Shown here one piece after another: positions 1 to 64,000 of a stretch of DNA of 64,000 nt (the stretch's first letter is position 1; every line of letters starts with the position of its first letter). Both the position numbers and the translations under genes were made by a program. The DNA lies in NCBI RefSeq assembly GCF_001623075.1, contig NZ_LMCF01000048.1, positions 1 through 64,000 of the forward strand, given 5' to 3'. The notes below the pieces were generated by a model that saw nothing but the letters and a program-made list of their open reading frames with translations, was not told the DNA's origin and did no database searches. Source of the DNA: Pseudovibrio sp. Ad37 (lineage in GTDB: Bacteria > Pseudomonadota > Alphaproteobacteria > Rhizobiales > Stappiaceae).

Positions 1-170
1 TGACTGGCGAGCACGCGATCATAGATCTGCAGCATGAACATCGGACCTGTCAGCATCAACAGGTTGATGACCAGACTCAAGACCCCAACGCCCGCATACC
101 CGGACCGAGACGCCGCAAACGCCTCAGAAACCATAGGGCGCTTTGGCTGCCCACTCTTCGATGTACTCAT
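1..170 (-). CDS. Type I secretion ATPase/permease, N-terminus (partial)
   Basis: Only the first 56 codons are in the window. The minus-strand start ATG is at 168-170, preceded by a GGGAG ribosome binding site. After a basic, polar start the peptide enters a hydrophobic stretch and the motif PMFMLQIYDRVLAS, characteristic of the first membrane helix of PrtD/AprD-type type I secretion ABC transporters (known family feature). Such proteins have six helices and an ATPase domain and export RTX proteins across both membranes together with an HlyD-type adaptor and TolC. It lies just downstream of the RTX metalloprotease on the same strand, which is presumably its substrate. The adaptor gene would be expected beyond the left edge. 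Family call fairly sure; substrate inferred. Confidence 0.8.
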   Translation of the reverse strand, partial: MSTSKSGQPKRPMVSEAFAASRSGYAGVGVLSLVINLLMLTGPMFMLQIYDRVLAS

Positions 171-400
171 AGATACTCCCGAAACCACCTGGCCCCAAAC
201 TTCAGTGCGCGTCACGTCCTCCCAAAGAACGATAGGACGCCTGTTACGCTACAAAACTCGTGGTATGCCCCAATAAAAATTGTGGTCTCCATAGTATGTA
301 AATCGCACACTATTTGAAAGGGGTAAGACGCTTAATTTTGCTCATGCATTGAAAATGAGGGAAATACCGCAAACTTATGATTTGATTAAATAATTATGCA

Positions 401-419
401 ACCTGCCATCGCGGCAGGT
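401..419 (-). terminator. Hairpin between protease and secretion ATPase genes
   Basis: A perfect 7-bp stem (ACCTGCC/GGCAGGT) with a 5-base loop lies 19 bases after the protease stop codon. On the minus strand it is followed by an AT-rich stretch without a clean T-run. It may act as a leaky terminator giving more protease than transporter, as is common between RTX substrates and their exporters (inference). Confidence 0.45.
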
Positions 420-437
420 CGCACATTTTTCTACCTC

Positions 438-2030
438 TTATACAAACGTGAAATCGTCTGCATTGATGAGGCTGGAATCAACACCTGAAAGGGAGATGGA
501 ACCACCGTCGTAGCTGACGAGTGTGTCTGTACCAGTGTCCTGAATCGTAAGGTCTGCAAAGCTGTCTGCACCGCTTTCAAATCTCATAAAGTCAAGACCA
601 TTGGAGAAGTCAACGATCGTGTCTGCACCGCAGTTGATGTTGAACACGAAGGTATCACGACCAGAACCGCCGGAAAGGGTGTCATCACCGAGACCACCTT
701 CAAGGGTATCGTTACCAGCATTGGCATAGAGACCGTTGTCGGCATCGTTACCAATCAGCTCATCATTACCTGAACCAGAATAAGCATGCTCAATCACGGT
801 ATCACGCATGATGGTCATGTTGCCGGTCAGGCCGTTTACGTCAGAGTAAGTCTCTTCCACCAAAGAGATTTTCTGGTCAGCGCGGACAGAACTGAAGTTG
901 ATGCTGTCATTGCCGCCATTATCCATAATGGTGAACGTGGCCGGATTCAGGTCTGCAATGTCGTCGTAGTAACCGCCAGCGGTGGAGTTTTCACCGTAAA
1001 CGGTGGACCCGGTGCGCAGATCGGTTGCTGTGCCGTACAGGTCCTGCATGGCAAGGATGTCTGCAATCATTGGCGTGACGACGTAAGCGCGGCTTGCGTC
1101 CACGTTGGTGTTCTCCACCTGATCGAAGTAGGACATGACTGTGCCCTGCCAGGAATCGTTGGAGTAATGGTTGTCCACGCCATAAGTCGCGCTGCCGTTG
1201 TAGTTGCCAGCATGACCCAGACCGAGAGCGTGACCGATTTCGTGTACGTAAGTCTGGAAGGCATAACCGTCCAGGCCGGTGCCGTAACGAGCAACCCAAC
1301 CGGTGCTCACATTCACGGTTGAAGAAACGATAGTGCTGCCGCGTGTGCTCGAGTTGGCATACGCGCCACTGTCGTTGTCGTCAAATGTGATCTGAGCACC
1401 GGAGTTGACGGACCGGAACTCGATGCCAGTGACTTTTGTCCAGGCTTCCAGAGCTTTGGTTGCAAGCTCCCGGCCTGCTGAGTTCAAACCGTTGAGGTTC
1501 ACGGTGAGGGACTCGCCCGGGCTTACGTCAAACGCACGACGACCACGGCCATTGCTGTTCCAGTAACCGTCGGTCAGCTGGTTTGCGATCTGGTCGTTAG
1601 TGAATGCGTTTGGATCGGTCGGCGGGTCAGTTGGGCCACCGTCAGAGTCAACGGAGATTCTATAGTCCCCGGTGTAACGGTCATTGTAGGATGCTGCGCC
1701 GATGTAGTAGGTGCCGCTGGATGTTGCGGTGAAGGTGATTTCGGAGTTGCGTCCGCTGCCGCCATCATCGTCTGTTGCAATTTCGTTTGTGTTGGAATCG
1801 AAAAGGTACAGGTATGTATCGGAAACGCCCCCACTTCCGATGCCATCCATTGAAATGGTGTAAGTTACTCCGGCCTCTACCTCGAGTTTAATTGCATCTT
1901 TATCGCCAGAAAAACTCAGCGTTCCCTCAAAAGTGTCACCCGATGAAATAGAGTATGGAGTGGTCGTGCTATATGGCGCATCACCTCCTTCAATAACTCT
2001 TGCCTCTTCAACGTGATTATCTCTAAACAT
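438..2030 (-). CDS. Serralysin-type RTX zinc metalloprotease
   Basis: Secreted metzincin protease of 530 residues. Domains in order: an N-terminal prepeptidase-type beta domain (about residues 25-130), a metzincin catalytic domain with HEIGHALGLGH (zinc ligands His263, His267, His273; catalytic Glu264) and a downstream Met-turn (VMSYFDQ), then about five RTX nonapeptides of the GGxGxDxLx type, one degenerate, and a C-terminal type I secretion signal ending in DDFTFV. There is no N-terminal signal peptide, as expected for type I export. I chose the ATG at 2028-2030 because GGGGAG lies five bases upstream; an in-frame extension upstream gives a run of tyrosines from TAC/TAT repeats and is unlikely to be translated. 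Serralysins usually lack the N-terminal prepeptidase domain. Target unknown. Confidence 0.88.
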   Translation of the reverse strand: MFRDNHVEEARVIEGGDAPYSTTTPYSISSGDTFEGTLSFSGDKDAIKLEVEAGVTYTISMDGIGSGGVSDTYLYLFDSNTNEIATDDDGGSGRNSEITFTATSSGTYYIGAASYNDRYTGDYRISVDSDGGPTDPPTDPNAFTNDQIANQLTDGYWNSNGRGRRAFDVSPGESLTVNLNGLNSAGRELATKALEAWTKVTGIEFRSVNSGAQITFDDNDSGAYANSSTRGSTIVSSTVNVSTGWVARYGTGLDGYAFQTYVHEIGHALGLGHAGNYNGSATYGVDNHYSNDSWQGTVMSYFDQVENTNVDASRAYVVTPMIADILAMQDLYGTATDLRTGSTVYGENSTAGGYYDDIADLNPATFTIMDNGGNDSINFSSVRADQKISLVEETYSDVNGLTGNMTIMRDTVIEHAYSGSGNDELIGNDADNGLYANAGNDTLEGGLGDDTLSGGSGRDTFVFNINCGADTIVDFSNGLDFMRFESGADSFADLTIQDTGTDTLVSYDGGSISLSGVDSSLINADDFTFV

Positions 2031-2758
2031 ATTATCTCCCCTAGAGTAATAGTAGTAGTAAACCACCTAAACGTATGAGGGATGCACTGAAAGGCAATAT
2101 AAATGATCTTTAGATTCACAGAAGAAAGTAGTATTAACATATCTACTGGTTGAATCATTGACGAGCCCTCTGTGTGTGAATAGAATACAAAATATATTAT
2201 TTTAGGTATAAAACATTTGAATATTTCAAATATATCAATTCAATATCTTAATATATTTGGATAAAATAAGTTTGCCTACTGATAAATAATTCTAAAAACT
2301 GACCAGTTGATCAAATAATTGTAGTATGTTTTTCTTCTGATCTATTCTAATAAAGAGATATTTAATACTTAAATATATTTGTTGATTCGAAGAATTTATC
2401 AATTCACGAAACTGTGAGATTGCTGGCAACATGCCTGTATATACGTGAAAATGCGTGATTTTGGTGGAACGTTTTATCAAATTAACGGAATTCATCCGGC
2501 AAGTTGACCTTTAGGTAAGTGAGTATGCTGAAGTGAGCTCATAAAACACCCCGGTCAATGGGGCTTGACCAGGGTGAGTTGCGGGCAGGGTACGTCTCTA
2601 CCCAGGGGAAATATATTCCTGAATGGCTCAGGAGGAGATTCTCCGCCCCTGGGTACGCTTTACAGATACGCGAGGCTGGAAAGCGAGATGGAGGCGGGGC
2701 GGAGAACGTTCCTGTGAGTATCTTCAGCCGGCGGAGGGGTGCAGAGCGAAGAGTGTCG
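2031..2758. other. Intergenic region: AT-rich protease upstream region and structured block
   Basis: No convincing gene. Positions 2170-2500 are strongly AT-rich and probably hold the protease promoter. Positions 2553-2570 form a GGTCAA/TTGACC hairpin. Positions 2599-2655 hold a nested inverted repeat (separate entry). The two hairpins lie after the decayed enolase gene on the minus strand and could terminate it. Confidence 0.5.
2599..2655. repeat. Nested inverted repeat
   Basis: Outer arms TACCCAGGGG (2599-2608) and CCCCTGGGTA (2646-2655) are a perfect 10-bp inverted repeat. Inside it, TCCTGA (2617-2622) and TCAGGA (2628-2633) form a second perfect hairpin, followed by GGAGATTCTCC at 2634-2644. 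No T-run follows on either strand. It could be an RNA structure or a remnant of a small repeat element; nothing identifies it. Confidence 0.5.
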
Positions 2759-3624
2759 TCACAGGTTCGCCATAAATTGCTGGTTCAGGTCGATTCCGTA
2801 GCCCGGTGCGGTTGGCTTTTCAAAGCCACCATCCACCAGCTCGGCTTCTGGTGTCACCAGATACTTGCGCAGCTCCCCGTCACAGAAGTCCGGATGCGCA
2901 TACTCAAAGTAAGGCGCGTTGCCGACTGCGAACTGATAATGGATCGCTGCCGCTGAGGTGATGCCTGTCTTCCAGTTGTGCGGCATCACCTGCACATTGT
3001 GCGCGGTCGCCATCTCGGTGATCCGGCGCAGCTCTGTCAGGCCACCGCAACGGTTATAGCCAGACTGCAGCAGATGCACCTTGCCTTTGGTGATCCTCAA
3101 AGCGGGTGGTGCTCATTTCCGCACCGCAAATGCGGGAGCGGGTGTTTTCTACCAGTTTGGCGTGGCCGCTCAGATCGTCGTGCTGCAAAGTCGCTTCTGC
3201 GAAGTACAGCTTCAGATCCTCAATGGAATTGAGCAGGCGTGCAACGTCATACCAGTCTGTAAAGCGGCATTCCGGCCTTTTTGGCCTTAATGTCCCATGC
3301 TGCAATGTCGATTGGAGACTTCGCTGGCAGTCCACCCCAGGTGCAGCGTGCTCCAAGCCAGTTGTTGAGTTCCTGAGTCATCAGCGGATTTTTGCCGATG
3401 AGACCAGGAACGATGGTACGCAGAGATTCAATGATGCACCGATCAAAGAAGTTCTCTGTGTAGCTCATAGTTGCGCCAAGACCCTCGGTTCCATCCTCGG
3501 TGAACAGGCGTACAATGTTGTTGGTGTACAGCAGAGGTTCCTGATTATCCGCCCAGGGAATAGGGGGCGCATTCTCATCAGCCAAAGCATAAAGCTCGAC
3601 CCGGCTAATTCTGCAGTCTTCCAT
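2759..3624 (-). pseudogene. Mandelate racemase/muconate lactonizing enzyme family, decayed
   Basis: The three parts of one enolase-superfamily protein occur in three reading frames. The N-terminal capping domain reads from ATG 3624 to about 3250, ending GMPLYR. A middle piece (TDWYDVARLL through AEMSTTRFE) reads in a second frame to about 3100. The C-terminal part (HLLQSGYNRCGGLTELRRI, then the MPHNW strand) reads in a third frame to the stop at 2759. The gene is about 870 bp against the family's usual 1.1-1.2 kb. What is missing between the first two parts is about 80-100 residues that normally carry the catalytic lysine motif and the first metal ligand. So there is one internal deletion with frameshift and a second frameshift near 3095. 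It was probably once co-transcribed with the FAD oxidoreductase gene 48 bp upstream. Confidence 0.85.
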
Positions 3625-3672
3625 TTTTAACTCCCAGTGTGCCTTGAGGCACCTTCCTTATTGCCCGACTTT

Positions 3673-5025
3673 TTACAGAGCGCTGCCAGCCGCACGCATC
3701 GCCTCGCGCAGCTCTTTTGTGTCGACATCTCTGTAGTTGATCGCTTTGTCGATTTTCTGTTTTGTCGCCACAGACGCCGCATGTCCCAGCTCAAAGCACT
3801 GGGCAGTAACGCGGGCAGAAGCGAGCGCTTCGTGTTCGGCGCTCAGGCACCGTCCCGCGACAATCACGTTGTCCAGTTCTTTCGGCACCAGTGTGCCGTA
3901 TGGAACCTCATAGTAATCTTCCATCAGCCAGTGCAGTTTGCTCTTCTCACCGGCGTGCATCTCAATCGGCCAGGAGGAGCGGACCACGCCGTCCTCAGGC
4001 TTGTCGCAGTTTGCAACATGCTCGTTTGTCAGGGTGGTTTCGCCGCTGATGGTCCGTGTCTGGCGAATGCCCACTTCCGGTGGCATGTCAATCAGCTGGG
4101 ACTCTTCAAAGCCTTTGATCTTGTCCTTGAAGAAGCGGTGATACGCGCGCGCCTGACGACGGCCATAGACTTCCGCGTATGTGAAATCAGCAGGGTCCAC
4201 CACGTTCAGCAACCGGTTGTCCTGACCTGCCAGACGGGTACAGTTCATCAGGAACACGCCCTTCTGCGGGGTTGGGAACACCCAGACCTTGTTGCGGGGT
4301 GTGTCGTACTCTCTGCTCTCGAAAGCTGTTTTTAGCTGTTCGATCATGTCAGGCGGGCAGATGGTGTTCTTGCCGAAGTAATCGTAGAAATCGCTTTCCA
4401 CCACGTCTGACAGACGGAAGATCATGGTCGGGTTCTGAATGGCACCCTTATCGCCGAAGCTGTACTCACACCCCGCTTTCGTCACGAGAGCCGCATCTCC
4501 TGACGTATCAATGAATGCTTTTGCTTTGAGGAAAGTGCTGCCTGCCTTAGAGTCTACACGGATCGCGGTGATCTCATCGCCATCGCGGACTACTTCGGTC
4601 ATGTAGGTGTGGTAGAGGCACTGAACGCCGGATTCCTCAAGCAGATCGTCCGCTGCTTCGCGCCAGATCAGCGGATCAAAAGTCACCACGTGGGTGTTGC
4701 CGTAGATTTGTGGGGCGGTGGCACCGCCTTTGGCCAGCAGGCGAGCACGAAACTCTTCTGCGAAACCGAAAACAATTTGCTTGGCGTCTTTGCTTTCGAT
4801 GTCGTCCTGGGTGAGGAACAGACCGCAGATAGTACCTGACAGGCCGGCAACTGCACCGCCGCCACAAAACCCGTTTTTCTCGATGAGGATTGTCTTCAAA
4901 CCGCTGCGGGCACTCATAACAGCCGCAGCAACACCAGATGGGCCACCACCGCAAACAACAACATCTGCTTCAGCAAGAACAGGAGATGCGGTTTCTGCTA
5001 GGGCAGTCTCTTTCCAGTTTTTCAT
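3673..5025 (-). CDS. FAD-dependent oxidoreductase (FAD_oxidored family)
   Basis: A 450-residue flavoprotein with a Rossmann dinucleotide-binding motif near the N-terminus (CGGGPSG, residues 25-31), an acidic ribose-binding residue after strand 2 (ILIEKNGFCGGG) and a C-terminal FAD-contact segment (IVAGRCLSAEHEALAS). This matches the FAD-dependent oxidoreductase family PF12831; substrates of most members are unknown. There is no signal peptide, so it is cytoplasmic. It lies upstream of the decayed enolase-superfamily gene on the same strand, which suggests a former sugar-acid or hydroxy-acid pathway, now probably broken. The GntR gene is divergent across a 547-bp gap containing a palindrome, a possible shared control region. 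Function beyond the family is not known. Confidence 0.8.
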   Translation of the reverse strand: MKNWKETALAETASPVLAEADVVVCGGGPSGVAAAVMSARSGLKTILIEKNGFCGGGAVAGLSGTICGLFLTQDDIESKDAKQIVFGFAEEFRARLLAKGGATAPQIYGNTHVVTFDPLIWREAADDLLEESGVQCLYHTYMTEVVRDGDEITAIRVDSKAGSTFLKAKAFIDTSGDAALVTKAGCEYSFGDKGAIQNPTMIFRLSDVVESDFYDYFGKNTICPPDMIEQLKTAFESREYDTPRNKVWVFPTPQKGVFLMNCTRLAGQDNRLLNVVDPADFTYAEVYGRRQARAYHRFFKDKIKGFEESQLIDMPPEVGIRQTRTISGETTLTNEHVANCDKPEDGVVRSSWPIEMHAGEKSKLHWLMEDYYEVPYGTLVPKELDNVIVAGRCLSAEHEALASARVTAQCFELGHAASVATKQKIDKAINYRDVDTKELREAMRAAGSAL

Positions 5026-5572
5026 GGGTGCTTACCTTGTATGCCACAATTTATGGCTGTTTGCTTTAGTTCTGAGTCCATGAGGACAGTTTTCGGAAAC
5101 ATATCTTCAAAACTGACATATTAGCAACCTTAAAAGCAAAAACTGGCGGCTAGAGCAATGGTAATAACCCTTAGAAATCGATAAATATCATGAAATATTG
5201 GCTTCTGGGATGCCGATAATGATGTACTGACATGTCAGTTAGTTTCAGTGAATTTCAGAGTATCGGTTCATGATAAAGCCCTAATTACTTTAGCTTTTTT
5301 AGTTTATCTAAAATTCGCAAAGCGCAGAGGTTCCATGAAATCCAAGTGGTTTTTGCGTGACAGAATGACACAATGCCGAAGACTGATAGGTTACATTATT
5401 TAGGAGGGGTCCAGAACTGATATGGCAGCCAAGTGAAAAACCGCCAAACAAGATCCAATCGGCTGACATAGCAGCAAAAGAAAAGAAGAGACCGCTGGCA
5501 AATCGGGAATGCACTGTGCTACACTGTGATACAACTGACGCAGAAATAATGCTTTTAAAACAGGGGGTAACC
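5026..5572. other. Divergent control region between oxidoreductase and GntR genes
   Basis: A 547-bp gap between divergent genes with no coding signal I accept. It holds the palindrome at 5226-5239 and a partial copy at 5112-5125 (see separate entry). An in-frame extension of the GntR gene up to 5516 is judged less likely than the GTG start at 5573. Confidence 0.5.
5226..5239. promoter_or_regulatory. Candidate operator ACTGACATGTCAGT
   Basis: A perfect 14-bp palindrome in the divergent region between the oxidoreductase and GntR genes. A related sequence, ACTGACATATTAG, begins at 5112, 114 bp away and closer to the oxidoreductase start. GntR-family regulators with an FCD domain bind short palindromes near their own genes, so the neighbouring GntR protein is the natural candidate (inference). 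Confidence 0.5.
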
Positions 5573-6217
5573 GTGGCTCACCAGAAAACTCAGGCTGAGC
5601 TTGCGCGCACGGAAATTGAGAGAAAGTTGTTTTTCAACGAGCTTGATGTTTCAGCTCTGTACTCTGAAAACAAACTCGCCTCTCTGTTGGATCTGGGCCG
5701 AACGCCCGTTCGTGAGGCGCTTCAGGCGCTGGAGCAGGATGAGATGCTGGCCATCCATCCGCGCAAAGGGGTTCAATTCCTCTCCATCACCGCAGAGCAG
5801 CAATTGCAGCTGCTGGAAGTGCGCAAGCAGATTGAGCCGATCTGCCTGAGATTTGCAGCCATGCGCGCCTCAACCGACCAGCGCCGCGAGATGCTGGCGC
5901 TCGGGTCACTCATCGTGCAAAGCGCCAAGGATGAGGATGAGAAGTCGCTGCTGTCCAATCTGCAGGACATCCACCGCATCGTGACGGAAGCGACCAACAA
6001 CCCATACTTCCACCATAGCCTCGCTCGCGTGCAGAGCCAGTCACGCCGGTTCTGGTTTGCCAACAAAGACAAATCAGACAACTTGCTGTGCTCGTATCAT
6101 CATGAAGCAATCATGCGCGCGGTTGCCATGGGCAATGAGGACGAAGCCGTCAAGCAATCCGGCTTGCTGCTGGAGCACTTGACCGAATCTGCTTTCAAAG
6201 CCCCCAAACTGGGCTGA
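5573..6217 (+). CDS. GntR-family transcriptional regulator (FCD subfamily)
   Basis: A one-domain winged helix-turn-helix (about residues 8-70 from this start; the recognition helix includes RTPVREALQALEQ) is followed by an all-helical FCD ligand-binding domain containing metal-ligand-type histidines. Length about 214 residues, normal for the subfamily. I chose the GTG at 5573 because CAGGGGG lies six bases upstream; an ATG at 5549 or 5516 is in frame but lacks a ribosome binding site. The gene is divergent from the FAD oxidoreductase and decayed enolase pair, which it probably controls in response to an organic acid (inference). Confidence 0.85.
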   Translation: MAHQKTQAELARTEIERKLFFNELDVSALYSENKLASLLDLGRTPVREALQALEQDEMLAIHPRKGVQFLSITAEQQLQLLEVRKQIEPICLRFAAMRASTDQRREMLALGSLIVQSAKDEDEKSLLSNLQDIHRIVTEATNNPYFHHSLARVQSQSRRFWFANKDKSDNLLCSYHHEAIMRAVAMGNEDEAVKQSGLLLEHLTESAFKAPKLG

Positions 6218-6292
6218 GCAGATGCAATCTAAGCATTGAATTGAGAGCGGGTGAGTCGCAAGACCTGCCCGTTTTTTCGTGCCAATATGCGG

Positions 6293-6583
6293 TTAATCCA
6301 CGCCTTCGACGATCACGGTTTCCACATCAGCGATGCCAATTCGAAACTCGCGGGCGGTCTGGTATTCGGGGGAGTTGTAGCAGTTCAACGCGTCTTCCAT
6401 GCTGTCAAACTCCACGATGACATGACGATGGTATTCTTGACCCTCGAGTTGCTCCGCCCTTTCGCCGCGCGCAAGGATGCGGCCAGTGTGTTTTCGCAGA
6501 ACGCTTGGAGCGGCCTCGATATAGAACCGATAGATATCAGGATTTTTGATATTGACGCGGGCAATCCAATAGGCTTTTGGCAT
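6293..6583 (-). CDS. DUF1330 family protein
   Basis: A 96-residue protein that starts MPKAYWIARVNI and contains a central block typical of DUF1330 (GEQLEG-like loop, then HVIVEFDSMEDALNCYNSPEYQ). DUF1330 proteins have a dimeric alpha/beta-barrel ferredoxin-like fold with no settled function. No signal peptide or membrane segment. It stands alone, converging with the GntR gene and diverging from the sugar ABC operon. Confidence 0.85.
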   Translation of the reverse strand: MPKAYWIARVNIKNPDIYRFYIEAAPSVLRKHTGRILARGERAEQLEGQEYHRHVIVEFDSMEDALNCYNSPEYQTAREFRIGIADVETVIVEGVD

Positions 6584-7068
6584 CTGTTTTTTGTTCCTGA
6601 ATCAAAGGTTTCTGACCGGCGGCAGACCATAATCTTTGGGTCTCACGGGAGCCAGATCATTGTCGTTCGTGCATTATAGAGCGCTTGCCTGAAGGCGTTA
6701 CTACCGGCTTTTGACCAACCAAAAATTCAAGTGAATCTGACGCTAGGGCCGTTTCTTAAAATGCGCTCAAAATAGGCAAAATAGAAAATTGTTCTTGATT
6801 AAACGGCGAGCTTTGCTAGTTTGCTAACACGAATTAGCAATGGATTGATGTTGCCTTTTCCGGGAAGCAAAGGGCTGGCCTGAGAGCGTTTGTCGGAATA
6901 CGACGGCATCAGCCTGAAGACGGAATCACGAGGCGAGCAGCCTCTCTGGTTCTTCATAGTACATTTATTCGCGGCGGACTTCTGAGCTTTCTTCAACCCT
7001 GCTGGAAGTCTGGGTGTTTGTTTGACCCGCCCGGTGGTGGCGGGCACATGGTGTGAATGGGGGCTTAA
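6584..7068. other. Upstream region of the fucU/sugar ABC operon
   Basis: A 485-bp gap without a convincing gene. It contains a perfect inverted repeat at 6821-6840 (separate entry) and a GC-rich hairpin, CCCGCC/GGCGGG at 7026-7044, ending 24 bases before the GTG start of the mutarotase gene. That hairpin may influence translation (inference). The operon promoter is probably here. Confidence 0.45.
6821..6840. promoter_or_regulatory. Candidate sugar-operon operator
   Basis: Perfect inverted repeat TTGCTAA (6821-6827), a six-base spacer, then TTAGCAA (6834-6840), about 230 bp upstream of the fucU-like gene. The arrangement fits a dimeric sugar-responsive repressor; no regulator gene lies next to the operon. 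Confidence 0.45.
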
Positions 7069-7488
7069 GTGCTTAAAGGGATCAACCCGATCATTTTCCC
7101 GGACCTGTTAAAGATCCTGCACGAGATGGGACATGGAGATGAGATCGTGTTCAGCGATGCGCATTTTCCGGCCTATTCCGTTTGCGACACCGTGCTGCGT
7201 GCTGATGGGTGCGAAGCGACAGATCTGCTCAAAGCCGTCATGCCGCTTTGGGAGCTGGACCAGTATGACCCCGAAAACGTGATGATGATGGCCGCCGTGG
7301 AAGGCGACCAACTGCCGGATGGACTGGTGGACGACTACCAGAGCGCTCTGCCTGCAGGAGCTGAAATCACCTTTGTTGAGCGGTTTGCGTTCTATGAAAA
7401 AGCCAAGAAAGCCACCTGCGTTGTGGTGACAGGCACGACACGCAAGTATGGCAACGTCATTATCAAGAAGGGCGTGATCCAGAGCTAA
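7069..7488 (+). CDS. fucU: RbsD/FucU-family sugar mutarotase
   Basis: A 139-residue protein of the RbsD/FucU fold that interconverts sugar anomers after uptake. The N-terminus carries the family signature: MLKGINPIIFPDLLK, then MGHGDEIVFSDAHFPA with the catalytic-region His. The pattern is closer to FucU (fucose mutarotase) than RbsD. The start is GTG with GGGGG about five bases upstream. It leads an apparent operon with a complete ribose-class ABC transporter, so it probably equilibrates that transporter's substrate, a fucose-like or other pyranose sugar. The sugar cannot be fixed from sequence. Confidence 0.82.
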   Translation: MLKGINPIIFPDLLKILHEMGHGDEIVFSDAHFPAYSVCDTVLRADGCEATDLLKAVMPLWELDQYDPENVMMMAAVEGDQLPDGLVDDYQSALPAGAEITFVERFAFYEKAKKATCVVVTGTTRKYGNVIIKKGVIQS

Positions 7489-7530
7489 AGCGCTTCCCCG
7501 CCAAGTGGGTCCGGTGTTCGGATTGGGGGG

Positions 7531-7674
7531 ATGCGTGCAAATGAGACAACGGTGACTGCGGCAAAACTCTGGGAGGAGCAGCGCCAGCAGTCAGGTATCA
7601 AACGGGTGTCTCAACCATTTCATTTTGCTGATCTGCAAGCGCAGCACCAGTCGGGATCTGTGCGTTCTCACTGA
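7531..7674 (+). CDS. Possible 47-residue small protein
   Basis: A short frame starting ATG CGT GCA in the gap between fucU and the ABC ATPase gene, with a G-rich run directly upstream. The G-run is very close to the ATG, so spacing is poor. The peptide is polar and glutamine-rich ([10 protein letters not shown]) with no recognised domain. It may be a real leader-type small gene or chance; conservation would decide. Confidence 0.25.
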
Positions 7675-7706
7675 GGTTTGCAGGCCAGTATTGGGGGGAG
7701 AAAAAA

Positions 7707-9233
7707 ATGAATACCATCGTCAGGATGACGGGTATTGAAAAGACGTTTCCGGGTGTGCACGCCCTGAAGAATGTGCAGTTTGACTTGCGTGCCGGCGAAG
7801 TTCACGCCCTGATGGGAGAGAACGGAGCTGGCAAATCCACCTTGATGAAAGTTCTTTCCGGTGTTTACACCCGTGACGACGGCAAGATTGAAATCAACGG
7901 TACAGCGGCTGACCCAAAAGGGCCGCGAGAAGCGCAAGACCTCGGAATAGGCATCATCCATCAGGAACTCAGCCTGATGAACGATCTGACAGCAGCGCAG
8001 AACATCTTCATTGGCCGCGAGCCGCGCCTGAGGTTTGGACGTCTCGATGAGGCTGCGCTCAACCAGAAGACCCGCGACATCTTTCAGAGCATGGCGCTGG
8101 ATTTGCAGCCTGACGTGCTGGTTGGCAACCTGACCATTGCCAAGCAGCAGATGGTGGAGATCGCCAAGGCACTCTCCTATCGCTCGCAGGTGCTGATCAT
8201 GGATGAGCCGACCGCCGCGCTGAACGACAAGGAAATCGCCGAGCTGTTCACTATCATCCGCCGTCTGAAAGCGGAAGGCGTGGGCATCATCTATATCAGC
8301 CACAAGATGGACGAGCTGAAACAGATCTCCGATCGCGTCACCGTCATGCGTGATGGCGAGTATGTGGGCACCGTCCCTGCTGCTGATACGCCGGTCAACG
8401 AGATCATCTCCATGATGGTTGGCCGTGAGGTGAAAGAGGAAGCCGTTGAGGTGCCGGACCTTTCAGCGGCAGACGTTGCGCTGGAAGTGAAAGGCCTGAA
8501 CCGCGGCACTGAGATCCGTGATGTCAGCTTTGCGCTCAAAAAAGGCGAAATCCTCGGCTTTGCTGGCCTGATGGGGGCGGGGCGCACAGAAGTGGCCCGT
8601 GCAATCTTTGGCGCAGACCCGCTGGATTCAGGTGAAGTCTGGGTGGATGGCCACAAATGCAAGATCAACAGCCCGTCAGATGCCGTGCAGGTTGGCATTG
8701 GTTATTTGTCAGAGGACCGCAAGCACTTCGGCCTGGCAACAGGCATGGATGTGCGTGCCAATGTAGCTATGGCCAGTTTGGACCAGTTCTGCAATCGCCT
8801 TGGCGTGCTGAATGAAGCTGGCATGGCAGAGGTCGCCGCCAGGTACATCAAGCAGCTGGAAATCAGAACGCCCTCTGACAAGCAGGAGCTTCAGTTCCTG
8901 TCTGGAGGCAACCAGCAAAAGGTGGTCATTGCCAAGTGGCTGCTGCACGATTGCGACATCCTCATTTTTGATGAGCCCACACGCGGCATTGATGTGGGGG
9001 CAAAATCCGAGATTTATAAGCTGTTGAACTCACTGGCAGAGCAGGGCTGCGCGATCATCGTCATCTCCTCCGAGCTGCCAGAGGTTATGCGCCTCAGCCA
9101 TCGCATCGCGGTGATGTGCGAAGGCCGCCTGACAGGCATTTTGCCGGGTGGCAGTTCAACATCGCAAGAAGACATTATGCGCCTCGCAACACAACGCGAC
9201 CCAGCAGCGCAAATTGTGAGTGAAGTACAATGA
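7707..9233 (+). CDS. Sugar ABC transporter ATP-binding protein (RbsA-like)
   Basis: A 508-residue protein with two ABC cassettes in tandem, as usual for ribose/galactose-class importers. First cassette: Walker [10 protein letters not shown] (about residues 37-45), Walker [12 protein letters not shown]. Second cassette: LMGAGRTE in place of a classical Walker A (as in RbsA), signature LSGGNQQKV, Walker [13 protein letters not shown]. It energises import from the cytoplasmic side. A good ribosome binding site (GGGGGGAG) lies before ATG 7707. The stop overlaps the permease start by four bases, indicating translational coupling. Confidence 0.93.
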
Positions 9234-10240
9234 CAGACACCACCTTAACCCCGCAAAAGAACCTTATCGGTCGTTTTGTGAGCTCCGGCGCGCACCAGAA
9301 ACTGCTCGCCTTTGCCAGCTTGATTGTGCTGCTCATCGGCTTTGGTCTGGCCTCGCCAAACTTCATGCAGATGTCCAACATGATCGCCATTTTGCAGGCG
9401 ACATCGGTCAACGGCGTTCTGGCCATTGCAGCAACGCTTATCATCATCACCGGCGGTATTGATCTTTCCATCGGCACCATGATGACCTTCTGTGCCGTGA
9501 TCGCCGGAGTCGTGCTCACATACTGGGGCCTGCCCCTGCCGCTTGGTGTTGTCGCTGCCATTGGCGCTGGTGCACTCTGTGGCCTGTGTTCCGGCACATT
9601 CGTTGCCAAAATGAAGGTGCCACCCTTCATCGCAACGCTTGGCATGATGCTGATTTTGAAGGGCCTGTCCCTCGTCATCTCCGGCACACGCCCAATTTAT
9701 TTCAACGACACGCCGGGGTTTGATCTCATTTCCCGCGGCTCCGTGATCGGTGCTGTCTTTCCGGGCTTTCAGATCCCCAATGGTGTGTTGATCCTGTTCC
9801 TTGTTGCGATTGCAGCTTCCTACGTTCTGGGAAGAACTGTTCTGGGCCGCTACACCTTCGCACTTGGCTCCAACGAGGAATCCGTGCGCCTGTCCGGCGT
9901 CAACACGGATGCCTGGAAAATGGGAATTTACGCGCTTGCAGGTGGGATCTGCGGCATTGCGGGAATTCTCATCGCGTCCCGCCTCAATTCCGCTCAGCCA
10001 GCCCTTGGTCTTGGCTATGAGCTGGAAGCAATCGCTGCTGTGGTGATTGGCGGAACGTCTCTGGCCGGTGGTCGCGGCACCATCATGGGAACGCTGATCG
10101 GAGCACTGATCATGGCGGTGCTGACCAACGGTCTGCGTGTGCTTTCCGTTGCTCAGGAATGGCAGACCGTGGTGACCGGCGCGATCATCATTCTGGCCGT
10201 CTATGCGGATATGGCCCGCAAGAAAAAAGCTCATGCTTAA
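9230..10240 (+). CDS. Sugar ABC transporter permease (RbsC-like)
   Basis: A 336-residue membrane protein with about eight to ten hydrophobic helices and the BPD_transp_2 pattern. Recognisable features are the loop GGIDLSIG after the third helix and the C-terminal [15 protein letters not shown] segment, both typical of ribose/xylose/galactose-class permeases. It forms the channel with the upstream ATPase and the downstream binding protein. The open frame of similar length on the opposite strand is a codon-bias shadow. Confidence 0.92.
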
Positions 10241-10352
10241 AAGCGGTTGGGGCGCTTTTGTCCCAGCATCTTTAGTGGAGCGAATTCTTATCGTTTGATT
10301 GAATCCAATCCAACGGAACACGCTCTAAATTATTTCATTGGGAGGAAATATT

Positions 10353-11297
10353 ATGTTTACACGTCGTACTTTGATTGGGGCCTTGGCCTCAGCAACATTG
10401 CTTGCAACCAGCTCGCTTTCATTCGCAGCGGATAAGGTTTACATCCCGTTGATCTCCAAGGGCTTCCAGCACCAGTTCTGGCAAGCTGTGAAGGCAGGTG
10501 CCGACAATGCAGCGGCTGAGCTGAACGTTGAAATCACCTTTGAGGGCCCGGACAGTGAAGCTATGGTTGATCGCCAGATCGACATGCTAGCCGCAGCACT
10601 GGCCAAGAATCCGGCAGCAATCGGCTTTGCCGCGCTGGACAGTCAGGCCGCTATTCCACTGCTGCGTCAGGCCCAATCCGCTGGCATTCCGATCATCGCA
10701 TTCGACAGCGGCGTGGAAAGCGAAATTCCTGTGGCGCTGGCCGCAACTGACAACGTTGCAGCAGCAAGTCTTGCTGCAGATAAAATGGCAGAGCTGATCG
10801 GCAAAAGCGGTAAGGTGGCCGTGGTTGCCCATGACCAGACCAGCCGCACCGGCATCGACCGCCGCGATGGCTTCCTCAACCAGATGAAGAACTATCCGGA
10901 TATCGAAGTGGTTACTGTTCAGTACGGCGGCGGCGATCAGCTCAAGTCCACCGAGCTGACCAAAGCGATCCTGACAGCTAACCCGGACATCAAAGGCGTC
11001 TTCGGCACCAACGAAGGGTCTGCAATCGGTGTTGCCAACGGCGTACGTGAAATGGGCAGCAAAGATGTTGTGATCATCGGATACGATTCTGGCCGCGCCC
11101 AGAAAGATGCTGTCCGCAGCGGCCTGATGGCAGGTGCGATCACCCAGAACCCGGTCGGTATCGGTTATGAAACCGTCAAAGCAGCCGTCATGGCCTCACA
11201 GGGCAAAGACGTCCCATCCAACATCGACACCGGCTTCTACTACTACGACGCCTCCAACATAGACGACCCAGAAATCGCAGCAGTCCTCTACGACTAA
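10353..11297 (+). CDS. Sugar ABC transporter periplasmic binding protein (RbsB-like)
   Basis: A 314-residue exported protein. A signal peptide of about 25 residues (FTRRTLIGALASATLLATS through SFAA) precedes a periplasmic-binding-protein type 1 fold (Peripla_BP_4). ATG 10353 is chosen because GGAGGAA lies six bases upstream; an in-frame GTG or TTG further upstream has no such site. It captures the sugar and delivers it to the permease. It is third in the operon after ATPase and permease, 112 bp downstream of the latter, and is followed at once by a strong terminator. Ligand not deducible; the fucU-type gene suggests a pyranose. Confidence 0.92.
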   Translation: MFTRRTLIGALASATLLATSSLSFAADKVYIPLISKGFQHQFWQAVKAGADNAAAELNVEITFEGPDSEAMVDRQIDMLAAALAKNPAAIGFAALDSQAAIPLLRQAQSAGIPIIAFDSGVESEIPVALAATDNVAAASLAADKMAELIGKSGKVAVVAHDQTSRTGIDRRDGFLNQMKNYPDIEVVTVQYGGGDQLKSTELTKAILTANPDIKGVFGTNEGSAIGVANGVREMGSKDVVIIGYDSGRAQKDAVRSGLMAGAITQNPVGIGYETVKAAVMASQGKDVPSNIDTGFYYYDASNIDDPEIAAVLYD

Positions 11298-11325
11298 GCA
11301 TCTCCGGGTTATCTGACACAAAACC

Positions 11326-11356
11326 AAAAGGCCTCTCATCACGAGAGGCCTTTTTT
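11326..11356. terminator. Bidirectional rho-independent terminator
   Basis: A stem of about 12 bp (AAAAGGCCTCTC/GAGAGGCCTTTT) with a short loop and a T-run, between the convergent sugar ABC operon and AraC gene. The same 31 bases recur exactly at 14756-14786. Confidence 0.9.
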
Positions 11357-11367
11357 GTGGCCGTGTT

Positions 11368-12375
11368 TTATATCTTCGCCTTGCGGAATACTGCGGGGGT
11401 GGCGCCGGTCCAGCGTTTGAAGGCGACGGAGAAGGCGGCTTGGTCGGCGAAGTCGAGCAGGAAAGCGACCTGGGCGATGCTGTCTGTTCCCACCAGCAAG
11501 CGCTTTGCCAGATCACAGCGGGCAGATTCCACCAGAGACTTGAAGTTTGTGCCTTCCTCGGAGAGTTTGCGCGTCAGGGTCCGGCGGGTCATGCAGAGTT
11601 CTTTGGCAACTTCATCGCCGCTCGGCAGGCTGCCGGGTAAGCGGGAGCGCACCAGTTTGATGACTTTGGCAGACAGGCCGGTTCGGTTTTTCGGCAGCTG
11701 GCTCAGTCGTTCCTCTCCATGCTTCAGCAAATGCTCTCGCAAAGCTGTGTCGGAAGTCGCGATCTGAAACTCGAACCCACCAGTGGGCAATCTTACGCCG
11801 TTGATTGATTGAACGCCTGTAACCTCGCAGTCTGCCAGTTGAGATAGCCGTGCACAGTGCTCCGTATCTTCGCATTCCAGCAAAACAGACATCTTCCCAA
11901 AATCATCGCCTGCAATCTGTTCTGTGCGTTTGAGCAAACCAAAAACCAGAAACTCACGATGCCTCGGAAACTGATGAGCGCTGAGAATATCACTGCTCAG
12001 GCAAATGGTGGGCTCAGCTTCACTGCCATCCAGATCAAAGCGAAGATCCGGGTCTTCCAATGCGTAGTATTTTTGCGCGAAGCGAAACACCTGTCCGATG
12101 TTGTCACTGGCCTGCGCCAGATAGGCCAGAAGTGTTTTTGCGCCAGGGGAAGCCAGTCCGGCTCGCGCAGCAAAGCTTGGGTCTTCCAAAGCCTCGCAGG
12201 CTGTTTCCAGCGCAGCGGCTTCTCGTTGCAGGTCTATTCTGGCTGTTGCGTTGCTCAGCTCTTCCACTGAAACACCGACAGCCTCCAGAATCTTGTCGAA
12301 GCCGAGAGCCGCGTTTGGCTCTCGGCCGTATACTTGCGCCGCATGGCGCAATCGGTAGGCGCTTATGCGTGTCAT
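11368..12375 (-). CDS. AraC-family transcriptional regulator
   Basis: A 335-residue protein with an N-terminal AraC-type ligand-binding domain of the OruR/ArgR-like class (about residues 15-200) and a C-terminal double helix-turn-helix (about 230-330): MTRRTLTRKLSEEGTNFK then IAQVAFLLDFADQAAFSVAFKRWTG. ATG 12375 has GGAAG seven bases upstream; a GTG 12 bases earlier is less likely. It is divergent from the small membrane protein/HlyD pair and converges with the sugar ABC operon, so control of the HlyD unit is the best guess. Confidence 0.9.
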   Translation of the reverse strand: MTRISAYRLRHAAQVYGREPNAALGFDKILEAVGVSVEELSNATARIDLQREAAALETACEALEDPSFAARAGLASPGAKTLLAYLAQASDNIGQVFRFAQKYYALEDPDLRFDLDGSEAEPTICLSSDILSAHQFPRHREFLVFGLLKRTEQIAGDDFGKMSVLLECEDTEHCARLSQLADCEVTGVQSINGVRLPTGGFEFQIATSDTALREHLLKHGEERLSQLPKNRTGLSAKVIKLVRSRLPGSLPSGDEVAKELCMTRRTLTRKLSEEGTNFKSLVESARCDLAKRLLVGTDSIAQVAFLLDFADQAAFSVAFKRWTGATPAVFRKAKI

Positions 12376-12568
12376 GCTGACTTCCACTCTGTCTGAGAGG
12401 GGCGCCTCGACATTCTTTTGCGTCGATTAGCCTCTCAAATGTCCAGAAATCAAAAATCGATGGCCAGAACTCTAAAGAACGTCCTTTGCTCATACGTTAA
12501 TTTACTGAGATCAACAAACGGTGCTGCCTAGGACGGTAGCTTTCTAATCAAAGCAAAGGACATTCACC

Positions 12569-12949
12569 GTGAAGTCGATCATCCTTTCAAGCGTCATGGT
12601 AGTTGGCGCATTAACCACCGAAGCCTCAGCAGCAGGTGGTGAACCACGCTGGTGGGTTCCACCAGGAGAATCTGACAGTTATTCCATTGTCAGTCTTATC
12701 GTTTTCTTTCTGGCCTTTCTTTTGATTGTGCATCTTTATTCCCGCTTTGACCGCTACGCGGAACACAAGGCAAAGGGAACACCGCTTCGCACAACAGTGC
12801 CGGTGATGCTGACTGTGGCCCTTGCCTATGAAGTTATGCCGGCACTGTCTCATTTCAGCATTTTGCTTCCGGCATCCTTGATCCTCACAGCGATCGCTCG
12901 CGATTTTATGCTGTGGTGGACTCCTAAAATGCAGGAGGCAAACAAATGA
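12569..12949 (+). CDS. Small inner-membrane protein preceding an HlyD adaptor
   Basis: A 126-residue protein with a possible N-terminal signal peptide (ending near ASAAGG), one strong membrane helix (SLIVFFLAFLLIVHLYS, about residues 43-60), a basic cytoplasmic loop, and one or two more hydrophobic segments. The GTG start has AAAGGA upstream. The stop overlaps the HlyD start by four bases, so the two are co-translated. The pairing recalls the YibI/YibH and YiaW/YiaV pairs of enterobacteria, where a small membrane protein accompanies an HlyD-like protein, but I do not recognise the family with certainty. Confidence 0.65.
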   Translation: MKSIILSSVMVVGALTTEASAAGGEPRWWVPPGESDSYSIVSLIVFFLAFLLIVHLYSRFDRYAEHKAKGTPLRTTVPVMLTVALAYEVMPALSHFSILLPASLILTAIARDFMLWWTPKMQEANK

Positions 12950-14160
12950 TTGAGCTTCTTGTAACCTCTTTTCCCTTCGTGTTGCGGGTATGGTACCTGC
13001 GCTGGAAGGGCATGCCGATTACTCTCTACAATGTGCATTATGCCTTGGTTTTGTGGGTGTTTATGGCTCTCGCCGTCTTCTTTGCGGTGTTCTATTACTA
13101 CCCGAAGTCGTTCACCGGCATCGTGCCTTTCAAAACGGTTCCTGTCGTTGCCGAAAATGGCGGAACAGTTACCGAGGTCTTCGTAGAAGGTGGAGACCAC
13201 GTCAAAGTGGGTGATCCATTGTTCACCACTGAAAGTGCGATGGAAAAAGCCAAGGTTGAGCATGCCAGCCGCAAGATTGATGAAATCAAGAGCGCCATTA
13301 AAACAGCGCATCTTGAAGTGGAAACAGCTGATGCAGCCCTGGATGCCGCCAAAACTGGCTTGAAACAGGCTGAAATGACACTAGCGGACCACGAAGAGCT
13401 TAAATTGAAGAACTCCGCCGCATTTCAGCGTGGCAGACATGAGCGTGCAATCTCTCAAAGAGACACAAGCGTGGCTGATGTGAAAGCGGCAAAAGCGAAG
13501 CTGGAAGCAGCTAAAGTTCAGGCCCATTCTACGCTTCCTTCTCAGTTAGCCAGTGCGAAAGCCACGTTGGAGCAGGCAGAAATTGAGCTTAAGAAAACAA
13601 AAGTTTACAGCCTGGTTGATGGTGTGGTTGAGCAAGTGACCCTGCATGTTGGAGCACGAGCTGCTCAGGCGGCAATGGCCCCCGCAATGGTCATCATCCC
13701 GGACCGGACAAAGCGTGAAGGTTCCCGAGTGGTTGCAGGTTTCTCTCAGGTTTCTCGCACAGAACTTTACGAAGGCATGGCTGCTGAGATCGCTTGTGAA
13801 AGCAACTTCAACATTGCGATGTACCACACGGTTCTTCCAGCACGGATCACTCGCATTCAGGAATCTATTTCTTCAGGCCAGATGGCACCAACAGGTCGGC
13901 TGATGGAACCAGGAGAACGTGCGAAACGTGGTCAGGTCGTAGCTCACCTCGATCTGGTCTACCCGGAACACCAGAAGTATCTCGTTCCTGGCAGTGGATG
14001 TGTTGTTCAGACTTACACAACAGACCTGAAAGATGACATGGCAGGCGGTGTAACAGCCCACGTGATCTCAGCCCTCGGCGTCATCAAAGCAGTCGGTCTT
14101 CGAGTGAAAGCATGGCTCGGCCTTGCAATCGGAATTGGCCTTGCAGGATCTACTCACTAA
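12946..14160 (+). CDS. HlyD-family membrane fusion protein
   Basis: A 404-residue periplasmic adaptor. An N-terminal membrane helix (about residues 28-52) is followed by the first half of a biotinyl-lipoyl domain (ENGGTVTEVFVEGGDHVKVG), a long alpha-helical hairpin (about 90-225, rich in Ala, Lys and Glu, coiled-coil like), the second lipoyl half (YSLVDGVVEQVTLHVG) and a beta-barrel. Unusually, a further hydrophobic stretch lies at the C-terminus (VKAWLGLAIGIGLAG). No transporter ATPase or RND pump is next to it; the partner is the small membrane protein overlapping its start. Resembles YibH/YiaV-type adaptors. Export substrate unknown. Confidence 0.85.
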   Translation: MIELLVTSFPFVLRVWYLRWKGMPITLYNVHYALVLWVFMALAVFFAVFYYYPKSFTGIVPFKTVPVVAENGGTVTEVFVEGGDHVKVGDPLFTTESAMEKAKVEHASRKIDEIKSAIKTAHLEVETADAALDAAKTGLKQAEMTLADHEELKLKNSAAFQRGRHERAISQRDTSVADVKAAKAKLEAAKVQAHSTLPSQLASAKATLEQAEIELKKTKVYSLVDGVVEQVTLHVGARAAQAAMAPAMVIIPDRTKREGSRVVAGFSQVSRTELYEGMAAEIACESNFNIAMYHTVLPARITRIQESISSGQMAPTGRLMEPGERAKRGQVVAHLDLVYPEHQKYLVPGSGCVVQTYTTDLKDDMAGGVTAHVISALGVIKAVGLRVKAWLGLAIGIGLAGSTH

Positions 14161-14384
14161 GAGCGCAGTTTCAAAAAGTTTCTCCCGAAGTCGGAAAGCA
14201 AACCGATCAAGAACTCAAGGATCCGGACTGGTTCCACTCGGGAGTACCATGCCAGCCCCAACTGGCAATCTGAGCAATCAGTTCTCTTCAAAGCAACCCA
14301 GTGGTCAGAGCAGTAAGGACCAACGGCGGAAACCCTGAAAGCCGAAGCAAAGCCTTACGACCACCAATAAAAAGAAGAAGAAAA

Positions 14385-14696
14385 ATGTCTATTAAAGCCC
14401 TGACAATCGCAGCAGTTGCCCTCTCCGTTGGTTACACAGTTGACTATAACCCAAGACCTTCACAGCCTGGCACCAAATCCATCTCACCAATCTCCTTCAA
14501 GATAGGTGAGGCAAATGCCCAGACAGCAGAACGCAACGCAGCCCGCCGGACCGCACGCCGCACATCCCGCCGTGTCAATCGTCGCCAAGACATCGCAGGC
14601 TGCACACCTTACAACGCTTACTACAACTGCGGTGGCGTCTATTACCAAGCCGTCGTCGAAAACGGCGCAACAGTTTATGTGGTTGTAAATCCATAA
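14385..14696 (+). CDS. Small exported basic protein, unknown function
   Basis: A 103-residue protein with a short hydrophobic N-terminus (ALTIAAVALSVGYTV) that could be a signal or anchor, a central arginine-rich segment (repeated RR pairs, about residues 45-65), and a C-terminal part with two cysteines and many tyrosines (GCTPYNAYYNCGGVYYQ) that may form a small disulfide-bonded domain. ATG 14385 is used, with a GAAGAAG site upstream. It follows the HlyD gene by 225 bp and ends before a strong terminator, so it may share its transcript. I do not recognise the family. Confidence 0.6.
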   Translation: MSIKALTIAAVALSVGYTVDYNPRPSQPGTKSISPISFKIGEANAQTAERNAARRTARRTSRRVNRRQDIAGCTPYNAYYNCGGVYYQAVVENGATVYVVVNP

Positions 14697-14755
14697 GGGA
14701 GATTACCGTCCCTCCCAGATGTCCCACCGTCCTGGCATCATGGGTGACCAACCAC

Positions 14756-14786
14756 AAAAGGCCTCTCATCACGAGAGGCCTTTTTT
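14756..14786 (+). terminator. Rho-independent terminator, exact copy of that at 11326
   Basis: A stem of about 12 bp (AAAAGGCCTCTC/GAGAGGCCTTTT) and T-run after the small basic protein gene. It is identical base for base to the terminator at 11326-11356. Confidence 0.9.
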
Positions 14787-14900
14787 CTGTTTGCGGCTAG
14801 TGGTGAGAGTGCAGGCTGATGGATTGCGTAAAGTTGACTTGTTCTCCCACATTCCAGCTTTGACACCTTGGAATTGCTGGTTTTAGTATGGGTGGGGTGA

Positions 14901-16196
14901 ATGGTTGGATGGAGCTCTGGGATGGTGGAACTGGGTGATCTTGCGGGGCTTTGGCAGCGGCTTGGGGGGGAGGAACTCCGGGGCATCTTTATTGGGCTCA
15001 ATCGGGAGCAGGTTGAGGAGTTGGTTGCAGCGGCGGATGCGCGGCGCGTGGCAGGGCAGAAGCTGAGTGCTATTGATGGGCAGATTGTTGCGATCAAAGG
15101 GAATATTGCGCTGAAAGGGCGGGCAACGACGGCGGGCTCTGCTGTTTATGCCACCGAGATTGAAGCTGAGAATGCAGCGGTGGTGCAGCAGGTGATTGAG
15201 GCAGGGGGCATTCCCATCGGGCCTGCCAACATGACCGAGTTTGCGTTTTCTGGTATCGGGCTCAACCCCCATTATGGTAATGCACCCAACGGGTTGGATG
15301 CCGCGCTTATTCCGGGCGGCTCGTCCTCTGGCAGTGCAGCAGCGATCTCCAACGGCATTTGTGATCTGGCGATTGGCAGCGATACCTCCGGTTCTACACG
15401 GGTTCCTGCAGCCTTTCAGGGCATTTGCGGGTACCGGGCGACCATGGGGCGATATCCCATGGAAGGTGTTGTGCCGCTTGGGGCGAGCCTTGATGTGCTG
15501 GGGCCGATGGCGCGAACGGTTGACGGCATCTGCGCACTTGATGCGGTGATGAGTGGCAAAACCTTGCCTGAAAACAAGGATGTAGAGGAACGAGCATTCC
15601 GTCTTGTTGTTCCTGATCTGGAAGGCCTTGGCATTTCCGCTGAGATTATGGAGATGTTTGAGCATTGCATTGATACGCTTGTTGCAGCTGGTATCCATAT
15701 CGTCCGACGTGATTTGCGACCAATTTTGAAATCGCACCTGCTGTTTGCGGAGCACGGGACATTGGTCAGCGTCGAAGCGCGGGACCAGATCTCTCAGTTC
15801 GTCGATCTAGGTGATACTAAGATCGATCCTCAGATCAAAGCCCGGTTGGAACATGCCATGCCCATGACGCCAAAGAAGCTGGCTTACCTGCGTCGGCAAC
15901 GAGCTGTGCTTCAGTCAGAGGTGGAAGCACAGCTGAAAGATGATTTGCTGCTGATGCCGACTGTTCCTGATCTGCCGCCTCTCATTTCTGAGGTTGAGGA
16001 AAGCATTGAGGCCTTCCAGCAGGCGAACGCTCAGGCTTTGCGACTGACCATGATCACCGCCTTCCTGAACATGCCATCGCTCACTCTGCCGGTTGATCCG
16101 AGCATGCCATCTCATAGCATTTCCATCTGTGGTGCCGCGGTCCATGATGAGCAGGTGCTGGCGGCAGGGCGCGCAGTGGAGCACGTGCTGAGATAG
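14901..16196 (+). CDS. Amidase signature family enzyme
   Basis: A 431-residue hydrolase of the amidase signature family, which cleaves carboxamides with a Ser-cis-Ser-Lys triad. Visible here: Lys66 in VAIKGNI, the Gly/Ser-rich loop GGSSSGSAAA (residues 139-148, holding the cis-Ser) and the nucleophile Ser165 in GSDTSGSTR. Length is normal. The ATG at 14901 has a GGTGGGG site; an in-frame ATG at 14922 with GGAG is equally possible. It stands alone between the HlyD unit and a convergent phosphoesterase. The substrate could be a simple amide, allophanate or an amide drug; not the GatA subunit, as no gatB/C is near. Confidence 0.88.
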   Translation: MVGWSSGMVELGDLAGLWQRLGGEELRGIFIGLNREQVEELVAAADARRVAGQKLSAIDGQIVAIKGNIALKGRATTAGSAVYATEIEAENAAVVQQVIEAGGIPIGPANMTEFAFSGIGLNPHYGNAPNGLDAALIPGGSSSGSAAAISNGICDLAIGSDTSGSTRVPAAFQGICGYRATMGRYPMEGVVPLGASLDVLGPMARTVDGICALDAVMSGKTLPENKDVEERAFRLVVPDLEGLGISAEIMEMFEHCIDTLVAAGIHIVRRDLRPILKSHLLFAEHGTLVSVEARDQISQFVDLGDTKIDPQIKARLEHAMPMTPKKLAYLRRQRAVLQSEVEAQLKDDLLLMPTVPDLPPLISEVEESIEAFQQANAQALRLTMITAFLNMPSLTLPVDPSMPSHSISICGAAVHDEQVLAAGRAVEHVLR

Positions 16197-16209
16197 CATT
16201 CAACCAATA

Positions 16210-16256
16210 AGCCTCCATGTTCACGCAGGTTGCTTTGCCACCTGAACATGGAGGCT
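16210..16256. terminator. Long hairpin between convergent genes
   Basis: Perfect 14-bp arms (AGCCTCCATGTTCA at 16210-16223 and its complement at 16243-16256) with extra pairing inside the loop. It lies between the stops of the amidase and the phosphoesterase and probably ends both transcripts, although no long T-run follows. Confidence 0.7.
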
Positions 16257-16266
16257 GATACTACAT

Positions 16267-17751
16267 TTATACCGTTGTTTTCTGATGTGATGACTTCCAG
16301 ACCTCGACGGGCTCTTCTGAACCATCAGAGACTTCGTAGAAGCGCTCTTTAATCTGCCCATCAAGAGACAGTGTAATGACCGCGAACCCGTTGCGAACCC
16401 GAGGTTCCTTATTTTTCAATGGCGTATGCGAGTAGTAATCTATGTTTGGTTTGCCATCCAGACCGGAGGGAGCTCCATTCGGGATCGCTGCATTGCCAGA
16501 GCATCTTACTTTCGCAAACCGTCCATCTGGGCCTTTCGCAGCTGGCAGCTGGTCGCCGTAGACAACACCCAGATGAACATGACCCCAGTACCAATAGTCT
16601 GGTGTTCCCCCGAGATCAGTCAGCACTTCATTCCACAATGGTTCTTGTTTCAGGCCGTCGAAACTGATCGGATTATGATGGGTCAGGAGAATGACATCCT
16701 TGCCTTTTCTACCTCCAACGACTTGCTGTAACCAGTCTTTTTGGACGCTCGATTTACTGCCGCCCAAGGTGCCGTCCATGAAGAGTGTTGAGGCGGACGA
16801 GTAGTAGGCACTGTCGAGGCCCAGCATCATCCAGTCGCCAAACTTTAGCGCAAAGAAACTGGCTTTCTGCTGCTCGTTGAAAGGCGTGTTTGCAGGTGTC
16901 AGAGCGATCTTAAAGTAACCGTTCGCTCCATCATACATTTCGTGGTTGGAATTGAGTGTGAAGGACGTTCCGGCCATTTTGCCACCAGCAAAGCGGTCTG
17001 CGGGCCACATCTGGAGGAGGTTATCGTTCTCTTCACTGGATTCCGTGCCAGCGTAATAAACATCCCCGAGATGGATAATGTAGTCAGGATTATCAATCGT
17101 AGCGCTCTTGCTGATCGCGTCCATCACAGCTTTTGCGGGGCCGCCGTCGCTGGTGTAATCACCAGTCCCCCAATCTCCAAGGATCGCGATACTCACCTCG
17201 TTTTGATAGGTCCCCGCCACCAGATCGATGACGCCTGCTGGCGCGGTGTTGAAGGGCGCCTTTTTATTCGGGAAGAGGCTGTAGTAAATCACATAGACGA
17301 GGCAGACGGCCCACCCAACATCGGCCATCTCATATTTGCCGAAGCCCAAAATTGAGCCGTCTGACATGACAATGCCGCCAAGGTCGATTTGCTGTTTGAT
17401 GGTGCTGTAATCATCCAGCAGAGGAGCCTGTAATCGTCCGCCTGTTTCCCACTCCAGAAACTCTTTTACGACTGCAAACACATCCTCGTAATCTTCGGGT
17501 GGATTGAAGGTCCAGAAGAGGGAAAGGCCGAACTCAATGTTTCCGCCTTCCAGATCGATTTGTGGAGGCGAAGACTTCAAAACACCCTGCTTGTTGAGCT
17601 CGCCAAACAGCATTCGCTCGCTGGCTTGCAAGGCTTGGTTCAGGCTAGGCCCTGCGACGACTTTCGGCTTTGTATCGGTCGTTTTCAGATGTTGCAGTTG
17701 CTCTCTGATTTGGTTGATCTTGTTTTGCAGATCGGCGTTTGGCGTGTTCAT
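16267..17751 (-). CDS. Calcineurin-like metallophosphoesterase
   Basis: A 494-residue protein. An N-terminal region of about 190 residues without a recognised domain starts with a probable coiled coil (NKINQIREQLQHLK). The metallophosphoesterase domain follows with motifs in order: GDWGTGD, HLGDVYYAG, NSNHEM, THHNP and GHVHLG, which carry the metal-binding Asp, Asn and His residues. No signal peptide, so cytoplasmic. The start is ATG 17751 with GGGGGAT upstream; a TTG four codons earlier is unlikely. The arrangement resembles acid-phosphatase/exonuclease-like phosphoesterases of unknown substrate. It stands alone. Confidence 0.85.
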   Translation of the reverse strand: MNTPNADLQNKINQIREQLQHLKTTDTKPKVVAGPSLNQALQASERMLFGELNKQGVLKSSPPQIDLEGGNIEFGLSLFWTFNPPEDYEDVFAVVKEFLEWETGGRLQAPLLDDYSTIKQQIDLGGIVMSDGSILGFGKYEMADVGWAVCLVYVIYYSLFPNKKAPFNTAPAGVIDLVAGTYQNEVSIAILGDWGTGDYTSDGGPAKAVMDAISKSATIDNPDYIIHLGDVYYAGTESSEENDNLLQMWPADRFAGGKMAGTSFTLNSNHEMYDGANGYFKIALTPANTPFNEQQKASFFALKFGDWMMLGLDSAYYSSASTLFMDGTLGGSKSSVQKDWLQQVVGGRKGKDVILLTHHNPISFDGLKQEPLWNEVLTDLGGTPDYWYWGHVHLGVVYGDQLPAAKGPDGRFAKVRCSGNAAIPNGAPSGLDGKPNIDYYSHTPLKNKEPRVRNGFAVITLSLDGQIKERFYEVSDGSEEPVEVWKSSHQKTTV

Positions 17752-17925
17752 ATTATCCCCCAACTGAAGCTGAAACGTGCAGCGATCTCGCGTCGAAACC
17801 GCTGCACATGAGCATCATTCCCGCAGGCATTAGGCGACCTATGTATAAAGGTTGCAATACCTGCATTCTCACAGCTCATGACCGCTTCTGGGGGATGAAG
17901 ACAGTCTGAGGTGTGGGCTGGGTGC

Positions 17926-18294
17926 TCAGCTCATTGCCTCTGTGAAGAAGATGAGTTTGTTGTGGTCGAGATCTCTCACATAAGCTGAAATGTAAGGACC
18001 TCGCTGGTTTGGATCGCCTTCGTTGGTGCCGCCCAGGTCGATGGCCAGTTTATGAAGCCTTTTGACCTCTTCGACAGTGTCGACGCCAAAGCCAACCATC
18101 GCGCCATTTCCATGCGTTGCAGGCTTCCCATCAATGGGCAAGGCAGTCGCAAATGCAAAATTTTCATTTTGCCAATAGGTCAGCCTTTCATTGGCCGCAA
18201 CTTGCTTCGGTCCGCCTTGCTCGAAGAGTGAGTCATAGAACTTGGCGGAGGCTTCTCTGTTGTTTGTTCCGACAGTGAAATAGCCAATTTTCAT
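17926..18294 (-). CDS. VOC-family (glyoxalase-like) protein
   Basis: A 122-residue protein with the vicinal-oxygen-chelate fold: N-terminal beta-alpha-beta (MKIGYFTVGTNNREASAKFYDSLF) and a C-terminal strand with YVRDLDHNKLIFF, where the family's metal ligand Glu is usually found but here Lys-Leu follows Asn. It is probably a binding or minor detoxification protein rather than a true glyoxalase I. It is divergent from the WYL regulator across 77 bp that contain a perfect operator palindrome, so that regulator probably controls it. Confidence 0.85.
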   Translation of the reverse strand: MKIGYFTVGTNNREASAKFYDSLFEQGGPKQVAANERLTYWQNENFAFATALPIDGKPATHGNGAMVGFGVDTVEEVKRLHKLAIDLGGTNEGDPNQRGPYISAYVRDLDHNKLIFFTEAMS

Positions 18295-18341
18295 CGTGTG
18301 ATCTCCATGTGTTGAACTCGGGTCACCTCGGTTGTATTGAC

Positions 18342-18366
18342 AAATAGGACATTTAATGTCCTATTT
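18342..18366. promoter_or_regulatory. Perfect operator palindrome of the WYL regulator
   Basis: Arms AAATAGGACAT and ATGTCCTATTT, 11 bp each and perfect, flank a three-base centre. A TTGACA element overlaps its left edge (18337-18342) and the regulator ATG is only six bases beyond its right edge, so binding would block the regulator's promoter. It lies in the only gap between the regulator and the divergent VOC gene. Confidence 0.75.
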
Positions 18367-18371
18367 TTTCT

Positions 18372-19106
18372 ATGGCGCGCACAAATTCAAATGGCAGATT
18401 AAGACGGATGGAATTGCTGGCTGTTCAGCTGAAGCAGGAAGAGCTTTGCACAGTCAAAGATCTGGCCCTTCAGCATGATGTCAGCGAACGCACGATCACT
18501 CGGGACCTTCAGCTGATGCGCGAGCAGGGCCTGCCTATTGATGCTGATCGTGGTCGCGGTGGTGGTGTCCGCCTTGATCGTAACTGGGGTGTTGGGCGCA
18601 TGAACCTAGCGTACCCGGAAGCGGTCGATCTGCTGATCAGCATCGCGGTCTCAGAGCAAATGGACTCGCCCATGTTTCTGGCGAGCCTCGGTTCCGTTCG
18701 CCGACAACTGGTGGCTTCGTTCTCACCTGAAAAACGTCATAAGGTAAACCGCCTGAAGTCTCGTATCCTGATTGGGTCCACCGCCTCAACTTATGTGCAA
18801 CGGACGATCAATGCGCCTCCCAAAGATGTCGTGCAGGCGCTGCATCAGGCCTTCATCGATCAGGTGACGCTCACAATCGGATATAAGCGAGAGGACGGTG
18901 CAAGTTCCGAACGGCGGATCGAGCCTCACTACCTCATGTTGAATTATCCTGTTTGGTACGTGATCGCATTTGATCATCTGCGCAATGCGCCGCGCACATT
19001 TCGGTGTGATCGAATTCTGACGGCGGAGATGACGGGAGATCATTTCCGGCTGTTACCGAAGGAAGGGTTTCAGGAGACTTTAGACAAAAACGGCCTTCTG
19101 ATATGA
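18372..19106 (+). CDS. HTH/WYL-domain transcriptional regulator (YafY-like)
   Basis: A 244-residue regulator. An N-terminal DeoR-type helix-turn-helix (residues about 10-65, with VSERTITRDLQLMREQGLPI) is followed by a linker and a C-terminal WYL domain (PHYLMLNYPVWYVIAFDHLR; the Trp-Tyr pair is at WYV) that senses a ligand. If transcription starts about seven bases after the candidate -10, the message has almost no 5' leader, and there is no ribosome binding site before the ATG, which suggests leaderless translation. A downstream ATG at 18408 would cut into the first HTH helix. Divergent from the VOC gene. Confidence 0.88.
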   Translation: MARTNSNGRLRRMELLAVQLKQEELCTVKDLALQHDVSERTITRDLQLMREQGLPIDADRGRGGGVRLDRNWGVGRMNLAYPEAVDLLISIAVSEQMDSPMFLASLGSVRRQLVASFSPEKRHKVNRLKSRILIGSTASTYVQRTINAPPKDVVQALHQAFIDQVTLTIGYKREDGASSERRIEPHYLMLNYPVWYVIAFDHLRNAPRTFRCDRILTAEMTGDHFRLLPKEGFQETLDKNGLLI

Positions 19107-19324
19107 TTGCGGTACAAACACTCATTTCAACGCAGGCAAAACGCGAGTAACGCAGATTTCACGTAAAGAACGCAAAATCGCGCAAGCTGTTCGTTCTGTC
19201 ATGCATTCATGAGAAAATTTCCGCCTCAGATCAGCGGTAAGCTGATCCCCCTACTTGAAACACCTCACATACTCGATAAAATCTCTCAGCAATTTTAAGT
19301 ATTTGTCGTTCCAGAGGATGATCC

Positions 19325-20278
19325 ATGAAACTATTACACTCATGCGTGGCTGCTGCAGCTCTTGTTGCGTTTTCGTTTAGCGCGCAGGCGGAAACCCGCG
19401 TCACTTATAAATCAGCGAAAACCTCATCCTCCTATTACCAGATGGCAGTACAGATTGCGGAAGCAATGAAAGAAGCCTCAGGTGGAGATATCATTGTAAC
19501 CGTTGAAGAAAGTCAGGGTTCTGTTCAGAACGTGATGGAATCTGCGGTGCGCCCGGGCAACTACGTTTTCACCACACCGCCAGTGTTGGTGAAACTCGCC
19601 AAAGGCGGCAAGGCGATGTTCGAGAAGCGGGCAAATCCTAAGTTCGGTGAAATCCGTGCACTGTTCCCGATCCCGTCTCTGACCATGCACTTTGTTGTTG
19701 GTGAAGACAGTGGCATTGAGAGCTTTGCGGACATGAAGGGTAAGAAAATCCTCATCGGCAAAGGCTCTTTTGGCGCCCGCGAAGGTGCTAAGTATCTGAA
19801 ACTGTTTGGCCTTGAAGGTGAAGTAGAACTGGCGGATGTAGAGCTTTCCAACGCTGTGCCTGCGCTGAAGAATGGTCAGATTGATGGTTTCGTGACCGCC
19901 GGATCTTACCCGGCGCCAAACGTGATTGAGGCTGCTGCTGGTACCGGTGTAGATGTTCTGTCTCTTTCTGATGATCAGATCGCCCAGACCAAGCGCACCA
20001 AACTGGTGATCCCAGCTGGCACTTACGCAGGTCAAGACACTGACATTACAACGACTTCTCTGCCCGTTGTGGCTTACACGACAACACAGATGGATGATGC
20101 AACCGCGTACGCGCTGACCAAAAGCTTCTGGGACCAGAAGGAAAAAATGGGTAAGGGCGCTGCATGGTGGAATGGTGTGAGCAAAGATCTGCTTGGCAAC
20201 ATCAGCGGCAAAATCCATCCGGGTGCACTAAAGTTTTATGATGAAGTTGGCTACACAATTACCGACGCTCAGCGTTAA
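19325..20278 (+). CDS. TAXI-family TRAP transporter solute-binding protein
   Basis: A 317-residue periplasmic receptor: a signal peptide of about 22 residues (cut after SAQA) and a TAXI-family fold (NMT1-like). The N-terminal YKSAKTSSSYYQMAVQIAEA segment and the SVQNVMESAV and PNVIEAA motifs are typical. TAXI receptors serve fused TRAP permeases, which import acids such as glutamate or C4-dicarboxylates by sodium symport; the ligand here is unknown. ATG 19325 has GAGGATG upstream. The permease gene follows after a hairpin. Confidence 0.9.
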   Translation: MKLLHSCVAAAALVAFSFSAQAETRVTYKSAKTSSSYYQMAVQIAEAMKEASGGDIIVTVEESQGSVQNVMESAVRPGNYVFTTPPVLVKLAKGGKAMFEKRANPKFGEIRALFPIPSLTMHFVVGEDSGIESFADMKGKKILIGKGSFGAREGAKYLKLFGLEGEVELADVELSNAVPALKNGQIDGFVTAGSYPAPNVIEAAAGTGVDVLSLSDDQIAQTKRTKLVIPAGTYAGQDTDITTTSLPVVAYTTTQMDDATAYALTKSFWDQKEKMGKGAAWWNGVSKDLLGNISGKIHPGALKFYDEVGYTITDAQR

Positions 20279-20303
20279 GCCAACGATTTAACACACTTGC
20301 TTG

Positions 20304-20330
20304 GGCCCGGAGTGATCTTCGGGCCTTTCT
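20304..20330 (+). terminator. Intra-operon hairpin after TAXI gene
   Basis: GGCCCG/CGGGCC stem with a 10-base loop followed by TTTCT, 26 bases after the receptor stop. It probably acts as a partial terminator giving more receptor than permease. It also argues against a permease start at 20297, which would lie ahead of it. Confidence 0.65.
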
Positions 20331-20347
20331 CTTCCTGGGTTGTTTCA

Positions 20348-22105
20348 TTGAATAGAATTCATCGTTCCATCTGGCTCGTTCTCGGCGCGGCCACTGTTCT
20401 GTTTCATCTTGGGCTGATCTTTTCTGGTCTGGTTCCCAATCTGGTCAGCCGTCCGCTGCACATGGCTCTCGCGCTGCCTTGGGCGCTCATCCTGATGGCG
20501 CGTAATCCCCTTGAGAAGGTGACGGGTTATGTGCTCACAGTCTTTGGTGTTTTTGCCGCTGGCTGGATTGCATGGAACCACTCGGACCTGTCGGATCAAT
20601 ACGGCTATCTTATTGATGATTTTCAGCTTTATCTGGCATTTGGTCTGCTGATCACGGTGCTGGAAATGGCGCGCCGGGCCATCGGTTGGCCGCTGCCGCT
20701 GGTGGCTTTGATTGCTCTGGCCTATGGCATGTTTGGGCAATATATCCCCGGTGAGTTCGGCTATGCAGGCGTTCCGCTGGAAAGTTTCCTCGGCACCATG
20801 ACCATTGCTGAAGGGGGATTATGGGGCAAGCTGACGGGAGTATCCGTTGGTGTTGTCGCGATCTTTGTGATCTTCGGCGCGTTTTTGAATGCTGGTGAAG
20901 CAGGCGCTGGTTTCATGAATGTGGCTGCCGCTGCCGCAGGTAAGCTGAAAGGCGGAACGGCGAAAGTCTCTGTGATTTCATCGGCTTTGTTCGGTTCCAT
21001 CTCTGGTTCTGCTTCCGCCAACGTAGCCTCTACCGGGGCGATTACGCTGCCCGCCATGACCAAACTGGGCTACCCGCGTGCACTTGCCGCCGCCGTGGAA
21101 GCCGTTGCCTCCTCAGGGGGACAAATCATGCCGCCGCTGATGGGAGCGGGCGCTTTTGTTATGGTGGAACTGACCGGCGTTCCCTACACCGGCATCATGG
21201 CTGCTGCGATCTTGCCTGCATTTCTGTACTTCTTCGCGGTCTGGATGGGCATCAACGCGTTCGCGCGCCGCTATGAGCTGAAAGGATTGGCAACGGAGGA
21301 TCAACCGGACACGCGTTCAGTTATCATCACATCGCTGTTCTTCCTCGTGCCGTTTACGGTGCTGCTCTGGGCGATGTTTGTGCTGGGTTATACCCCTCAA
21401 TACGCGGCATGTCTGGCGATTATGGCAGCGGTTGTGCTGCTGCTGATCGACAAGAACTTCAAGGTAGACCTGCGGAAAATCGGCGGGCGCTATGAGCAGG
21501 CGCTGATGAACTCCGGCAAACAGGTGGCAATGATCGCGTCGATTATCCTCTGTGCCTCCATCATTATTGGTACGCTTGGGGTGACTGGCCTTGGGGTGAA
21601 GATTACCTCACTTATCCTCTCCGGCTCCGGCGGCATGTTGTGGCCAGCTTTGCTGCTGACAGCACTCGCCTGCATGGTTCTGGGCATGGAAGTGCCAACA
21701 ACTGCAGCTTATGTGATCTGCGTTTCTGTTGCAGGGCCAGCGCTTATTGATATCGGATTAGAACCGCTTCAGGCACACCTGTTCGTGTTCTGGTTCGCGC
21801 TGCTCTCCACCATTACTCCCCCTGTGTGCGGAGCGGTGTTTATTGCTGCAGGCATGGTCAATGAGAACTGGTTGAAGGTCGCGTTGTTCGCCATGGCGCT
21901 GGGGATTGGCCTCTACCTTATCCCTTTGGGAATGATAGCAAATCCGACACTGATCACGCTTGTGAGCTCGCCTGTTTGGTCGCTGTTGGCAACGGTGAAG
22001 GTGGGCCTTGCGCTCTCTGCAATTTCCTACGGTGTCATCGCACCATTCTCACCACTTATCCGCGGTGGTCTGATCGCCGGTGGCGGTGTGCTGCTCTTCA
22101 TCTGA
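20348..22105 (+). CDS. TRAP transporter fused permease (DctQM-like, TAXI type)
   Basis: A roughly 585-residue membrane protein fusing the small and large TRAP permease subunits: about four N-terminal helices, then a DctM-like domain of about 12-14 helices with the motifs SGSASANVASTGAITLPAM, GGQIMPPLMGAGAFVM and STITPPVCGAVFIAAG. It imports the ligand captured by the TAXI receptor. Start uncertain: TTG 20348, just before the first hydrophobic region, is preferred because a terminator-like hairpin precedes it; no classical ribosome binding site is visible. The C-terminal end is hydrophobic and complete. Confidence 0.9.
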   Translation: MNRIHRSIWLVLGAATVLFHLGLIFSGLVPNLVSRPLHMALALPWALILMARNPLEKVTGYVLTVFGVFAAGWIAWNHSDLSDQYGYLIDDFQLYLAFGLLITVLEMARRAIGWPLPLVALIALAYGMFGQYIPGEFGYAGVPLESFLGTMTIAEGGLWGKLTGVSVGVVAIFVIFGAFLNAGEAGAGFMNVAAAAAGKLKGGTAKVSVISSALFGSISGSASANVASTGAITLPAMTKLGYPRALAAAVEAVASSGGQIMPPLMGAGAFVMVELTGVPYTGIMAAAILPAFLYFFAVWMGINAFARRYELKGLATEDQPDTRSVIITSLFFLVPFTVLLWAMFVLGYTPQYAACLAIMAAVVLLLIDKNFKVDLRKIGGRYEQALMNSGKQVAMIASIILCASIIIGTLGVTGLGVKITSLILSGSGGMLWPALLLTALACMVLGMEVPTTAAYVICVSVAGPALIDIGLEPLQAHLFVFWFALLSTITPPVCGAVFIAAGMVNENWLKVALFAMALGIGLYLIPLGMIANPTLITLVSSPVWSLLATVKVGLALSAISYGVIAPFSPLIRGGLIAGGGVLLFI

Positions 22106-22118
22106 GTGCATAAAAAAA

Positions 22119-22147
22119 CAGGCGCTGCTCTGGGTGAACAGCGCCTG
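22119..22147 (-). terminator. Terminator of the phosphatase/ABC operon
   Basis: A perfect 9-bp stem CAGGCGCTG/CAGCGCCTG, followed on the minus strand by seven T residues. It ends the IMPase/AfuABC-like operon and may also stop the convergent TRAP transcript. Confidence 0.9.
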
Positions 22148-22181
22148 CAAGTTTGATCTAACCCGTTGTCTACTCGGGAGA

Positions 22182-23003
22182 CTAGGCAAACTGGGTTAGA
22201 TTTGTGAGGTCAAGAACCTCATCGAACACCTGCGGGGCAGCGCCCAAAACAGGATACGGGGCACTTGGGTTCTCAGCCATCGGAAATGGGAGAATTTTCC
22301 CGCCAGCTTCAGTGATAAGGCAGTATGCAGCCATGCAGTCCCAGGCAGACATGCGCGGCTCAACGTAGCCAACCAAGCGCCCCGCAGCGACCCATGCCAA
22401 CATCAATGCACCGGAGCCATAACGAGTGTAGCTCACGCCTGCGGACATCAGGTCTTCGAACATTTTTCCGACCTGCGCAGGAGCAACACGATCATTCGCG
22501 CCAACGCCCAGCATGCCGGTCTGCAGATTAAATCGATCAGTCACCCGAACAGGGGAACCGTTGAGTGTGGTGCCTTTACCGCGCAGCGCAGCAAAGCGTT
22601 CTTTGAGGACCGGAACATCAATGATACCGATGGCAGCACCGTCTTTGTCGGTTACAGCAATGCACACGCACCACCCTGGTAAGCCATTGAGAAAAGGGGC
22701 TGTTCCGTCAATCGGGTCGATGACCCAGGTGTAGCCGGTCGTCCCTTCCACAAAGCCAAATTCCTCACCAAGCAACGCATCCTCAGGGAAGTGCTCGGCG
22801 ATCAGGCTGCGGATTTTCTGCTCTACAGCCTTGTCGGCTTCAGAAACGACATCCTGCGGATGCCGTTTTGTGTCGATGTTCAGATCATCGCGATTGGCGA
22901 AGTGCTCAAGGGCGAGAGCCGCCGCTTCATCAGCCATCTTTTGGGCAGCGTTGAAGCGTTGCTCCAACTCGGCTGCTTGGTCCAGAACTGTTTCAGTGAT
23001 CAT
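22182..23003 (-). CDS. Inositol monophosphatase-family enzyme
   Basis: A 273-residue magnesium-dependent phosphatase with the family motifs: GEEFG (residues 79-83), DPIDGT (96-101) and a C-terminal SAWDCMAAYCLITEAGG carrying the metal-binding Trp-Asp. Members hydrolyse inositol monophosphate, histidinol phosphate or related sugar/polyol phosphates. The gene is last in the minus-strand operon with an AfuABC-like transporter and overlaps the ATPase stop by four bases. That context points to dephosphorylation of an imported phosphorylated sugar or polyol, rather than housekeeping inositol metabolism (inference). Confidence 0.88.
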   Translation of the reverse strand: MITETVLDQAAELEQRFNAAQKMADEAAALALEHFANRDDLNIDTKRHPQDVVSEADKAVEQKIRSLIAEHFPEDALLGEEFGFVEGTTGYTWVIDPIDGTAPFLNGLPGWCVCIAVTDKDGAAIGIIDVPVLKERFAALRGKGTTLNGSPVRVTDRFNLQTGMLGVGANDRVAPAQVGKMFEDLMSAGVSYTRYGSGALMLAWVAAGRLVGYVEPRMSAWDCMAAYCLITEAGGKILPFPMAENPSAPYPVLGAAPQVFDEVLDLTNLTQFA

Positions 23004-24061
23004 TTTTTACCGCCAATCAGTGCAAGACCGCGTGCATCAAAGTCGATGCCAACAGAGGTGCCGTTTTCCAGCAATTCGTCTGTGTGGTTGTCGATGACAA
23101 ACAGCAGACCAAGGTCGCTCATCACTTCGTACTGGAAATGATCACCCAGATAAGCCGCGGATTTGATCTTGCCGGTTGGACCGCCATTGACATCTCTGCT
23201 GAGCTTGATGGAGTTGGCACGCGCAGCCAGTTTGCCCTTGCCAATGCTGTGGTTACGGCTGCGCAAGTCAAAGCCTTTGCCGCCAATCTGAACGTTTGCG
23301 GTCTCTGCATTTACGTCGCTGATGTCACAGTCGAGGATGTTTGCTTCGCCGATGAAGTCAGCGATGAACTCGGAAGCAGGGCTCTCATAAAGCTCATAAG
23401 GCGTGCCATCCTGCTCGATGAGGCCATCACGCATCACAACAATGCGGTCAGAAACTGCGAGCGCTTCCTCCTGATCGTGGGTGACGTAAACTGCAGTGAA
23501 ATCAAGTCGTTGCTGGATTTCACGGATTTCAGTACGCACCAGACGACGCAGACGGGCGTCCAGATTGGAGAGCGGCTCATCAAGCAGAAGAACCTGCGGC
23601 TCCAGAACCAGTGCACGGGCAACTGCCACACGCTGCTGCTGGCCACCGGACAGCTCGGAAGGAAGACGCGGTGCTTTTTCGCGCAGGCCGACAAGGTCGA
23701 GACCTTTCAGAGCCAGATCTTCTGCGTCTTTGAAGCCACTGGATTCTAAGCCGTATTTCACGTTCTCAAGCACGCTCATGTGCGGGAACAGAGCGTAGGA
23801 CTGGAACACCATGGACACGTCACGTTCGTTCGGTGGCAGACGGGTAACGTCATCTCCACCAATCATGATGCGGCCAGAGGTTGGGGTCTCCAACCCTGCG
23901 ATCATGCGCAGGGTTGTTGTCTTGCCACACCCAGATGGCCCCAGCAGGGTAACCAGCTGACCCGGCTCGATCGTAAGATTGAGGTTCGGGATTGCAGTAA
24001 AGTCGCCGTAGTTTTTGCCGACATTTTCGAAGCGGACCTGACCAAATTTGGAATGTGTCAT
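23000..24061 (-). CDS. ABC transporter ATP-binding protein (AfuC/FbpC-like)
   Basis: A 353-residue ATPase with Walker A GPSGCGKTT (about residues 39-47), Q-loop, signature LSGGQQQRVAVARAL, Walker B VLLLDEPLSNLD and switch His in VTHDQEEA, then a C-terminal TOBE domain. This is the layout of ferric/polyamine/sugar-phosphate importers. It overlaps both neighbours by four bases (ATGA), so permease, ATPase and phosphatase are translationally coupled. Orthologues are often labelled ferric transporters, but operon context argues for a phosphorylated organic substrate. Confidence 0.9.
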   Translation of the reverse strand: MTHSKFGQVRFENVGKNYGDFTAIPNLNLTIEPGQLVTLLGPSGCGKTTTLRMIAGLETPTSGRIMIGGDDVTRLPPNERDVSMVFQSYALFPHMSVLENVKYGLESSGFKDAEDLALKGLDLVGLREKAPRLPSELSGGQQQRVAVARALVLEPQVLLLDEPLSNLDARLRRLVRTEIREIQQRLDFTAVYVTHDQEEALAVSDRIVVMRDGLIEQDGTPYELYESPASEFIADFIGEANILDCDISDVNAETANVQIGGKGFDLRSRNHSIGKGKLAARANSIKLSRDVNGGPTGKIKSAAYLGDHFQYEVMSDLGLLFVIDNHTDELLENGTSVGIDFDARGLALIGGKK

Positions 24062-26268
24062 GCTGCGACTTCCTTCAGTTTACCCTGAGCAGGAGATTTT
24101 TGAGTGTTTTCCGGACGACGGAGTTTTCTTTCACCAACCAGCAGCTGGAAGATGAGGATGATGGTGACCATCACGAAGATGAGAACGGAGCTGTAGGCAA
24201 TCGCCACGCCGTATTCGCCGTTCTCAACCAGACCGACCACATAGGCCGTCGCCATGTTGTATTTCGCGCTCACAAGGAAGATGACCGCAGAGATGGACGT
24301 GATCGCACGCACGAAGCTGTAGACCAGTGCCGCCTGAATGGCCGGACGCAGCAGCGGCAGGATCACTTTTTTCAATGTACGCGCGCTGTTTGCACCCAGT
24401 GTCAGGGAAGCTTCATCCAGATTCTTGTCCAGCTGAGACATCGCCGCCACGCCGCCGCGCACACCCACTGGCATGTTGCGGAACACGAAGCAGAAGATCA
24501 GGATCAGTGCGGTGCCCGTCATCTGCAGTGGTGGCAGGTTGAACGCCAGAATGTAGCTGATACCAATCACGGTGCCCGGAATTGCGAAGCTCATCATCAG
24601 GCCGAATTCAAAGGCGGATTTGCCCGGGAAGTCCTGACGAACGATGAGCCATGCGGACAGGATGCCAACCGCTGCCGTCAATGGGGCTGCGGCTAGAGCG
24701 ATCCACATTGTGGTCCAGAAGCTGTTCCACGCAACGCCGGTAAAGGCAAAGCCGTTTTCAAATGAGATGGAGAACGCGGTGATGTAGTGCGCCAGCGTGA
24801 CACTGTGGTCCAAACCCCAGACTTTCACGAAGCCACCGAACAGGATCAGGCCGTACACAGCAACGGTGAACAAGCTCCAGAGAGCAACAATGGTGCCGAC
24901 CGGGATTGCAATACGCCGTGGCAGTTTTGAGTAACGGCCACCATCACCCTTACCGGTTACAGTCGCGAAGTTCCGCTTACCAAGCCACATCCGCTGCGCA
25001 AAGAAGGCAGAGAGTGTGAAGCCGAGAAGGATCATCGCCAGAACGGCTGCACGGGATGGATCACTCTGTGCACCAACAACCGCGAAGAAGATCTCTGTTG
25101 AGAGCACGCCGCCGTTGCCACCCAGAACCATCGGGTTACCGAAGTCAGCCATGGACTCGATGAAGCCGATCAGGAAGGCGTTTGCCAGACCCGGTGCCAT
25201 CAAAGGCAGTGACACTTTGCGGAAGGTTCTCCAGCGGCCAGAACGCATGGTCTGACTTGCTTCTTCCAGCGACGGGCTGATGCCTTCAACAACGCCAACC
25301 AGCACGAGGAAGGAGATTGGTGTGAAGCTGAGCATCTGTGCAATCCAGATCCCCGGAAGACCGTAGATCCAGCGCCCCAGCTCAAGACCTGTTGCAGCTT
25401 CAATGGCCTCGGTGACAAAGCCTGTACGGCCCAGCATCAGGGTCAGAGAAAGACCAATCACGAAGGGAGGCGTGATGATTGGCAGGATGCTCAAGGTGCG
25501 CAGGCTTTTGCGGAATGGCATCTGCGTGCGGGTTACGATCAGCGCAAACGCAAGGCCAAGGAGGGTGGAGCCTGCCGCTGTTGCAATCGCGAGGAACATG
25601 GTGCGCCATGCAATGCCGCAACTTCCGCCAACCAGACAGTTCAGCTTCCAGATTTGCGGATCGGTGATGTTCCGCATGACACCTTCAGTGGTGAAGTTGC
25701 CACGGAAATCCTGAAACGCGCCAGCGAACATGGACAGAATTGGGTAAAATACAAAGGTCGCTACAAGCAGGATCAAAAGCGAGACGGCGGTGAGGACAAT
25801 CGCGTCGCCTTTGAGAGCGCCCTTTTCAGCCAGGCCAAATGAAATGAAGGTGGTGAACGTGAGTGCGAGCAACACGGCACCAGCGCCAAATGCGGGCTGA
25901 CCATCGACACGGCCAAATGTTGCTTCCAGCAGGCTCCAGTTCCAGCCACGCAGGCCAATGGAAAGGCCTTCCAGCACCATCCAGAACAAGCCAAGAGCAC
26001 CGATAATAGCAATCAGTTTGCCACGGTGGCCGGGCGCAGATTTCAGGCGCAGGTATCCGGCAGCACCAACAAGAGCAAACACGGGGAGCAGTTGCAGCTT
26101 TCCAAGGAAGAGCTGGAAAAAGCCCGGCCAATAACGCTCTTTGCTCAGTAGATCCAAGACCCATTCGCCGCCAAAAAAGCCGCTGCGAATGTGGAACCAA
26201 GGCAGTATAAACAACCCAAGGACGCCGCATATGAGTGCGAGGTCCAGCCGACGATTTTCATTTGTCAT
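24058..26268 (-). CDS. ABC transporter permease, two fused BPD domains (AfuB/FbpB-like)
   Basis: A 736-residue membrane protein. About four to six helices at the N-terminus (to about residue 190) are followed by two BPD_transp_1 domains, each with an EAA-type loop contacting the ATPase: EEASQTMRSGRWRTFRKVSLP in the first and DEASLTLGANSARTLKKVILP in the second. Fused permeases of this size are typical of the AfuABC and FbpABC class. It pairs with the ATPase downstream and the binding protein upstream. Confidence 0.9.
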   Translation of the reverse strand: MTNENRRLDLALICGVLGLFILPWFHIRSGFFGGEWVLDLLSKERYWPGFFQLFLGKLQLLPVFALVGAAGYLRLKSAPGHRGKLIAIIGALGLFWMVLEGLSIGLRGWNWSLLEATFGRVDGQPAFGAGAVLLALTFTTFISFGLAEKGALKGDAIVLTAVSLLILLVATFVFYPILSMFAGAFQDFRGNFTTEGVMRNITDPQIWKLNCLVGGSCGIAWRTMFLAIATAAGSTLLGLAFALIVTRTQMPFRKSLRTLSILPIITPPFVIGLSLTLMLGRTGFVTEAIEAATGLELGRWIYGLPGIWIAQMLSFTPISFLVLVGVVEGISPSLEEASQTMRSGRWRTFRKVSLPLMAPGLANAFLIGFIESMADFGNPMVLGGNGGVLSTEIFFAVVGAQSDPSRAAVLAMILLGFTLSAFFAQRMWLGKRNFATVTGKGDGGRYSKLPRRIAIPVGTIVALWSLFTVAVYGLILFGGFVKVWGLDHSVTLAHYITAFSISFENGFAFTGVAWNSFWTTMWIALAAAPLTAAVGILSAWLIVRQDFPGKSAFEFGLMMSFAIPGTVIGISYILAFNLPPLQMTGTALILIFCFVFRNMPVGVRGGVAAMSQLDKNLDEASLTLGANSARTLKKVILPLLRPAIQAALVYSFVRAITSISAVIFLVSAKYNMATAYVVGLVENGEYGVAIAYSSVLIFVMVTIILIFQLLVGERKLRRPENTQKSPAQGKLKEVAA

Positions 26269-26326
26269 TTGGAAAAACCAGATTTTTTGGGGAAACGGGG
26301 CGAGCGTTAACTCGCCCCGATCTCAA

Positions 26327-27352
26327 TCAGTTTGCAGCAGCGCCAACTTCCATGTCCCAGCGTGCCAGCAGGTTTCTGCGGCGGTCACTGCTTCCGTATT
26401 CTGCGAAATCGTAGTCGATGAGACGTACGTTCTCGAGCTTAGGAGCAGCTTCTGGCTGGGTAGAACCCTTGTTGGATGGAATCTGGTAGGAACCAGTTTC
26501 CGCCATCAGGTTCTGTGCTTCTGGGGTTAGCACCCAATCGTAGAACACTTTTGCAGTGTCTGGGTTTGGCGCACCGTCAATGAGAGACATTGAACCGATT
26601 TCGTAACCGGTGCCTTCACATGGAGCGACAACCTCAATTGGGAAGCCTGCTTCAGCCTGTTTCACTGCATCGTGCATAAACACGATACCGAGACCTGCTT
26701 CACCGCGGGCCGCTGCCTTAACAGGAGCGGAACCGGACTTGGTGTACTGCGATACGTTCTTGCCCATAGCCAACAGGTATTCGAAGGCTTCTTCTTCACC
26801 CATCAACTGAACGAGAGTAGCAAGTGCGGTGTATGCGGTGCCTGAAGAGTTTGGATCTGCAATAGAGATTTCGCCCTTCAACGCAGGATTCAGCAGGTCA
26901 GACCAGCATTTAGGGCCTTCGATGCCCTTTTCCGCGAGGATCTCTTTGTTGTAGCCCCAGCCTAGTGCGCCAGAATACACGCCTACTGTGCGGTAGCCGG
27001 AAGTTTCAGCCTGAGCAACAGCCCATGGCAGAAGTTCTTCCAGCATTGGCGATTTGTAAGCGACAGAGAGCTGATCGTTTGCTGCCTGCAGATGCGGATC
27101 TCCGGTTCCACCCCACCATACGTCCGTCTGCGGGTTGCGAGCTTCTGCACGGATCTTTGCATAAGCTTCGCCTGAAGAAAGACGGATCATGCTGACGTCA
27201 GCACCCGACTTTTCTTCAAACTTTGCTGCGAGCTTTTCGCACAGAGCGTTGTCAGCGGAGCAGATGACATTGAGTTCATCTGCAGACGCTGCGCTTGCAC
27301 CAGCACCCACAATGAGGGTTGCACCCAACAAAGCTGTCTTAATGGATTTCAT
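26327..27352 (-). CDS. ABC transporter solute-binding protein (AfuA-like)
   Basis: A 341-residue exported protein: a signal peptide of about 24 residues (cut near ASAASA) and a periplasmic-binding type 2 fold. The motif VWWGGTGDPH is typical of the AfuA-like branch, whose characterised members bind hexose phosphates, and the C-terminal region lacks the adjacent tyrosine pair expected of ferric-binding FbpA proteins (family knowledge; not aligned). ATG 27352 has GGGAGGAG eight bases upstream. It leads the operon, directly under a near-consensus promoter and a LacI-type operator. The phosphatase gene at the operon end supports a phosphorylated substrate. Confidence 0.85.
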   Translation of the reverse strand: MKSIKTALLGATLIVGAGASAASADELNVICSADNALCEKLAAKFEEKSGADVSMIRLSSGEAYAKIRAEARNPQTDVWWGGTGDPHLQAANDQLSVAYKSPMLEELLPWAVAQAETSGYRTVGVYSGALGWGYNKEILAEKGIEGPKCWSDLLNPALKGEISIADPNSSGTAYTALATLVQLMGEEEAFEYLLAMGKNVSQYTKSGSAPVKAAARGEAGLGIVFMHDAVKQAEAGFPIEVVAPCEGTGYEIGSMSLIDGAPNPDTAKVFYDWVLTPEAQNLMAETGSYQIPSNKGSTQPEAAPKLENVRLIDYDFAEYGSSDRRRNLLARWDMEVGAAAN

Positions 27353-27375
27353 GTTTACTCCTCCCAAACACGTTG

Positions 27376-27389
27376 TGTACACGTGTACA
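27376..27389. promoter_or_regulatory. LacI-type operator O1
   Basis: A perfect 14-bp palindrome TGTACACGTGTACA with the central CG typical of LacI-family operators. It lies directly downstream of the -10 of the binding-protein promoter and 24 bases before that gene's ATG, where a bound repressor would block transcription. Confidence 0.85.
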
Positions 27390-27390
27390 T

Positions 27391-27421
27391 AATATAGTCG
27401 GCTAAATTTTTGCAATGTCAA
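27391..27421 (-). promoter_or_regulatory. Sigma70-type promoter of the AfuABC-like operon
   Basis: On the minus strand a perfect -35 TTGACA (27416-27421) and a -10 TATATT (27391-27396) or CTATAT one base earlier, spaced 19 or 18 bases apart, directly upstream of operator O1. Confidence 0.7.
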
Positions 27422-27473
27422 CTTTATTCCAAGAAAGACTAATTTATTTTCTGGATATTTCCTGATATGCAGA

Positions 27474-27487
27474 TGCAAACGTGTACA
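27474..27487. promoter_or_regulatory. LacI-type operator O2
   Basis: TGCAAACGTGTACA matches O1 at 12 of 14 positions with the same central CG. It lies 98 bp from O1 (centre to centre, about nine helical turns) and just upstream of the regulator's own start, so it may allow looping and autorepression. Confidence 0.7.
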
Positions 27488-27504
27488 ATAATCAGCGAAA
27501 TTTG

Positions 27505-28533
27505 ATGTCGGAAAAAGTGTCTTCAAGAAAGCAACAGGTCAGGGCTGAGGACGTCGCGCGCCACGCTGGCGTGTCCCGTGTTTCTGTCTCCAGAACCTTT
27601 ACTCCGGGGGCCAGTGTTTCTGACGCGACGCGCGCTAAAGTATTGAAATCCGCAGAAATACTAGGGTACCGCGTCAACCGCCTCGCGAGCAGTCTCAACC
27701 GCTCTGAAAGTGGTATCGTGGCGCTTGTCGCTGCTGAGATTGATACGCCGCACCGCGCTGCGATGATCGCTGAACTCTCCGAAAGGCTACAGGCTGCTGG
27801 TAAGGTAACAATGCTTATCAACACCAGTGGATATGAGGAGCGTGTGAAGGATGCACTGCTGCAGGCCATCAGTTTTCGCACAGAAGCCGCGATTATTTTG
27901 TCCGGTGCGCCCGATCCTTCCTTAGCCGACACATGTTTTAGCAATGGCATGAAGCTGGTTTTGATCAATCGTGAGGAAGATTTCCCGGGTTCTCTACAGA
28001 TTGGGCCGGATAACCGGGCTGCTGGCAAGACCGCGCTAAAGGCTCTTTTGCGTGCAGGATGTAAGCGAATCGCCCTTGCAAACTCTGCAAATGCGACCTG
28101 GAGCATTGTGGAACGACAGAAGGGTTTCCTTGCCGCTGCTGAAGAAGCCGGAGTTGATGTTCTGTGTGAGGTGGATGGTTTCACATCCTATCAGGCAGGT
28201 TTGGAGCTGGGAACGGCACTGCTTGATCGTGAAGACCGTCCGGATGGCATCTTCTGTACCACAGACCTGATTGCGTGCGGTGTCATTGATGCTGCGCGTC
28301 AACGATTTGGCTTGCGCACACCAGATGATCTTTCAGTGATTGGGTTTGACAATATCCAACAGGCAGAATGGGAAGGGTATGACCTGACCACCTTTGCGCA
28401 GCCAACGGATCAGATCATCGACAAGTGCCTTGAATGGTGCACCACGGAGCAACCGTCCAGTGAAACGGTGAAGCTGCCCGCCAAGTTTGTGTGGCGCAAC
28501 AGCGTGCAAAAAGCACGTGTGCCGATGAAGTAG
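27505..28533 (+). CDS. LacI-family transcriptional regulator
   Basis: A 342-residue repressor. The N-terminal helix-turn-helix (VRAEDVARHAGVSRVSVSR, about residues 12-31) and hinge helix (RLASSLNRSESGIVALV) precede a periplasmic-binding type 1 sensor domain (about 65-335, with IGFDN near the end). ATG 27505 is preferred because the longer GTG start at 27481 would lie inside operator O2; the ribosome binding site is weak. Divergent from the AfuABC-like operon, whose promoter carries a perfect operator. The inducer is presumably the transported sugar or its phosphate. Confidence 0.9.
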   Translation: MSEKVSSRKQQVRAEDVARHAGVSRVSVSRTFTPGASVSDATRAKVLKSAEILGYRVNRLASSLNRSESGIVALVAAEIDTPHRAAMIAELSERLQAAGKVTMLINTSGYEERVKDALLQAISFRTEAAIILSGAPDPSLADTCFSNGMKLVLINREEDFPGSLQIGPDNRAAGKTALKALLRAGCKRIALANSANATWSIVERQKGFLAAAEEAGVDVLCEVDGFTSYQAGLELGTALLDREDRPDGIFCTTDLIACGVIDAARQRFGLRTPDDLSVIGFDNIQQAEWEGYDLTTFAQPTDQIIDKCLEWCTTEQPSSETVKLPAKFVWRNSVQKARVPMK

Positions 28534-28540
28534 CAAAGTA

Positions 28541-29554
28541 TCAGGCTTGAGGAACGAGCCTGACCTGCTCATAGGCCTCATAAAACTCTGCAAACATCTC
28601 CTGAATGCCTCGTATGGGAACACCAAGGCTGTCGCGCTTGCTGAAGTCAAAGCGCGTTGACGGTTCCGGATCTCTGCCAAGTGGGGCAGGCAGCGCCTCC
28701 AGCGGCACGTACTCGGCAATTTCCTGATAAATCCGACGCCAACTCCAACTGCCGCTCACAGCAAAATATCGTCCGGAGGCCTCTGCCTGTTCCAATGCAG
28801 CCAATGACATCTTTGCAAGATCCTGCGGGGAGGTGAGGGACATGGATCCGGCTGGAACTGTGCTGTGCCAGCCTGTTTTGCCGTGCCGCAGTTTTGCAAG
28901 AAAGCTGAGGACATGACCTTTCAAATGCGACTGCAGGAGGGGCGCGCCCACCATCATACTTGGCAAGAAAGTGCAAAGCTTCATGCCATGTTGCTCGGAG
29001 AATTCCTCTGCCACTGCTTCCATTCGTGTCTTCTGTGCCTGCGCATATTTCTTTTGCTGAATCTGTATTTCGGCATCTGAAATGTCCTTGTTCTCCTGCT
29101 TTTCAAAGGAGGGTGTGGTTGGTTCTGCGGAGGCTGTGCTGGAACAGAGCACTGCTGTTTTAACGCCTTGCCGATGTGCTGCTTTCAGGATGTTCAGACA
29201 AGCTTGTTCTGCAGGTTGGATGATCTCTTTCAAGCCGCGCTCACGATCCAGCTCCGCAGCGGGCGTCCCGTCTACACCGTGTTTGATTGTTGGAATGCAG
29301 GCGATGAACACAGCCTTCGCTTGTGTCATCGGCGCATCGAACCTTTCAGAGTTGGATGTATCTGCTGAAAACAGGTGCAGCCGTTCTGCTGCGCCGGGCA
29401 AACGCATCAGGCCACTAACTTTATCAAGCTGGGAAATGTCGCGCATGGTGCCGTTGACGCGATAGCCGCGGGCGAGGGCTTCTTTGACCATGTAAGCCCC
29501 TGCCAGCCCGCTGGCTCCTGCAACGCAAATGGTTTTGATTTCAGTACCCCTCAT
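28541..29554 (-). CDS. NAD(P)-dependent epimerase/reductase (extended SDR, NmrA-like)
   Basis: A 337-residue enzyme with the N-terminal nucleotide-binding motif VAGASGLAGAYMVKEAL (GxxGxxG, about residues 9-25). The extended-SDR Tyr-Lys pair appears in modified form (KKYAQAQKTRMEAVAEE), and the usual substrate-domain PSMMVG segment follows. Dihydroflavonol-reductase-like proteins are the nearest relatives I can name; substrate unknown. ATG 29554 has GGAGGG seven bases upstream. It is divergent from tdaF across 326 bp carrying repeated LysR-type boxes, so it is a candidate member of the TDA regulon. Converges with the LacI gene. Confidence 0.8.
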   Translation of the reverse strand: MRGTEIKTICVAGASGLAGAYMVKEALARGYRVNGTMRDISQLDKVSGLMRLPGAAERLHLFSADTSNSERFDAPMTQAKAVFIACIPTIKHGVDGTPAAELDRERGLKEIIQPAEQACLNILKAAHRQGVKTAVLCSSTASAEPTTPSFEKQENKDISDAEIQIQQKKYAQAQKTRMEAVAEEFSEQHGMKLCTFLPSMMVGAPLLQSHLKGHVLSFLAKLRHGKTGWHSTVPAGSMSLTSPQDLAKMSLAALEQAEASGRYFAVSGSWSWRRIYQEIAEYVPLEALPAPLGRDPEPSTRFDFSKRDSLGVPIRGIQEMFAEFYEAYEQVRLVPQA

Positions 29555-29636
29555 CAATCCCTCCAGTTCCAGCAGCCTGATGGCTCATCTGAATGGAACC
29601 ATGCCAGCAGTACATTCTCATTGCACATCGGAAATT

Positions 29637-29687
29637 CTGAGGCATACCCTCAGTAAATCTGAGAGGTCGTCCTCAGCAAACCTGAGG
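29637..29687. promoter_or_regulatory. Cluster of LysR-type boxes between epimerase gene and tdaF
   Basis: Five half-sites in alternating orientation: CTGAGG (29637), CCTCAG (29648), CTGAGA (29659), CCTCAG (29671) and CTGAGG (29682). Each neighbouring pair is 11-12 bp apart. CCTCAG-N5-CTGAGG is a T-N11-A palindrome, the classic LysR binding form. Related boxes occur at 34141-34201 and 44295-44321. TdaA, the LysR activator encoded at 45.3 kb, is the natural binder (inference). Confidence 0.7.
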
Positions 29688-29880
29688 AGAGCATTTCAAA
29701 GAAACAATTGGAATGTGGGGCATGATTTGAGGTCATCTGACCACCAGAAAAAGACACCGCGCGATGAGCGGGCCAAGGTGCAGTCAACAACCTCCCCTAG
29801 GGTTCCGTCGCTCATCCAAAGGCGCCAATCGCGCGGCACCTCCATCATCTTGAAATGGATTTTACAGAGAGGATTTTTCC

Positions 29881-30480
29881 ATGGTCACCAATGACACTCC
29901 CGACAAAGCCCGCATTCTGATTGGGGCGAGCGCATCTCTGGATGCGACTCTGCTGCCCAACTATCTGCGCGAGATCAAGAATTCGATTGATTGCACTCTC
30001 ACCGCCATGTTCACACCCAATGCCATCAACTTTGTGAACATGGACAGCATCGCGCTGTTCGTGGACCGGGTGATCTGCGGAGATGATCCGAAGGACTGGT
30101 CTACCGACAAACCGGGACGTATCGCAGCCGAGCACGATATTCTCGCCGTGATGCCAGCAACGGCCAATACGCTGTCTGGTGTTGCCAATGGATCTTCACT
30201 CAACCGACTGACCACCGTCATTCTGGCAGCTGAGTTTCCGGTGCTCTTCTTTCCGGTGATGGGCGGACCCATGTGGAAGAAAGCCTCCGTCAGACGCAAT
30301 GTGGCGCAGATCCGCGAGGATGGTTACGAGGTGTGTGATCCGGTGTGGCGTGAGAATTTTGACCCGCATATGGGCAAGATCCACGGTCACCAGTCCTTGC
30401 CAGACCCTGAGGTTGTGGTGGAGCAGATCAAGAAACATCTGCCTCAATATCAGGTTCGCAGAGAGCTTGAGCTGAGCTAA
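29881..30480 (+). CDS. tdaF: TdaF, flavoprotein of TDA biosynthesis (PPC-decarboxylase-like)
   Basis: A 199-residue member of the HFCD family of FMN-dependent cysteine decarboxylases, related to phosphopantothenoylcysteine decarboxylase (Dfp/CoaC). Visible features: IGASASL near residues 12-18 (FMN phosphate loop), VMPATANTLSGVANG (the conserved PA-x-AN-T motif) and FFPVMGGPMW (the PxMN-like substrate clamp, here with Gly-Gly). TdaF is one of the six genes first defined as needed for tropodithietic acid, with a proposed role in handling the sulfur. AGAGGA precedes ATG 29881. It is separated from tdaA-E by about 9 kb, as tdaF is also apart from tdaA-E in Phaeobacter, and has LysR boxes upstream. 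Confidence 0.85.
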   Translation: MVTNDTPDKARILIGASASLDATLLPNYLREIKNSIDCTLTAMFTPNAINFVNMDSIALFVDRVICGDDPKDWSTDKPGRIAAEHDILAVMPATANTLSGVANGSSLNRLTTVILAAEFPVLFFPVMGGPMWKKASVRRNVAQIREDGYEVCDPVWRENFDPHMGKIHGHQSLPDPEVVVEQIKKHLPQYQVRRELELS

Positions 30481-30505
30481 TTTAAGCAGCTTTCCCGACC
30501 GACAA

Positions 30506-30537
30506 AAAGCCCGCCGCTCAGATGAACGGCGGGCTTT
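30506..30537. terminator. Bidirectional terminator after tdaF
   Basis: AAAGCCCGCCG/CGGCGGGCTTT, an 11-bp perfect stem with A- and T-rich flanks, between convergent tdaF and the DUF2938 gene. Confidence 0.88.
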
Positions 30538-30555
30538 CTCGTGATCCTGAAACAA

Positions 30556-31086
30556 TCAGGATGCGGAGGAAACCGGTGCTTCAATTGGTTTGAAGATCTT
30601 GGTCTGAACCCAAAGCGCGACATACATGCCCAGGCCAAATGAGAAGTGCGTCATCAGGCTTTTCAGACGTGCGAAGTCCGGGTTTGGCCTGTTGGAGGCC
30701 ATAACGCCAGCGCCAAGAGATGGCTGCATGACGAAGAATGGGAACACGATCATCACAACACCAAACAAGATCGCAAGGATCAGGGATGGTTTTTGCAACT
30801 GACGGTTTCCAAAAATCATGACGAAGGCTGCAACGAAGATGATTCCGACCAGATAATGCACCGTCCAGCCAATGGATGCTTCTCCTGCGATAGGTGCAGC
30901 GCGGCGGATGCTTTCGTGCGTGAATTGTCCGTCCAGCATGTGCCCCAGCCAGCGGCCAACCACTGAAAAGTTGCTCTGCGGAATGCCAAAGAGGCTATCT
31001 GCTGCGATGGCCCAGATATCCATGAAGAGCGTTGCGCCAATGCCAACAAAGAGAATGCGGAGTGCTAAACCAGTTCGATTTTCCAT
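30556..31086 (-). CDS. DUF2938 family membrane protein
   Basis: A 176-residue integral membrane protein with four hydrophobic segments and the DUF2938 pattern (ATLFMDIWAIAADSLFG near the N-terminus, VGRWLGHM, a central WTVHYLVGIIFV helix, and MQPSLGAG before a loop). Function of the family is unknown. It converges with tdaF and follows the haloperoxidase-like gene on the same strand, but a strong terminator at 31161-31200 separates the two, so it is probably transcribed alone. Whether it belongs to the TDA locus functionally is open. Confidence 0.85.
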   Translation of the reverse strand: MENRTGLALRILFVGIGATLFMDIWAIAADSLFGIPQSNFSVVGRWLGHMLDGQFTHESIRRAAPIAGEASIGWTVHYLVGIIFVAAFVMIFGNRQLQKPSLILAILFGVVMIVFPFFVMQPSLGAGVMASNRPNPDFARLKSLMTHFSFGLGMYVALWVQTKIFKPIEAPVSSAS

Positions 31087-31160
31087 AGTACCTGTTCCTT
31101 TAGACCTGCGGGTGCTTTGCCGGAAGTGGCGCTTGCAAGTGCTCCCTTTTCTGGGGTGAT

Positions 31161-31200
31161 AAAAAAAAGCAGGCCGCGAGGGGATTGGAGTGCGGCCTGC
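31161..31200 (-). terminator. Terminator of the haloperoxidase-like gene
   Basis: A perfect 9-bp stem GCAGGCCGC/GCGGCCTGC, followed on the minus strand by eight T residues, 30 bases after the stop codon. Confidence 0.92.
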
Positions 31201-31229
31201 AAGTGCAAGCTAAGTCAGGAGGAGCTGAC

Positions 31230-32495
31230 CTAGCGGCTGCCTGCACATTTCTTGATGTCGCTGATTTGCTTCAGAGGCTGCAAAGAGGTCTCTGCAACGT
31301 AAGAGCCAATCTGGTAGCCCAACATGTCGCCAACAGCGTTGGAACGGCGGTAGTGAACGCCGCCGAGAACGCGGGATTCTGACTCTTCCTCAGCAAATTG
31401 CTGGAAGCTGACATAGTCTTTGGAAAGACCGCCCTTGCCGTTGAAGGTGAAGGTCATTTTGCCGTCGCCGAAGACGGCTTCCATGACTTCCTGAGCCGCG
31501 CTACCGCTGGTGCAATGCTGACATGGATATTCAGGATGCATTGGCGCAGGCACCAGAGAGCTCCACTCCAAATCGGCCTTAAGAGTTGGGTGCTTATAGG
31601 TCTTGCCCAGAGCTTCCATTGCGGTTTGCGGACGCCACAACGCGTACTCATACTTTGCGTTGAAACCAGCAACCAGTGTGTCCGTCAGTGCAAGGTTGAG
31701 AAGCGCCAGTGTGCGGGCTTCTTCCAGCATGGACAGGTCACAGGACGCGCTGCTTTTGCGGGCGATCTGGTTCCAGGCACCGGAGCCGGAGCCAGCATGA
31801 AGCTTGGCGATGAAGACGTTGGCCTCATTAGTCTGTGTTTCCTTGCCGCCCAACTTTACGACTTCACTCAGACCACGCTGATACTGCATGCTCTCTAGAG
31901 CCGGAGGTGGCGGCACACGGAAATGCGTTGCAGAGGACAGAACAAATGGCTTCATCTCACGAATTTTCGGTGCAACCATCTGGCGTTTAGACGTTAGCTG
32001 ATACACACCCGCTTCTGCTGGACCCGGCGTGTAATCTGTCGAAAAGTTTGCGTTGTCTGATGCGCGCGCTGCCAGAATTTGCTCCGCAACAGCTTGGCCC
32101 AGAGCAATGCCGGACTGAGGGCTCTTCAGGCTTGCAAGGCGCTCCTTTGCTGCAATTTCCAACTCCGCTTTACGCTCTGGCATAAGGGTCGACAGAACAT
32201 GCAGGGCGGCCTGAGTGACGGCTGCTTGCGCAGATGCATCCGGATTGGTTGAGCCAGTGTAAGCGTAAGGAGCGTAGGTGCCCTCGACTGCGTTTGCGGC
32301 ATCGAACATTGCAGTATGCAAAATTGTCAGGGCGCGCTGGCGTTTGGCACCTGGCCACTTTTCAGCGTTGAAAAGGCCCATAGCGGTGCCTTGCCAGTCA
32401 GCAGCCAATTCTGCTTTGGCGGCTCCACCAGTAATCACAAGCGCCAGAGCGCCGCTGTAAGCAATTGTCTTCAACCAAGTAAATCGGGTCGTCAT
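31230..32495 (-). CDS. Vanadium-dependent haloperoxidase-family exported protein (PAP2 fold)
   Basis: A 421-residue protein. A signal peptide of about 28 residues (hydrophobic ALALVITGG, cut near AAKA) precedes a PAP2/haloperoxidase-type helical domain. Anion-pocket motifs in order: KYEYALWRP (Lys and Arg), PEYPCQHCTSG (His327) and SRVLGGVHYRR (Arg and catalytic His). Most relatives read PSGH where this protein has Cys325-Gln326-His327. It could be a haloperoxidase or a non-specific acid phosphatase-like enzyme in the periplasm. ATG 32495 has GAGG nine bases upstream. It lies within the TDA locus, downstream of the SLC13 gene on the same strand. Confidence 0.8.
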   Translation of the reverse strand: MTTRFTWLKTIAYSGALALVITGGAAKAELAADWQGTAMGLFNAEKWPGAKRQRALTILHTAMFDAANAVEGTYAPYAYTGSTNPDASAQAAVTQAALHVLSTLMPERKAELEIAAKERLASLKSPQSGIALGQAVAEQILAARASDNANFSTDYTPGPAEAGVYQLTSKRQMVAPKIREMKPFVLSSATHFRVPPPPALESMQYQRGLSEVVKLGGKETQTNEANVFIAKLHAGSGSGAWNQIARKSSASCDLSMLEEARTLALLNLALTDTLVAGFNAKYEYALWRPQTAMEALGKTYKHPTLKADLEWSSLVPAPMHPEYPCQHCTSGSAAQEVMEAVFGDGKMTFTFNGKGGLSKDYVSFQQFAEEESESRVLGGVHYRRSNAVGDMLGYQIGSYVAETSLQPLKQISDIKKCAGSR

Positions 32496-32608
32496 ACTAA
32501 AACCTCGCAATTTGAAAACGGTTATAGCTAGGAATGGAAATTCGCTTTGCACAAATCGAAAGAATGGAAGGCGGGCCTCAGAATTTGTGTGGGCCCGTCT
32601 GAAGATGC

Positions 32609-34060
32609 TTAAAGAAATCCGAGCAGGTACCACCACAGCATGTCGATCGGGACAAGCAGGAACAGGCTGATCGCAAACAGCGTCAGACACAGTTTGATCA
32701 CGGCCTTCGGCGGCAGGTTTCCAACCTGAATGGCGGCGACCAGTGGCGGCGCCTGAAACGGCAGGAACACATTGGAAAACGCCATAACCTGCGTCATCAA
32801 AACAGTCTGCAAGGGCAGGCCAGTGGCATCGGCCAAGTCCCCGGCAACCGGTGTCATCACAGCTGGCACACCCGGCAGGTTTGTTGCCATGGCAACCAGC
32901 GTTGATAGGCCAGTGAGAACGGAGAGGTTCCAAATTGGAGTGTCCTGCGCAAAACCTGCTTTGCCGCCAACAGCCTGAACCAAAGCCTCACCCAGTCCGG
33001 CGACTGAGATGACAGCCCCCAGCCCCATGATGCCCGCGACGAACATCAGGGAGCCATAGCTCAGGTCTTGATTGATGCAGGTTTTGGAGGTCAGCTTGGC
33101 ATTGGGCCAGAAGCAGGCCAGAGCCGCCGCAAGGCCAACCCATGCCGGGCCAATTGGATGCAGGCTGTCCGTCAGCCAGAAAATAAGGCACAGGGCCAGA
33201 ATGATCATCAGGCGCCGTTCAGGAGCACTAACTGGTGGTACCTCCTCTGTGGTCTCATGCGCGTCCTGAGGAAGCTTGTCCGGGAACAGGACCAGTGTCA
33301 GACCGATAAGGATGAGTGATTTCAGGATGCCCAGAACCGGGAAGTTCAGACGCAAGTAATCCCAATAGGAAATGCTGAGGTCATACAGACTCTCGCTCAT
33401 CCCCGCGAGGATCATGTTGGGGGCGTTGGCAGGCAAAATGGTGAACGCCGGAGCGAAGGTCGCAAAGGCCGCCGCACAAAGCATACCCGTACGCCCGTTG
33501 GAGCCGGGTTTGAAGCCGATCTGCGCAGCAAGGGCGGAGATCACCGGCAGCAAAATCATGATACGGCCAATGGAAGAGGGCACCACAAACGCCAGCGCCA
33601 CACTGAAGGCAACAATGCTGGAGACCAACCCGGCATAGCTGTTGAGCGGCAAACGCATCAGCAGCACGGCGGCTCGTTTGTCCAGCTTGGTGTGCTTGAT
33701 GGAAGCTCCAAGTACGAGGCCTGCGAACAGCAGCCAGAAGGTTGAGGTCTGGAAGCCGGAGAATACCACTTCCGGCGGGGCAATTCCGATTACGATGGCA
33801 ACGAAGAAGAAGGCGAGCGCGGTCCAGTATTCCGGCACCACACCCGTTGCCCATAGGCCGAGACAACCAACGGATAGGACCGCAGCAACGGCCATGCCAG
33901 CAGGCAGATAAGCGGAGGCCAGAAGGCCCGCGATTGTGACGGCAATCGCCACTCCAAGAAACTGCCAGGTCTGTTTGGTGTTAAAGGAGGATTTTATTTT
34001 TTCGGGCGTGGGACTGAGCCCGGAGGCCGGAGCTGTGTCGTGCTGGGTGTGATCTGTCAT
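32609..34060 (-). CDS. SLC13/DASS-type anion transporter
   Basis: A 483-residue membrane protein with about 12 hydrophobic segments and the anion:Na+ symporter layout. Two re-entrant-like segments are visible (VVPSSIGRIMILLPV in the first half, TNLPGVPAVMTPV in the second, where the family's Ser-Asn-Thr-type motif is changed). The hydrophilic N-terminus is about 45 residues. Family members import dicarboxylates, citrate, sulfate or other oxyanions. ATG 34060 chosen; upstream TTG/GTG starts would run into regulatory boxes. Boxes like those before tdaC and tdaF lie 81-141 bases upstream, suggesting control by TdaA and a role in precursor or sulfur supply, or in TDA transport (inference). Confidence 0.85.
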   Translation of the reverse strand: MTDHTQHDTAPASGLSPTPEKIKSSFNTKQTWQFLGVAIAVTIAGLLASAYLPAGMAVAAVLSVGCLGLWATGVVPEYWTALAFFFVAIVIGIAPPEVVFSGFQTSTFWLLFAGLVLGASIKHTKLDKRAAVLLMRLPLNSYAGLVSSIVAFSVALAFVVPSSIGRIMILLPVISALAAQIGFKPGSNGRTGMLCAAAFATFAPAFTILPANAPNMILAGMSESLYDLSISYWDYLRLNFPVLGILKSLILIGLTLVLFPDKLPQDAHETTEEVPPVSAPERRLMIILALCLIFWLTDSLHPIGPAWVGLAAALACFWPNAKLTSKTCINQDLSYGSLMFVAGIMGLGAVISVAGLGEALVQAVGGKAGFAQDTPIWNLSVLTGLSTLVAMATNLPGVPAVMTPVAGDLADATGLPLQTVLMTQVMAFSNVFLPFQAPPLVAAIQVGNLPPKAVIKLCLTLFAISLFLLVPIDMLWWYLLGFL

Positions 34061-34140
34061 AGCGACCTGTGATTCTGATTTTGAAAAATGAGGTGCCAGA
34101 ACTATGATTTTTGCACTTGCCAATAATCCAATCGATTTAT

Positions 34141-34201
34141 CAGAGGCATAGCCTCAGCATTTTCGAATATGCTGATCAGGGAGACCTCAGAAAAACTGAG
34201 G
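34141..34201. promoter_or_regulatory. LysR-type boxes upstream of the SLC13 transporter
   Basis: CAGAGG-CATAG-CCTCAG (34141-34157) closely matches CTGAGG-CATAC-CCTCAG at 29637-29653. The second box, CCTCAG-AAAAA-CTGAGG (34185-34201), is a perfect inverted repeat with T-N11-A geometry. They lie 81-141 bases upstream of the transporter start, and 123 bases before the divergent TrmO-like gene. Confidence 0.7.
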
Positions 34202-34323
34202 TGCTCCATTCGATAAATCGAATTTACTCGGATATCGTCTCCAAGTATCGATCTGTAGTTGAGGTAGATTTTGGCTTTGGAGACGTTAAGTGTTTAATTT
34301 TGCAACCTATTACGGCTTCACAA

Positions 34324-34782
34324 ATGAATAATCAGCAGGAAACCACGGTGTCTTCAGGCATCATCATGAACCCGATTGGCTTTGTGCGCTCAGGCTTCTC
34401 AGAAACGCGCGAATGCCCGAAATCCAGTCGTCGCAACCCTGCCCAGAGCCAACTGGAAATTGCCTCTCCTTATGCGGATGCGCTTTTGAACATCACGATG
34501 GCCTCTCATCTCTGGGTGATGTACTGGCTGCACCACTCTGACGGAACCGCGCTTGTTCGGCGCGCCCGTGGAGAGGAAGCGGCGCGTGGTGTTTTTGCCA
34601 GCCGTTCACCCAACCGCCCGAACCCGATTGGTTTGAGCTCGGTTGAATTAATCAGACGGGACGGCAACGTTTTGACAGTGAGTGGATTGGATTGCATTGA
34701 TGGCACGCCAATTCTGGATCTCAAACCCTATGTCCCTATAGAAGACCACCAGCCAACTGCGCAAATTGCGTGGCAGCCATGA
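34324..34782 (+). CDS. TrmO/TsaA-like protein (short form)
   Basis: A 152-residue protein with the UPF0066/TsaA beta-barrel signature: MNPIGFVRSGF at the start, the S-adenosylmethionine-contact motif GVFASRSPNRPNPIGLS and GLDCIDGTPILDLKPYVP. E. coli TrmO, which methylates N6-threonylcarbamoyl-adenosine in tRNA, is longer by a C-terminal domain that is absent here. Start uncertain: ATG 34324, or GTG 34348 with AGGA upstream. It shares the box-bearing gap with the SLC13 gene, so it may be a specialised member of the TDA locus or the tRNA enzyme of the cell. Confidence 0.82.
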   Translation: MNNQQETTVSSGIIMNPIGFVRSGFSETRECPKSSRRNPAQSQLEIASPYADALLNITMASHLWVMYWLHHSDGTALVRRARGEEAARGVFASRSPNRPNPIGLSSVELIRRDGNVLTVSGLDCIDGTPILDLKPYVPIEDHQPTAQIAWQP

Positions 34783-34837
34783 TCCGGAACCTGAGGATGC
34801 GCATGTTGCCGTGCGTCCCGCTCAGAAAGTCTGAGAC

Positions 34838-36400
34838 ATGCACATCTTTCACCAACCCCTTGTGCGCGTTGCAATCGCAGCTGTCGCGGCTCTGCTGCTG
34901 ACAATTGCTGCAGGGATTGCTGGTCCCATAAACCAGCTTGTTATAACCGATGCCCGCGGAGACCGTGGGATGCTGGCGCCTTATGTTCATGGCAGAAACG
35001 GTATTGCTTATCTCTACACCACATATGTTTTTGATAGTCTGTTAAGCCAATCGAAAGACGGTGAGCTGGTCCCGGCTCTGGCACGGCACTGGACTGTTTC
35101 TAAGGATGGTTTGACCTGTGATGTGTATCTAGACCTGCGGGCATCCTGGCATGATGGGCAGCAGGTTACAGCGGCAGATGCAGCTTTCACCTTCAGTTAT
35201 ATGAAGGAGCATCCTTACGTCTTTGTCTCCGTCGATAATGTGAGAGAAGCCGAGGTTGTCTCCCCTGGTCACCTTAAGCTCTCTCTCAAAAAGCCTGATG
35301 CCGGGTTGCTGAACGGGCTTCTGCTTTCCATGCCAGTCCTGCCAAAACACGTCTATCAGGGCGTGGTGGAACCACAGCGATTTGCGGAGCCGGATGCAGT
35401 TATTGGCAGTGGGCCTTACCGCCTTGTTGAGTACAGTAAGGCGCAAGGGCGCTATGTGCTGGAAGGGAATACGGATTATTATCTGGGCAAACCAAAGTTT
35501 AAGCGCATTGCTATTGTGAAGATGGCGACAGATGCGGCGTTGAGGGCGGTTCAGGCCGGGGACATCGACGTGATTTCCTACTTGCCTCCTGATCGTCTGG
35601 AACAGGCCGAGGCGATTGGTCTGAATGTTGCCAAGGCGTATAGCCACCATTCCCTGCGGCTTGGCTTCAACCATAGCGGACGCTTTAACGACAAGTCACT
35701 TCGCCATGCGATTGCTTATGCAATTGACCGGACTGCCATCATCCAAACAGTTTTCCAAAAAACGGCAGAGGTGGCAGATACTGGCTTCATTCAGGAGGAG
35801 TCGCCCTGGCATTCTCAGGAGAAGCATTCAGAGTATTCCTTTAATCCTCAACGATCTTCCGATCTTCTGATCTCCAAAGGCTGGGATCGAGGAGAAGATG
35901 GGCTGTGGTATCGTGACGGAGAGCAGGTTGCATTGCGCCTTCTTGCCAGCAGACGTGAGAGCAAAACAGCGAAAGTTCTTGCAGAGCAGCTTGAGACGTT
36001 TGGCATAGAGCTGGAGGTTCGCATTTTAGAGCGAGCCGCGCTTCAGGACAGTCTGTCTGAGGGTAATTATGATCTGGCCCTTTACTCCTCCGGTACTCTT
36101 GGTGATCCGAATGGAATTATGCGCCGTGTTTTTGGAAGCAAGTGGGCGAGTGATGGTTATGACGGCCAAGAGTTGAAGGCGCTTGTGATAGCGCAGTCTG
36201 TTGCGACCACCTTGAAGGAACGGCAGGAAATTCTGGATAAATTTCAAGAGGTTTATTCTCAGGAGCTTCCTGCCTACGCCATCGCAAACCCTCATATGGT
36301 GACTGCCTACAATGACAAGCTCTCCTCCCTCCAGTTTATGCCAGGGGGAGTGGCGATAGGCGTGCCTTCAGCACTGCATAAATCCTATCTGGTTGATTGA
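34838..36400 (+). CDS. Peptide/nickel-type ABC transporter binding protein
   Basis: A 520-residue exported protein of the SBP_bac_5 family (DppA/OppA/NikA class). A signal peptide or lipid-free anchor (VAIAAVAALLLTIAAG, residues about 11-26) precedes the long two-lobed receptor with ELVPALARHWTVSKDGLT, IGSGPYRLVEYSKAQGRY and LRHAIAYAIDRTAI, all family hallmarks. It heads a four-gene operon with two permeases and a dual ATPase. The ligand is probably a short peptide or peptide-like or metal complex; a role in the TDA locus is only suggested by position. Confidence 0.88.
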   Translation: MHIFHQPLVRVAIAAVAALLLTIAAGIAGPINQLVITDARGDRGMLAPYVHGRNGIAYLYTTYVFDSLLSQSKDGELVPALARHWTVSKDGLTCDVYLDLRASWHDGQQVTAADAAFTFSYMKEHPYVFVSVDNVREAEVVSPGHLKLSLKKPDAGLLNGLLLSMPVLPKHVYQGVVEPQRFAEPDAVIGSGPYRLVEYSKAQGRYVLEGNTDYYLGKPKFKRIAIVKMATDAALRAVQAGDIDVISYLPPDRLEQAEAIGLNVAKAYSHHSLRLGFNHSGRFNDKSLRHAIAYAIDRTAIIQTVFQKTAEVADTGFIQEESPWHSQEKHSEYSFNPQRSSDLLISKGWDRGEDGLWYRDGEQVALRLLASRRESKTAKVLAEQLETFGIELEVRILERAALQDSLSEGNYDLALYSSGTLGDPNGIMRRVFGSKWASDGYDGQELKALVIAQSVATTLKERQEILDKFQEVYSQELPAYAIANPHMVTAYNDKLSSLQFMPGGVAIGVPSALHKSYLVD

Positions 36401-36497
36401 TCAGCTGGACACCCATTGTCAGCCGCCTCCGGGTGGCTGGCACGAGACAACCAAAAACAGGCAGGCCGTTCTTGTGGTACCTCCGATTATTTTAAAC

Positions 36498-37451
36498 ATG
36501 CTGTCTGGCCTTGGCGTTCGCCTCCTGGTGTTTGCACTGCTGGTTTTGCTGGTGTTCTTTCTGCCACGAATGCTTCCAGGGGATCCTGTTGAGGTGTTTC
36601 TTTCCTCTGATCTCTCACGCAACCTCAACGGTGCTGAGAGTGCTGAGCTCCGCGCTCAGTTCGGCTTAGCGGGTGATTGGCCGCAGCAGCTTGGCGTTTA
36701 CCTTTGGGATCTTATCAGGGGTGATCTGGGATACTCAGTTCCACATGCAGCACCTGTTTCGGAACTGCTCAGAGCGTCTATTCCATGGACCTTGCTTCTG
36801 ATCTCCTGCGCTGCGCCGATCTTTCTTTTTGTAGGCGCTGCCGGAGGTATTGAAGCTGGCAAGGCGCCAGGGGCTTTCTTTGACAGGATTGCGACTGGTG
36901 TAGTGATGGTTGTCGCCAGCATTCCGCCATTCACCTCTGCCGTGCTGTTGCTGCTTGCTTTCGGCATTTTGTGGCCCGTATTGCCTTCCGGTGGATCAGA
37001 GCCTTTTTTTCCCAGCAGCAACCCTTTGCAGCGGGATTTTGATATTGCCCGCCACGCTGTGTTGCCTGTGCTGGCACTGTCGCTGCACGAAATATCCCGG
37101 TTCTATTTTTTGGCACGAGGAGAGGCGATCACCCTGTCTCAGCGGCCTTTCATTCTCAATGCATGCGGGCGTGGCATCAAAGGCTGGCGCCTGCGCACGA
37201 CTTATTACGGGAGAAGCCTGTTTCCGGTTTTTCTGGCAAGGATGAGTGATGCGCTGACTGGTTTGTTTGGTGCCGTCCTGTTCGTTGAGATTGTGTTCTC
37301 CTATCCCGGAACGGGGCACTTAATTTACAATGCGATTTTGGATCGTGATTACATTTTGTTGCAGGGCGCGGTCATAGTTATGGCTGGTTTGGTTCTGCTG
37401 TTGAACTGGATCATTGATGCAGTCGCAACAAGTCTGGCGCGTAGAGGGTGA
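36498..37451 (+). CDS. Peptide-type ABC transporter permease (DppB/OppB-like)
   Basis: A 317-residue inner-membrane protein with about six helices. The start LGVRLLVFALLVLLVFFLP leading into MLPGDPVEVFL is the usual DppB N-terminus. The cytoplasmic coupling loop follows (ARGEAITLSQRPFILNACGRGI), and the C-terminal half carries FSYPGTGHLIYNAILDRDY. ATG 36498 fits the family's N-terminus; a TTG at 36393 overlapping the binding-protein stop gives an odd hydrophilic extension. Partner of the next permease. Confidence 0.85.
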   Translation: MLSGLGVRLLVFALLVLLVFFLPRMLPGDPVEVFLSSDLSRNLNGAESAELRAQFGLAGDWPQQLGVYLWDLIRGDLGYSVPHAAPVSELLRASIPWTLLLISCAAPIFLFVGAAGGIEAGKAPGAFFDRIATGVVMVVASIPPFTSAVLLLLAFGILWPVLPSGGSEPFFPSSNPLQRDFDIARHAVLPVLALSLHEISRFYFLARGEAITLSQRPFILNACGRGIKGWRLRTTYYGRSLFPVFLARMSDALTGLFGAVLFVEIVFSYPGTGHLIYNAILDRDYILLQGAVIVMAGLVLLLNWIIDAVATSLARRG

Positions 37452-37455
37452 TCTT

Positions 37456-38301
37456 ATGCTTGGTTATTGGTCACCTATCACGCAAAGTACTGGCTTTATC
37501 TCACGGGGAGCGATTGCTGCTGCGGGTGTGCTGGTTATGGCAGGCTTTGCTTTGTCAGAGAGTTTACCCCAATACAAAACAAGCCCCGATGTCTTGCAGG
37601 CTCCGAGCATGGAGCATTGGCTTGGTACAAATGGGATCGGGCAGGATGTCTTTGTCGGCCTTGTAAGAGCTGCACCAATCACAGTTTTTCTTGCTCTTAT
37701 CACAGCCACCGCGGCGTTGGTGCTGGCTTTGGCTGCGTCCAGTCTGGCTGCGTTTGGCGGGTCGCGCATTCGTAGCGCGATCTTGCGACTGGTGGACGTG
37801 TTGCAGGTGATCCCGTCCATCCTGTTGCTGCTGTTGTTGGCGGCCTGGATACAGCCCGGTTTCCTTGGGCTTGTGGTGCTTTTGTCGCTAACTGGCTGGC
37901 ATGAAGATGTGCGCGTTGCACTGCCGATTTTACTGAGGGAGCTAACCCGCGAGAACGTGCATTTTGCGCGGCGCATGGGGGCCAGTCGCAGATATTGTCT
38001 ACGCCACCACATCCTACCCGCGATCTGGCCCGCAATCGTTGGTTTGTTTTTGCAAAATGTACGGCAGGCAGCCCTCAAAACTGCAGGTTTCGGGTTCCTG
38101 GGTCTGACTGATCCAAGGCTGCTGACCTGGGGCAGTATGATACAGGATTCAATGGACTATCTTTATACGGAGGCATGGCTCTGGCTCCTGCTTCCGCCAG
38201 CGGGTGCACTTTCTCTGTTTCTCGTTGGCATTTTGATTATTGGTGAAGGCTACATGTCAAACGGCAGCCTCAGCGGAAAGGAACATCATGATCCGCGTTG
38301 A
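37456..38301 (+). CDS. Peptide-type ABC transporter permease (DppC/OppC-like)
   Basis: A 281-residue inner-membrane protein: one N-terminal helix, then a domain starting EHWLGTNGIGQDVFVGLVRAA (the HxLGTDxxGRD signature of DppC permeases), then five helices with the coupling loop ENVHFARRMGASRRYCLRHHI. GAGGGTG lies five bases before ATG 37456. The C-terminus overlaps the ATPase start by 14 bases. Completes the channel of the peptide-type importer. Confidence 0.87.
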   Translation: MLGYWSPITQSTGFISRGAIAAAGVLVMAGFALSESLPQYKTSPDVLQAPSMEHWLGTNGIGQDVFVGLVRAAPITVFLALITATAALVLALAASSLAAFGGSRIRSAILRLVDVLQVIPSILLLLLLAAWIQPGFLGLVVLLSLTGWHEDVRVALPILLRELTRENVHFARRMGASRRYCLRHHILPAIWPAIVGLFLQNVRQAALKTAGFGFLGLTDPRLLTWGSMIQDSMDYLYTEAWLWLLLPPAGALSLFLVGILIIGEGYMSNGSLSGKEHHDPR

Positions 38302-39787
38302 GCAGCTTAATCTTTACTATGGTCGCCAACCTCTGCTTGAGGACGTCTCTTTTGAGATCCACAAAGGGCAAACTCTGGCGGTCATTGGAGAACCCGGCGG
38401 TGGCAAGACGAGCCTCGCCCGCTCTCTTATGGGTCTCATTCAAGGGCGCAGGCTGGCAGCGGATGAACAGCCATTGGCTTCCAGTCATTTCAGCTGGAAT
38501 GGAGAGGCCTGGCTGGGAGACATGAATGTCCTGCGTTCATCACGCGCACAATTGCAAGGCATGCGGGGATGTTCTGCAGGCTTGATCGTACAAGCGCTGT
38601 CGGATGCATTGAACCCTCATTTGACCGTTCTGCAACATGTGCAGGAGATGCTGCAGGCACATGGGCTTTATGAGCGGGATGCACTTGAGGAATGTGCCAG
38701 AGGGAATATTCCAGAGCGTCTTTTACATCGTTACCCCTCGGCTCTGAGCGGCGGCGAAATTCAACGTGTGCTGACGGTGCTTGCGCTGGCAAACTCGCCT
38801 GAATTTTTGATCATGGACGAACCGACTGCCGCGTTGGACAGTTTCAATCGGGAAATCGCTATTCGCTCGTTTCAGGCCGGGAGTGAGGACCGCTGCCAAA
38901 TGCTGATCACGCATGACATTGAACTGGCACGCCGCCTGGCAAGCCATGTGGCTGTGCTGCGCAAAGGCAGATTGACTGAGATCGGGACAGCTGAAGAGGT
39001 GCTCGACAGGCCGCGCAGCATCTACACCCAGCAATTGCTGAAACTGAGGCGAAACGCGCATAACTCAGCCCCGATCCTGGCGATTGGAGAAGGGGGGTAT
39101 CCGGAGTTGGAGGCACGTAGTGGTCATGGATTGACCCTTGATAAACTGCATCACAGCTTTGATGGAAGAGCCTTGCTCTCCAACATTTCAGCATTCGTGC
39201 CAGCTGGCCGGTGTCTTGCGATATTGGGGGGAAGCGGAAGCGGCAAAACCACGCTTGCGAGGTTGTTGAGCGGCTATGAAACTGTGCAGGACGGCTTTGT
39301 TTATTGGCAGAACGAGGAAGGGCGCGCCAAGTCCGTGGTGGCGTTGATACCACAGCACCCGCACCGCGCCATGGCCTGTCATTTTACGGTCTATGAGGTC
39401 CTGAAAGAAGCGCTGATGCTGTCTGGTGGAGATCAGTCTGAACTCACGCGGTTGCTGGAGCGGGTTGGGTTGCCGACGGATTCAGACTTCCTGCGCCGCA
39501 AAACCAGAAAGCTCTCCGGCGGTGAAGCACAAAGACTGGTGATTGCACGGGCGCTGGCAATACGGCCTCAGTGTCTGGTAGCTGATGAACCGACCTCAGC
39601 TCTGGACATGCAGGCCCGCAGTCAGGTGCTGGAAATCCTGCGCAGTGTGATGCGCAGCAAGAAGATGGCTCTGGTGCTTTTCACCCACGATCACGCCGCC
39701 GCCCGTTCGCTGGCAGACAAGGTCTGTCATTTGGAGCAGGGCGAACTCATTTGCAACCAAGCCCCGGAAACAAACGCTGCGAGCTGA
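38288..39787 (+). CDS. Peptide-type ABC transporter, dual ATP-binding protein
   Basis: A 499-residue protein with two ABC cassettes, equal to DppD and DppF fused. First: GEPGGGKTSLARSL (Walker A, about residues 35-48), [24 protein letters not shown]. Second: GGSGSGKTTLARLL, LSGGEAQRLVIARAL, CLVADEPTSALDM. ATG 38288 has AAAGGA upstream. It energises the two-permease channel. Fused DppDF proteins are common in alphaproteobacteria (known). The operon ends at a hairpin directly after it. Confidence 0.9.
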   Translation: MIRVEQLNLYYGRQPLLEDVSFEIHKGQTLAVIGEPGGGKTSLARSLMGLIQGRRLAADEQPLASSHFSWNGEAWLGDMNVLRSSRAQLQGMRGCSAGLIVQALSDALNPHLTVLQHVQEMLQAHGLYERDALEECARGNIPERLLHRYPSALSGGEIQRVLTVLALANSPEFLIMDEPTAALDSFNREIAIRSFQAGSEDRCQMLITHDIELARRLASHVAVLRKGRLTEIGTAEEVLDRPRSIYTQQLLKLRRNAHNSAPILAIGEGGYPELEARSGHGLTLDKLHHSFDGRALLSNISAFVPAGRCLAILGGSGSGKTTLARLLSGYETVQDGFVYWQNEEGRAKSVVALIPQHPHRAMACHFTVYEVLKEALMLSGGDQSELTRLLERVGLPTDSDFLRRKTRKLSGGEAQRLVIARALAIRPQCLVADEPTSALDMQARSQVLEILRSVMRSKKMALVLFTHDHAAARSLADKVCHLEQGELICNQAPETNAAS

Positions 39788-39795
39788 AAAAAGGG

Positions 39796-39820
39796 CCAGC
39801 ACGTTTTGGCAACGTGCTGG
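39796..39820. terminator. Terminator between peptide ABC operon and cyclotransferase gene
   Basis: CCAGCACGTT/AACGTGCTGG, a perfect 10-bp stem with a 5-base loop followed by TTTGCTT on the plus strand and CCCTTTTTT on the minus strand; serves both convergent units. Confidence 0.9.
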
Positions 39821-39825
39821 TTTGC

Positions 39826-40377
39826 TTAGGCTGGGGCTGCTTCACTTGACCGAATTGAACGCACGCGGTCCGAGAGCCAATCCAGATCCGGATCGGCGAT
39901 GCCGAGTTCTGTCAGGTGGTCTGCGGTGTTCCAGAGGTAGTCACAGTTCGGGCCTCGCTCACCGGCAGCGGTCGCGATGATCTGAGCTTGCTCTTCGGCG
40001 TTGAACTGACCGTATTGCTCATGCTCGCGGTTGACCACATAAGTGAGCGCCTCAACCTCGCGTCCATCCTGCAGTTTAAGCGTGGTGATGATTTCTCTAT
40101 ACGCCGGATTAAACAGCTCTCGTTTGCGTAGATCTTCCAGCACCTTCTCCTGCCCATCGCGGGGAATGCCCAAAGCAACACCGCTGCAATAAGCATCAGG
40201 TGCTGCATCCAGTGCCAAAACTAGACCGTGTTTGTCGAAGGTGCCACGGTAGCGCAGGGAGCACAGGCAGAACCGGCGTTTCCAACCATCAAGTCGGGCG
40301 GGCACTTGCTCAACGGGTTCAAAACCGGGGTGCCAGATGAGCGAGCCGTAGCCAAAGACCCAGAGAATATCTTTCAT
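39826..40377 (-). CDS. tdaR3: Gamma-glutamylcyclotransferase (ChaC-like), probable TDA resistance TdaR3
   Basis: A 183-residue cytoplasmic enzyme of the ChaC branch of gamma-glutamylcyclotransferases. The substrate loop VFGYGSLIWHPG is at residues 7-18 and the catalytic Glu87 in RKRELFN. ChaC enzymes split glutathione to 5-oxoproline and Cys-Gly. In Phaeobacter a gamma-glutamylcyclotransferase gene (tdaR3) is part of a three-gene TDA resistance set; here the gene is also third after two exported-protein genes downstream of tdaE, so the match is good but rests on recall. ATG 40377 has AAGGGA upstream. Proton or acid stress relief has been proposed as its role. Confidence 0.78.
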   Translation of the reverse strand: MKDILWVFGYGSLIWHPGFEPVEQVPARLDGWKRRFCLCSLRYRGTFDKHGLVLALDAAPDAYCSGVALGIPRDGQEKVLEDLRKRELFNPAYREIITTLKLQDGREVEALTYVVNREHEQYGQFNAEEQAQIIATAAGERGPNCDYLWNTADHLTELGIADPDLDWLSDRVRSIRSSEAAPA

Positions 40378-40410
40378 TTCTTTTCCCTTTTCAGGAGAAT
40401 ATTGAAAAGC

Positions 40411-40438
40411 AAAAAGGGCACCGTGAAAGGCGCCCTTT
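40411..40438 (-). terminator. Hairpin between M23-like gene and tdaR3
   Basis: AAAGGGC/GCCCTTT with extra pairing inside, followed on the minus strand by TTTTTGC. Probably reduces read-through from the upstream pair into tdaR3. Confidence 0.7.
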
Positions 40439-40457
40439 GCGATCAAATCTCAGCTGA

Positions 40458-41129
40458 TCAATCCATAATCAGTTGATAGGACGCCACGAGACTGGTGTAA
40501 GGAGGTAGGAAAACCGATTTTGGTTCGCCGTTCAGCATCACCGTGTCTTTTGCATCAAAATGCAGATGGATTGGTAGCGGTCCAAGCCAGTTGTTGGAGA
40601 TCTTGCCAATGCGGTTGCCTCTGACGATCTTGTCCATTGGCTTCACCTGTAGTGTGCCCATGTCCAGATGCACATAGCGATACAGCGTGCCGGTGGCGCT
40701 CTGGATGGTCACACCAAAACGACCTACATGAGCAACAATGCCGTCTTCTGCTGCAACAGCCCAGTGCTTGCTGGCTTCACATGATGCTGGCCGAATGTCC
40801 TGCCCCTGATGGCCGCCAGATGCGCAAACTGGCAGATCAGCCCTGCGGAACTCGCAGAAGTTATCGCGCCATGGGTAGGAATAGTTCACCGGATCACACT
40901 CGGACCCACCGTCAGCTTTGAACCCGCCCGGTGCATAAGCGTGAGAGTTGGCATAGGCTGGGCCGGATTCCACCGGAAAACGCATGTTCGGAAAGAAGGT
41001 GGCGTGGCTTGCAACACCTTTACCGGTGTTTTCAATCAGGTCTCCCGGCTGCATAAAACGGGAGCTGTCATCTGCGTGAGCGGAGAAGCCGAAGGTCAGG
41101 GCCAGACAGAGATAGATAAATCGCATCAT
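40458..41129 (-). CDS. Exported M23-type (LytM) peptidase-like protein
   Basis: A 223-residue protein with a signal peptide (cut after FSAHA, about residue 19) and a C-terminal LytM/M23 domain: GHQGQDIRP (first zinc-ligand motif HxxxD) and IHLHFDA (HxH). M23 enzymes cut peptidoglycan cross-links or act as amidase activators. The central region has several cysteines. Its start overlaps the stop of the upstream gene by four bases, so the two are coupled. Position between tdaE and the cyclotransferase suggests it is one of the TDA resistance genes (tdaR1/tdaR2 set), but I do not assign the symbol. Confidence 0.82.
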   Translation of the reverse strand: MMRFIYLCLALTFGFSAHADDSSRFMQPGDLIENTGKGVASHATFFPNMRFPVESGPAYANSHAYAPGGFKADGGSECDPVNYSYPWRDNFCEFRRADLPVCASGGHQGQDIRPASCEASKHWAVAAEDGIVAHVGRFGVTIQSATGTLYRYVHLDMGTLQVKPMDKIVRGNRIGKISNNWLGPLPIHLHFDAKDTVMLNGEPKSVFLPPYTSLVASYQLIMD

Positions 41130-41674
41130 TGGTTTGCTCCATTCACAACAAGGAGGGTCTGAACGACGCTTTGAAGAAAATCAGACTTACGGCAGCGCGT
41201 GTCTTTGATCGGGTTGTCGCAGGTCAGGCGGATTGTGTAATGCGCCCCGTAACGGTTCAGATTGTAGTCTGCCCCGTTGCCGATGGACTCATGCGCCGTC
41301 GCCTTATGATGTTCGGTGAGATCTTCCGTTCCGGTCAGCACACTGTGAGACCCCAGAATGCTGATCTGCGCACCTTCCAGAGTGTAGAACGCGGCATAGG
41401 ATGAGTTCTGGCTTCCGAACTGTGGTGTCTCCATCTTCGCATCACTGCCGAAAATCAGGACAGGCAGCTCAATGTAACTGAGCTTGCCAGTTGTAGCGGC
41501 GACGAACTTCTCCACGGCGGCTGGGTCCCGCGCGAGTGACCGCTTTGCAGCGGTTTTGGCTGCTTGCCAATCGATCTTGGTTGGCACACGCTCAACACCA
41601 TTCTTTGCCAGAGTGGGAGCGGCGGTTGTTGCTGCCAGAAGAGTGGCCGCTAATGCGACTTTGGCGAATTCCAT
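41126..41674 (-). CDS. Exported protein of unknown function in TDA locus
   Basis: A 182-residue protein with a clear signal peptide (ALAATLLAATTAAPTLA, cut near residue 22) and a mature part of about 160 residues without a motif I recognise, containing two cysteines near the C-terminus (TCDNPIKDTRC) that could form a disulfide. ATG 41674 has CAGGAG eight bases upstream. It is coupled to the M23-like gene and follows tdaE after a terminator. Probably one of the TDA resistance pair that precedes tdaR3; function unknown. Confidence 0.75.
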   Translation of the reverse strand: MEFAKVALAATLLAATTAAPTLAKNGVERVPTKIDWQAAKTAAKRSLARDPAAVEKFVAATTGKLSYIELPVLIFGSDAKMETPQFGSQNSSYAAFYTLEGAQISILGSHSVLTGTEDLTEHHKATAHESIGNGADYNLNRYGAHYTIRLTCDNPIKDTRCRKSDFLQSVVQTLLVVNGANQ

Positions 41675-41706
41675 AAAAGTCTCCTGTAAATGCAAAAGAG
41701 TGCAAA

Positions 41707-41725
41707 GCCCCGGCAATATCGGGGC
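41707..41725 (-). terminator. Hairpin after tdaE
   Basis: GCCCCG/CGGGGC stem followed on the minus strand by TTTGCACTCTTTT, in the 61-base gap between tdaE and the resistance genes. Separates biosynthesis and resistance transcripts at least in part. Confidence 0.65.
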
Positions 41726-41735
41726 CTTCATCAAA

Positions 41736-42932
41736 TCATGCTGTTTCAAGCAAGCGTTCTTCGCGCACGGGCGCTGCTTCTTTTGCCGCTTTCGCCTCCA
41801 GCCGTTTCATCTGGCTGATGATGTTGCGGCGGTGCATTTCCTCAGTGCCGCCCACAGCGCAAAACGCCAGTGCATCGCGCAGGAAGGTCGAAACCTCGCC
41901 TTGGTGATAGCCTTTGGTGCCGTAGAGCTTGAGCAGGTCAATCGCACCACTGGTGATCGCTTCAGCCCCAACCAGCTTGGCAATGGAGCAGGTCATGCCG
42001 GCTTCCGGCGCACCGGACAGAAGCTGCTGGAGTGCGCCATAGGCCGTCCACTTGGCGGATTCTGCGGAGATGCGCATGTCGGTGAGTTTCTTCTGCACGT
42101 ACTGGAACTCAAGCACTGGCACTTCGAAGGTCTGACGCTCCTGAGCGTAGCGCATCGCTTCCTTCAGCATCGGCTCAATCATCCATGCAGAAACCAAACC
42201 GTAATACAGCCTGCCGAGGGAGACGAAGGTGATCAGGTTGCGCAGGCCCTTGCCGGGAACGCCAAGCAGATCACCGTAATGCAGCGGGATATTGGTGAAC
42301 TTCATCGGCCCGGTTGGCAAATCCAGATTGCCAAGCTTCTGGTCGTAGTCGCCAACTTCAAGGCCCTTGGTGCCTGCATCCAGCAAAATGAGCGAGATAC
42401 CGTCACGCGCATGACCATCCAGCTTGCACACCACAAGCGTGAAGTCCGCCACGGGCGCATGGGCAATGTTGTACTTGGCACCATTGAGCATGAACGTCTC
42501 ATTTGGTCCCGGTGTCAGCACAGAGGAGGTAGAGCGCACATCTGTGCCCGTATCAGGGTCCGCAATCGCAGTTGCGCTGAGCTTCCCTTTCAGGATACGG
42601 CCAAGATAATCCTTCTTCTGCGCTTCCGTGCCGAACAGGTTGAGTGCATGAACCATGCCTGCCTGTGCGATGACAGAAAGCAGAATACCCGGCGTGCGCA
42701 CAGAGCATGCAAGACCTTCCAGCGCAGCGGTGAAGTCCCACCAGTCTGTGCCTGCGCCGCCATACTCAGCCGGGACGATGATCTTCCAGAGACCGGCTTC
42801 TAAAAGCCGGTCCCATGTGTCCTGATCAAATGCCTGCTTGCCAGCGTGAAGCTCTGAGTGGTCAATCTGGCTGCCAATTTGAGCATACTTTGCTCGCAGA
42901 GCCCGTTGACGTTCATTCCATTGTAGATCCAT
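41736..42932 (-). CDS. tdaE: TdaE, acyl-CoA dehydrogenase-like flavoenzyme of TDA biosynthesis
   Basis: A 398-residue acyl-CoA dehydrogenase-fold flavoprotein. The N-terminal helical domain (about 1-125), the beta domain with ATAIADPDTGTDVRSTSS (FAD/CoA loop, about 130-150), and the C-terminal helical domain with LKLYGTKGYHQG and FCAVGGTEEMHRRNI are all visible. TdaE acts on the seven-membered-ring CoA thioester derived from phenylacetate breakdown, and work on TDA producers assigned it oxygenase activity with CoA-ester cleavage and ring epoxidation. It is the last gene of tdaCDE, 32 bases after tdaD. The position where ordinary dehydrogenases carry the catalytic Glu could not be aligned here. 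Confidence 0.88.
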   Translation of the reverse strand: MDLQWNERQRALRAKYAQIGSQIDHSELHAGKQAFDQDTWDRLLEAGLWKIIVPAEYGGAGTDWWDFTAALEGLACSVRTPGILLSVIAQAGMVHALNLFGTEAQKKDYLGRILKGKLSATAIADPDTGTDVRSTSSVLTPGPNETFMLNGAKYNIAHAPVADFTLVVCKLDGHARDGISLILLDAGTKGLEVGDYDQKLGNLDLPTGPMKFTNIPLHYGDLLGVPGKGLRNLITFVSLGRLYYGLVSAWMIEPMLKEAMRYAQERQTFEVPVLEFQYVQKKLTDMRISAESAKWTAYGALQQLLSGAPEAGMTCSIAKLVGAEAITSGAIDLLKLYGTKGYHQGEVSTFLRDALAFCAVGGTEEMHRRNIISQMKRLEAKAAKEAAPVREERLLETA

Positions 42933-42964
42933 CAGAGATCTCCAGATTTCAAAAGTGACGGATC

Positions 42965-43399
42965 TTAAGCTGGCTGATGATGTGCGGCAGGTTCTTGCAG
43001 AGCTGCAACTGCAGTCTTGAACTCATCCGGCACCGGATAGGTTGCCTGCTTTTCGTAATCAAACATCACGTGAGTGGACGCTGCATTGGCAACCACGCGG
43101 CCATCTGCATCGCCAAGACGCATTTCATGCTGCATTTCAAAGCTTTTGCCACCAAACTTCGTCACACGGCTCAGCACAACCAGATGGTCGCCGTAAAGAG
43201 CTTGAGAAACGTAGTCGCAAGAGGTCTTCACCATGATGTGCGGCAGCTTTTCAGACTTAGGCAGCTTGAGCAAATCATGCATGTATTCCAGGTAAGCGGA
43301 CTGCATGTAATCGTAGTAGATCGGGCTGCTCACATGACCCATTGAATCTGTATCGCGGTAGCGGATGTCGATTGGTGTTTCATAAGCTTTCTGTGTCAT
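42965..43399 (-). CDS. tdaD: TdaD, acyl-CoA thioesterase of TDA biosynthesis
   Basis: A 144-residue 4HBT-type hot-dog thioesterase: the N-terminal IRYRDTDSMGHVSSPIYYDYM carries the active-site Asp/His region, followed by YLEYMHDLL and a second strand block with MRLGDADGRVVANA. It probably removes CoA or handles thioester intermediates in TDA formation. ATG 43399 has GGAGGG upstream and overlaps the end of tdaC by 20 bases, indicating coupled translation. Part of the tdaCDE unit. Confidence 0.88.
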   Translation of the reverse strand: MTQKAYETPIDIRYRDTDSMGHVSSPIYYDYMQSAYLEYMHDLLKLPKSEKLPHIMVKTSCDYVSQALYGDHLVVLSRVTKFGGKSFEMQHEMRLGDADGRVVANAASTHVMFDYEKQATYPVPDEFKTAVAALQEPAAHHQPA

Positions 43400-44030
43400 G
43401 AAATTCCCTCCTGTTGGGGTTTTGAAAATCATTGGTGAATGAAGGCTGGGTCTGTGTTGAGGCCTGCAACGGGCCATGAATGGTGAAGCCCATAGGCACG
43501 GGGCCGTGCTTTGTCAGGACTGTCAGAGAAAACTCGTTGGCGGCGCACAGCGTGGTGATGCAGCCATCAGCCTCGCCTTTGGCGCACACAGCCGCGGCTT
43601 GCGCGTTGCTGGTGACGTACTTGCGCTCAATAGAGGCCGGGATCAGTTTTTCCGGTGCCGGATGCGTTGCGCAAAGGGCAGGTGTTTTGCCGGTAGAAGA
43701 GGCCAGAACCATGTTGTCGGTGTTCATGATGAACACGTCCATCAGTTTCAGTTGGCCGATGTGCTCGTAAATAATCGAATGAAGATGCGGGTAGGCAACG
43801 ACACTCAGCAAAACGGACTTGCGGCATTGAGCAACGGCTTGCGCTGCAATTTCCATGGTCGGGTGAAGAAAGACTTCGGTGGTTTTGCAGTGACGTTGTA
43901 CCCATGTCAGAGCTGCTCTCTCGCAGTTCGTGCCAGTCGGCCCCAGAGTGTGAACTTGTCGGACCCAGTCAAAGGACAGTGGGTCTATTCCTTTGGCCAA
44001 ATAGTCCGAAGCTTCAATATGTGCATCCAT
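43380..44030 (-). CDS. tdaC: TdaC, prephenate dehydratase-like protein of TDA biosynthesis
   Basis: A 216-residue protein with a single prephenate-dehydratase-type domain: LGPTGTNCERAA at residues about 29-40 (where dehydratases have GPxGTxSxxA), then THPAPEKLI and VTSNAQAAAVCAKGEADGCITT in the second lobe. It lacks the ACT regulatory domain of PheA, and its layout resembles BacA-type prephenate decarboxylases, so it is not a phenylalanine-pathway enzyme. TdaC is required for TDA; the reaction is not settled. First gene of tdaCDE, with LysR boxes 265-291 bases upstream; TdaA is known to bind the tdaC promoter in a related producer. Confidence 0.87.
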   Translation of the reverse strand: MDAHIEASDYLAKGIDPLSFDWVRQVHTLGPTGTNCERAALTWVQRHCKTTEVFLHPTMEIAAQAVAQCRKSVLLSVVAYPHLHSIIYEHIGQLKLMDVFIMNTDNMVLASSTGKTPALCATHPAPEKLIPASIERKYVTSNAQAAAVCAKGEADGCITTLCAANEFSLTVLTKHGPVPMGFTIHGPLQASTQTQPSFTNDFQNPNRREFHDTESL

Positions 44031-44294
44031 AAATTCTCTGATCCTTCACTTGGGAAGAAAGACTGAAAAATGCCGATGCAGGATTTGCGCGAGGCGCACC
44101 CCCTGACAAACTGCGTGGCTTGTCGTTGTTCTTATGCATGGCAGAGCGGTAACACGCGCAGACTCCAATGAATCTCCGTTTGCTCTGTCGGTCTTGAGGT
44201 GAATTTTGTTCCTCGCGTCCAGTAATATTTTTTCGTGTAACCCTATGGAGCCGGAAAGGTTTGCTTTGAACAAGCTGAAAAAACTGATGGCTTC

Positions 44295-44321
44295 CCTCAG
44301 GATAGATGAGGAATGCCTCAG
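44295..44321. promoter_or_regulatory. LysR-type boxes upstream of tdaCDE
   Basis: CCTCAG (44295), then ATGAGG (44306), then CCTCAG (44316): two overlapping inverted repeats with the two CCTCAG elements 21 bp apart, two helical turns. They lie between the tdaB terminator and the 264-base untranslated leader of tdaC (44031-44294), which holds nothing else I recognise. Related boxes occur before tdaF and the SLC13 gene. Probable TdaA target. Confidence 0.72.
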
Positions 44322-44370
44322 CGGAAGTTATCACTTCTAAATTATTGATAATACAAGAGGTTGCATAAAA

Positions 44371-44402
44371 AGAAGGCACCGCAAAAAAATGCGATGCCTT
44401 CT
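44371..44402 (-). terminator. Terminator of tdaB
   Basis: AGAAGGCA/TGCCTTCT plus inner CGCA/TGCG pairs, followed on the minus strand by TTTTTATG. Lies 43 bases after the tdaB stop and separates tdaB from tdaCDE. Confidence 0.88.
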
Positions 44403-44444
44403 GAAGGGCTTAGTAATTTGGAGCTGCGCGAAATATAGACAGTG

Positions 44445-45143
44445 CTAGGCGGCAACAGCTTCGCTGAGAGCTTTGCGGCCCATGTAATCATGAAGATCCA
44501 ACATGCGTTCAAACCACAAATTGACGGGGTCACTCGGAGCAAGAATTGGATCAGGGCAGCACACTTTGCACCACTGCAAGGTCCCGAACAGAACATAATC
44601 TGCATGCATCGCTCTCTCACCACCGAACCAATCCTGGTTGGTGAGCAGGTCGCGCACAGGGTTCAACTTCTCCGGCAAAGTGCTCAGTTCAGCGTCTCGC
44701 CCTGCGTAGACCTCTTCGAGAGGTTTTCCGAACCGTTTTTCACGTGCAGGCCGGAAGTAGGCGCGGTCGGCATCACTCATGATGTTGTACATATCCATCA
44801 CAGCAATCACAGCCAAAGTCGGGTGCAGGACGGTTTTGCAGTAGCTCTCCACAAAACGGGAAAGCTGAAGACCACCAGCGCCATCAAATAGGCTGGGTGC
44901 CTCCTGATAGGTCTCTTCCAGATACTCGGCGATCTCAAAACTATCGCCTAAAAGCGTGCCTTGGTCGTTGAGCACAGGAACGCTGGTGAAAGATCCGTCT
45001 TCAATATTGGTAATGTCGCCAAAGGAAACTGGCTTCAGGTCAAAATCGAGGCCCTTGTGCTTCAAGGACATCATAATTTTCCAGACATGCGGGGAGTAAT
45101 GTTGCCCGGAGGCTCCGCTGAGGCTGTAAAGAAGTCTTTGCAT
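44445..45143 (-). CDS. tdaB: TdaB, glutathione S-transferase-like protein of TDA biosynthesis
   Basis: A 232-residue glutathione S-transferase-fold protein. The N-terminal thioredoxin domain has YSPHVWKIMMSLKHKGLDF and the cis-Pro/glutathione motif SVPVLNDQGTLLGDSFEIAEYL (about residues 53-75); the C-terminal helical domain follows. It resembles beta-etherases of the LigE/F type. TdaB is required for TDA and is thought to help introduce sulfur, possibly through glutathione or a sulfur donor (proposed in the literature; mechanism not visible here). It has its own terminator, so it forms a separate unit from tdaCDE. A weak half-box, CCTCAG, lies at 45192-45197, 49 bases upstream. Confidence 0.88.
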   Translation of the reverse strand: MQRLLYSLSGASGQHYSPHVWKIMMSLKHKGLDFDLKPVSFGDITNIEDGSFTSVPVLNDQGTLLGDSFEIAEYLEETYQEAPSLFDGAGGLQLSRFVESYCKTVLHPTLAVIAVMDMYNIMSDADRAYFRPAREKRFGKPLEEVYAGRDAELSTLPEKLNPVRDLLTNQDWFGGERAMHADYVLFGTLQWCKVCCPDPILAPSDPVNLWFERMLDLHDYMGRKALSEAVAA

Positions 45144-45267
45144 GTGGCTTCTCCCGATGAGAATTAAACAATGGGTTTGCGCTAAAAAATTCCTCAGTAT
45201 TCCGGATTGTTTTTGTCTTTAACGCCAACTGGGCAGAGCAGCCATCCGCCCAACTGGAAAGCAGAGT

Positions 45268-45303
45268 ACAAGACTTCAGCCCATTGCTGAGCTGAAGTCT
45301 TGT
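45268..45303 (-). terminator. Terminator of tdaA
   Basis: A perfect 13-bp stem (ACAAGACTTCAGC and its complement) with a 10-base loop, 22 bases downstream of the tdaA stop. The A/T flank is short. Separates tdaA from tdaB. Confidence 0.82.
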
Positions 45304-45325
45304 AAATCTGGTTCTTTTGAAAGTG

Positions 45326-46258
45326 TCAGGAGGCGATGAGCGCCGCCTCTAGTGTTCGGTCGTCTTGAAACGAAAGGCTGGTGCAATTGTCTGTCGCCAG
45401 AATGGAGCGAACCGCCGCAATCACCGGGTCTTCTTTCCGGCAGGAAAGGTGCGCAAACAACACGCGGGCTGATTTTTGCACCTGAGAGAGCAAGACGATA
45501 TCACCCTGGTTCTCTTGTGGGTTTGTTGAGTTGGCATGAACGAGCCCGATACCAACACCGCTGGCAATCAAAGCACGTGTAACCCCCTCATCATCCACAT
45601 TGATCACCCGCTTGGGCCTGATACCGTGCGTGTCCAGAAGATCCCTTGCCACACGCCCGCAACAGGAGTCGCCACTTGGGTAGATCCACGGCACGCTTTC
45701 AAGTGCCTTCCAGTTCACCTCAGCCGCAACGGGCACAAGATCCGCAGGGGCTGCGAGGTAAACGCAGAAATTGGAGATCTCCAAGGTAGACAGTCCGGCG
45801 TCATCCTCACCTGTTTCCGTGTAAAATCCGGCGTCGAGGCTGCCATTGCGAATGCCTTCCAGCACCTTCACAGAGGGGCGGTGTTGCAGCTCAACTTCAA
45901 CCTCGGGGAACTCCTGAGACATAGCCGCAAGCAGATTGCTCACAACGCCTGTGCTTGAGTTGCGGCCAGCGCCGAGGGTCAGGCTACCAGCAAGACTGCC
46001 GCGCAAGCGGGATGCTTCTTCCAGAAATTTCTGGTGCCGATCCAGCAATTGGTGTGCTTCCGTGAGGAGGCGTTGCCCGTCGGGTGTAACAGCCATTCCA
46101 CGCGGTGTGCGTTGAAAGAGCGTTAATCCCAATGTCTCTTCCATATTTTTGATATGCGCACTGACAGCTGGCTGACTGCGAAAGAGCAATTCTGAAGCTT
46201 TGGTTATGCTACCTTCGCGCGCGACCGTCACGAAGGTTTTGAGTTGATGAATGTCCAT
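45326..46258 (-). CDS. tdaA: TdaA, LysR-type activator of TDA biosynthesis
   Basis: A 310-residue LysR-type regulator. The N-terminal winged helix (MDIHQLKTFVTVAREGSITK, then the recognition helix RSQPAVSAHIKNMEETLGL, residues about 1-60) is joined by a linker helix to a periplasmic-binding-type effector domain (about 90-290; a CCGRVARDLL segment has paired cysteines at about 200). TdaA activates the tda genes by binding the tdaC promoter region (known in Ruegeria). The position, size and order tdaA-tdaB-tdaCDE match. Its own upstream region holds no copy of the CCTCAG box that I could find. Confidence 0.88.
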   Translation of the reverse strand: MDIHQLKTFVTVAREGSITKASELLFRSQPAVSAHIKNMEETLGLTLFQRTPRGMAVTPDGQRLLTEAHQLLDRHQKFLEEASRLRGSLAGSLTLGAGRNSSTGVVSNLLAAMSQEFPEVEVELQHRPSVKVLEGIRNGSLDAGFYTETGEDDAGLSTLEISNFCVYLAAPADLVPVAAEVNWKALESVPWIYPSGDSCCGRVARDLLDTHGIRPKRVINVDDEGVTRALIASGVGIGLVHANSTNPQENQGDIVLLSQVQKSARVLFAHLSCRKEDPVIAAVRSILATDNCTSLSFQDDRTLEAALIAS

Positions 46259-46913
46259 CCTTTTCCTTCCAATAAGAAAAGAGTTTCTTGAACGTATTCG
46301 GCTCTGAAAAGGACAATAACTATGCTCAGCCGTTGGCTTTGGGCTAGTGTGCTGGCACCCGGTTAACGGGTATGCCCTGCTATCACCCTACGATATCTCT
46401 GCAGTCAGACCAAGTCTACTTTCGAAGGCCTGTCCTTCTGAGAGATGCATGTCCGGTCATGTTGTCGGGCCGGACGCTGCGCTCCTGAAATCCTTGTGAT
46501 AGCGATGTTTGATTCCGCCGCGATAAGTAAACGCGATAAGTAAATTATTTTGAGGGTTCGATGAATAATTTGATTGCTCGTCATCATATAATTAATTTGT
46601 TTCCGTGGTTTGGTTTAGTGATTTTAATTTTGTTATATTTATTGATGTGAGAATTTGTTTTCATGAATATATGAATTATATTTATTTAATATGACAATAC
46701 ATAACCAATGAATATTGTATAGTGCTAAAGTGAATTATTGATAATCACTTAGAGTTAGAATTTTGTTTGCTTGACGATGTTTTGAGCAGATGGGGCAAAA
46801 GATGATTACTTCCTTGGCACATTGACGGGAACCGTGAGGGTGAGCTGACAATGTGTCGGGAGCATGAGTGTCAGTCTGATTATCTTATCCAGTTGGTTTT
46901 GGGGGCAAGTTGC
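46259..46913. other. Long AT-rich intergenic region between tdaA and the next LysR gene
   Basis: About 655 bp without a gene I can support. The first 150 bases hold the tdaA upstream region. Positions 46540-46760 are markedly AT-rich, unlike the flanking coding DNA. A small hairpin CCCG/CGGG occurs near 46360. It marks the right edge of the TDA locus and a possible junction of transferred DNA, but no repeat or recombinase supports that. Confidence 0.5.
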
Positions 46914-47849
46914 TTAGCGAATTTGCATCTGAGTCATCTCGTTGCTCAGCCAATTGATGAAATCCCAAACCGGGGCTGAGGGGATAGATGTTTCTGGCAA
47001 GACAAACTGAAAAGCACGCTGGCAAGGGAGCGTCTCAGCAAACGGCTCTACAAGCGTGCTTGCATTCAATGCATCTATGACATAGAGGTCTCTGAGAATG
47101 GCAAAGCCACGTCCGGCAATAGCGCTTTGCAGGATTAAGTCCGTGTTGTTGAAGGTGAGCTGCTGCTCCATCTGGCCGGAAAAGTCAGGCCAACTGGCTT
47201 CCAGATACTTCTGCCAGTGGAAGGCCTCGTCTTCATGAATGAAATCAGCTTTGGCAAAGAGCTCAACTGGCGCTGAATGCGGTGCCAGACGCTCTCCTGC
47301 GATGGTCTCCAGATAGTTTGGTGAGCACACCACACGCATCCGCTCTTGCGGCAGGGGAATAAGCGGAGATGCGCCGAGATCGCCCTCAGGCTTGGGAAGC
47401 AAGCGCAGTGCTACATCGAGCTTTTCCTCCGCAAAATCAACGAAGCGATTGGCTGCACTGATCCGGATTGCCACATGAGGATGCAAGGCGGAGAACTGGG
47501 CCAGACGTGGCACCAGCATGATGGAGGCGAGAGAGGGCGCAATGCCGATTGTGAGCTGCTTTCGAGCGGTCTGGCTGGCGAGGAGGTATGAGAGGTTCTC
47601 TATACCATTGTTGATTGCAGAAACTTCCGAAAGGATATCTTGAACCAGTTCCGTCTGCTCCAGATTGCGCCCGTTCATGCGGAACAGCTTAACGTCCCAA
47701 CGCTCTTCTAACTGCTTGATATGATAGGATACTGTTGGTTGCGAGACGTTCAGTTCCCGTGCGGCAGCGGAGATGGATTTGTGCCGTGCAACTGCCGCGA
47801 GTGCGCGTAATTCCTGAAGGGTCGGGACGAAACGTCGAGAGATAGCCAT
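46914..47849 (-). CDS. LysR-family transcriptional regulator (GcvA-like)
   Basis: A 311-residue regulator with an N-terminal winged helix (LQELRALAAVARHKSISAAA, then recognition helix VSQPTVSYHIKQLEERWDV) and an effector domain of the GcvA-like branch (VALRLLPKPEGDLG, RMRVVCSPNYLE). I chose ATG 47849 because the longer frame from 47915 would run through a perfect operator-like palindrome at 47855-47877. Divergent from an amino-acid-type ABC gene set, which it most likely controls. Confidence 0.87.
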   Translation of the reverse strand: MAISRRFVPTLQELRALAAVARHKSISAAARELNVSQPTVSYHIKQLEERWDVKLFRMNGRNLEQTELVQDILSEVSAINNGIENLSYLLASQTARKQLTIGIAPSLASIMLVPRLAQFSALHPHVAIRISAANRFVDFAEEKLDVALRLLPKPEGDLGASPLIPLPQERMRVVCSPNYLETIAGERLAPHSAPVELFAKADFIHEDEAFHWQKYLEASWPDFSGQMEQQLTFNNTDLILQSAIAGRGFAILRDLYVIDALNASTLVEPFAETLPCQRAFQFVLPETSIPSAPVWDFINWLSNEMTQMQIR

Positions 47850-47854
47850 GAGTA

Positions 47855-47877
47855 ATGTATAGAGTTCTTCTATACAT
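47855..47877. promoter_or_regulatory. LysR box of the adjacent regulator
   Basis: Perfect 9-bp arms ATGTATAGA and TCTATACAT with a five-base centre; TAGA-N5-TCTA has the T-N11-A form of LysR operators. It ends six bases from the regulator start, so binding would also repress the regulator itself, and it lies 98 bases before the divergent ABC gene. Confidence 0.75.
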
Positions 47878-47974
47878 GGATCAATCAGACTGATTTGTCT
47901 TGCTCTGACCCGCACTTATAAACTGCCCAAAACTTTGAGAAATATCCGTCATAATGACGAATTTGGGGGTTGGG

Positions 47975-48811
47975 ATGTTTAAAAATACCGGAAAAGCTAT
48001 CTTAGGGGCTGCATTATTTGTCTCTGCAAGCGTTGTTGGCATGAGTGCTCAGGCGGGAGAGGCTCTGGATGCGATCATGAAGAGCAAGACGTTGCTCGTG
48101 GGCTCTAACTCTGATTATCGCCCCAACGCGTTTATGGGAGACGACAACCAGCTGCAGGGCTTTGACATTGACGTTTCCAAAGAGATCGCAAAGCGTCTTG
48201 GTGTTGAGGTGCAGTTTGTAACGCCGGGTTGGGAAATCATGACTGCGGGCCGCTGGTCTGGCAGATGGCATATGGTTGTCGGGTCCATGACCCCAACAAA
48301 AGCCCGCGCACAGGTGCTGGATTTCCCTGCCGTGTATTACTACACCCCGGCAGCTTTTGCGGTTCACAAAAACTCCAAGGCAACATCGCTTAAGGATCTG
48401 GACGGCAAGGTGATCGGCGTTGTGGGCTCGTCCACCTACCACAAGTACCTGGAGCACAAGCTTGAGATTGATGCGGTTGGCGCACCGGCTTTCGAATATG
48501 CTGTGACACCGGGTGAAATCAAACTTTACAGCGATATCAACGAGTTTGACGAGCTGTCTCTTGGCGACGGCGTGCGCCTTGATGCATTGGCGCAGTCCGT
48601 TCCTGTTATTCAGCAGGCGATGAAGAAGGGTCTGCCGATCAAACAGCTGGGTGATCCGATCTTTTATGAACCGCTGGCGATTGCGATTGATAAAGGCGAC
48701 AAAGAGCTCAGCGACAAGCTGGCTTCCATTGTTGAGGACATGAAGAGTGACGGCACTTTGACCAAGCTCTCCGTGAAATGGCACGGCGCGGACCTCGTGA
48801 GCGTTAAGTAA
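47975..48811 (+). CDS. Amino-acid-type ABC transporter solute-binding protein
   Basis: A 278-residue exported receptor of the SBP_bac_3 family (polar amino acid class): a signal peptide of about 28 residues (ILGAALFVSASVVGMSAQA), then the typical TLLVGSNSDYRPNAFMGDD start, GFDIDVSKEIAKRLGVEVQF and DGKVIGVVGSSTYHKYLE. ATG 47975 has GGGGG about eight bases upstream. The permease follows after four bases. Probably binds an amino acid or a gamma-glutamyl or opine-like compound, given the C26 hydrolase downstream (inference). Confidence 0.9.
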   Translation: MFKNTGKAILGAALFVSASVVGMSAQAGEALDAIMKSKTLLVGSNSDYRPNAFMGDDNQLQGFDIDVSKEIAKRLGVEVQFVTPGWEIMTAGRWSGRWHMVVGSMTPTKARAQVLDFPAVYYYTPAAFAVHKNSKATSLKDLDGKVIGVVGSSTYHKYLEHKLEIDAVGAPAFEYAVTPGEIKLYSDINEFDELSLGDGVRLDALAQSVPVIQQAMKKGLPIKQLGDPIFYEPLAIAIDKGDKELSDKLASIVEDMKSDGTLTKLSVKWHGADLVSVK

Positions 48812-48815
48812 GATC

Positions 48816-49790
48816 ATGGTCACACTCACCAATGGCGCTTTCAGGCAGGGTCCAGCCCGCCTGAAAGCTGCAGCAACGCTTGGATCACTGGCCTTTGTGA
48901 TCGCGTTTTATCTCGCGTTCAATCAAGGCGTGATCGGGTCATTCCTTCGCCCTGCGATGAGTGAAGAAACACTTGCCAGCTGGTGGGGGCGTTTTTCTGT
49001 ATCCATGGTGATTTTCCTGCTGGTGTCAGGACTGGGGTTTCTCGTCCTCAGCCTGTCCCGGCGCGCTCAGCTGATTACTGTGTGGCTTCTGCTTGCAGCA
49101 GGTGCTTTCGGGTTCTTCCTGAGCTTTGAGCTGAGCTTTGAGTTTATCGGGCGTAAACTGCCCTTTCTGATAACGACAGGGGCGTTCACCACGCTCTATG
49201 TCTCTGCGATCGCGATCACACTGGCCTTCATCTTTGCCTTGCTGGGCGCCACTGCAAAGCTCTCTGGCATTGGTGTGGTTGAGGGTGTCGGGGCATTTTA
49301 CACCTCGTATTTTCGCGGCGTGCCTTTGCTGGTGCAGCTCTTTTTGATCTATCTCGGCCTGCCGCAGATTGGTTATGTCATTTCGCCCGTTCCAGCAGCA
49401 ATCATCGCGCTGTCGCTGGTGTATGGGGCGTACATGACCGAGATTTTCCGTTCCGGCATCCAGTCGATCTCACTTGGGCAATGGGAAGCTGCGGATGCGT
49501 TGGGCTTGCCGCGTTTGTTGACGTTTCGAAAAGTCATCCTGCCCCAAGCCATGCGGGTTATTGTGCCGCCAACGGGCAACCAGTTCATCGCGATGCTCAA
49601 GGATTCCTCGCTGGTTTCGGTCGTCGGCGTCTGGGACATCATGTTCATTGCACGAACGCAGGGACGATCTGACTTCAAGATTCTGGAGATGCTGATCACC
49701 GCCTCCATCATCTACTGGGTCATGTCGGTCATGCTGGAATTTGTGCAACAGCGCATTGAGACGCATTACGCAAAGTCGCTGAAGCGATAA
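48816..49790 (+). CDS. Amino-acid-type ABC transporter permease
   Basis: A 324-residue membrane protein. Three N-terminal helices (about residues 15-105) precede a HisM-type BPD_transp_1 domain with the coupling loop QWEAADALGLPRLLTFRKVI and the terminal VIVPPTGNQFIAMLKDSSLV, characteristic of polar amino acid permeases. It is the only permease, so it would work as a homodimer. No ATP-binding subunit is in this cluster, so one must be shared from elsewhere. Confidence 0.9.
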   Translation: MVTLTNGAFRQGPARLKAAATLGSLAFVIAFYLAFNQGVIGSFLRPAMSEETLASWWGRFSVSMVIFLLVSGLGFLVLSLSRRAQLITVWLLLAAGAFGFFLSFELSFEFIGRKLPFLITTGAFTTLYVSAIAITLAFIFALLGATAKLSGIGVVEGVGAFYTSYFRGVPLLVQLFLIYLGLPQIGYVISPVPAAIIALSLVYGAYMTEIFRSGIQSISLGQWEAADALGLPRLLTFRKVILPQAMRVIVPPTGNQFIAMLKDSSLVSVVGVWDIMFIARTQGRSDFKILEMLITASIIYWVMSVMLEFVQQRIETHYAKSLKR

Positions 49791-49857
49791 TTATTCTTCC
49801 ATTGATTTTGAGCGCATGGGTGCGCCACGAGTTTTCGTGCCCTGAAGGGATACGCTT

Positions 49858-50664
49858 ATGACAAGCAATACTGGCAAAACCACGCCGCAGAGCGTGGCTG
49901 CTGATAAAAGAACCATTGTCGGAATTTTGGCGAATTCCTCTGAAGATGCGGGCCTTGGAACGCAAACCATTGATGATAAGTACCTGACAGCCGCATTACA
50001 GGCTGTTGGGGCAATCCCTCTCATCATCCCAACGCTCTTGAAGGACGCAGAACTGACCCATGTGCTGTCCTTGGTTGACGGGCTCATTCTGACAGGTGAT
50101 GCCTCCAACATTCAGCCGGCCTATTACAACAATGACGGCACCTCTGAGAGCCATGGCCCTTTTGACGACAAACGCGACACCTCTGCATTTGTGCTGATCC
50201 GTGCCGCTTTTGAAAATGACCTGCCACTGCTTGGAATTTGCCGCGGCATGCAGGAAATGAATGTGGCTTTCGGCGGCACCATCCGAAATGACCTTTATGC
50301 GAACCATGAGTTTTCGCTGCACCACCCTATCGACTACACGCTGCCACCAAAACAAAGATACGGGGCAGCTCATCAGCTCATCCTTGAGGAGGATGGACTG
50401 CTGAACTCTATCCTTGGTGAAGGCGACCATCAGGTAAACTCTCTGCACGAACAAGCGGTTGAGACGCTTGGAGACGGGCTGGTGCTTGATGCTCTTTCTG
50501 AGGACGGCGTGATTGAAGCCTTTCATCATCCAGACAAAGCGTTCTTCCTTGGCATTCAGTGGCATGCGGAATTTGAAGCCGTGAGTAATCCCGTTTCCAC
50601 CCGCATTTTTGCGGCCTTTTCTAAGGCCATGCAGAGCATAGAAGATGTGAAGGCGTTCCTGTAA
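49858..50664 (+). CDS. C26-family gamma-glutamyl hydrolase/amidotransferase (PuuD-like)
   Basis: A 268-residue class I glutamine-amidotransferase-fold hydrolase. The nucleophile Cys128 lies in LGICRGMQEMN, and the catalytic His-x-Glu in IQWHAEFE about residue 240. PuuD-type enzymes split gamma-glutamyl-GABA; related members cut gamma-glutamyl amino acids. It ends the three-gene ABC set, 67 bases after the permease, which suggests hydrolysis of an imported gamma-glutamyl compound. No puuABC homologues are in view. Confidence 0.88.
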   Translation: MTSNTGKTTPQSVAADKRTIVGILANSSEDAGLGTQTIDDKYLTAALQAVGAIPLIIPTLLKDAELTHVLSLVDGLILTGDASNIQPAYYNNDGTSESHGPFDDKRDTSAFVLIRAAFENDLPLLGICRGMQEMNVAFGGTIRNDLYANHEFSLHHPIDYTLPPKQRYGAAHQLILEEDGLLNSILGEGDHQVNSLHEQAVETLGDGLVLDALSEDGVIEAFHHPDKAFFLGIQWHAEFEAVSNPVSTRIFAAFSKAMQSIEDVKAFL

Positions 50665-50784
50665 TTCTTCTCAATTCAAAACGAATTGCAGCTATTTACC
50701 TAGGAAAATTCGAACCAATCTCAACTAAGTGTCCTCTGATTATTCAATGGTTCCGCTGAGTGGTTGAGACAGGGTTGTATCATT

Positions 50785-51342
50785 GTGAAAAGGTTCATTG
50801 ATGAATGGAAAGGCTATTTTGGAGACCTCCCTCCCTATAGCCATTACCTCCGTGATGTACTGCCCGAAAGGTGGGTCAGGTTCCATGCACTGCCGGATAC
50901 AAGACGATACGCAGAAACGCCGGAAGAAGCCGCAATTGTCTTTAACAGAGGCAGAGTATTGGCCAATCGGATTTTAAAGGAGGGGCAGAATTGCCTCTTC
51001 ATCTCGTATTTCCCGAATTTCGATAAGTATCCTCTCCCTTACAGTCACAAGCTTCTTGATCAGTTTCGTCTGAAATACTGGTTCAAATGGAAGTATGAGG
51101 ATGACCCATGGGGCGAAGAGGAAACCATAGGCTTTTACGGCAACGAGGTGCGCTGGTTTCCTGAGGTCTATCGCGAAGCCCTAAAAGATGCAGCACAGGA
51201 TGAAGAGCGTTTTCTACTCATGAACCGGGAAACATCGCGCATATTTGCACCCTATGACGGCGGCTTCGATTGCTTCATGCAAAATGCAGAAGAAGTTGCC
51301 CGCCTTAAATGTGAGTTTGCAGAATGGCTTTCTCCTTGCTGA
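50785..51342 (+). CDS. DUF3885 family protein
   Basis: About 185 residues, rich in aromatic residues. The C-terminal block (PEVYREALKDAAQDEERFLL and IFAPYDGGFDCF) is the DUF3885 signature. Function unknown; such genes often occur singly and are frequent among immunity-like or orphan genes. The start may be GTG 50785 (AGGG upstream) or TTG 50764. No operon partner. Confidence 0.75.
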   Translation: MKRFIDEWKGYFGDLPPYSHYLRDVLPERWVRFHALPDTRRYAETPEEAAIVFNRGRVLANRILKEGQNCLFISYFPNFDKYPLPYSHKLLDQFRLKYWFKWKYEDDPWGEEETIGFYGNEVRWFPEVYREALKDAAQDEERFLLMNRETSRIFAPYDGGFDCFMQNAEEVARLKCEFAEWLSPC

Positions 51343-51485
51343 TGTTGCGAAGCCAAAAAATCTCACACTGAGTAATAAAGCGTCATCCTGAATTGACCAT
51401 CTCCAACAACTGGTATGCTTGGGCAGGCGGAGTGTGGCCAAAGCGGAACTTGACGAACTGCCGTTAAGGTGTTCACAGTCCAGCT

Positions 51486-52157
51486 ATGATTTCTGCAGTA
51501 ATATTTGATCTTGATGAAACGCTTTTTGCTCGCACGTCTTCATTGAAGGCGTTCGCAGAAGACCAGTTAAACAACCAGTACCCGAACGTGTTCCCGACTC
51601 CTTCTCATGTCGTGGCTCGTTTGTTGGAGCTCGACAATCGCGGGAAGTCGTCAAAATATAAAGTGTACCAAACGCTATTCAAAGAGTTTGGAATAGACGA
51701 CCAAAATCTCGCAGCTGAGTTATACGATCACTACATGCGAAACGCATGGCGATTTGCGATGCCGTTTGAGGGGCTTAACGAGGCGTTTAGTGAAATCAGG
51801 GCCTTGGGTGCAAAAATCGGAATTGTCACTAACGGAAGGACCGACATACAGTTGAGGTCTCTTCTGGCTCTAAATTTGGACCGGCTCGCCGACGACTACA
51901 TTATCTCAGAGGCGGTTGGGTTGCGAAAACCAGATGCGAAGATTTTTCAACTTGCAGCTGGAAATCTATCAGTTCGGACTGAGGATTGCGTCTTTGTTGG
52001 CGACTCTCCAACGGCTGATGTTTCCGGGGCCCAAACAGTTGGAATGAAATCCGTTTGGTTTCCGAATGGTGCTATCTGGCCCAAAGATCTTCCCATACGA
52101 GCTGTTGCAGAAATACAGTCTTTGTCAGAGTTAATTGGAGTATTGAAGGCTTTTTGA
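51486..52157 (+). CDS. HAD-superfamily hydrolase
   Basis: A 223-residue phosphatase-like protein with the four HAD motifs: FDLDET (residues 7-12, nucleophile Asp), TNG (about 119), the Lys in LRKPDAK and GDSPTADVSGA. The cap is of the C1 helical type, giving a YjjG/phosphoglycolate-phosphatase-like layout. Length normal. Stands alone; substrate unknown. Confidence 0.86.
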   Translation: MISAVIFDLDETLFARTSSLKAFAEDQLNNQYPNVFPTPSHVVARLLELDNRGKSSKYKVYQTLFKEFGIDDQNLAAELYDHYMRNAWRFAMPFEGLNEAFSEIRALGAKIGIVTNGRTDIQLRSLLALNLDRLADDYIISEAVGLRKPDAKIFQLAAGNLSVRTEDCVFVGDSPTADVSGAQTVGMKSVWFPNGAIWPKDLPIRAVAEIQSLSELIGVLKAF

Positions 52158-52291
52158 ATATCAGCTCGGGTCTTTCGGCATACCGAACAGGCGATTTTGG
52201 CTGTTCGGAGGCTTTTGAGTATGAAAGTTTATTACTTTCTCATAGCAGGCCTGATCTATAGTGCTGCGCAAGGGACCGCGCGATTGGACAT

Positions 52292-53185
52292 ATGAAGTTT
52301 ATTGAAGCCGGGGTGCTAAACGTCGCCTATATGGATGTTGGGCCGAAATCAGGTGTTCCAGCTGTTCTGCTTCATGGCTTTCCGTATGACGTGCGCAGCT
52401 ATGACGAAGTCTCCGTTATCCTCGCCAATCGCGGTTTTCGATGTATCATCCCTTACTTGCGTGGCTACGGGCCAACCCAATATCTGTCTCCGCAAACGCC
52501 GCGCTCCGGTCAGCAAGGCGCATTGGCCTTTGATCTGCGGTCACTGATGGTGGCTTTGGAGCTGCCGCAGGCGATTGTTGCGGGCTATGACTGGGGTGGC
52601 CGGGCAGCTTGTATCGCCGCAGCCCTCTGGCCGGAAAAGGCGAGGGGGCTTGTGAGTGGCGGGGTGGCCTACAACATCCAGAACATCCCTGCAGCCTACC
52701 GACCTGCCTCGCCTGAGGAGGAACAGCTCTGGTGGTATCAGTACTATTTCCAGAGTGAACGTGGCCGCAATGGCCTGACTGAGAACCGCGAAGAGCTGAC
52801 AAAAATGCTCTGGCAGCAATGGTCACCCACCTGGGAGTTTTCTCGCCGAACCTTCCGCGAAACCGCCGAGAGCTTTGACAATCCTGATTTCGTTGAGACT
52901 GTCATCCACTCCTACAGACACCGTTTTGGGTTGGTTGAGGGAGATCCCGCTTTTGAGAAGATCGAGGTTCTGCTCACCGCACAGCCGAAGATCAATGTGC
53001 CAGCCATTGCATTGCTTGGTGCCAATGATGGCGTAAGCCCACCGTGGCACAACAAAGGGCACGAAACAAACTTCAACGGATATTATGAGGCGCGTCTCGT
53101 CGAGGGTACAGGACATAACCTGCCGCAAGAAAACCCCGAGGCCTTTGCCGCAGCAATTATTGAAATTGCTGACAAAACAGAATAG
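52292..53185 (+). CDS. Alpha/beta-hydrolase (epoxide hydrolase/dehalogenase-like)
   Basis: A 297-residue alpha/beta-hydrolase. The oxyanion motif HGFP is at residues 28-31 and the nucleophile elbow GYDWGG has Asp100 rather than Ser, as in epoxide hydrolases and haloalkane dehalogenases. The catalytic His lies in GTGHNLPQE near the C-terminus. Stands between a HAD gene and convergent pobA; no pathway link is evident. Confidence 0.87.
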   Translation: MKFIEAGVLNVAYMDVGPKSGVPAVLLHGFPYDVRSYDEVSVILANRGFRCIIPYLRGYGPTQYLSPQTPRSGQQGALAFDLRSLMVALELPQAIVAGYDWGGRAACIAAALWPEKARGLVSGGVAYNIQNIPAAYRPASPEEEQLWWYQYYFQSERGRNGLTENREELTKMLWQQWSPTWEFSRRTFRETAESFDNPDFVETVIHSYRHRFGLVEGDPAFEKIEVLLTAQPKINVPAIALLGANDGVSPPWHNKGHETNFNGYYEARLVEGTGHNLPQENPEAFAAAIIEIADKTE

Positions 53186-53240
53186 TCAGCCGCGTTCACG
53201 TGGTGGGGGGAGAGGGAAGGGCCTCTCTCCAATCGCTGGA

Positions 53241-54458
53241 TTAAGCGGCTGACAGGGTCAGCGCGTCCAGCTCTTCAAACGGCAAGCCTACATACTCTTC
53301 TGCCAGCGCTCTTTGCTGGGTCTCGTTTTGCAGCAGAAGCTCATAGCTGTTCTGCTGGATTTTAGCATCGAACCCGTTCATGTCCGGGAAGACGTGCATC
53401 AACTGCGTCATCCGCCACGAGAAACTCTCAGAGCTCCACACACGGCGTAGAGCTAGCTCGGAATAACGCTCCAGATGAGTGGATTGATTGCTCTTGATCT
53501 GCTCAATCAATCCGCGTGAGAGATAGAACACATCAGAGGCTGCGAGATTGAGCCCCTTCGCTCCGGTTGGTGGCACAATGTGAGCAGCATCGCCTGCGAG
53601 GAACATACGTCCGTATTGCATTGGCTCAGCCACGAAGCTGCGGAGTGGTGCGATGGATTTTTCAATAGAGGGTCCGGTGACGATATCTGACGCCACATCC
53701 GCAGGGAAACGGGCGATCAGCTCTTCCCAGAACCGCTCATCGGACCAGTCCATAACGCTGTCTGTCAACGGGCACTGAATGTAATAGCGGCTGAGCAGGC
53801 GGTTTCGCTGCGAAGCAAGTGCAAACCCACGTTCATGATAGGCATAGACCAAATCCGGCAGGGGTGGCACTTCTGCCATGATGCCAAGCCAGCCAAACGG
53901 ATAAGCCCGCTCGTAGGTGCGTAAAATGTCGTCAGGAATGGTCTTGCGGCTGACACCGTGGAAGCCATCGCAGCCAGCAATGTAGTTACAGTCCAGATGA
54001 CAGGTCTGCCCGTCCTTCACGTAGGTCACAGAAGGCTTGTCAGAGGTCACATCATGCAGGGTTACATCAGTTGCTTCGTTGATGATGTTGCCGCCAGCGC
54101 GTTTCCGGGCCTCATACAGATCTTCGGTAATGTCGGTCTGGCCGTAGACCATCATCTCCTTGCCAGTCCATTTGTGCGTATCAATGAAATGACTTTCAAA
54201 GCCCTGCCGCGTAATCCATGAGCCTTTTTTGCTCTTACCATTCTTATCCATACGCTCCGCAAGGCCATAATCGCGGAGCAGTTGGACTGTGCCGGTCTCT
54301 AAAAGACCAGCACGAATGCGAGAGAGAACATAGTCTTTGCTGCGCTGTTCCAGGACAACGCTGTCCACGCCGTTTTCGCTCAGGATGTGAGAGAGTAATA
54401 AACCAGCAGGACCGCCGCCGATAATCGCAACCTGAGTACGATCTCTATGGTGGGTCAT
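53241..54458 (-). CDS. pobA: 4-hydroxybenzoate 3-monooxygenase
   Basis: A 405-residue FAD monooxygenase that converts 4-hydroxybenzoate to protocatechuate with NADPH and O2. The N-terminal IIGGGPAGLLLSHIL, the middle DG-motif (GCDGFHGVSRKTIPD) and the C-terminal FLAGDAAHIVPPTGAKGLNL are all typical of PobA. ATG 54458 has AAGGAA upstream. Length is close to the 394 of the Pseudomonas enzyme. It follows a TRAP transporter gene set on the same strand after 234 bp and feeds the pca operon on the other side of pcaQ. Confidence 0.92.
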   Translation of the reverse strand: MTHHRDRTQVAIIGGGPAGLLLSHILSENGVDSVVLEQRSKDYVLSRIRAGLLETGTVQLLRDYGLAERMDKNGKSKKGSWITRQGFESHFIDTHKWTGKEMMVYGQTDITEDLYEARKRAGGNIINEATDVTLHDVTSDKPSVTYVKDGQTCHLDCNYIAGCDGFHGVSRKTIPDDILRTYERAYPFGWLGIMAEVPPLPDLVYAYHERGFALASQRNRLLSRYYIQCPLTDSVMDWSDERFWEELIARFPADVASDIVTGPSIEKSIAPLRSFVAEPMQYGRMFLAGDAAHIVPPTGAKGLNLAASDVFYLSRGLIEQIKSNQSTHLERYSELALRRVWSSESFSWRMTQLMHVFPDMNGFDAKIQQNSYELLLQNETQQRALAEEYVGLPFEELDALTLSAA

Positions 54459-54692
54459 GAAAAATTCCTTAGGTTCAAAACATCTGGCAGATCGCGGCAA
54501 TGGGGTATGCGCTAAGTCAGAAGTAAAATGGATTGCGAATACACGTTTGAATGGTGTTCAGTGTTGCTGTTTATGATTGATATGTAAAATTGATTTATAG
54601 GCAGAAATTATAGCAAAACTGCTATGTGAGCGCTTTGATCCATTCGGTTGTCTCAGCAATCAGTCCTGCCAAGACAACCTGTTGTTTTGCGT

Positions 54693-56048
54693 TTAGGAAA
54701 GCACTCTGGGCAGCCAAAGGGTTAGCGCTGGGAAGCTCACCAGAATGGCGACACGCACCAGCTCGGCGCCAAAGAATGGCGCAACCCCCTTGAAGGTCTG
54801 GATCATTGGCGTGTCTTTTGCCAAGGCTGAAATCACGAAGACATTCATGCCCACTGGCGGCGTAATCAGCCCAAGCTCGACGACAATCAGCGCCAGAATA
54901 CCGAACCAGATCTTCAGGTCTTCGGTGCTCATGCCATACCCGGCACCATCTGCTCCCTGATACATGCCGCCGTTCAGCTCCATAAGCACAGGCCAGAAGA
55001 ACGGGATGACCAGCAACATCATGGACATGCTGTCCATCAAACAACCAAGCGCAATGAGTGCCAGCAGGATCAGCAGCATCACGGTCATGGGTTCCAAACC
55101 GGAGCCTGCAATCCACGCCGCTGTCTCCTGCGGCAAGCCAATGCGAGACATGAAGATCTTGAGCAGCTCCGCACCCAGCAGGATCAGATAGATCATGCCG
55201 GAAGTCGCTGCTGTCTCCTTCAACGCTTCGATCATATCGCTGAGGGACAGATTGCGCTGGAGCAGTCCAAACAGCATGACGAGAAACACACCCACAGCAG
55301 CTGCTGGTGTTGGATTGTAGAAGCCGAAATAAATGCCGCCGATGACAAGTCCGAAAACGGTCAGTACAGGCAGCACGCCGAGGGAGGCTGCGAGGAACTC
55401 TTCTCGCGTTCCGGCACCACCTGCAGGGCCAGATGAGGGACTGACGAAAACGTAGAGCGCGATCACCGCGAGGAACAAAAGAACGGCCAAAATACCCGGA
55501 ATAAACGCAGCAACGAACATAGTAACGATGTTCGCCTCCACAATCACCGCATAGATGATCAAAACAACGCTTGGAGGGATGAGAATGCCCAGAACTCCGC
55601 CAGCTGCGAGCGTGCCGGTGGCCAAAGCGCCTGAATAATTATAACGCTTCAGCTCTGGCAGAGCGACTTTACCCATGGTTGAGGCGGTCGCGAGTGATGA
55701 TCCGCAAACAGCGCCAAACCCGGCACAGGAGGCAATCGCTGCCATGGCCGTGCCACCCTTCATCCAGCCAAGCCATGCGTTTGCTGCTCTGAACAGGGAC
55801 TGGCTCAAGCCGGTTTTAGAGGCGAGCGCACCCATCAGAATAAACAGCGGAATGACGGAGAGATCATAAATGGCGAACTGACCATACGCCAATGTTTTCA
55901 ACTGACTAAGCAGCAGCATTGGGCCGTTGACGAGCGCAATTCCAATGCCGCCGACAAGGATCATCGCGTAGGCAATCGGGATACGGATGACAATGAGGAA
56001 CACCAGAATGGCGAGGGCTCCAAAGCCCATGAAAAGACTTGCCGCCAT
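54693..56048 (-). CDS. dctM: TRAP transporter large permease (DctM)
   Basis: A 451-residue membrane protein of the DctM family with about 11-12 helices; ASCAGFGAVCGSSLATASTMGKVALPELK and the closing LGLITPPVGMNVFVIS are the family signatures. It imports the solute by sodium symport with DctP and DctQ. Adjacent to pobA and pca genes, so the substrate is probably 4-hydroxybenzoate or another aromatic acid. Its start touches the end of dctQ. Confidence 0.9.
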   Translation of the reverse strand: MAASLFMGFGALAILVFLIVIRIPIAYAMILVGGIGIALVNGPMLLLSQLKTLAYGQFAIYDLSVIPLFILMGALASKTGLSQSLFRAANAWLGWMKGGTAMAAIASCAGFGAVCGSSLATASTMGKVALPELKRYNYSGALATGTLAAGGVLGILIPPSVVLIIYAVIVEANIVTMFVAAFIPGILAVLLFLAVIALYVFVSPSSGPAGGAGTREEFLAASLGVLPVLTVFGLVIGGIYFGFYNPTPAAAVGVFLVMLFGLLQRNLSLSDMIEALKETAATSGMIYLILLGAELLKIFMSRIGLPQETAAWIAGSGLEPMTVMLLILLALIALGCLMDSMSMMLLVIPFFWPVLMELNGGMYQGADGAGYGMSTEDLKIWFGILALIVVELGLITPPVGMNVFVISALAKDTPMIQTFKGVAPFFGAELVRVAILVSFPALTLWLPRVLS

Positions 56049-56560
56049 CAGGTTCTCCGAGTCAGATCTCTGGTGTTTTCACTCAGCGTTATGATTGCTC
56101 CAATGCTCAACAGAAAAAGCGAAATCAAAACAGGCACATACGCATACCAAACGGGAATCTGCAAAATTGCGGTGGTGTAATCGTATTCCCTTTGATCAGA
56201 CATACCATGGTACATCCGCCACAACAGCAGCAACCCAAACCCAAACGCAATCAGTGATGCGATCAACGCCAGAAACGCTTTCAAACGAGGTCCAGCCTTA
56301 CTGGTAAATATGTCCGCTGTGACATTGGCATCAGTGATCTGACAGAAGGGCAGGAAGGAAAAGACTGCAATAGCAACGCCGATCTCAGTGAGCTCGAAAT
56401 CTCCGGGAAAGGGAGCTGCCCATATGTTGCCAAGGGTGGAGTAGATGTTTATCGCGACCACCGCCAGCAGAACCACGCCGCCGGTAAGTGCCCATGCTAC
56501 AATAAGTTTTTCGAATGCACCGGCAATGCCGGTGCGTCCGAGTTTTTGAAAGGCGCCCAT
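56048..56560 (-). CDS. dctQ: TRAP transporter small permease (DctQ)
   Basis: A 170-residue protein with four helices and the DctQ pattern (WAAPFPGDFELTEIGVAIAVFSFLP, with the conserved acidic Glu-Leu-Thr-Glu turn in helix 2 and CQITDANVTAD). It forms the membrane complex with DctM. It abuts dctM by one base and follows dctP after two bases, so the three are co-translated. Confidence 0.87.
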   Translation of the reverse strand: MGAFQKLGRTGIAGAFEKLIVAWALTGGVVLLAVVAINIYSTLGNIWAAPFPGDFELTEIGVAIAVFSFLPFCQITDANVTADIFTSKAGPRLKAFLALIASLIAFGFGLLLLWRMYHGMSDQREYDYTTAILQIPVWYAYVPVLISLFLLSIGAIITLSENTRDLTRRT

Positions 56561-56562
56561 AG

Positions 56563-57597
56563 CTACTCGCTGTGCTTGGAAATCAATGCCTGTGCTTTTG
56601 CAACAATCGCGTTGCCATCAATGCCTTTTTTGGCGACTTCTGAGGTCCATTTGTCAACGACCGGAGCCAGAGCTTCTCTAAAGACAGCTGTTTCTTCTTC
56701 AGAAAGAGTGATGTGTTTGTTGCCTGACTTTACAGCGAGGCCGATGCCAAAGTCATCTGTCGCACGCCAAACTTCACCAACCTTTGCCCACCATTCAGGA
56801 CCAGATGCATCGCGGAAAGCTTTCTGAATGTCTTCAGGCAACCCTTCCCAGCGCTCTTTGTTCATGGAAACCTGGAAGACAGAAGTACCAAAGCGCGCTT
56901 TGCCAGCACCTTCGATCTGATACTCGGTCTGTTCCTGAATTTTCAGCGGTGGAATGATTTCCCAAGGAATAAACGCCGCATCAATCACGCCTTTTTGCAA
57001 AGCTGTCGGCAGCTCAGGAACCGGCATCGCTGCAGGAGACGCGCCAAGCGCTTCAATAACCCATGCACCGGTACGCGATGGCGTACGAATGCGCATACCT
57101 GCCATATCAGCCGGACTGCGGACTTCCTTGTCGCGTGTGTGAAGGCCTGCACCTGCATGTACGTGCAGGAACATGACTTCCAAGCCCTTGTATTCAACTT
57201 CAAGATCGCTCTTGAACATGTCGTACAGTGCAAGGTTTGCCGCGCGTGGATCATCCAGGAATACGAACGGTAGTTCCATCACTTCAGTGCGTGGAAACAA
57301 GCCCGGTGTGTAACCGTTCAGGGTCCAGACGAGATCAACAACGCCGTCACGAACCTGGTTGACCAGCTCTGGTGGGCGACCGCCAAGTGACATGGACGGG
57401 TAAATCTCGATTTTGACCTGGCCGCCGGAATTCTCTTCAACGGCCTTTGCCCATGGTTCCAGCATTTTGGTCTGCGCTGGCGCTTTGGGGCTTAGAAAGT
57501 GGTGGAGCTTAAATGTGTATTCTGCTGCACCTGCCATGGAAACACTGGCAAGCAAAAGTGCCGTAGAAGCGCAGAAGCCTTTGAAATTACCAAACAT
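56563..57597 (-). CDS. dctP: TRAP transporter solute-binding protein (DctP family)
   Basis: A 344-residue exported receptor: signal peptide of about 24 residues (ASTALLLASVSMAGAA), then a DctP fold with TFKLHHFLSPKAPAQTKML, GLGL-like LHVHAGAGLHTRDKEVRSPADM and the conserved Arg in MRIRTPSRTG that binds the carboxylate of the ligand. ATG 57597 has GGAGGG upstream. It leads the dctPQM-pobA strand, so the ligand is probably 4-hydroxybenzoate or another aromatic carboxylate (inference). Confidence 0.88.
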   Translation of the reverse strand: MFGNFKGFCASTALLLASVSMAGAAEYTFKLHHFLSPKAPAQTKMLEPWAKAVEENSGGQVKIEIYPSMSLGGRPPELVNQVRDGVVDLVWTLNGYTPGLFPRTEVMELPFVFLDDPRAANLALYDMFKSDLEVEYKGLEVMFLHVHAGAGLHTRDKEVRSPADMAGMRIRTPSRTGAWVIEALGASPAAMPVPELPTALQKGVIDAAFIPWEIIPPLKIQEQTEYQIEGAGKARFGTSVFQVSMNKERWEGLPEDIQKAFRDASGPEWWAKVGEVWRATDDFGIGLAVKSGNKHITLSEEETAVFREALAPVVDKWTSEVAKKGIDGNAIVAKAQALISKHSE

Positions 57598-57845
57598 AAG
57601 TATGTGACCCTCCTGAAGAATGGTCGAAACCAGACAAGCCTTCCTGATCCTGCTACTTGGGGCAGTCTCATCTCCCTAAGGCCGTCAAATTCTTAATCAC
57701 GATCCGGATGATCCGCCAAGGGAATTCTTAGGAATCACCACTGTGAAATCGGAGAATTACATATACTTTTCAAAATGAATAATGAAAAATACCGTGCTTC
57801 TCATGCCGTATTGGGTATCAATATGCACCCTGAATTTGCTCTGAC

Positions 57846-58784
57846 TTAGTGAGCTGGAGCACGAACTTCCTCTTGCTCGCTCAATCCCATAATGATCTCG
57901 GCAAAGCATTGGGCCGCTGTATCCAGCGTTTCGCCAGCGCGCATGTTGAGGCCAACAGAGCCGACCGTCGCACGGGTATCAATCGGCAACTCCACGAACT
58001 GGCCGCTTTCAATCTCGCGCGCAATCACACCGCGCGAAATGATCCAGATCGCGTTGTATTCCTGTGTGAAGGCTCTGCCGAATGAGTCCGAGACGGTTTC
58101 GATTGCCTGCTCTGGTTCAGGAATGCCGTGTTCAATGAAAAGCCGATCGACGAACGGGCGAATAATTGAGGCTGCAGAAGGGATTAGCACCGGATGAGCA
58201 TCCAGCTCATTCACGCTGATCTGCGGTTTTCCTGCGAGGGGATGGTTCTTGTCGACGGCAAAAACGACACGCTCGCGATAATGCGGTTCGAACACCAATC
58301 CCTGCATGTTCTCTGGTGCTGGCAGGCGGCCCATAACAAGATCCAGCTCACCATTTCTCAGTTGATCCAGCAAAACGTGGTTTTCTCCGGTTACGATGTG
58401 AAGACGGTTTCGCAACCCTGTATCAAGGAAAGCCTTAACGGCCTGCGGAATGAGTGATGCAGCCACTGTGGGCAGAGCGCCAATGCGGACCATCGGGCCG
58501 TCGCTATAGTTGAGCTGAGTTAATGCATTGATGCCGTTACGGGCAGCGGCAAGACTGGTGCCTGCATGACGCAGGAACACCTCACCGTAATGGGTGATGC
58601 GGATTCCGCGCCCGTCTTTTTCAATCAGAGGCTGCCCGCATATTTCTTCCAATTCGCGAATAGTACGGGTGACAGCTGGCTGTGTGAGATGAAGCACCTC
58701 CGCAGCGCGGCTCACGCTGTTTTGGCGAGACACTTCAACAAATGCTTCTAAATGCCTGAGCTTTAATCTGCGCAAATTATTCAT
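57846..58784 (-). CDS. pcaQ: PcaQ-like LysR regulator of the pca operon
   Basis: A 312-residue LysR regulator whose N-terminal helices (LRRLKLRHLEAFVEVSRQNSV, then LTQPAVTRTIRELEEICG) match PcaQ/PcaR-like activators of alphaproteobacteria. The effector domain of about 200 residues follows (LVMGRLPAPENMQGLVFEP). ATG 58784 is chosen over a start 20 codons upstream because the family begins at the MNNLRRLKLRHL segment. Divergent from the pca operon across 83 bp; PcaQ normally activates such operons in response to 3-carboxy-muconate or related acids. Confidence 0.85.
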   Translation of the reverse strand: MNNLRRLKLRHLEAFVEVSRQNSVSRAAEVLHLTQPAVTRTIRELEEICGQPLIEKDGRGIRITHYGEVFLRHAGTSLAAARNGINALTQLNYSDGPMVRIGALPTVAASLIPQAVKAFLDTGLRNRLHIVTGENHVLLDQLRNGELDLVMGRLPAPENMQGLVFEPHYRERVVFAVDKNHPLAGKPQISVNELDAHPVLIPSAASIIRPFVDRLFIEHGIPEPEQAIETVSDSFGRAFTQEYNAIWIISRGVIAREIESGQFVELPIDTRATVGSVGLNMRAGETLDTAAQCFAEIIMGLSEQEEVRAPAH

Positions 58785-58867
58785 AACAATCTCAATATGA
58801 TTAATCTGGATAATATCATTATTCATTTTGAAACAGACATGCAATTGATCCGTTTAGGGGGATGTGC

Positions 58868-60067
58868 ATGCACTTCATAGAATTAAACTCTACTACGCTT
58901 CACTTCAGTAAGACCAATTCAGAGTCAGCAGCACCAGCGCTTGTTCTGATTAATTCATTGGGAACAGACTTTCGCATTTGGGATGAATTTCTGGTTCATC
59001 TCGGGCATCAAGGCGAAATTCTAACCTATGACAAACGTGGGCATGGTCTGTCTGATGTTGGCAATGAGCGGTATTCGATTGACTTGCATATGCGTGACCT
59101 CGCAGCGCTTATGGACAGCCAGTCCATCAGGAATGCAGTGATTTGCGGTGTATCTGTAGGGGGCATGATCGCAATGGCACTGCAGGCCGCTCGGCCTGAT
59201 CTGGTGAGTGGACTGATCCTGTGTGACACCGCACCGCGCATCGGTGACGCACAGACGTGGCAAGAGCGTATCAACACGATTGAGGCCAACGGGATAGAGG
59301 GGATCGCTGATACAGTGATGTCTCGTTGGTTCTCAGCTGGCTTTCAGGCAGATTTTCCAGAAGCGGTTGCAGGATATCGCAATCTTTTGTGCCGAACACC
59401 TTTGGACGGATACATCGGCACATGTGCAGCTATTCGGGATGCTGATCTGACCTGTCAGGCCGCACAGATTGACGTGCCTGTTCTTTGTGTTGCTGGTGAA
59501 GACGACCAGTCAACACCACCGGAACTGGTTGAGGAGATGGCTAACCTCATTCCGAACGCTAAATATGAGCGGGTGGGAAGCTGCGGACACCTGCCTAGTT
59601 TGGAGCAGCCTGAGTATCTGGCGCATCTGGTTCGGCAGGCAATTTCTCGATGGCCGAACAGGATTGATCAGCGAGAGCTGCGACAAAGCGAAATTTACAA
59701 ACAAGGCATGCAGACACGGCGCAGGGTGTTGGGCGACACCCACGTGAATGCTGCTGAGGTTCAAAAGAACAGTTTTGACGCACCTTTTCAGGAGCTTATC
59801 ACCGAAGCTGCTTGGGGGCATGTGTGGTCGCGGCACAACTGGACATTGCGAGAACGGTCCATTGTAACTATTGCGCTTCTCGCTGCGTTAGGGCACCTAG
59901 ATGAGGTGGCCATGCATGTGCGGGCCGCAAGAAACACCGGGGCAACACGGGAAGATATAAGTGAAGCTCTGCTGCACACCGCAATTTATGCCGGTGTACC
60001 AGCCGCAAACAGCGCCATCAAAGTCGTCAAAAATGTTTTCGCGCAACTTGATGCGTCAGGGGAGTGA
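58868..60067 (+). CDS. pcaL: 3-oxoadipate enol-lactonase/4-carboxymuconolactone decarboxylase fusion
   Basis: A 399-residue fusion of two pca enzymes. Residues 1-about 265 are an alpha/beta-hydrolase (PcaD) with the nucleophile Ser96 in CGVSVGG and a C-terminal His region [10 protein letters not shown]. Residues about 275-395 are a carboxymuconolactone decarboxylase (PcaC) with [27 protein letters not shown] and ADVA-like [13 protein letters not shown]. It handles two successive steps from carboxymuconolactone to 3-oxoadipate. ATG 58868 has AGGGGG six bases upstream; an ATG two codons earlier has none. The next gene starts one base after its stop. Confidence 0.9.
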
Positions 60068-60068
60068 G

Positions 60069-60809
60069 ATGAGCAAGCCAACGACCAATGCTGGTCCGTT
60101 CTTTCCACGAGACCGGAACTGGCATCCACCGGCATTGTCGCCCAACTACAAAACTAGTGTGTTGCGGTCTCCGCAAAAGGCACTTCTGTCTCTCGGAAAT
60201 ACAATCAGCGAAACCACCGGACCAGTCTTCGGCCACAACATGCTGGGTGAGCTGGATCACGATTTGGTGCAGAACTATGCCAAACCGGGTGAAAGTGCGC
60301 AGGGAGAGCGCATCATTGTCCATGGCCACGTTCTGGATGAAGAAGCCAAACCAGTTCCGAATGCGCTGGTAGAAGTCTGGCAGGCCAACGCTGGTGGGCG
60401 CTACCGCCACAAAAAAGATGACTATCTTGCGCCGCTTGATCCGAACTTTGGTGGGTGTGGCCGAGTGATAACCGATGAGAATGGATATTACGCTTTTCGA
60501 ACTGTGAGACCAGGCCCGTATCCGTGGCCAAATGGCGTGAATGACTGGCGTCCGTCACACATCCATTTTTCTCTCTTTGGTTCCGGCTTTGCGCAGCGTC
60601 TGATCACACAGATGTATTTCGAGGGCGATCCGCACATTCCGCTGTGTCCGATTGTGAGGACAATCAATGATCCGGCTGCGATTGAGATGCTGGTTGCCAA
60701 ACTAGACATGAACCATTGTGTGCCAATGGACGCCCGCGCTTACCGCTTTGATATCGTCCTGCGTGGCCGTCGCTCAACCATGTTTGAGAACCGTATGGAG
60801 GGCAATTGA
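60069..60809 (+). CDS. pcaH: Protocatechuate 3,4-dioxygenase beta subunit
   Basis: A 246-residue intradiol dioxygenase subunit that carries the iron. The ligand region is visible: [19 protein letters not shown] (Tyr and the His pair) with RPGPYP just before it; the N-terminal [12 protein letters not shown] is typical of PcaH. It opens protocatechuate to 3-carboxy-muconate. Overlaps nothing but lies one base after pcaL and one base before pcaG, so the operon is tightly packed. Confidence 0.93.
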
Positions 60810-60810
60810 T

Positions 60811-61422
60811 ATGACAAAGCTGGAGTATCTGAAAGAAAGCCCAAGCCAGACGGCAGGTCCGTACGTTCATATCGGCTGTACACCGAACTTCATCGGCAAC
60901 ACCGGGATCTTCAAGGAAGACCTTGGCGCACGCATGATGAATGAGCAAACCAAAGGCCAGCGCATCACGATCAAAGGCCGTGTGTTTGATGGAACCGGAA
61001 CACCTTTGAAAGACGCCATGTTGGAAATCTGGCAGGCGGATAGCGAAGGTCTGTTCAACAGTCCGTCGGAGATGCGCGGCGAAGCTGACCCCAACTTCAC
61101 CGGATGGGGACGCCAGCCGGTCAATCTGGATAGTGGCGAGTTCTGCTTTGAAACTGTGAAGCCGGGCGCTGTACCGTTTCCTGATGGCAGGCCGCAAGCG
61201 CCACATATCAACTTCTGGATCGTTGCGCGTGGGATCAACCTTGGTCTGAATACGCGCATGTACTTTCCGGAAGAGGAAGAAGCCAATGCAGCTGATCCAG
61301 TGCTTGGTCGTGTTGAACATCGCGTGCGCGTTTCAACGCTGATTGCGAAGCAATCCGGCGATACCTACACCTTTGACATTTACATTCAGGGTGATAACGA
61401 AACCGTCTTCTTTGATATCTGA
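60811..61422 (+). CDS. pcaG: Protocatechuate 3,4-dioxygenase alpha subunit
   Basis: A 203-residue partner subunit of PcaH with the same fold but without the full iron-ligand set; the equivalent segment is PFPDGRPQAPHINFWIVARG. It has the N-terminal SQTAGPYVHIG. Together they form the active heteromultimer. Follows pcaH by one base. Confidence 0.92.
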   Translation: MTKLEYLKESPSQTAGPYVHIGCTPNFIGNTGIFKEDLGARMMNEQTKGQRITIKGRVFDGTGTPLKDAMLEIWQADSEGLFNSPSEMRGEADPNFTGWGRQPVNLDSGEFCFETVKPGAVPFPDGRPQAPHINFWIVARGINLGLNTRMYFPEEEEANAADPVLGRVEHRVRVSTLIAKQSGDTYTFDIYIQGDNETVFFDI

Positions 61423-61431
61423 TTGATAAAT

Positions 61432-62286
61432 ATGGCTGAATTTCTGTCTTTAAAAGATGCGGTCAAGAAACACCTCAAAAGCGGCGATACTGCCGCTTTT
61501 GAGGGTTTTACGCATCTCATTCCCCACGCCGCTGCCCATGAAGTCATTCGGCAAGGCATTGATGAACTCACTGTCATCCGCATGACGCCTGATCTTATTT
61601 ATGATCAGCTCATCGGCATGGGGCTGGTCAGGAAATTGATCTTCTCCTACGCGGGCAATCCGGGTGTTGGGTTGTTGCGACGCGTTCGTGATTCAATCGA
61701 AAACGGCTGGCCGCGACCCATTGAGATTGAAGAGCACTCCCACGCCGCTCTTGCCAATGCATATGAAGCTGGGGCTGCTGGCCTGCCATGCGCCGTGTTT
61801 CGTGGTTATATGGGCACAGAACTTCAGCGCGTAAATCCGAATATCAAAAAAATAAATTGCCCTTTCACGGGTGAGGAATTGGCTGCTGTTCCCTCCATTC
61901 GTCCTGATGTTGCTTTCATCCATGCTCTTAAAGCTGACCGCAAAGGTAACGTGCTGATTGAAGGAATCGTGGGTGTCCAAAAGGAAGCCGTGCTGGCTGC
62001 TACGCATTCCATAGTGACGGTTGAGGAAGTGGTTGATGAGCTGGATACGCATATGAACGCGTGCATCCTGCCACACTGGACCGTCTCCGCTATTTGCGAA
62101 GTGCGCGGCGGGGCGCATCCGTCTTATGCGCAAGGGTATTACGGCAGAGACAACAAGACGTATATCGACTGGGATCCGATCGCAGCAGATCGTGAGAGGT
62201 TTCAGGCATGGATGGAAGAACACGTGCTGAAGCAGGGACCAGAGGTGTTTGCTGACCGCATCAAAGGGCTGGAGGTAACTCCATGA
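61432..62286 (+). CDS. pcaI: 3-oxoadipate CoA-transferase subunit A (CatI-like)
   Basis: A 284-residue subunit of the CoA-transferase family I type, nearer in length and pattern to CatI (about 280 residues) than to classical PcaI (about 230). It carries a long CoA_trans domain with GFTHLIPHAAAHEVIRQGI and FIHALKADRKGNVLIEG. It transfers CoA from succinyl-CoA to 3-oxoadipate. ATG 61432 lies nine bases after the pcaG stop. Overlaps the next gene by four bases. Confidence 0.88.
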   Translation: MAEFLSLKDAVKKHLKSGDTAAFEGFTHLIPHAAAHEVIRQGIDELTVIRMTPDLIYDQLIGMGLVRKLIFSYAGNPGVGLLRRVRDSIENGWPRPIEIEEHSHAALANAYEAGAAGLPCAVFRGYMGTELQRVNPNIKKINCPFTGEELAAVPSIRPDVAFIHALKADRKGNVLIEGIVGVQKEAVLAATHSIVTVEEVVDELDTHMNACILPHWTVSAICEVRGGAHPSYAQGYYGRDNKTYIDWDPIAADRERFQAWMEEHVLKQGPEVFADRIKGLEVTP

Positions 62287-63074
62287 CAGCACAAGACTTT
62301 ACTCCGGACGAGATGATGGCTATCGCGGCATCCCGCGCCTTGAGCAACACGGATGTGTGCTTTGTGGGCATCGGCCCGCCATCTGCTGCCTGTAACATCG
62401 CCCGTTTAACTCACGCACCAGATATTACGCTGATTTATGAGAGTGGAACGATTGGCACTGCGCCAGATATTTTGCCGCTTTCCATTGGAGATGGTGAGCT
62501 TTGTGACACAGCGCTGACGACGGTTTCAGTAACCGAGATGTTCCGCTACTGGTTGCAAGGTGGCAAGATCACAGTCGGTTTTCTGGGGGCAGCGCAGATT
62601 GATCGTTTCGCTAACATCAACACCACTGTGGTGGGAGACTACGACCATCCAAAGGTAAGATTGCCTGGTGGTGGCGGAGCGCCTGAGATCTCCTCCTCCT
62701 CTCAGGAAACTTACATCACCATGAAGCAAAGCAAGCGTGGTTTTGTAGAGAAACTGGACTTTTTCACCTCCTTTGGACACGGAGAAGGAGGGGACCATCG
62801 CACACGCATGGGCATCACCACAAAAGGCCCAACCCTGCTGATCACCGACCTTGCCATCTGGAAACCTGACCCTGTTACCAAAGAGCTGACAGTGGTTTCG
62901 CTTCATCCGGGTACGACCAAAGAACGGGTGCAACAAACAGTGTCTTGGGCTGTACGGTTCTCGGATGATTTGCAGGAGACCCCTGTGCCGACTGAGGAGG
63001 AACTGTCTGTTCTGCGCGCATTAAAAGCGCGAACGGCGGCGGCACATGCGGGTAACAGAGTGGAGACGGCCTGA
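62283..63074 (+). CDS. pcaJ: 3-oxoadipate CoA-transferase subunit B (CatJ-like)
   Basis: A 263-residue second subunit of the CoA-transferase. It carries the catalytic-Glu region YESGTIGTAP (residues about 57-66) followed by GDGELCDTALTTVSVTEMF, and VRLPGGGGAPEISSSS. Length fits CatJ (about 260). Overlaps pcaI by four and pcaF by three bases. Confidence 0.88.
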   Translation: MTAQDFTPDEMMAIAASRALSNTDVCFVGIGPPSAACNIARLTHAPDITLIYESGTIGTAPDILPLSIGDGELCDTALTTVSVTEMFRYWLQGGKITVGFLGAAQIDRFANINTTVVGDYDHPKVRLPGGGGAPEISSSSQETYITMKQSKRGFVEKLDFFTSFGHGEGGDHRTRMGITTKGPTLLITDLAIWKPDPVTKELTVVSLHPGTTKERVQQTVSWAVRFSDDLQETPVPTEEELSVLRALKARTAAAHAGNRVETA

Positions 63075-64000
63075 TGTCTGAGGCATATATTTGCGATTAT
63101 ATTAGAACACCGATTGGTCGTTATGGGGGCGCGCTGTCTTCTGTTCGGGCGGACGATCTTGGCGCTTTGCCAATTAAAGCATTGATGGAACGAAACCCGT
63201 CAGTTGATTGGGAAGCCGTTGACGAAGTGTATTACGGCTGCGCCAACCAGGCTGGTGAGGACAACCGCAACGTGGCTCGCATGGTCGCGCTGCTGGCAGG
63301 TTTGCCTGAGGCTGTGCCAGGGACAACGCTGAACCGTTTGTGCGGTTCTGGTATGGATGCTGTCATTGCGGCCTCTCGTGCCATCAAGACAGGTGAGTGC
63401 GATCTTGTGATTGCTGGCGGCGTTGAATCCATGTCCCGTGCGCCATTTGTGATGCCAAAAGCAACCTCACCGTTTTCTCGTGCCAATGAAGTGTTCGACA
63501 CCACCATTGGCTGGCGGTTTGTGAACCCGAAGATGAAGAAGCAGTTCGGCATCGACAGCATGCCTGAGACTGGCGAAAACGTTGCTGAAGACTTTGGTGT
63601 CTCCCGTGCTGATCAGGACGCGTTTGCCGCGGGCTCACAGGCAAAGGCAGCTGCTGCGCAAGAAAATGGCCGCCTCGCCAAGGAGATCATTGAAGTTGTA
63701 ATCCCGCAGCGCAAAGGCGACCCGATCATTGTGTCCGCTGATGAGCATCCACGAGCGGGGACGACAGCTGAGAAACTTGCAAAGTTGCCGACACCATTTC
63801 GTGAAAATGGCAGCGTAACTGCTGGCAATGCCTCAGGTGTGAACGACGGTGCTGCAGCGCTGATTGTTGCCTCTGTTGAAGCGGTCAAGAAATTTGGTCT
63901 GACCCCGATTGCGCGTGTGCTTGGCGGTGCCACCGCTGGTGTTGCGCCGCGTATCATGGGTATTGGTCCAGCACCTGCAGCGCAAAAACTTTGCACGCGC
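63074..64000 (+). CDS. pcaF: 3-oxoadipyl-CoA thiolase, partial (right edge)
   Basis: The first 309 residues of a thiolase; the C-terminus is beyond the window. The N-terminal YICDYIRTPIGRYGG and the nucleophile segment LNRLCGSGMDAVIAASRAI (Cys about residue 90) and GGVESMSRAPFV are typical of PcaF/PaaJ-type thiolases, which split 3-oxoadipyl-CoA into succinyl-CoA and acetyl-CoA. Starts on the TGA of pcaJ (ATG overlap). It completes the operon in this window; pcaB is not seen. Confidence 0.9.
   Translation, partial: MSEAYICDYIRTPIGRYGGALSSVRADDLGALPIKALMERNPSVDWEAVDEVYYGCANQAGEDNRNVARMVALLAGLPEAVPGTTLNRLCGSGMDAVIAASRAIKTGECDLVIAGGVESMSRAPFVMPKATSPFSRANEVFDTTIGWRFVNPKMKKQFGIDSMPETGENVAEDFGVSRADQDAFAAGSQAKAAAAQENGRLAKEIIEVVIPQRKGDPIIVSADEHPRAGTTAEKLAKLPTPFRENGSVTAGNASGVNDGAAALIVASVEAVKKFGLTPIARVLGGATAGVAPRIMGIGPAPAAQKLCTR

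Follow-up and report, generated by a model that had tools for sequence, protein, structure and literature searches.

A shared 44-bp element at six promoters suggests an extended TdaA regulon in the tropodithietic acid cluster of Pseudovibrio

Described regulation and the cluster in the window

The LysR-type regulator TdaA is said to interact with the tdaC promoter (work of Geng and Belas, 2011, J Bacteriol 193:4002). The present analysis concerns the same regulator and the same promoter, and adds a proposed operator sequence together with five more promoters assigned to it; part of this operator may already be known from the TdaA-tdaC binding work.

According to the accessible parts of published reports, the resistance genes tdaR1-R3 come under joint control by TdaA (PMC7497051), loss of tdaB in P. 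piscinae lowers the paaZ2, paaK2 and tdaF transcripts as well as the TdaC, TdaD, TdaR3, PaaZ2 and TdaF proteins (PMC9942592), and expression of the tda genes of a Pseudovibrio strain increases jointly at the entry into stationary phase and is not induced by tropodithietic acid (TDA) or C10-AHL (PMC4278212). The cluster of P. inhibens has been set as PGA1_262p00800-00980 (PMC12363192, accessible part), so the gene neighbourhood was already known, and in the available description of Janthinobacterium TDA clusters a Na+ transporter gene is only listed beside the cluster (PMC13163973). In the literature searched, partly available as excerpts and mostly without subscription papers, we found no description of a TdaA motif or a wider TdaA regulon, nor of the control of the SLC13, vanadium-dependent haloperoxidase-like (VHPO), ABC or epimerase genes; the words SLC13, transporter and epimerase do not occur in PMC7497051.

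A comparable system is PltR of the pyoluteorin operon, whose lys box spans 22 bp with a T-N11-A dyad at -74 to -53 (PMC3382589, accessible part). The likeness lies in a LysR activator of an antibiotic operon and in product-linked induction. Unlike PltR, which in that account has one divergent promoter and one box, six promoters would share tandem boxes here, and the regulator gene in the window is not divergent from the target promoters.

The window, by which we mean the whole analysed stretch of 64,000 nucleotides from Pseudovibrio sp. Ad37 (genome of 5,875,058 bases in 224 contigs), carries a TDA cluster of the Pseudovibrio type at 28.5-46.3 kb. The cluster contains tdaA, tdaB, tdaC-D-E, three tdaR genes, an ABC transporter with a TrmO-like gene, an SLC13 transporter, a haloperoxidase-like gene, a DUF2938 gene, tdaF and an epimerase gene. 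By homology to the Phaeobacter cluster all six of tdaA-F are present, and the TdaE protein has 99% identity to those of Pseudovibrio ascidiaceicola and Pseudovibrio sp. Alg231-02. The genes are as follows.

45326..46258, minus strand: tdaA, LysR-type regulator (Pfam LysR_substrate 3.8e-27, HTH_1 7.2e-23, both above cut-off)
44445..45143, minus strand: tdaB
43380..44030, minus strand: tdaC, first gene of a presumed operon (from open reading frames and annotated Phaeobacter homologues)
42965-43477, minus strand: tdaD, presumed tdaC operon
41736-42932, minus strand: tdaE, presumed tdaC operon
41126-41749, minus strand: tdaR1, presumed tdaC operon (this and the next two named from position and the accessible part of PMC7497051)
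40458-41129, minus strand: tdaR2, presumed tdaC operon
39826-40446, minus strand: tdaR3, presumed tdaC operon
34324..39787, plus strand: TrmO-like gene (start 34324 or 34366, end 34782) and ABC transporter (substrate-binding protein, SBP, 34838-36400; permeases 36393-37451 and about 37414-38301; ATPase to 39787)
32609..34060, minus strand: SLC13 or divalent-anion:sodium symporter-type transporter, ATG at 34060
31230..32495, minus strand: VHPO gene, ATG at 32495
30556-31086: DUF2938 gene, after the VHPO gene
29881..30480, plus strand: tdaF, flavoprotein (Pfam Flavoprotein 1.5e-15; 71% to the Phaeobacter gene)
28541..29557, minus strand: NAD-dependent epimerase/dehydratase-type gene (Pfam Epimerase 3.8e-14)

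TdaA has both the N-terminal LysR helix-turn-helix and the C-terminal substrate-binding domain of a LysR-type regulator. The SLC13 protein carries a symporter domain (Pfam Na_sulph_symp 5.4e-25, CitMHS 1.3e-24), and the VHPO gene is 63% to a Phaeobacter gene annotated as vanadium-dependent haloperoxidase, its Pfam VCPO_2nd match lying below the cut-off. We presume that tdaC-D-E-R1-R2-R3 form one operon, with tdaR1-R3 downstream of tdaE; resistance genes would thereby enter the TdaA regulon here much as in the co-regulation described for tdaR1-R3 (PMC7497051, accessible part). The epimerase gene is divergent from tdaF in Pseudovibrio and from paaZ-tdaF in Phaeobacter and Tritonibacter, where paaZ precedes tdaF and plasmids carry much of this gene set.

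A directional element at six promoters

An earlier note on this DNA had pointed to paired CCTCAG/CTGAGG half-sites before tdaC, between the epimerase gene and tdaF and before the SLC13 gene, and such pairs are indeed present at all three places. The tdaC region has CCTCAG at 44295-44300 and 44316-44321 and the one-mismatch form ATGAGG at 44306-44311; the epimerase/tdaF region (29637-29687) holds four exact half-sites and CTGAGA; and the SLC13/TrmO region has exact half-sites at 34152, 34185 and 34196 together with the one-mismatch CAGAGG at 34141-34146. The extra half-site at 44316-44321 is absent from that place in Phaeobacter sequences compared by eye. The window holds 57 copies of CCTCAG as such; shuffles average 37.9, and 0 of 100 reach the observed number. 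Its single copies lie mostly outside the three named regions. The five-base spacing had been said to give the T-N11-A palindrome of LysR regulators, which holds for CCTCAG-N5-CTGAGG but not for the opposite order, CTGAGG-N5-CCTCAG, at 29637-29653.

The whole genome was searched for the motif, as the same note had proposed. Exact copies of CCTCAG-N5-CTGAGG number two in 5,875,058 bases (29671 and 34185), both in the window, but with up to one mismatch there are 25 copies across the genome, compared with 2 for a reversed-pattern control. Dinucleotide shuffles reached the observed palindrome 2 times in 2000 for the tdaC region and never in 2000 for either the SLC13/TrmO or the tdaF/epimerase region. 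When 35 intergenic regions were treated in this way (2000 shuffles each), 16 were never reached and ten more were reached by 1 to 10 shuffles. The nine weaker ones were P. gallaeciensis tdaC (27 shuffles), Pannonibacter tdaC (38), G544 SLC13 (41), G015 SLC13 (43), T. mobilis SLC13 (99), G468 (221), T. mobilis tdaC (911), Epibacterium tdaC (1198) and Epibacterium SLC13 (1895). At the orthologous Phaeobacter promoters the palindrome is present upstream of tdaC and in the TrmO/SLC13 and epimerase/paaZ-tdaF intergenic regions, and the exact form is found in eight of 16 Pseudovibrio genomes: six with a close TdaA (at least 83% identity) and TdaE, plus G006 and G012, where the copies lie at places with no tda homologue found. 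We rejected the bare palindrome as the unit, as exact copies occur away from tda genes (two in G006, four in G012, one in G010). A unit other than the bare palindrome was indicated by Tritonibacter and Epibacterium, which fail the shuffle test; at their tdaC and SLC13 promoters the strict palindrome is absent and only a looser composite was found.

With the promoters aligned in gene direction, the unit is 44 bp long and reads CCTCAG-N5-CTGAGG-N5-CNTCNG-(N5)-TCGATTTG. The T-N11-A dyad expected of a LysR operator is present in it twice: among 45 collected sites, columns 3-15 conform in 37, columns 25-37 in 40 and both registers in 32, while any other register occurs in at most nine. Conservation within the element peaks at T3, G14, A15, G17, T25 and C35-A37. 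Judged from sequence, the element is thus apparently two LysR boxes 22 bp apart that end in a -35-like TTG. If this TTG (columns 39-41) is the -35, the distal box would be centred near -65, which would match the PltR box, centred near -64 (PMC3382589, accessible part). Six such elements lie in the window; the ranks given are those in a scan of 127,914 window positions for which all true Pseudovibrio tda sites had been kept out of the training.

44268..44311, minus strand: tdaC-operon element, ending 237 bp before the tdaC start, rank 5 of 127,914; distal box CCTCAT-CTATC-CTGAGG (44295-44311), proximal box from CATCAG (44284-44289)
34125..34168, minus strand: SLC13 element, ending 64 bp before the ATG at 34060, rank 4; CTGAGG-CTATG-CCTCTG-ATAAATCGATTGG, with the distal half (ATTCGA) degenerate
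34185..34228, plus strand: element of the TrmO/peptide-type ABC operon, divergent from SLC13, rank 2; holds the perfect palindrome CCTCAGAAAAACTGAGG (34185-34201); orthologue at L035:24781-24824 (Phaeobacter)
29671..29714, plus strand: tdaF element (paaZ-tdaF operon in Phaeobacter), ending 166 bp before tdaF, rank 3; holds CCTCAGCAAACCTGAGG (29671-29687)
29621..29664, minus strand: epimerase element, back to back with the tdaF element, rank 6; TCTCAG-ATTTA-CTGAGG-GTATG-CCTCAG-AATTTCCGATG
32549..32592, minus strand: VHPO element, ending 53 bp before the ATG at 32495, rank 1; counterparts at L035:26457, L049:23712, L062:14730 and L066:3931

The earlier list of three sites was therefore incomplete, the VHPO and TrmO/ABC elements having been missed, and the phased half-site arrays that it described arise because two divergent pairs of elements lie back to back. 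Of the site placed upstream of the SLC13 gene, one part stands: this gene owns an element at 34125-34168, but the palindrome at 34185-34201 is to be assigned to the divergent TrmO/ABC promoter. As an SLC13 operator this palindrome was discarded, since its geometry suits only the TrmO/ABC direction and it is missing in the Tritonibacter stretch L049; there we found no TrmO/ABC element and no TrmO or SBP homologue. A part of the SLC13 element, TCTGATAAATCGATTGG, occurs exactly and once per genome in all six tda genomes and in none of ten others. Upstream of tdaA and tdaB there is no element (best scores 1.5 and 0.7). Two further features of these regions may be recorded. The tails of the back-to-back elements form an inverted repeat (ATCGATTTATC ... 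GATAAATCGA) in the SLC13/TrmO intergenic stretch 34130-34228. Between the tdaC element and the tdaC start lie 237 bp (44031-44267), a distance of 154-246 bp in 15 of 16 rows compared and of 95 in Paracoccus, several starts being placed by homology only; such a length suggests a long tdaC mRNA leader.

As a mechanism, we propose that TdaA, as the LysR-type activator of the TDA cluster, would bind all six elements. The distal dyad (CCTCAG-N5-CTGAGG, T3-N11-A15) would be the recognition site and the proximal dyad (CNTCNG-N5-TCGATT, T25-N11-A37), 22 bp or two helical turns downstream, the activation site, running into the TTG that resembles a -35. A TdaA tetramer may sit on both dyads and, on signal, recruit RNA polymerase, presumably through contacts at the -35. 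It could also be that TdaA occupies the distal palindrome only and that the proximal part (TCGATTTG) is a promoter hexamer or the site of another protein, a reading that we consider rather unlikely. The tail does end in TTG like a -35, and in the SLC13 sites it is nearly invariant though the distal half-site is degenerate; however, T25-N11-A37 (40 of 45 sites) repeats the distal geometry exactly 22 bp away, as would be the case for recognition and activation sites. The regulon would comprise tdaC-D-E-R1-R2-R3 and tdaF (with paaZ2 in Phaeobacter) for biosynthesis and resistance, and further the epimerase gene, the haloperoxidase-like gene, the SLC13 transporter and the TrmO/ABC-transporter operon, tdaA and tdaB being left outside control by the element.

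Conservation in other genera and co-occurrence with TdaA

All six elements recur in Phaeobacter, the epimerase one weakly, and subsets of them in Tritonibacter, Epibacterium, Pannonibacter and Paracoccus. It might be argued that the six-fold repeat is simply inherited through duplication or transfer of the cluster, with whole promoters conserved and no common binder. In keeping with this, the cluster is plasmid-borne in Phaeobacter and Tritonibacter, and its six Pseudovibrio versions are closely related. Yet of the 44 bases of an element, the window and P. inhibens share 28-33 (tdaC 31, SLC13 31, tdaF/paaZ 32, VHPO 33, TrmO 28), whereas in the flanks, 60 bases on either side, they share 14-25 of 60. 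Likewise, against T. mobilis the tdaC, SLC13, paaZ and VHPO elements keep 23-29 of 44 and the flanks 12-19 of 60. Moreover, the element is common to six unrelated genes on both strands with fixed spacing, and its conservation is concentrated at the peak positions given above. Inheritance without a common binder is in our view scarcely credible.

The positions of the elements were also recovered by matrix scans. With a first matrix of 21 tdaC, SLC13 and paaZ/tdaF sites from Pseudovibrio and Phaeobacter, the tdaC, SLC13, tdaF, VHPO, TrmO/ABC and epimerase elements are the six best of the window. When all true Pseudovibrio tda sites were removed, leaving 29 sites (three from TdaE-less Pseudovibrio), the six elements still took ranks 1-6 of 127,914 window positions with scores of 28.5-39.1; the seventh score, 23.7, overlaps the epimerase element, and the best of 40 column-permuted matrices reached 24.7. 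The leave-one-genus-out run on L040 likewise placed all six at ranks 1-6. With Phaeobacter left out, TrmO, VHPO, tdaC and SLC13 took ranks 1-4 in L035; in L056 paaZ came first and the weak epimerase counterpart second (10611-10654, score 14.5, permuted maximum 13.7), and in L085 five elements preceded the equally weak epimerase one (496-539, score 16.5, permuted maximum 12.3). With Tritonibacter and Epibacterium left out, paaZ, VHPO, tdaC and SLC13 were the four best in both L049 and L062, the SLC13 sites barely exceeding the best permuted matrix (18.2 against 17.0 and 15.1 against 14.9). In G468 the leave-out run recovered tdaC and SLC13, the VHPO site being weak (1.4). First matches stood before SLC13 in G006 and G015 and before TrmO/SBP in G012 in the leave-out runs, and before SLC13 in G127, which belonged to no training set. 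In Paracoccus the first match ends 52 bp before the first Met (9483) of a paaZ-matching open frame, and the Pannonibacter matches precede VHPO, a TonB-receptor-like gene, tdaC and SBP/ABC.

The scans have their weak sides too. With a promoter class left out, tdaF ranks 8 and SLC13 ranks 7 in the window and tdaC falls outside the top eight, tdaC being the most divergent site class. A tdaC-only matrix finds VHPO (rank 2), the epimerase (rank 3) and TrmO (rank 5) in the window, with tdaF outside the top six, and its best matches in L049 and L069 are non-sites. With the first matrix, ten control loci score up to 15.5, above the weakest held-out sites (3.3-13.6). Gammaproteobacterial TdaC-like matches were set aside: the annotated neighbourhoods in Pseudoalteromonas and Pantoea are not TDA clusters and the Proteus stretch carries no annotation. 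Their best scores with the first matrix (7.7, 15.5 and 3.5, respectively) were used as controls.

Two side observations belong here. In Paracoccus denitrificans (L139:6357-6400) and Pannonibacter (L141:6411-6454) the element is also found before a gene for a TonB-receptor-like protein, within the tda cluster or next to it; import of TDA bound to iron would be consistent with this. The Paracoccus protein matches Pfam TonB_dep_Rec_b-barrel (8.1e-33), and the Pannonibacter one was judged by eye from the translation. In G010 a second copy of the epimerase/tdaF promoter on another contig (L041 and L071, G010:C1:131822-131913) keeps both elements next to a shortened tdaF match and an epimerase gene.

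TdaA homologues (E<=1e-60) are rare, being found in 3 of 385 genomes of the class and 11 of 87 of the family, own genome included in both, and in 2 of 394 sampled from the Phaeobacter family. We compared their presence with that of the element, using a sequence-only model of 45 sites; many of these come from the searched genomes, and for this reason most weight lies on the leave-out runs. Only 150 first-look candidates were scored per genome in the 16-genome and nine-genome searches (of about 500-1300 in the 16). The 16 genomes gave 41 matches at E<=0.02, of which 36 fall in the six tda clusters, two at the second epimerase/tdaF copy of G010 and three beside TdaA-like genes (G006, G012, G015), with none elsewhere among the candidates scored. 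For the seven of these genomes without a TdaA homologue the best E was 0.21 or there was no match. Nine more genomes gave 25 matches at E<=0.02, all of them on the tda contig or, in G127, before SLC13. Under stricter filters, 1e-3 was reached by just two of 190 class genomes, G000 and G127, each of which has a TdaA homologue, and five small genomes at 0.0115-0.0414 were within chance expectation. Taken together, all 17 genomes that possess a TdaA homologue have a match below 1e-3, and not one of the 8 that lack it has a match below 0.2. Pseudoduganella (L065) was dismissed as a candidate: genes resembling tdaE and tdaD are present, but its best TdaA match is not a close homologue (28% identity, 7e-21) and there is no element match at E<=1. 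G013 has a TdaE-like gene (1.1e-80), no TdaA and no element (best E 0.61).

These data bear on the identity of the binder. Another regulator, such as the LuxR-type AHL receptor PgaR or the second LysR (46914-47915), might bind the element, with TdaA acting only at tdaC or upstream; we hold this to be quite improbable. PgaR does control tda expression in P. inhibens (PMC5429656, accessible part), the second LysR gene adjoins tdaA in the window and another one precedes tdaA in Phaeobacter, and a comparison of recognition helices did not discriminate between TdaA and the second LysR, the helices being similar. However, lux-type boxes are dyads of 18-22 bp, according to the accessible part of a review, whereas the element is a 17-bp dyad followed by a second, tandem T-N11-A box. 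The second LysR has no match in the Phaeobacter locus L035 at 1e-8, and in the gene tables of two Tritonibacter stretches, incomplete as these are, TdaA is the only LysR and the sole transcription regulator. Furthermore, the element tracks TdaA homologues into TdaE-less genomes.

An extended TdaA regulon, as the earlier note proposed it, is therefore very likely on comparative sequence grounds. Its idea of one regulator for all three regions gains support from the shared directional element, the orthologous Phaeobacter promoters and the co-occurrence with TdaA, and its inclusion of the transporter and the epimerase agrees with each having an element of its own, the Phaeobacter counterpart of the latter being weak. 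The published effects of the tdaB mutation and of TdaA on tdaR1-R3, cited above, point the same way. That TdaA controls the six window promoters through one tandem operator seems to us highly probable.

TdaA-like regulators without TDA clusters and implications

No TdaE match at 1e-60 was found in G006, G012, G015 and G127, the last being only 81% complete. The TdaA-like regulators of such TdaE-less genomes (L068, L069, L070, L140) are paired with element-bearing SLC13 or TrmO/SBP/ABC genes. In G015 and G006 the TdaA-like gene stands in tandem after an SLC13 gene (53-54% identity) that the element precedes; in G012 it is divergent from a TrmO/SBP/ABC operon that carries the element; and in G127 the element before SLC13 is on a different short contig from the TdaA-like gene, whose own contig (C144, L083) has no element. 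The boxes are CCTCAC-N5-(G/A)TGAGG in G006, G015 and G127 and CTTCAC-N5-ATGAGG in G012, with related tails.

TDA has been widely studied as a marine antibiotic and as a signal; for its control our analysis offers a proposed 44-base operator and six named targets that can be tested singly. Two candidate transporters would enter the regulon, neither of them tied to TDA control in the literature searched, as far as it was accessible, and their cargo may be TDA. The search model matched every one of the 17 examined genomes with a TdaA homologue, including the TdaA-transporter pairs of TdaE-less genomes. The data suggest that a single regulator, TdaA, turns on the making, resisting and moving of TDA together.

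It is tempting to go further, doubtful as the idea may be, and to suppose that the TdaA family is older than TDA biosynthesis: an ancestral sensor would have switched on an SLC13 or ABC transporter, would have been kept in non-producers, and its operator would have been recruited by producers. If this is the case, the original ligand would be a tropone-like or sulfur-containing acid. Producers would have come to use the operator at six promoters, and also at the TonB-receptor-like gene in Paracoccus and Pannonibacter, and non-producing relatives might notice, take up or tolerate the TDA of their neighbours.
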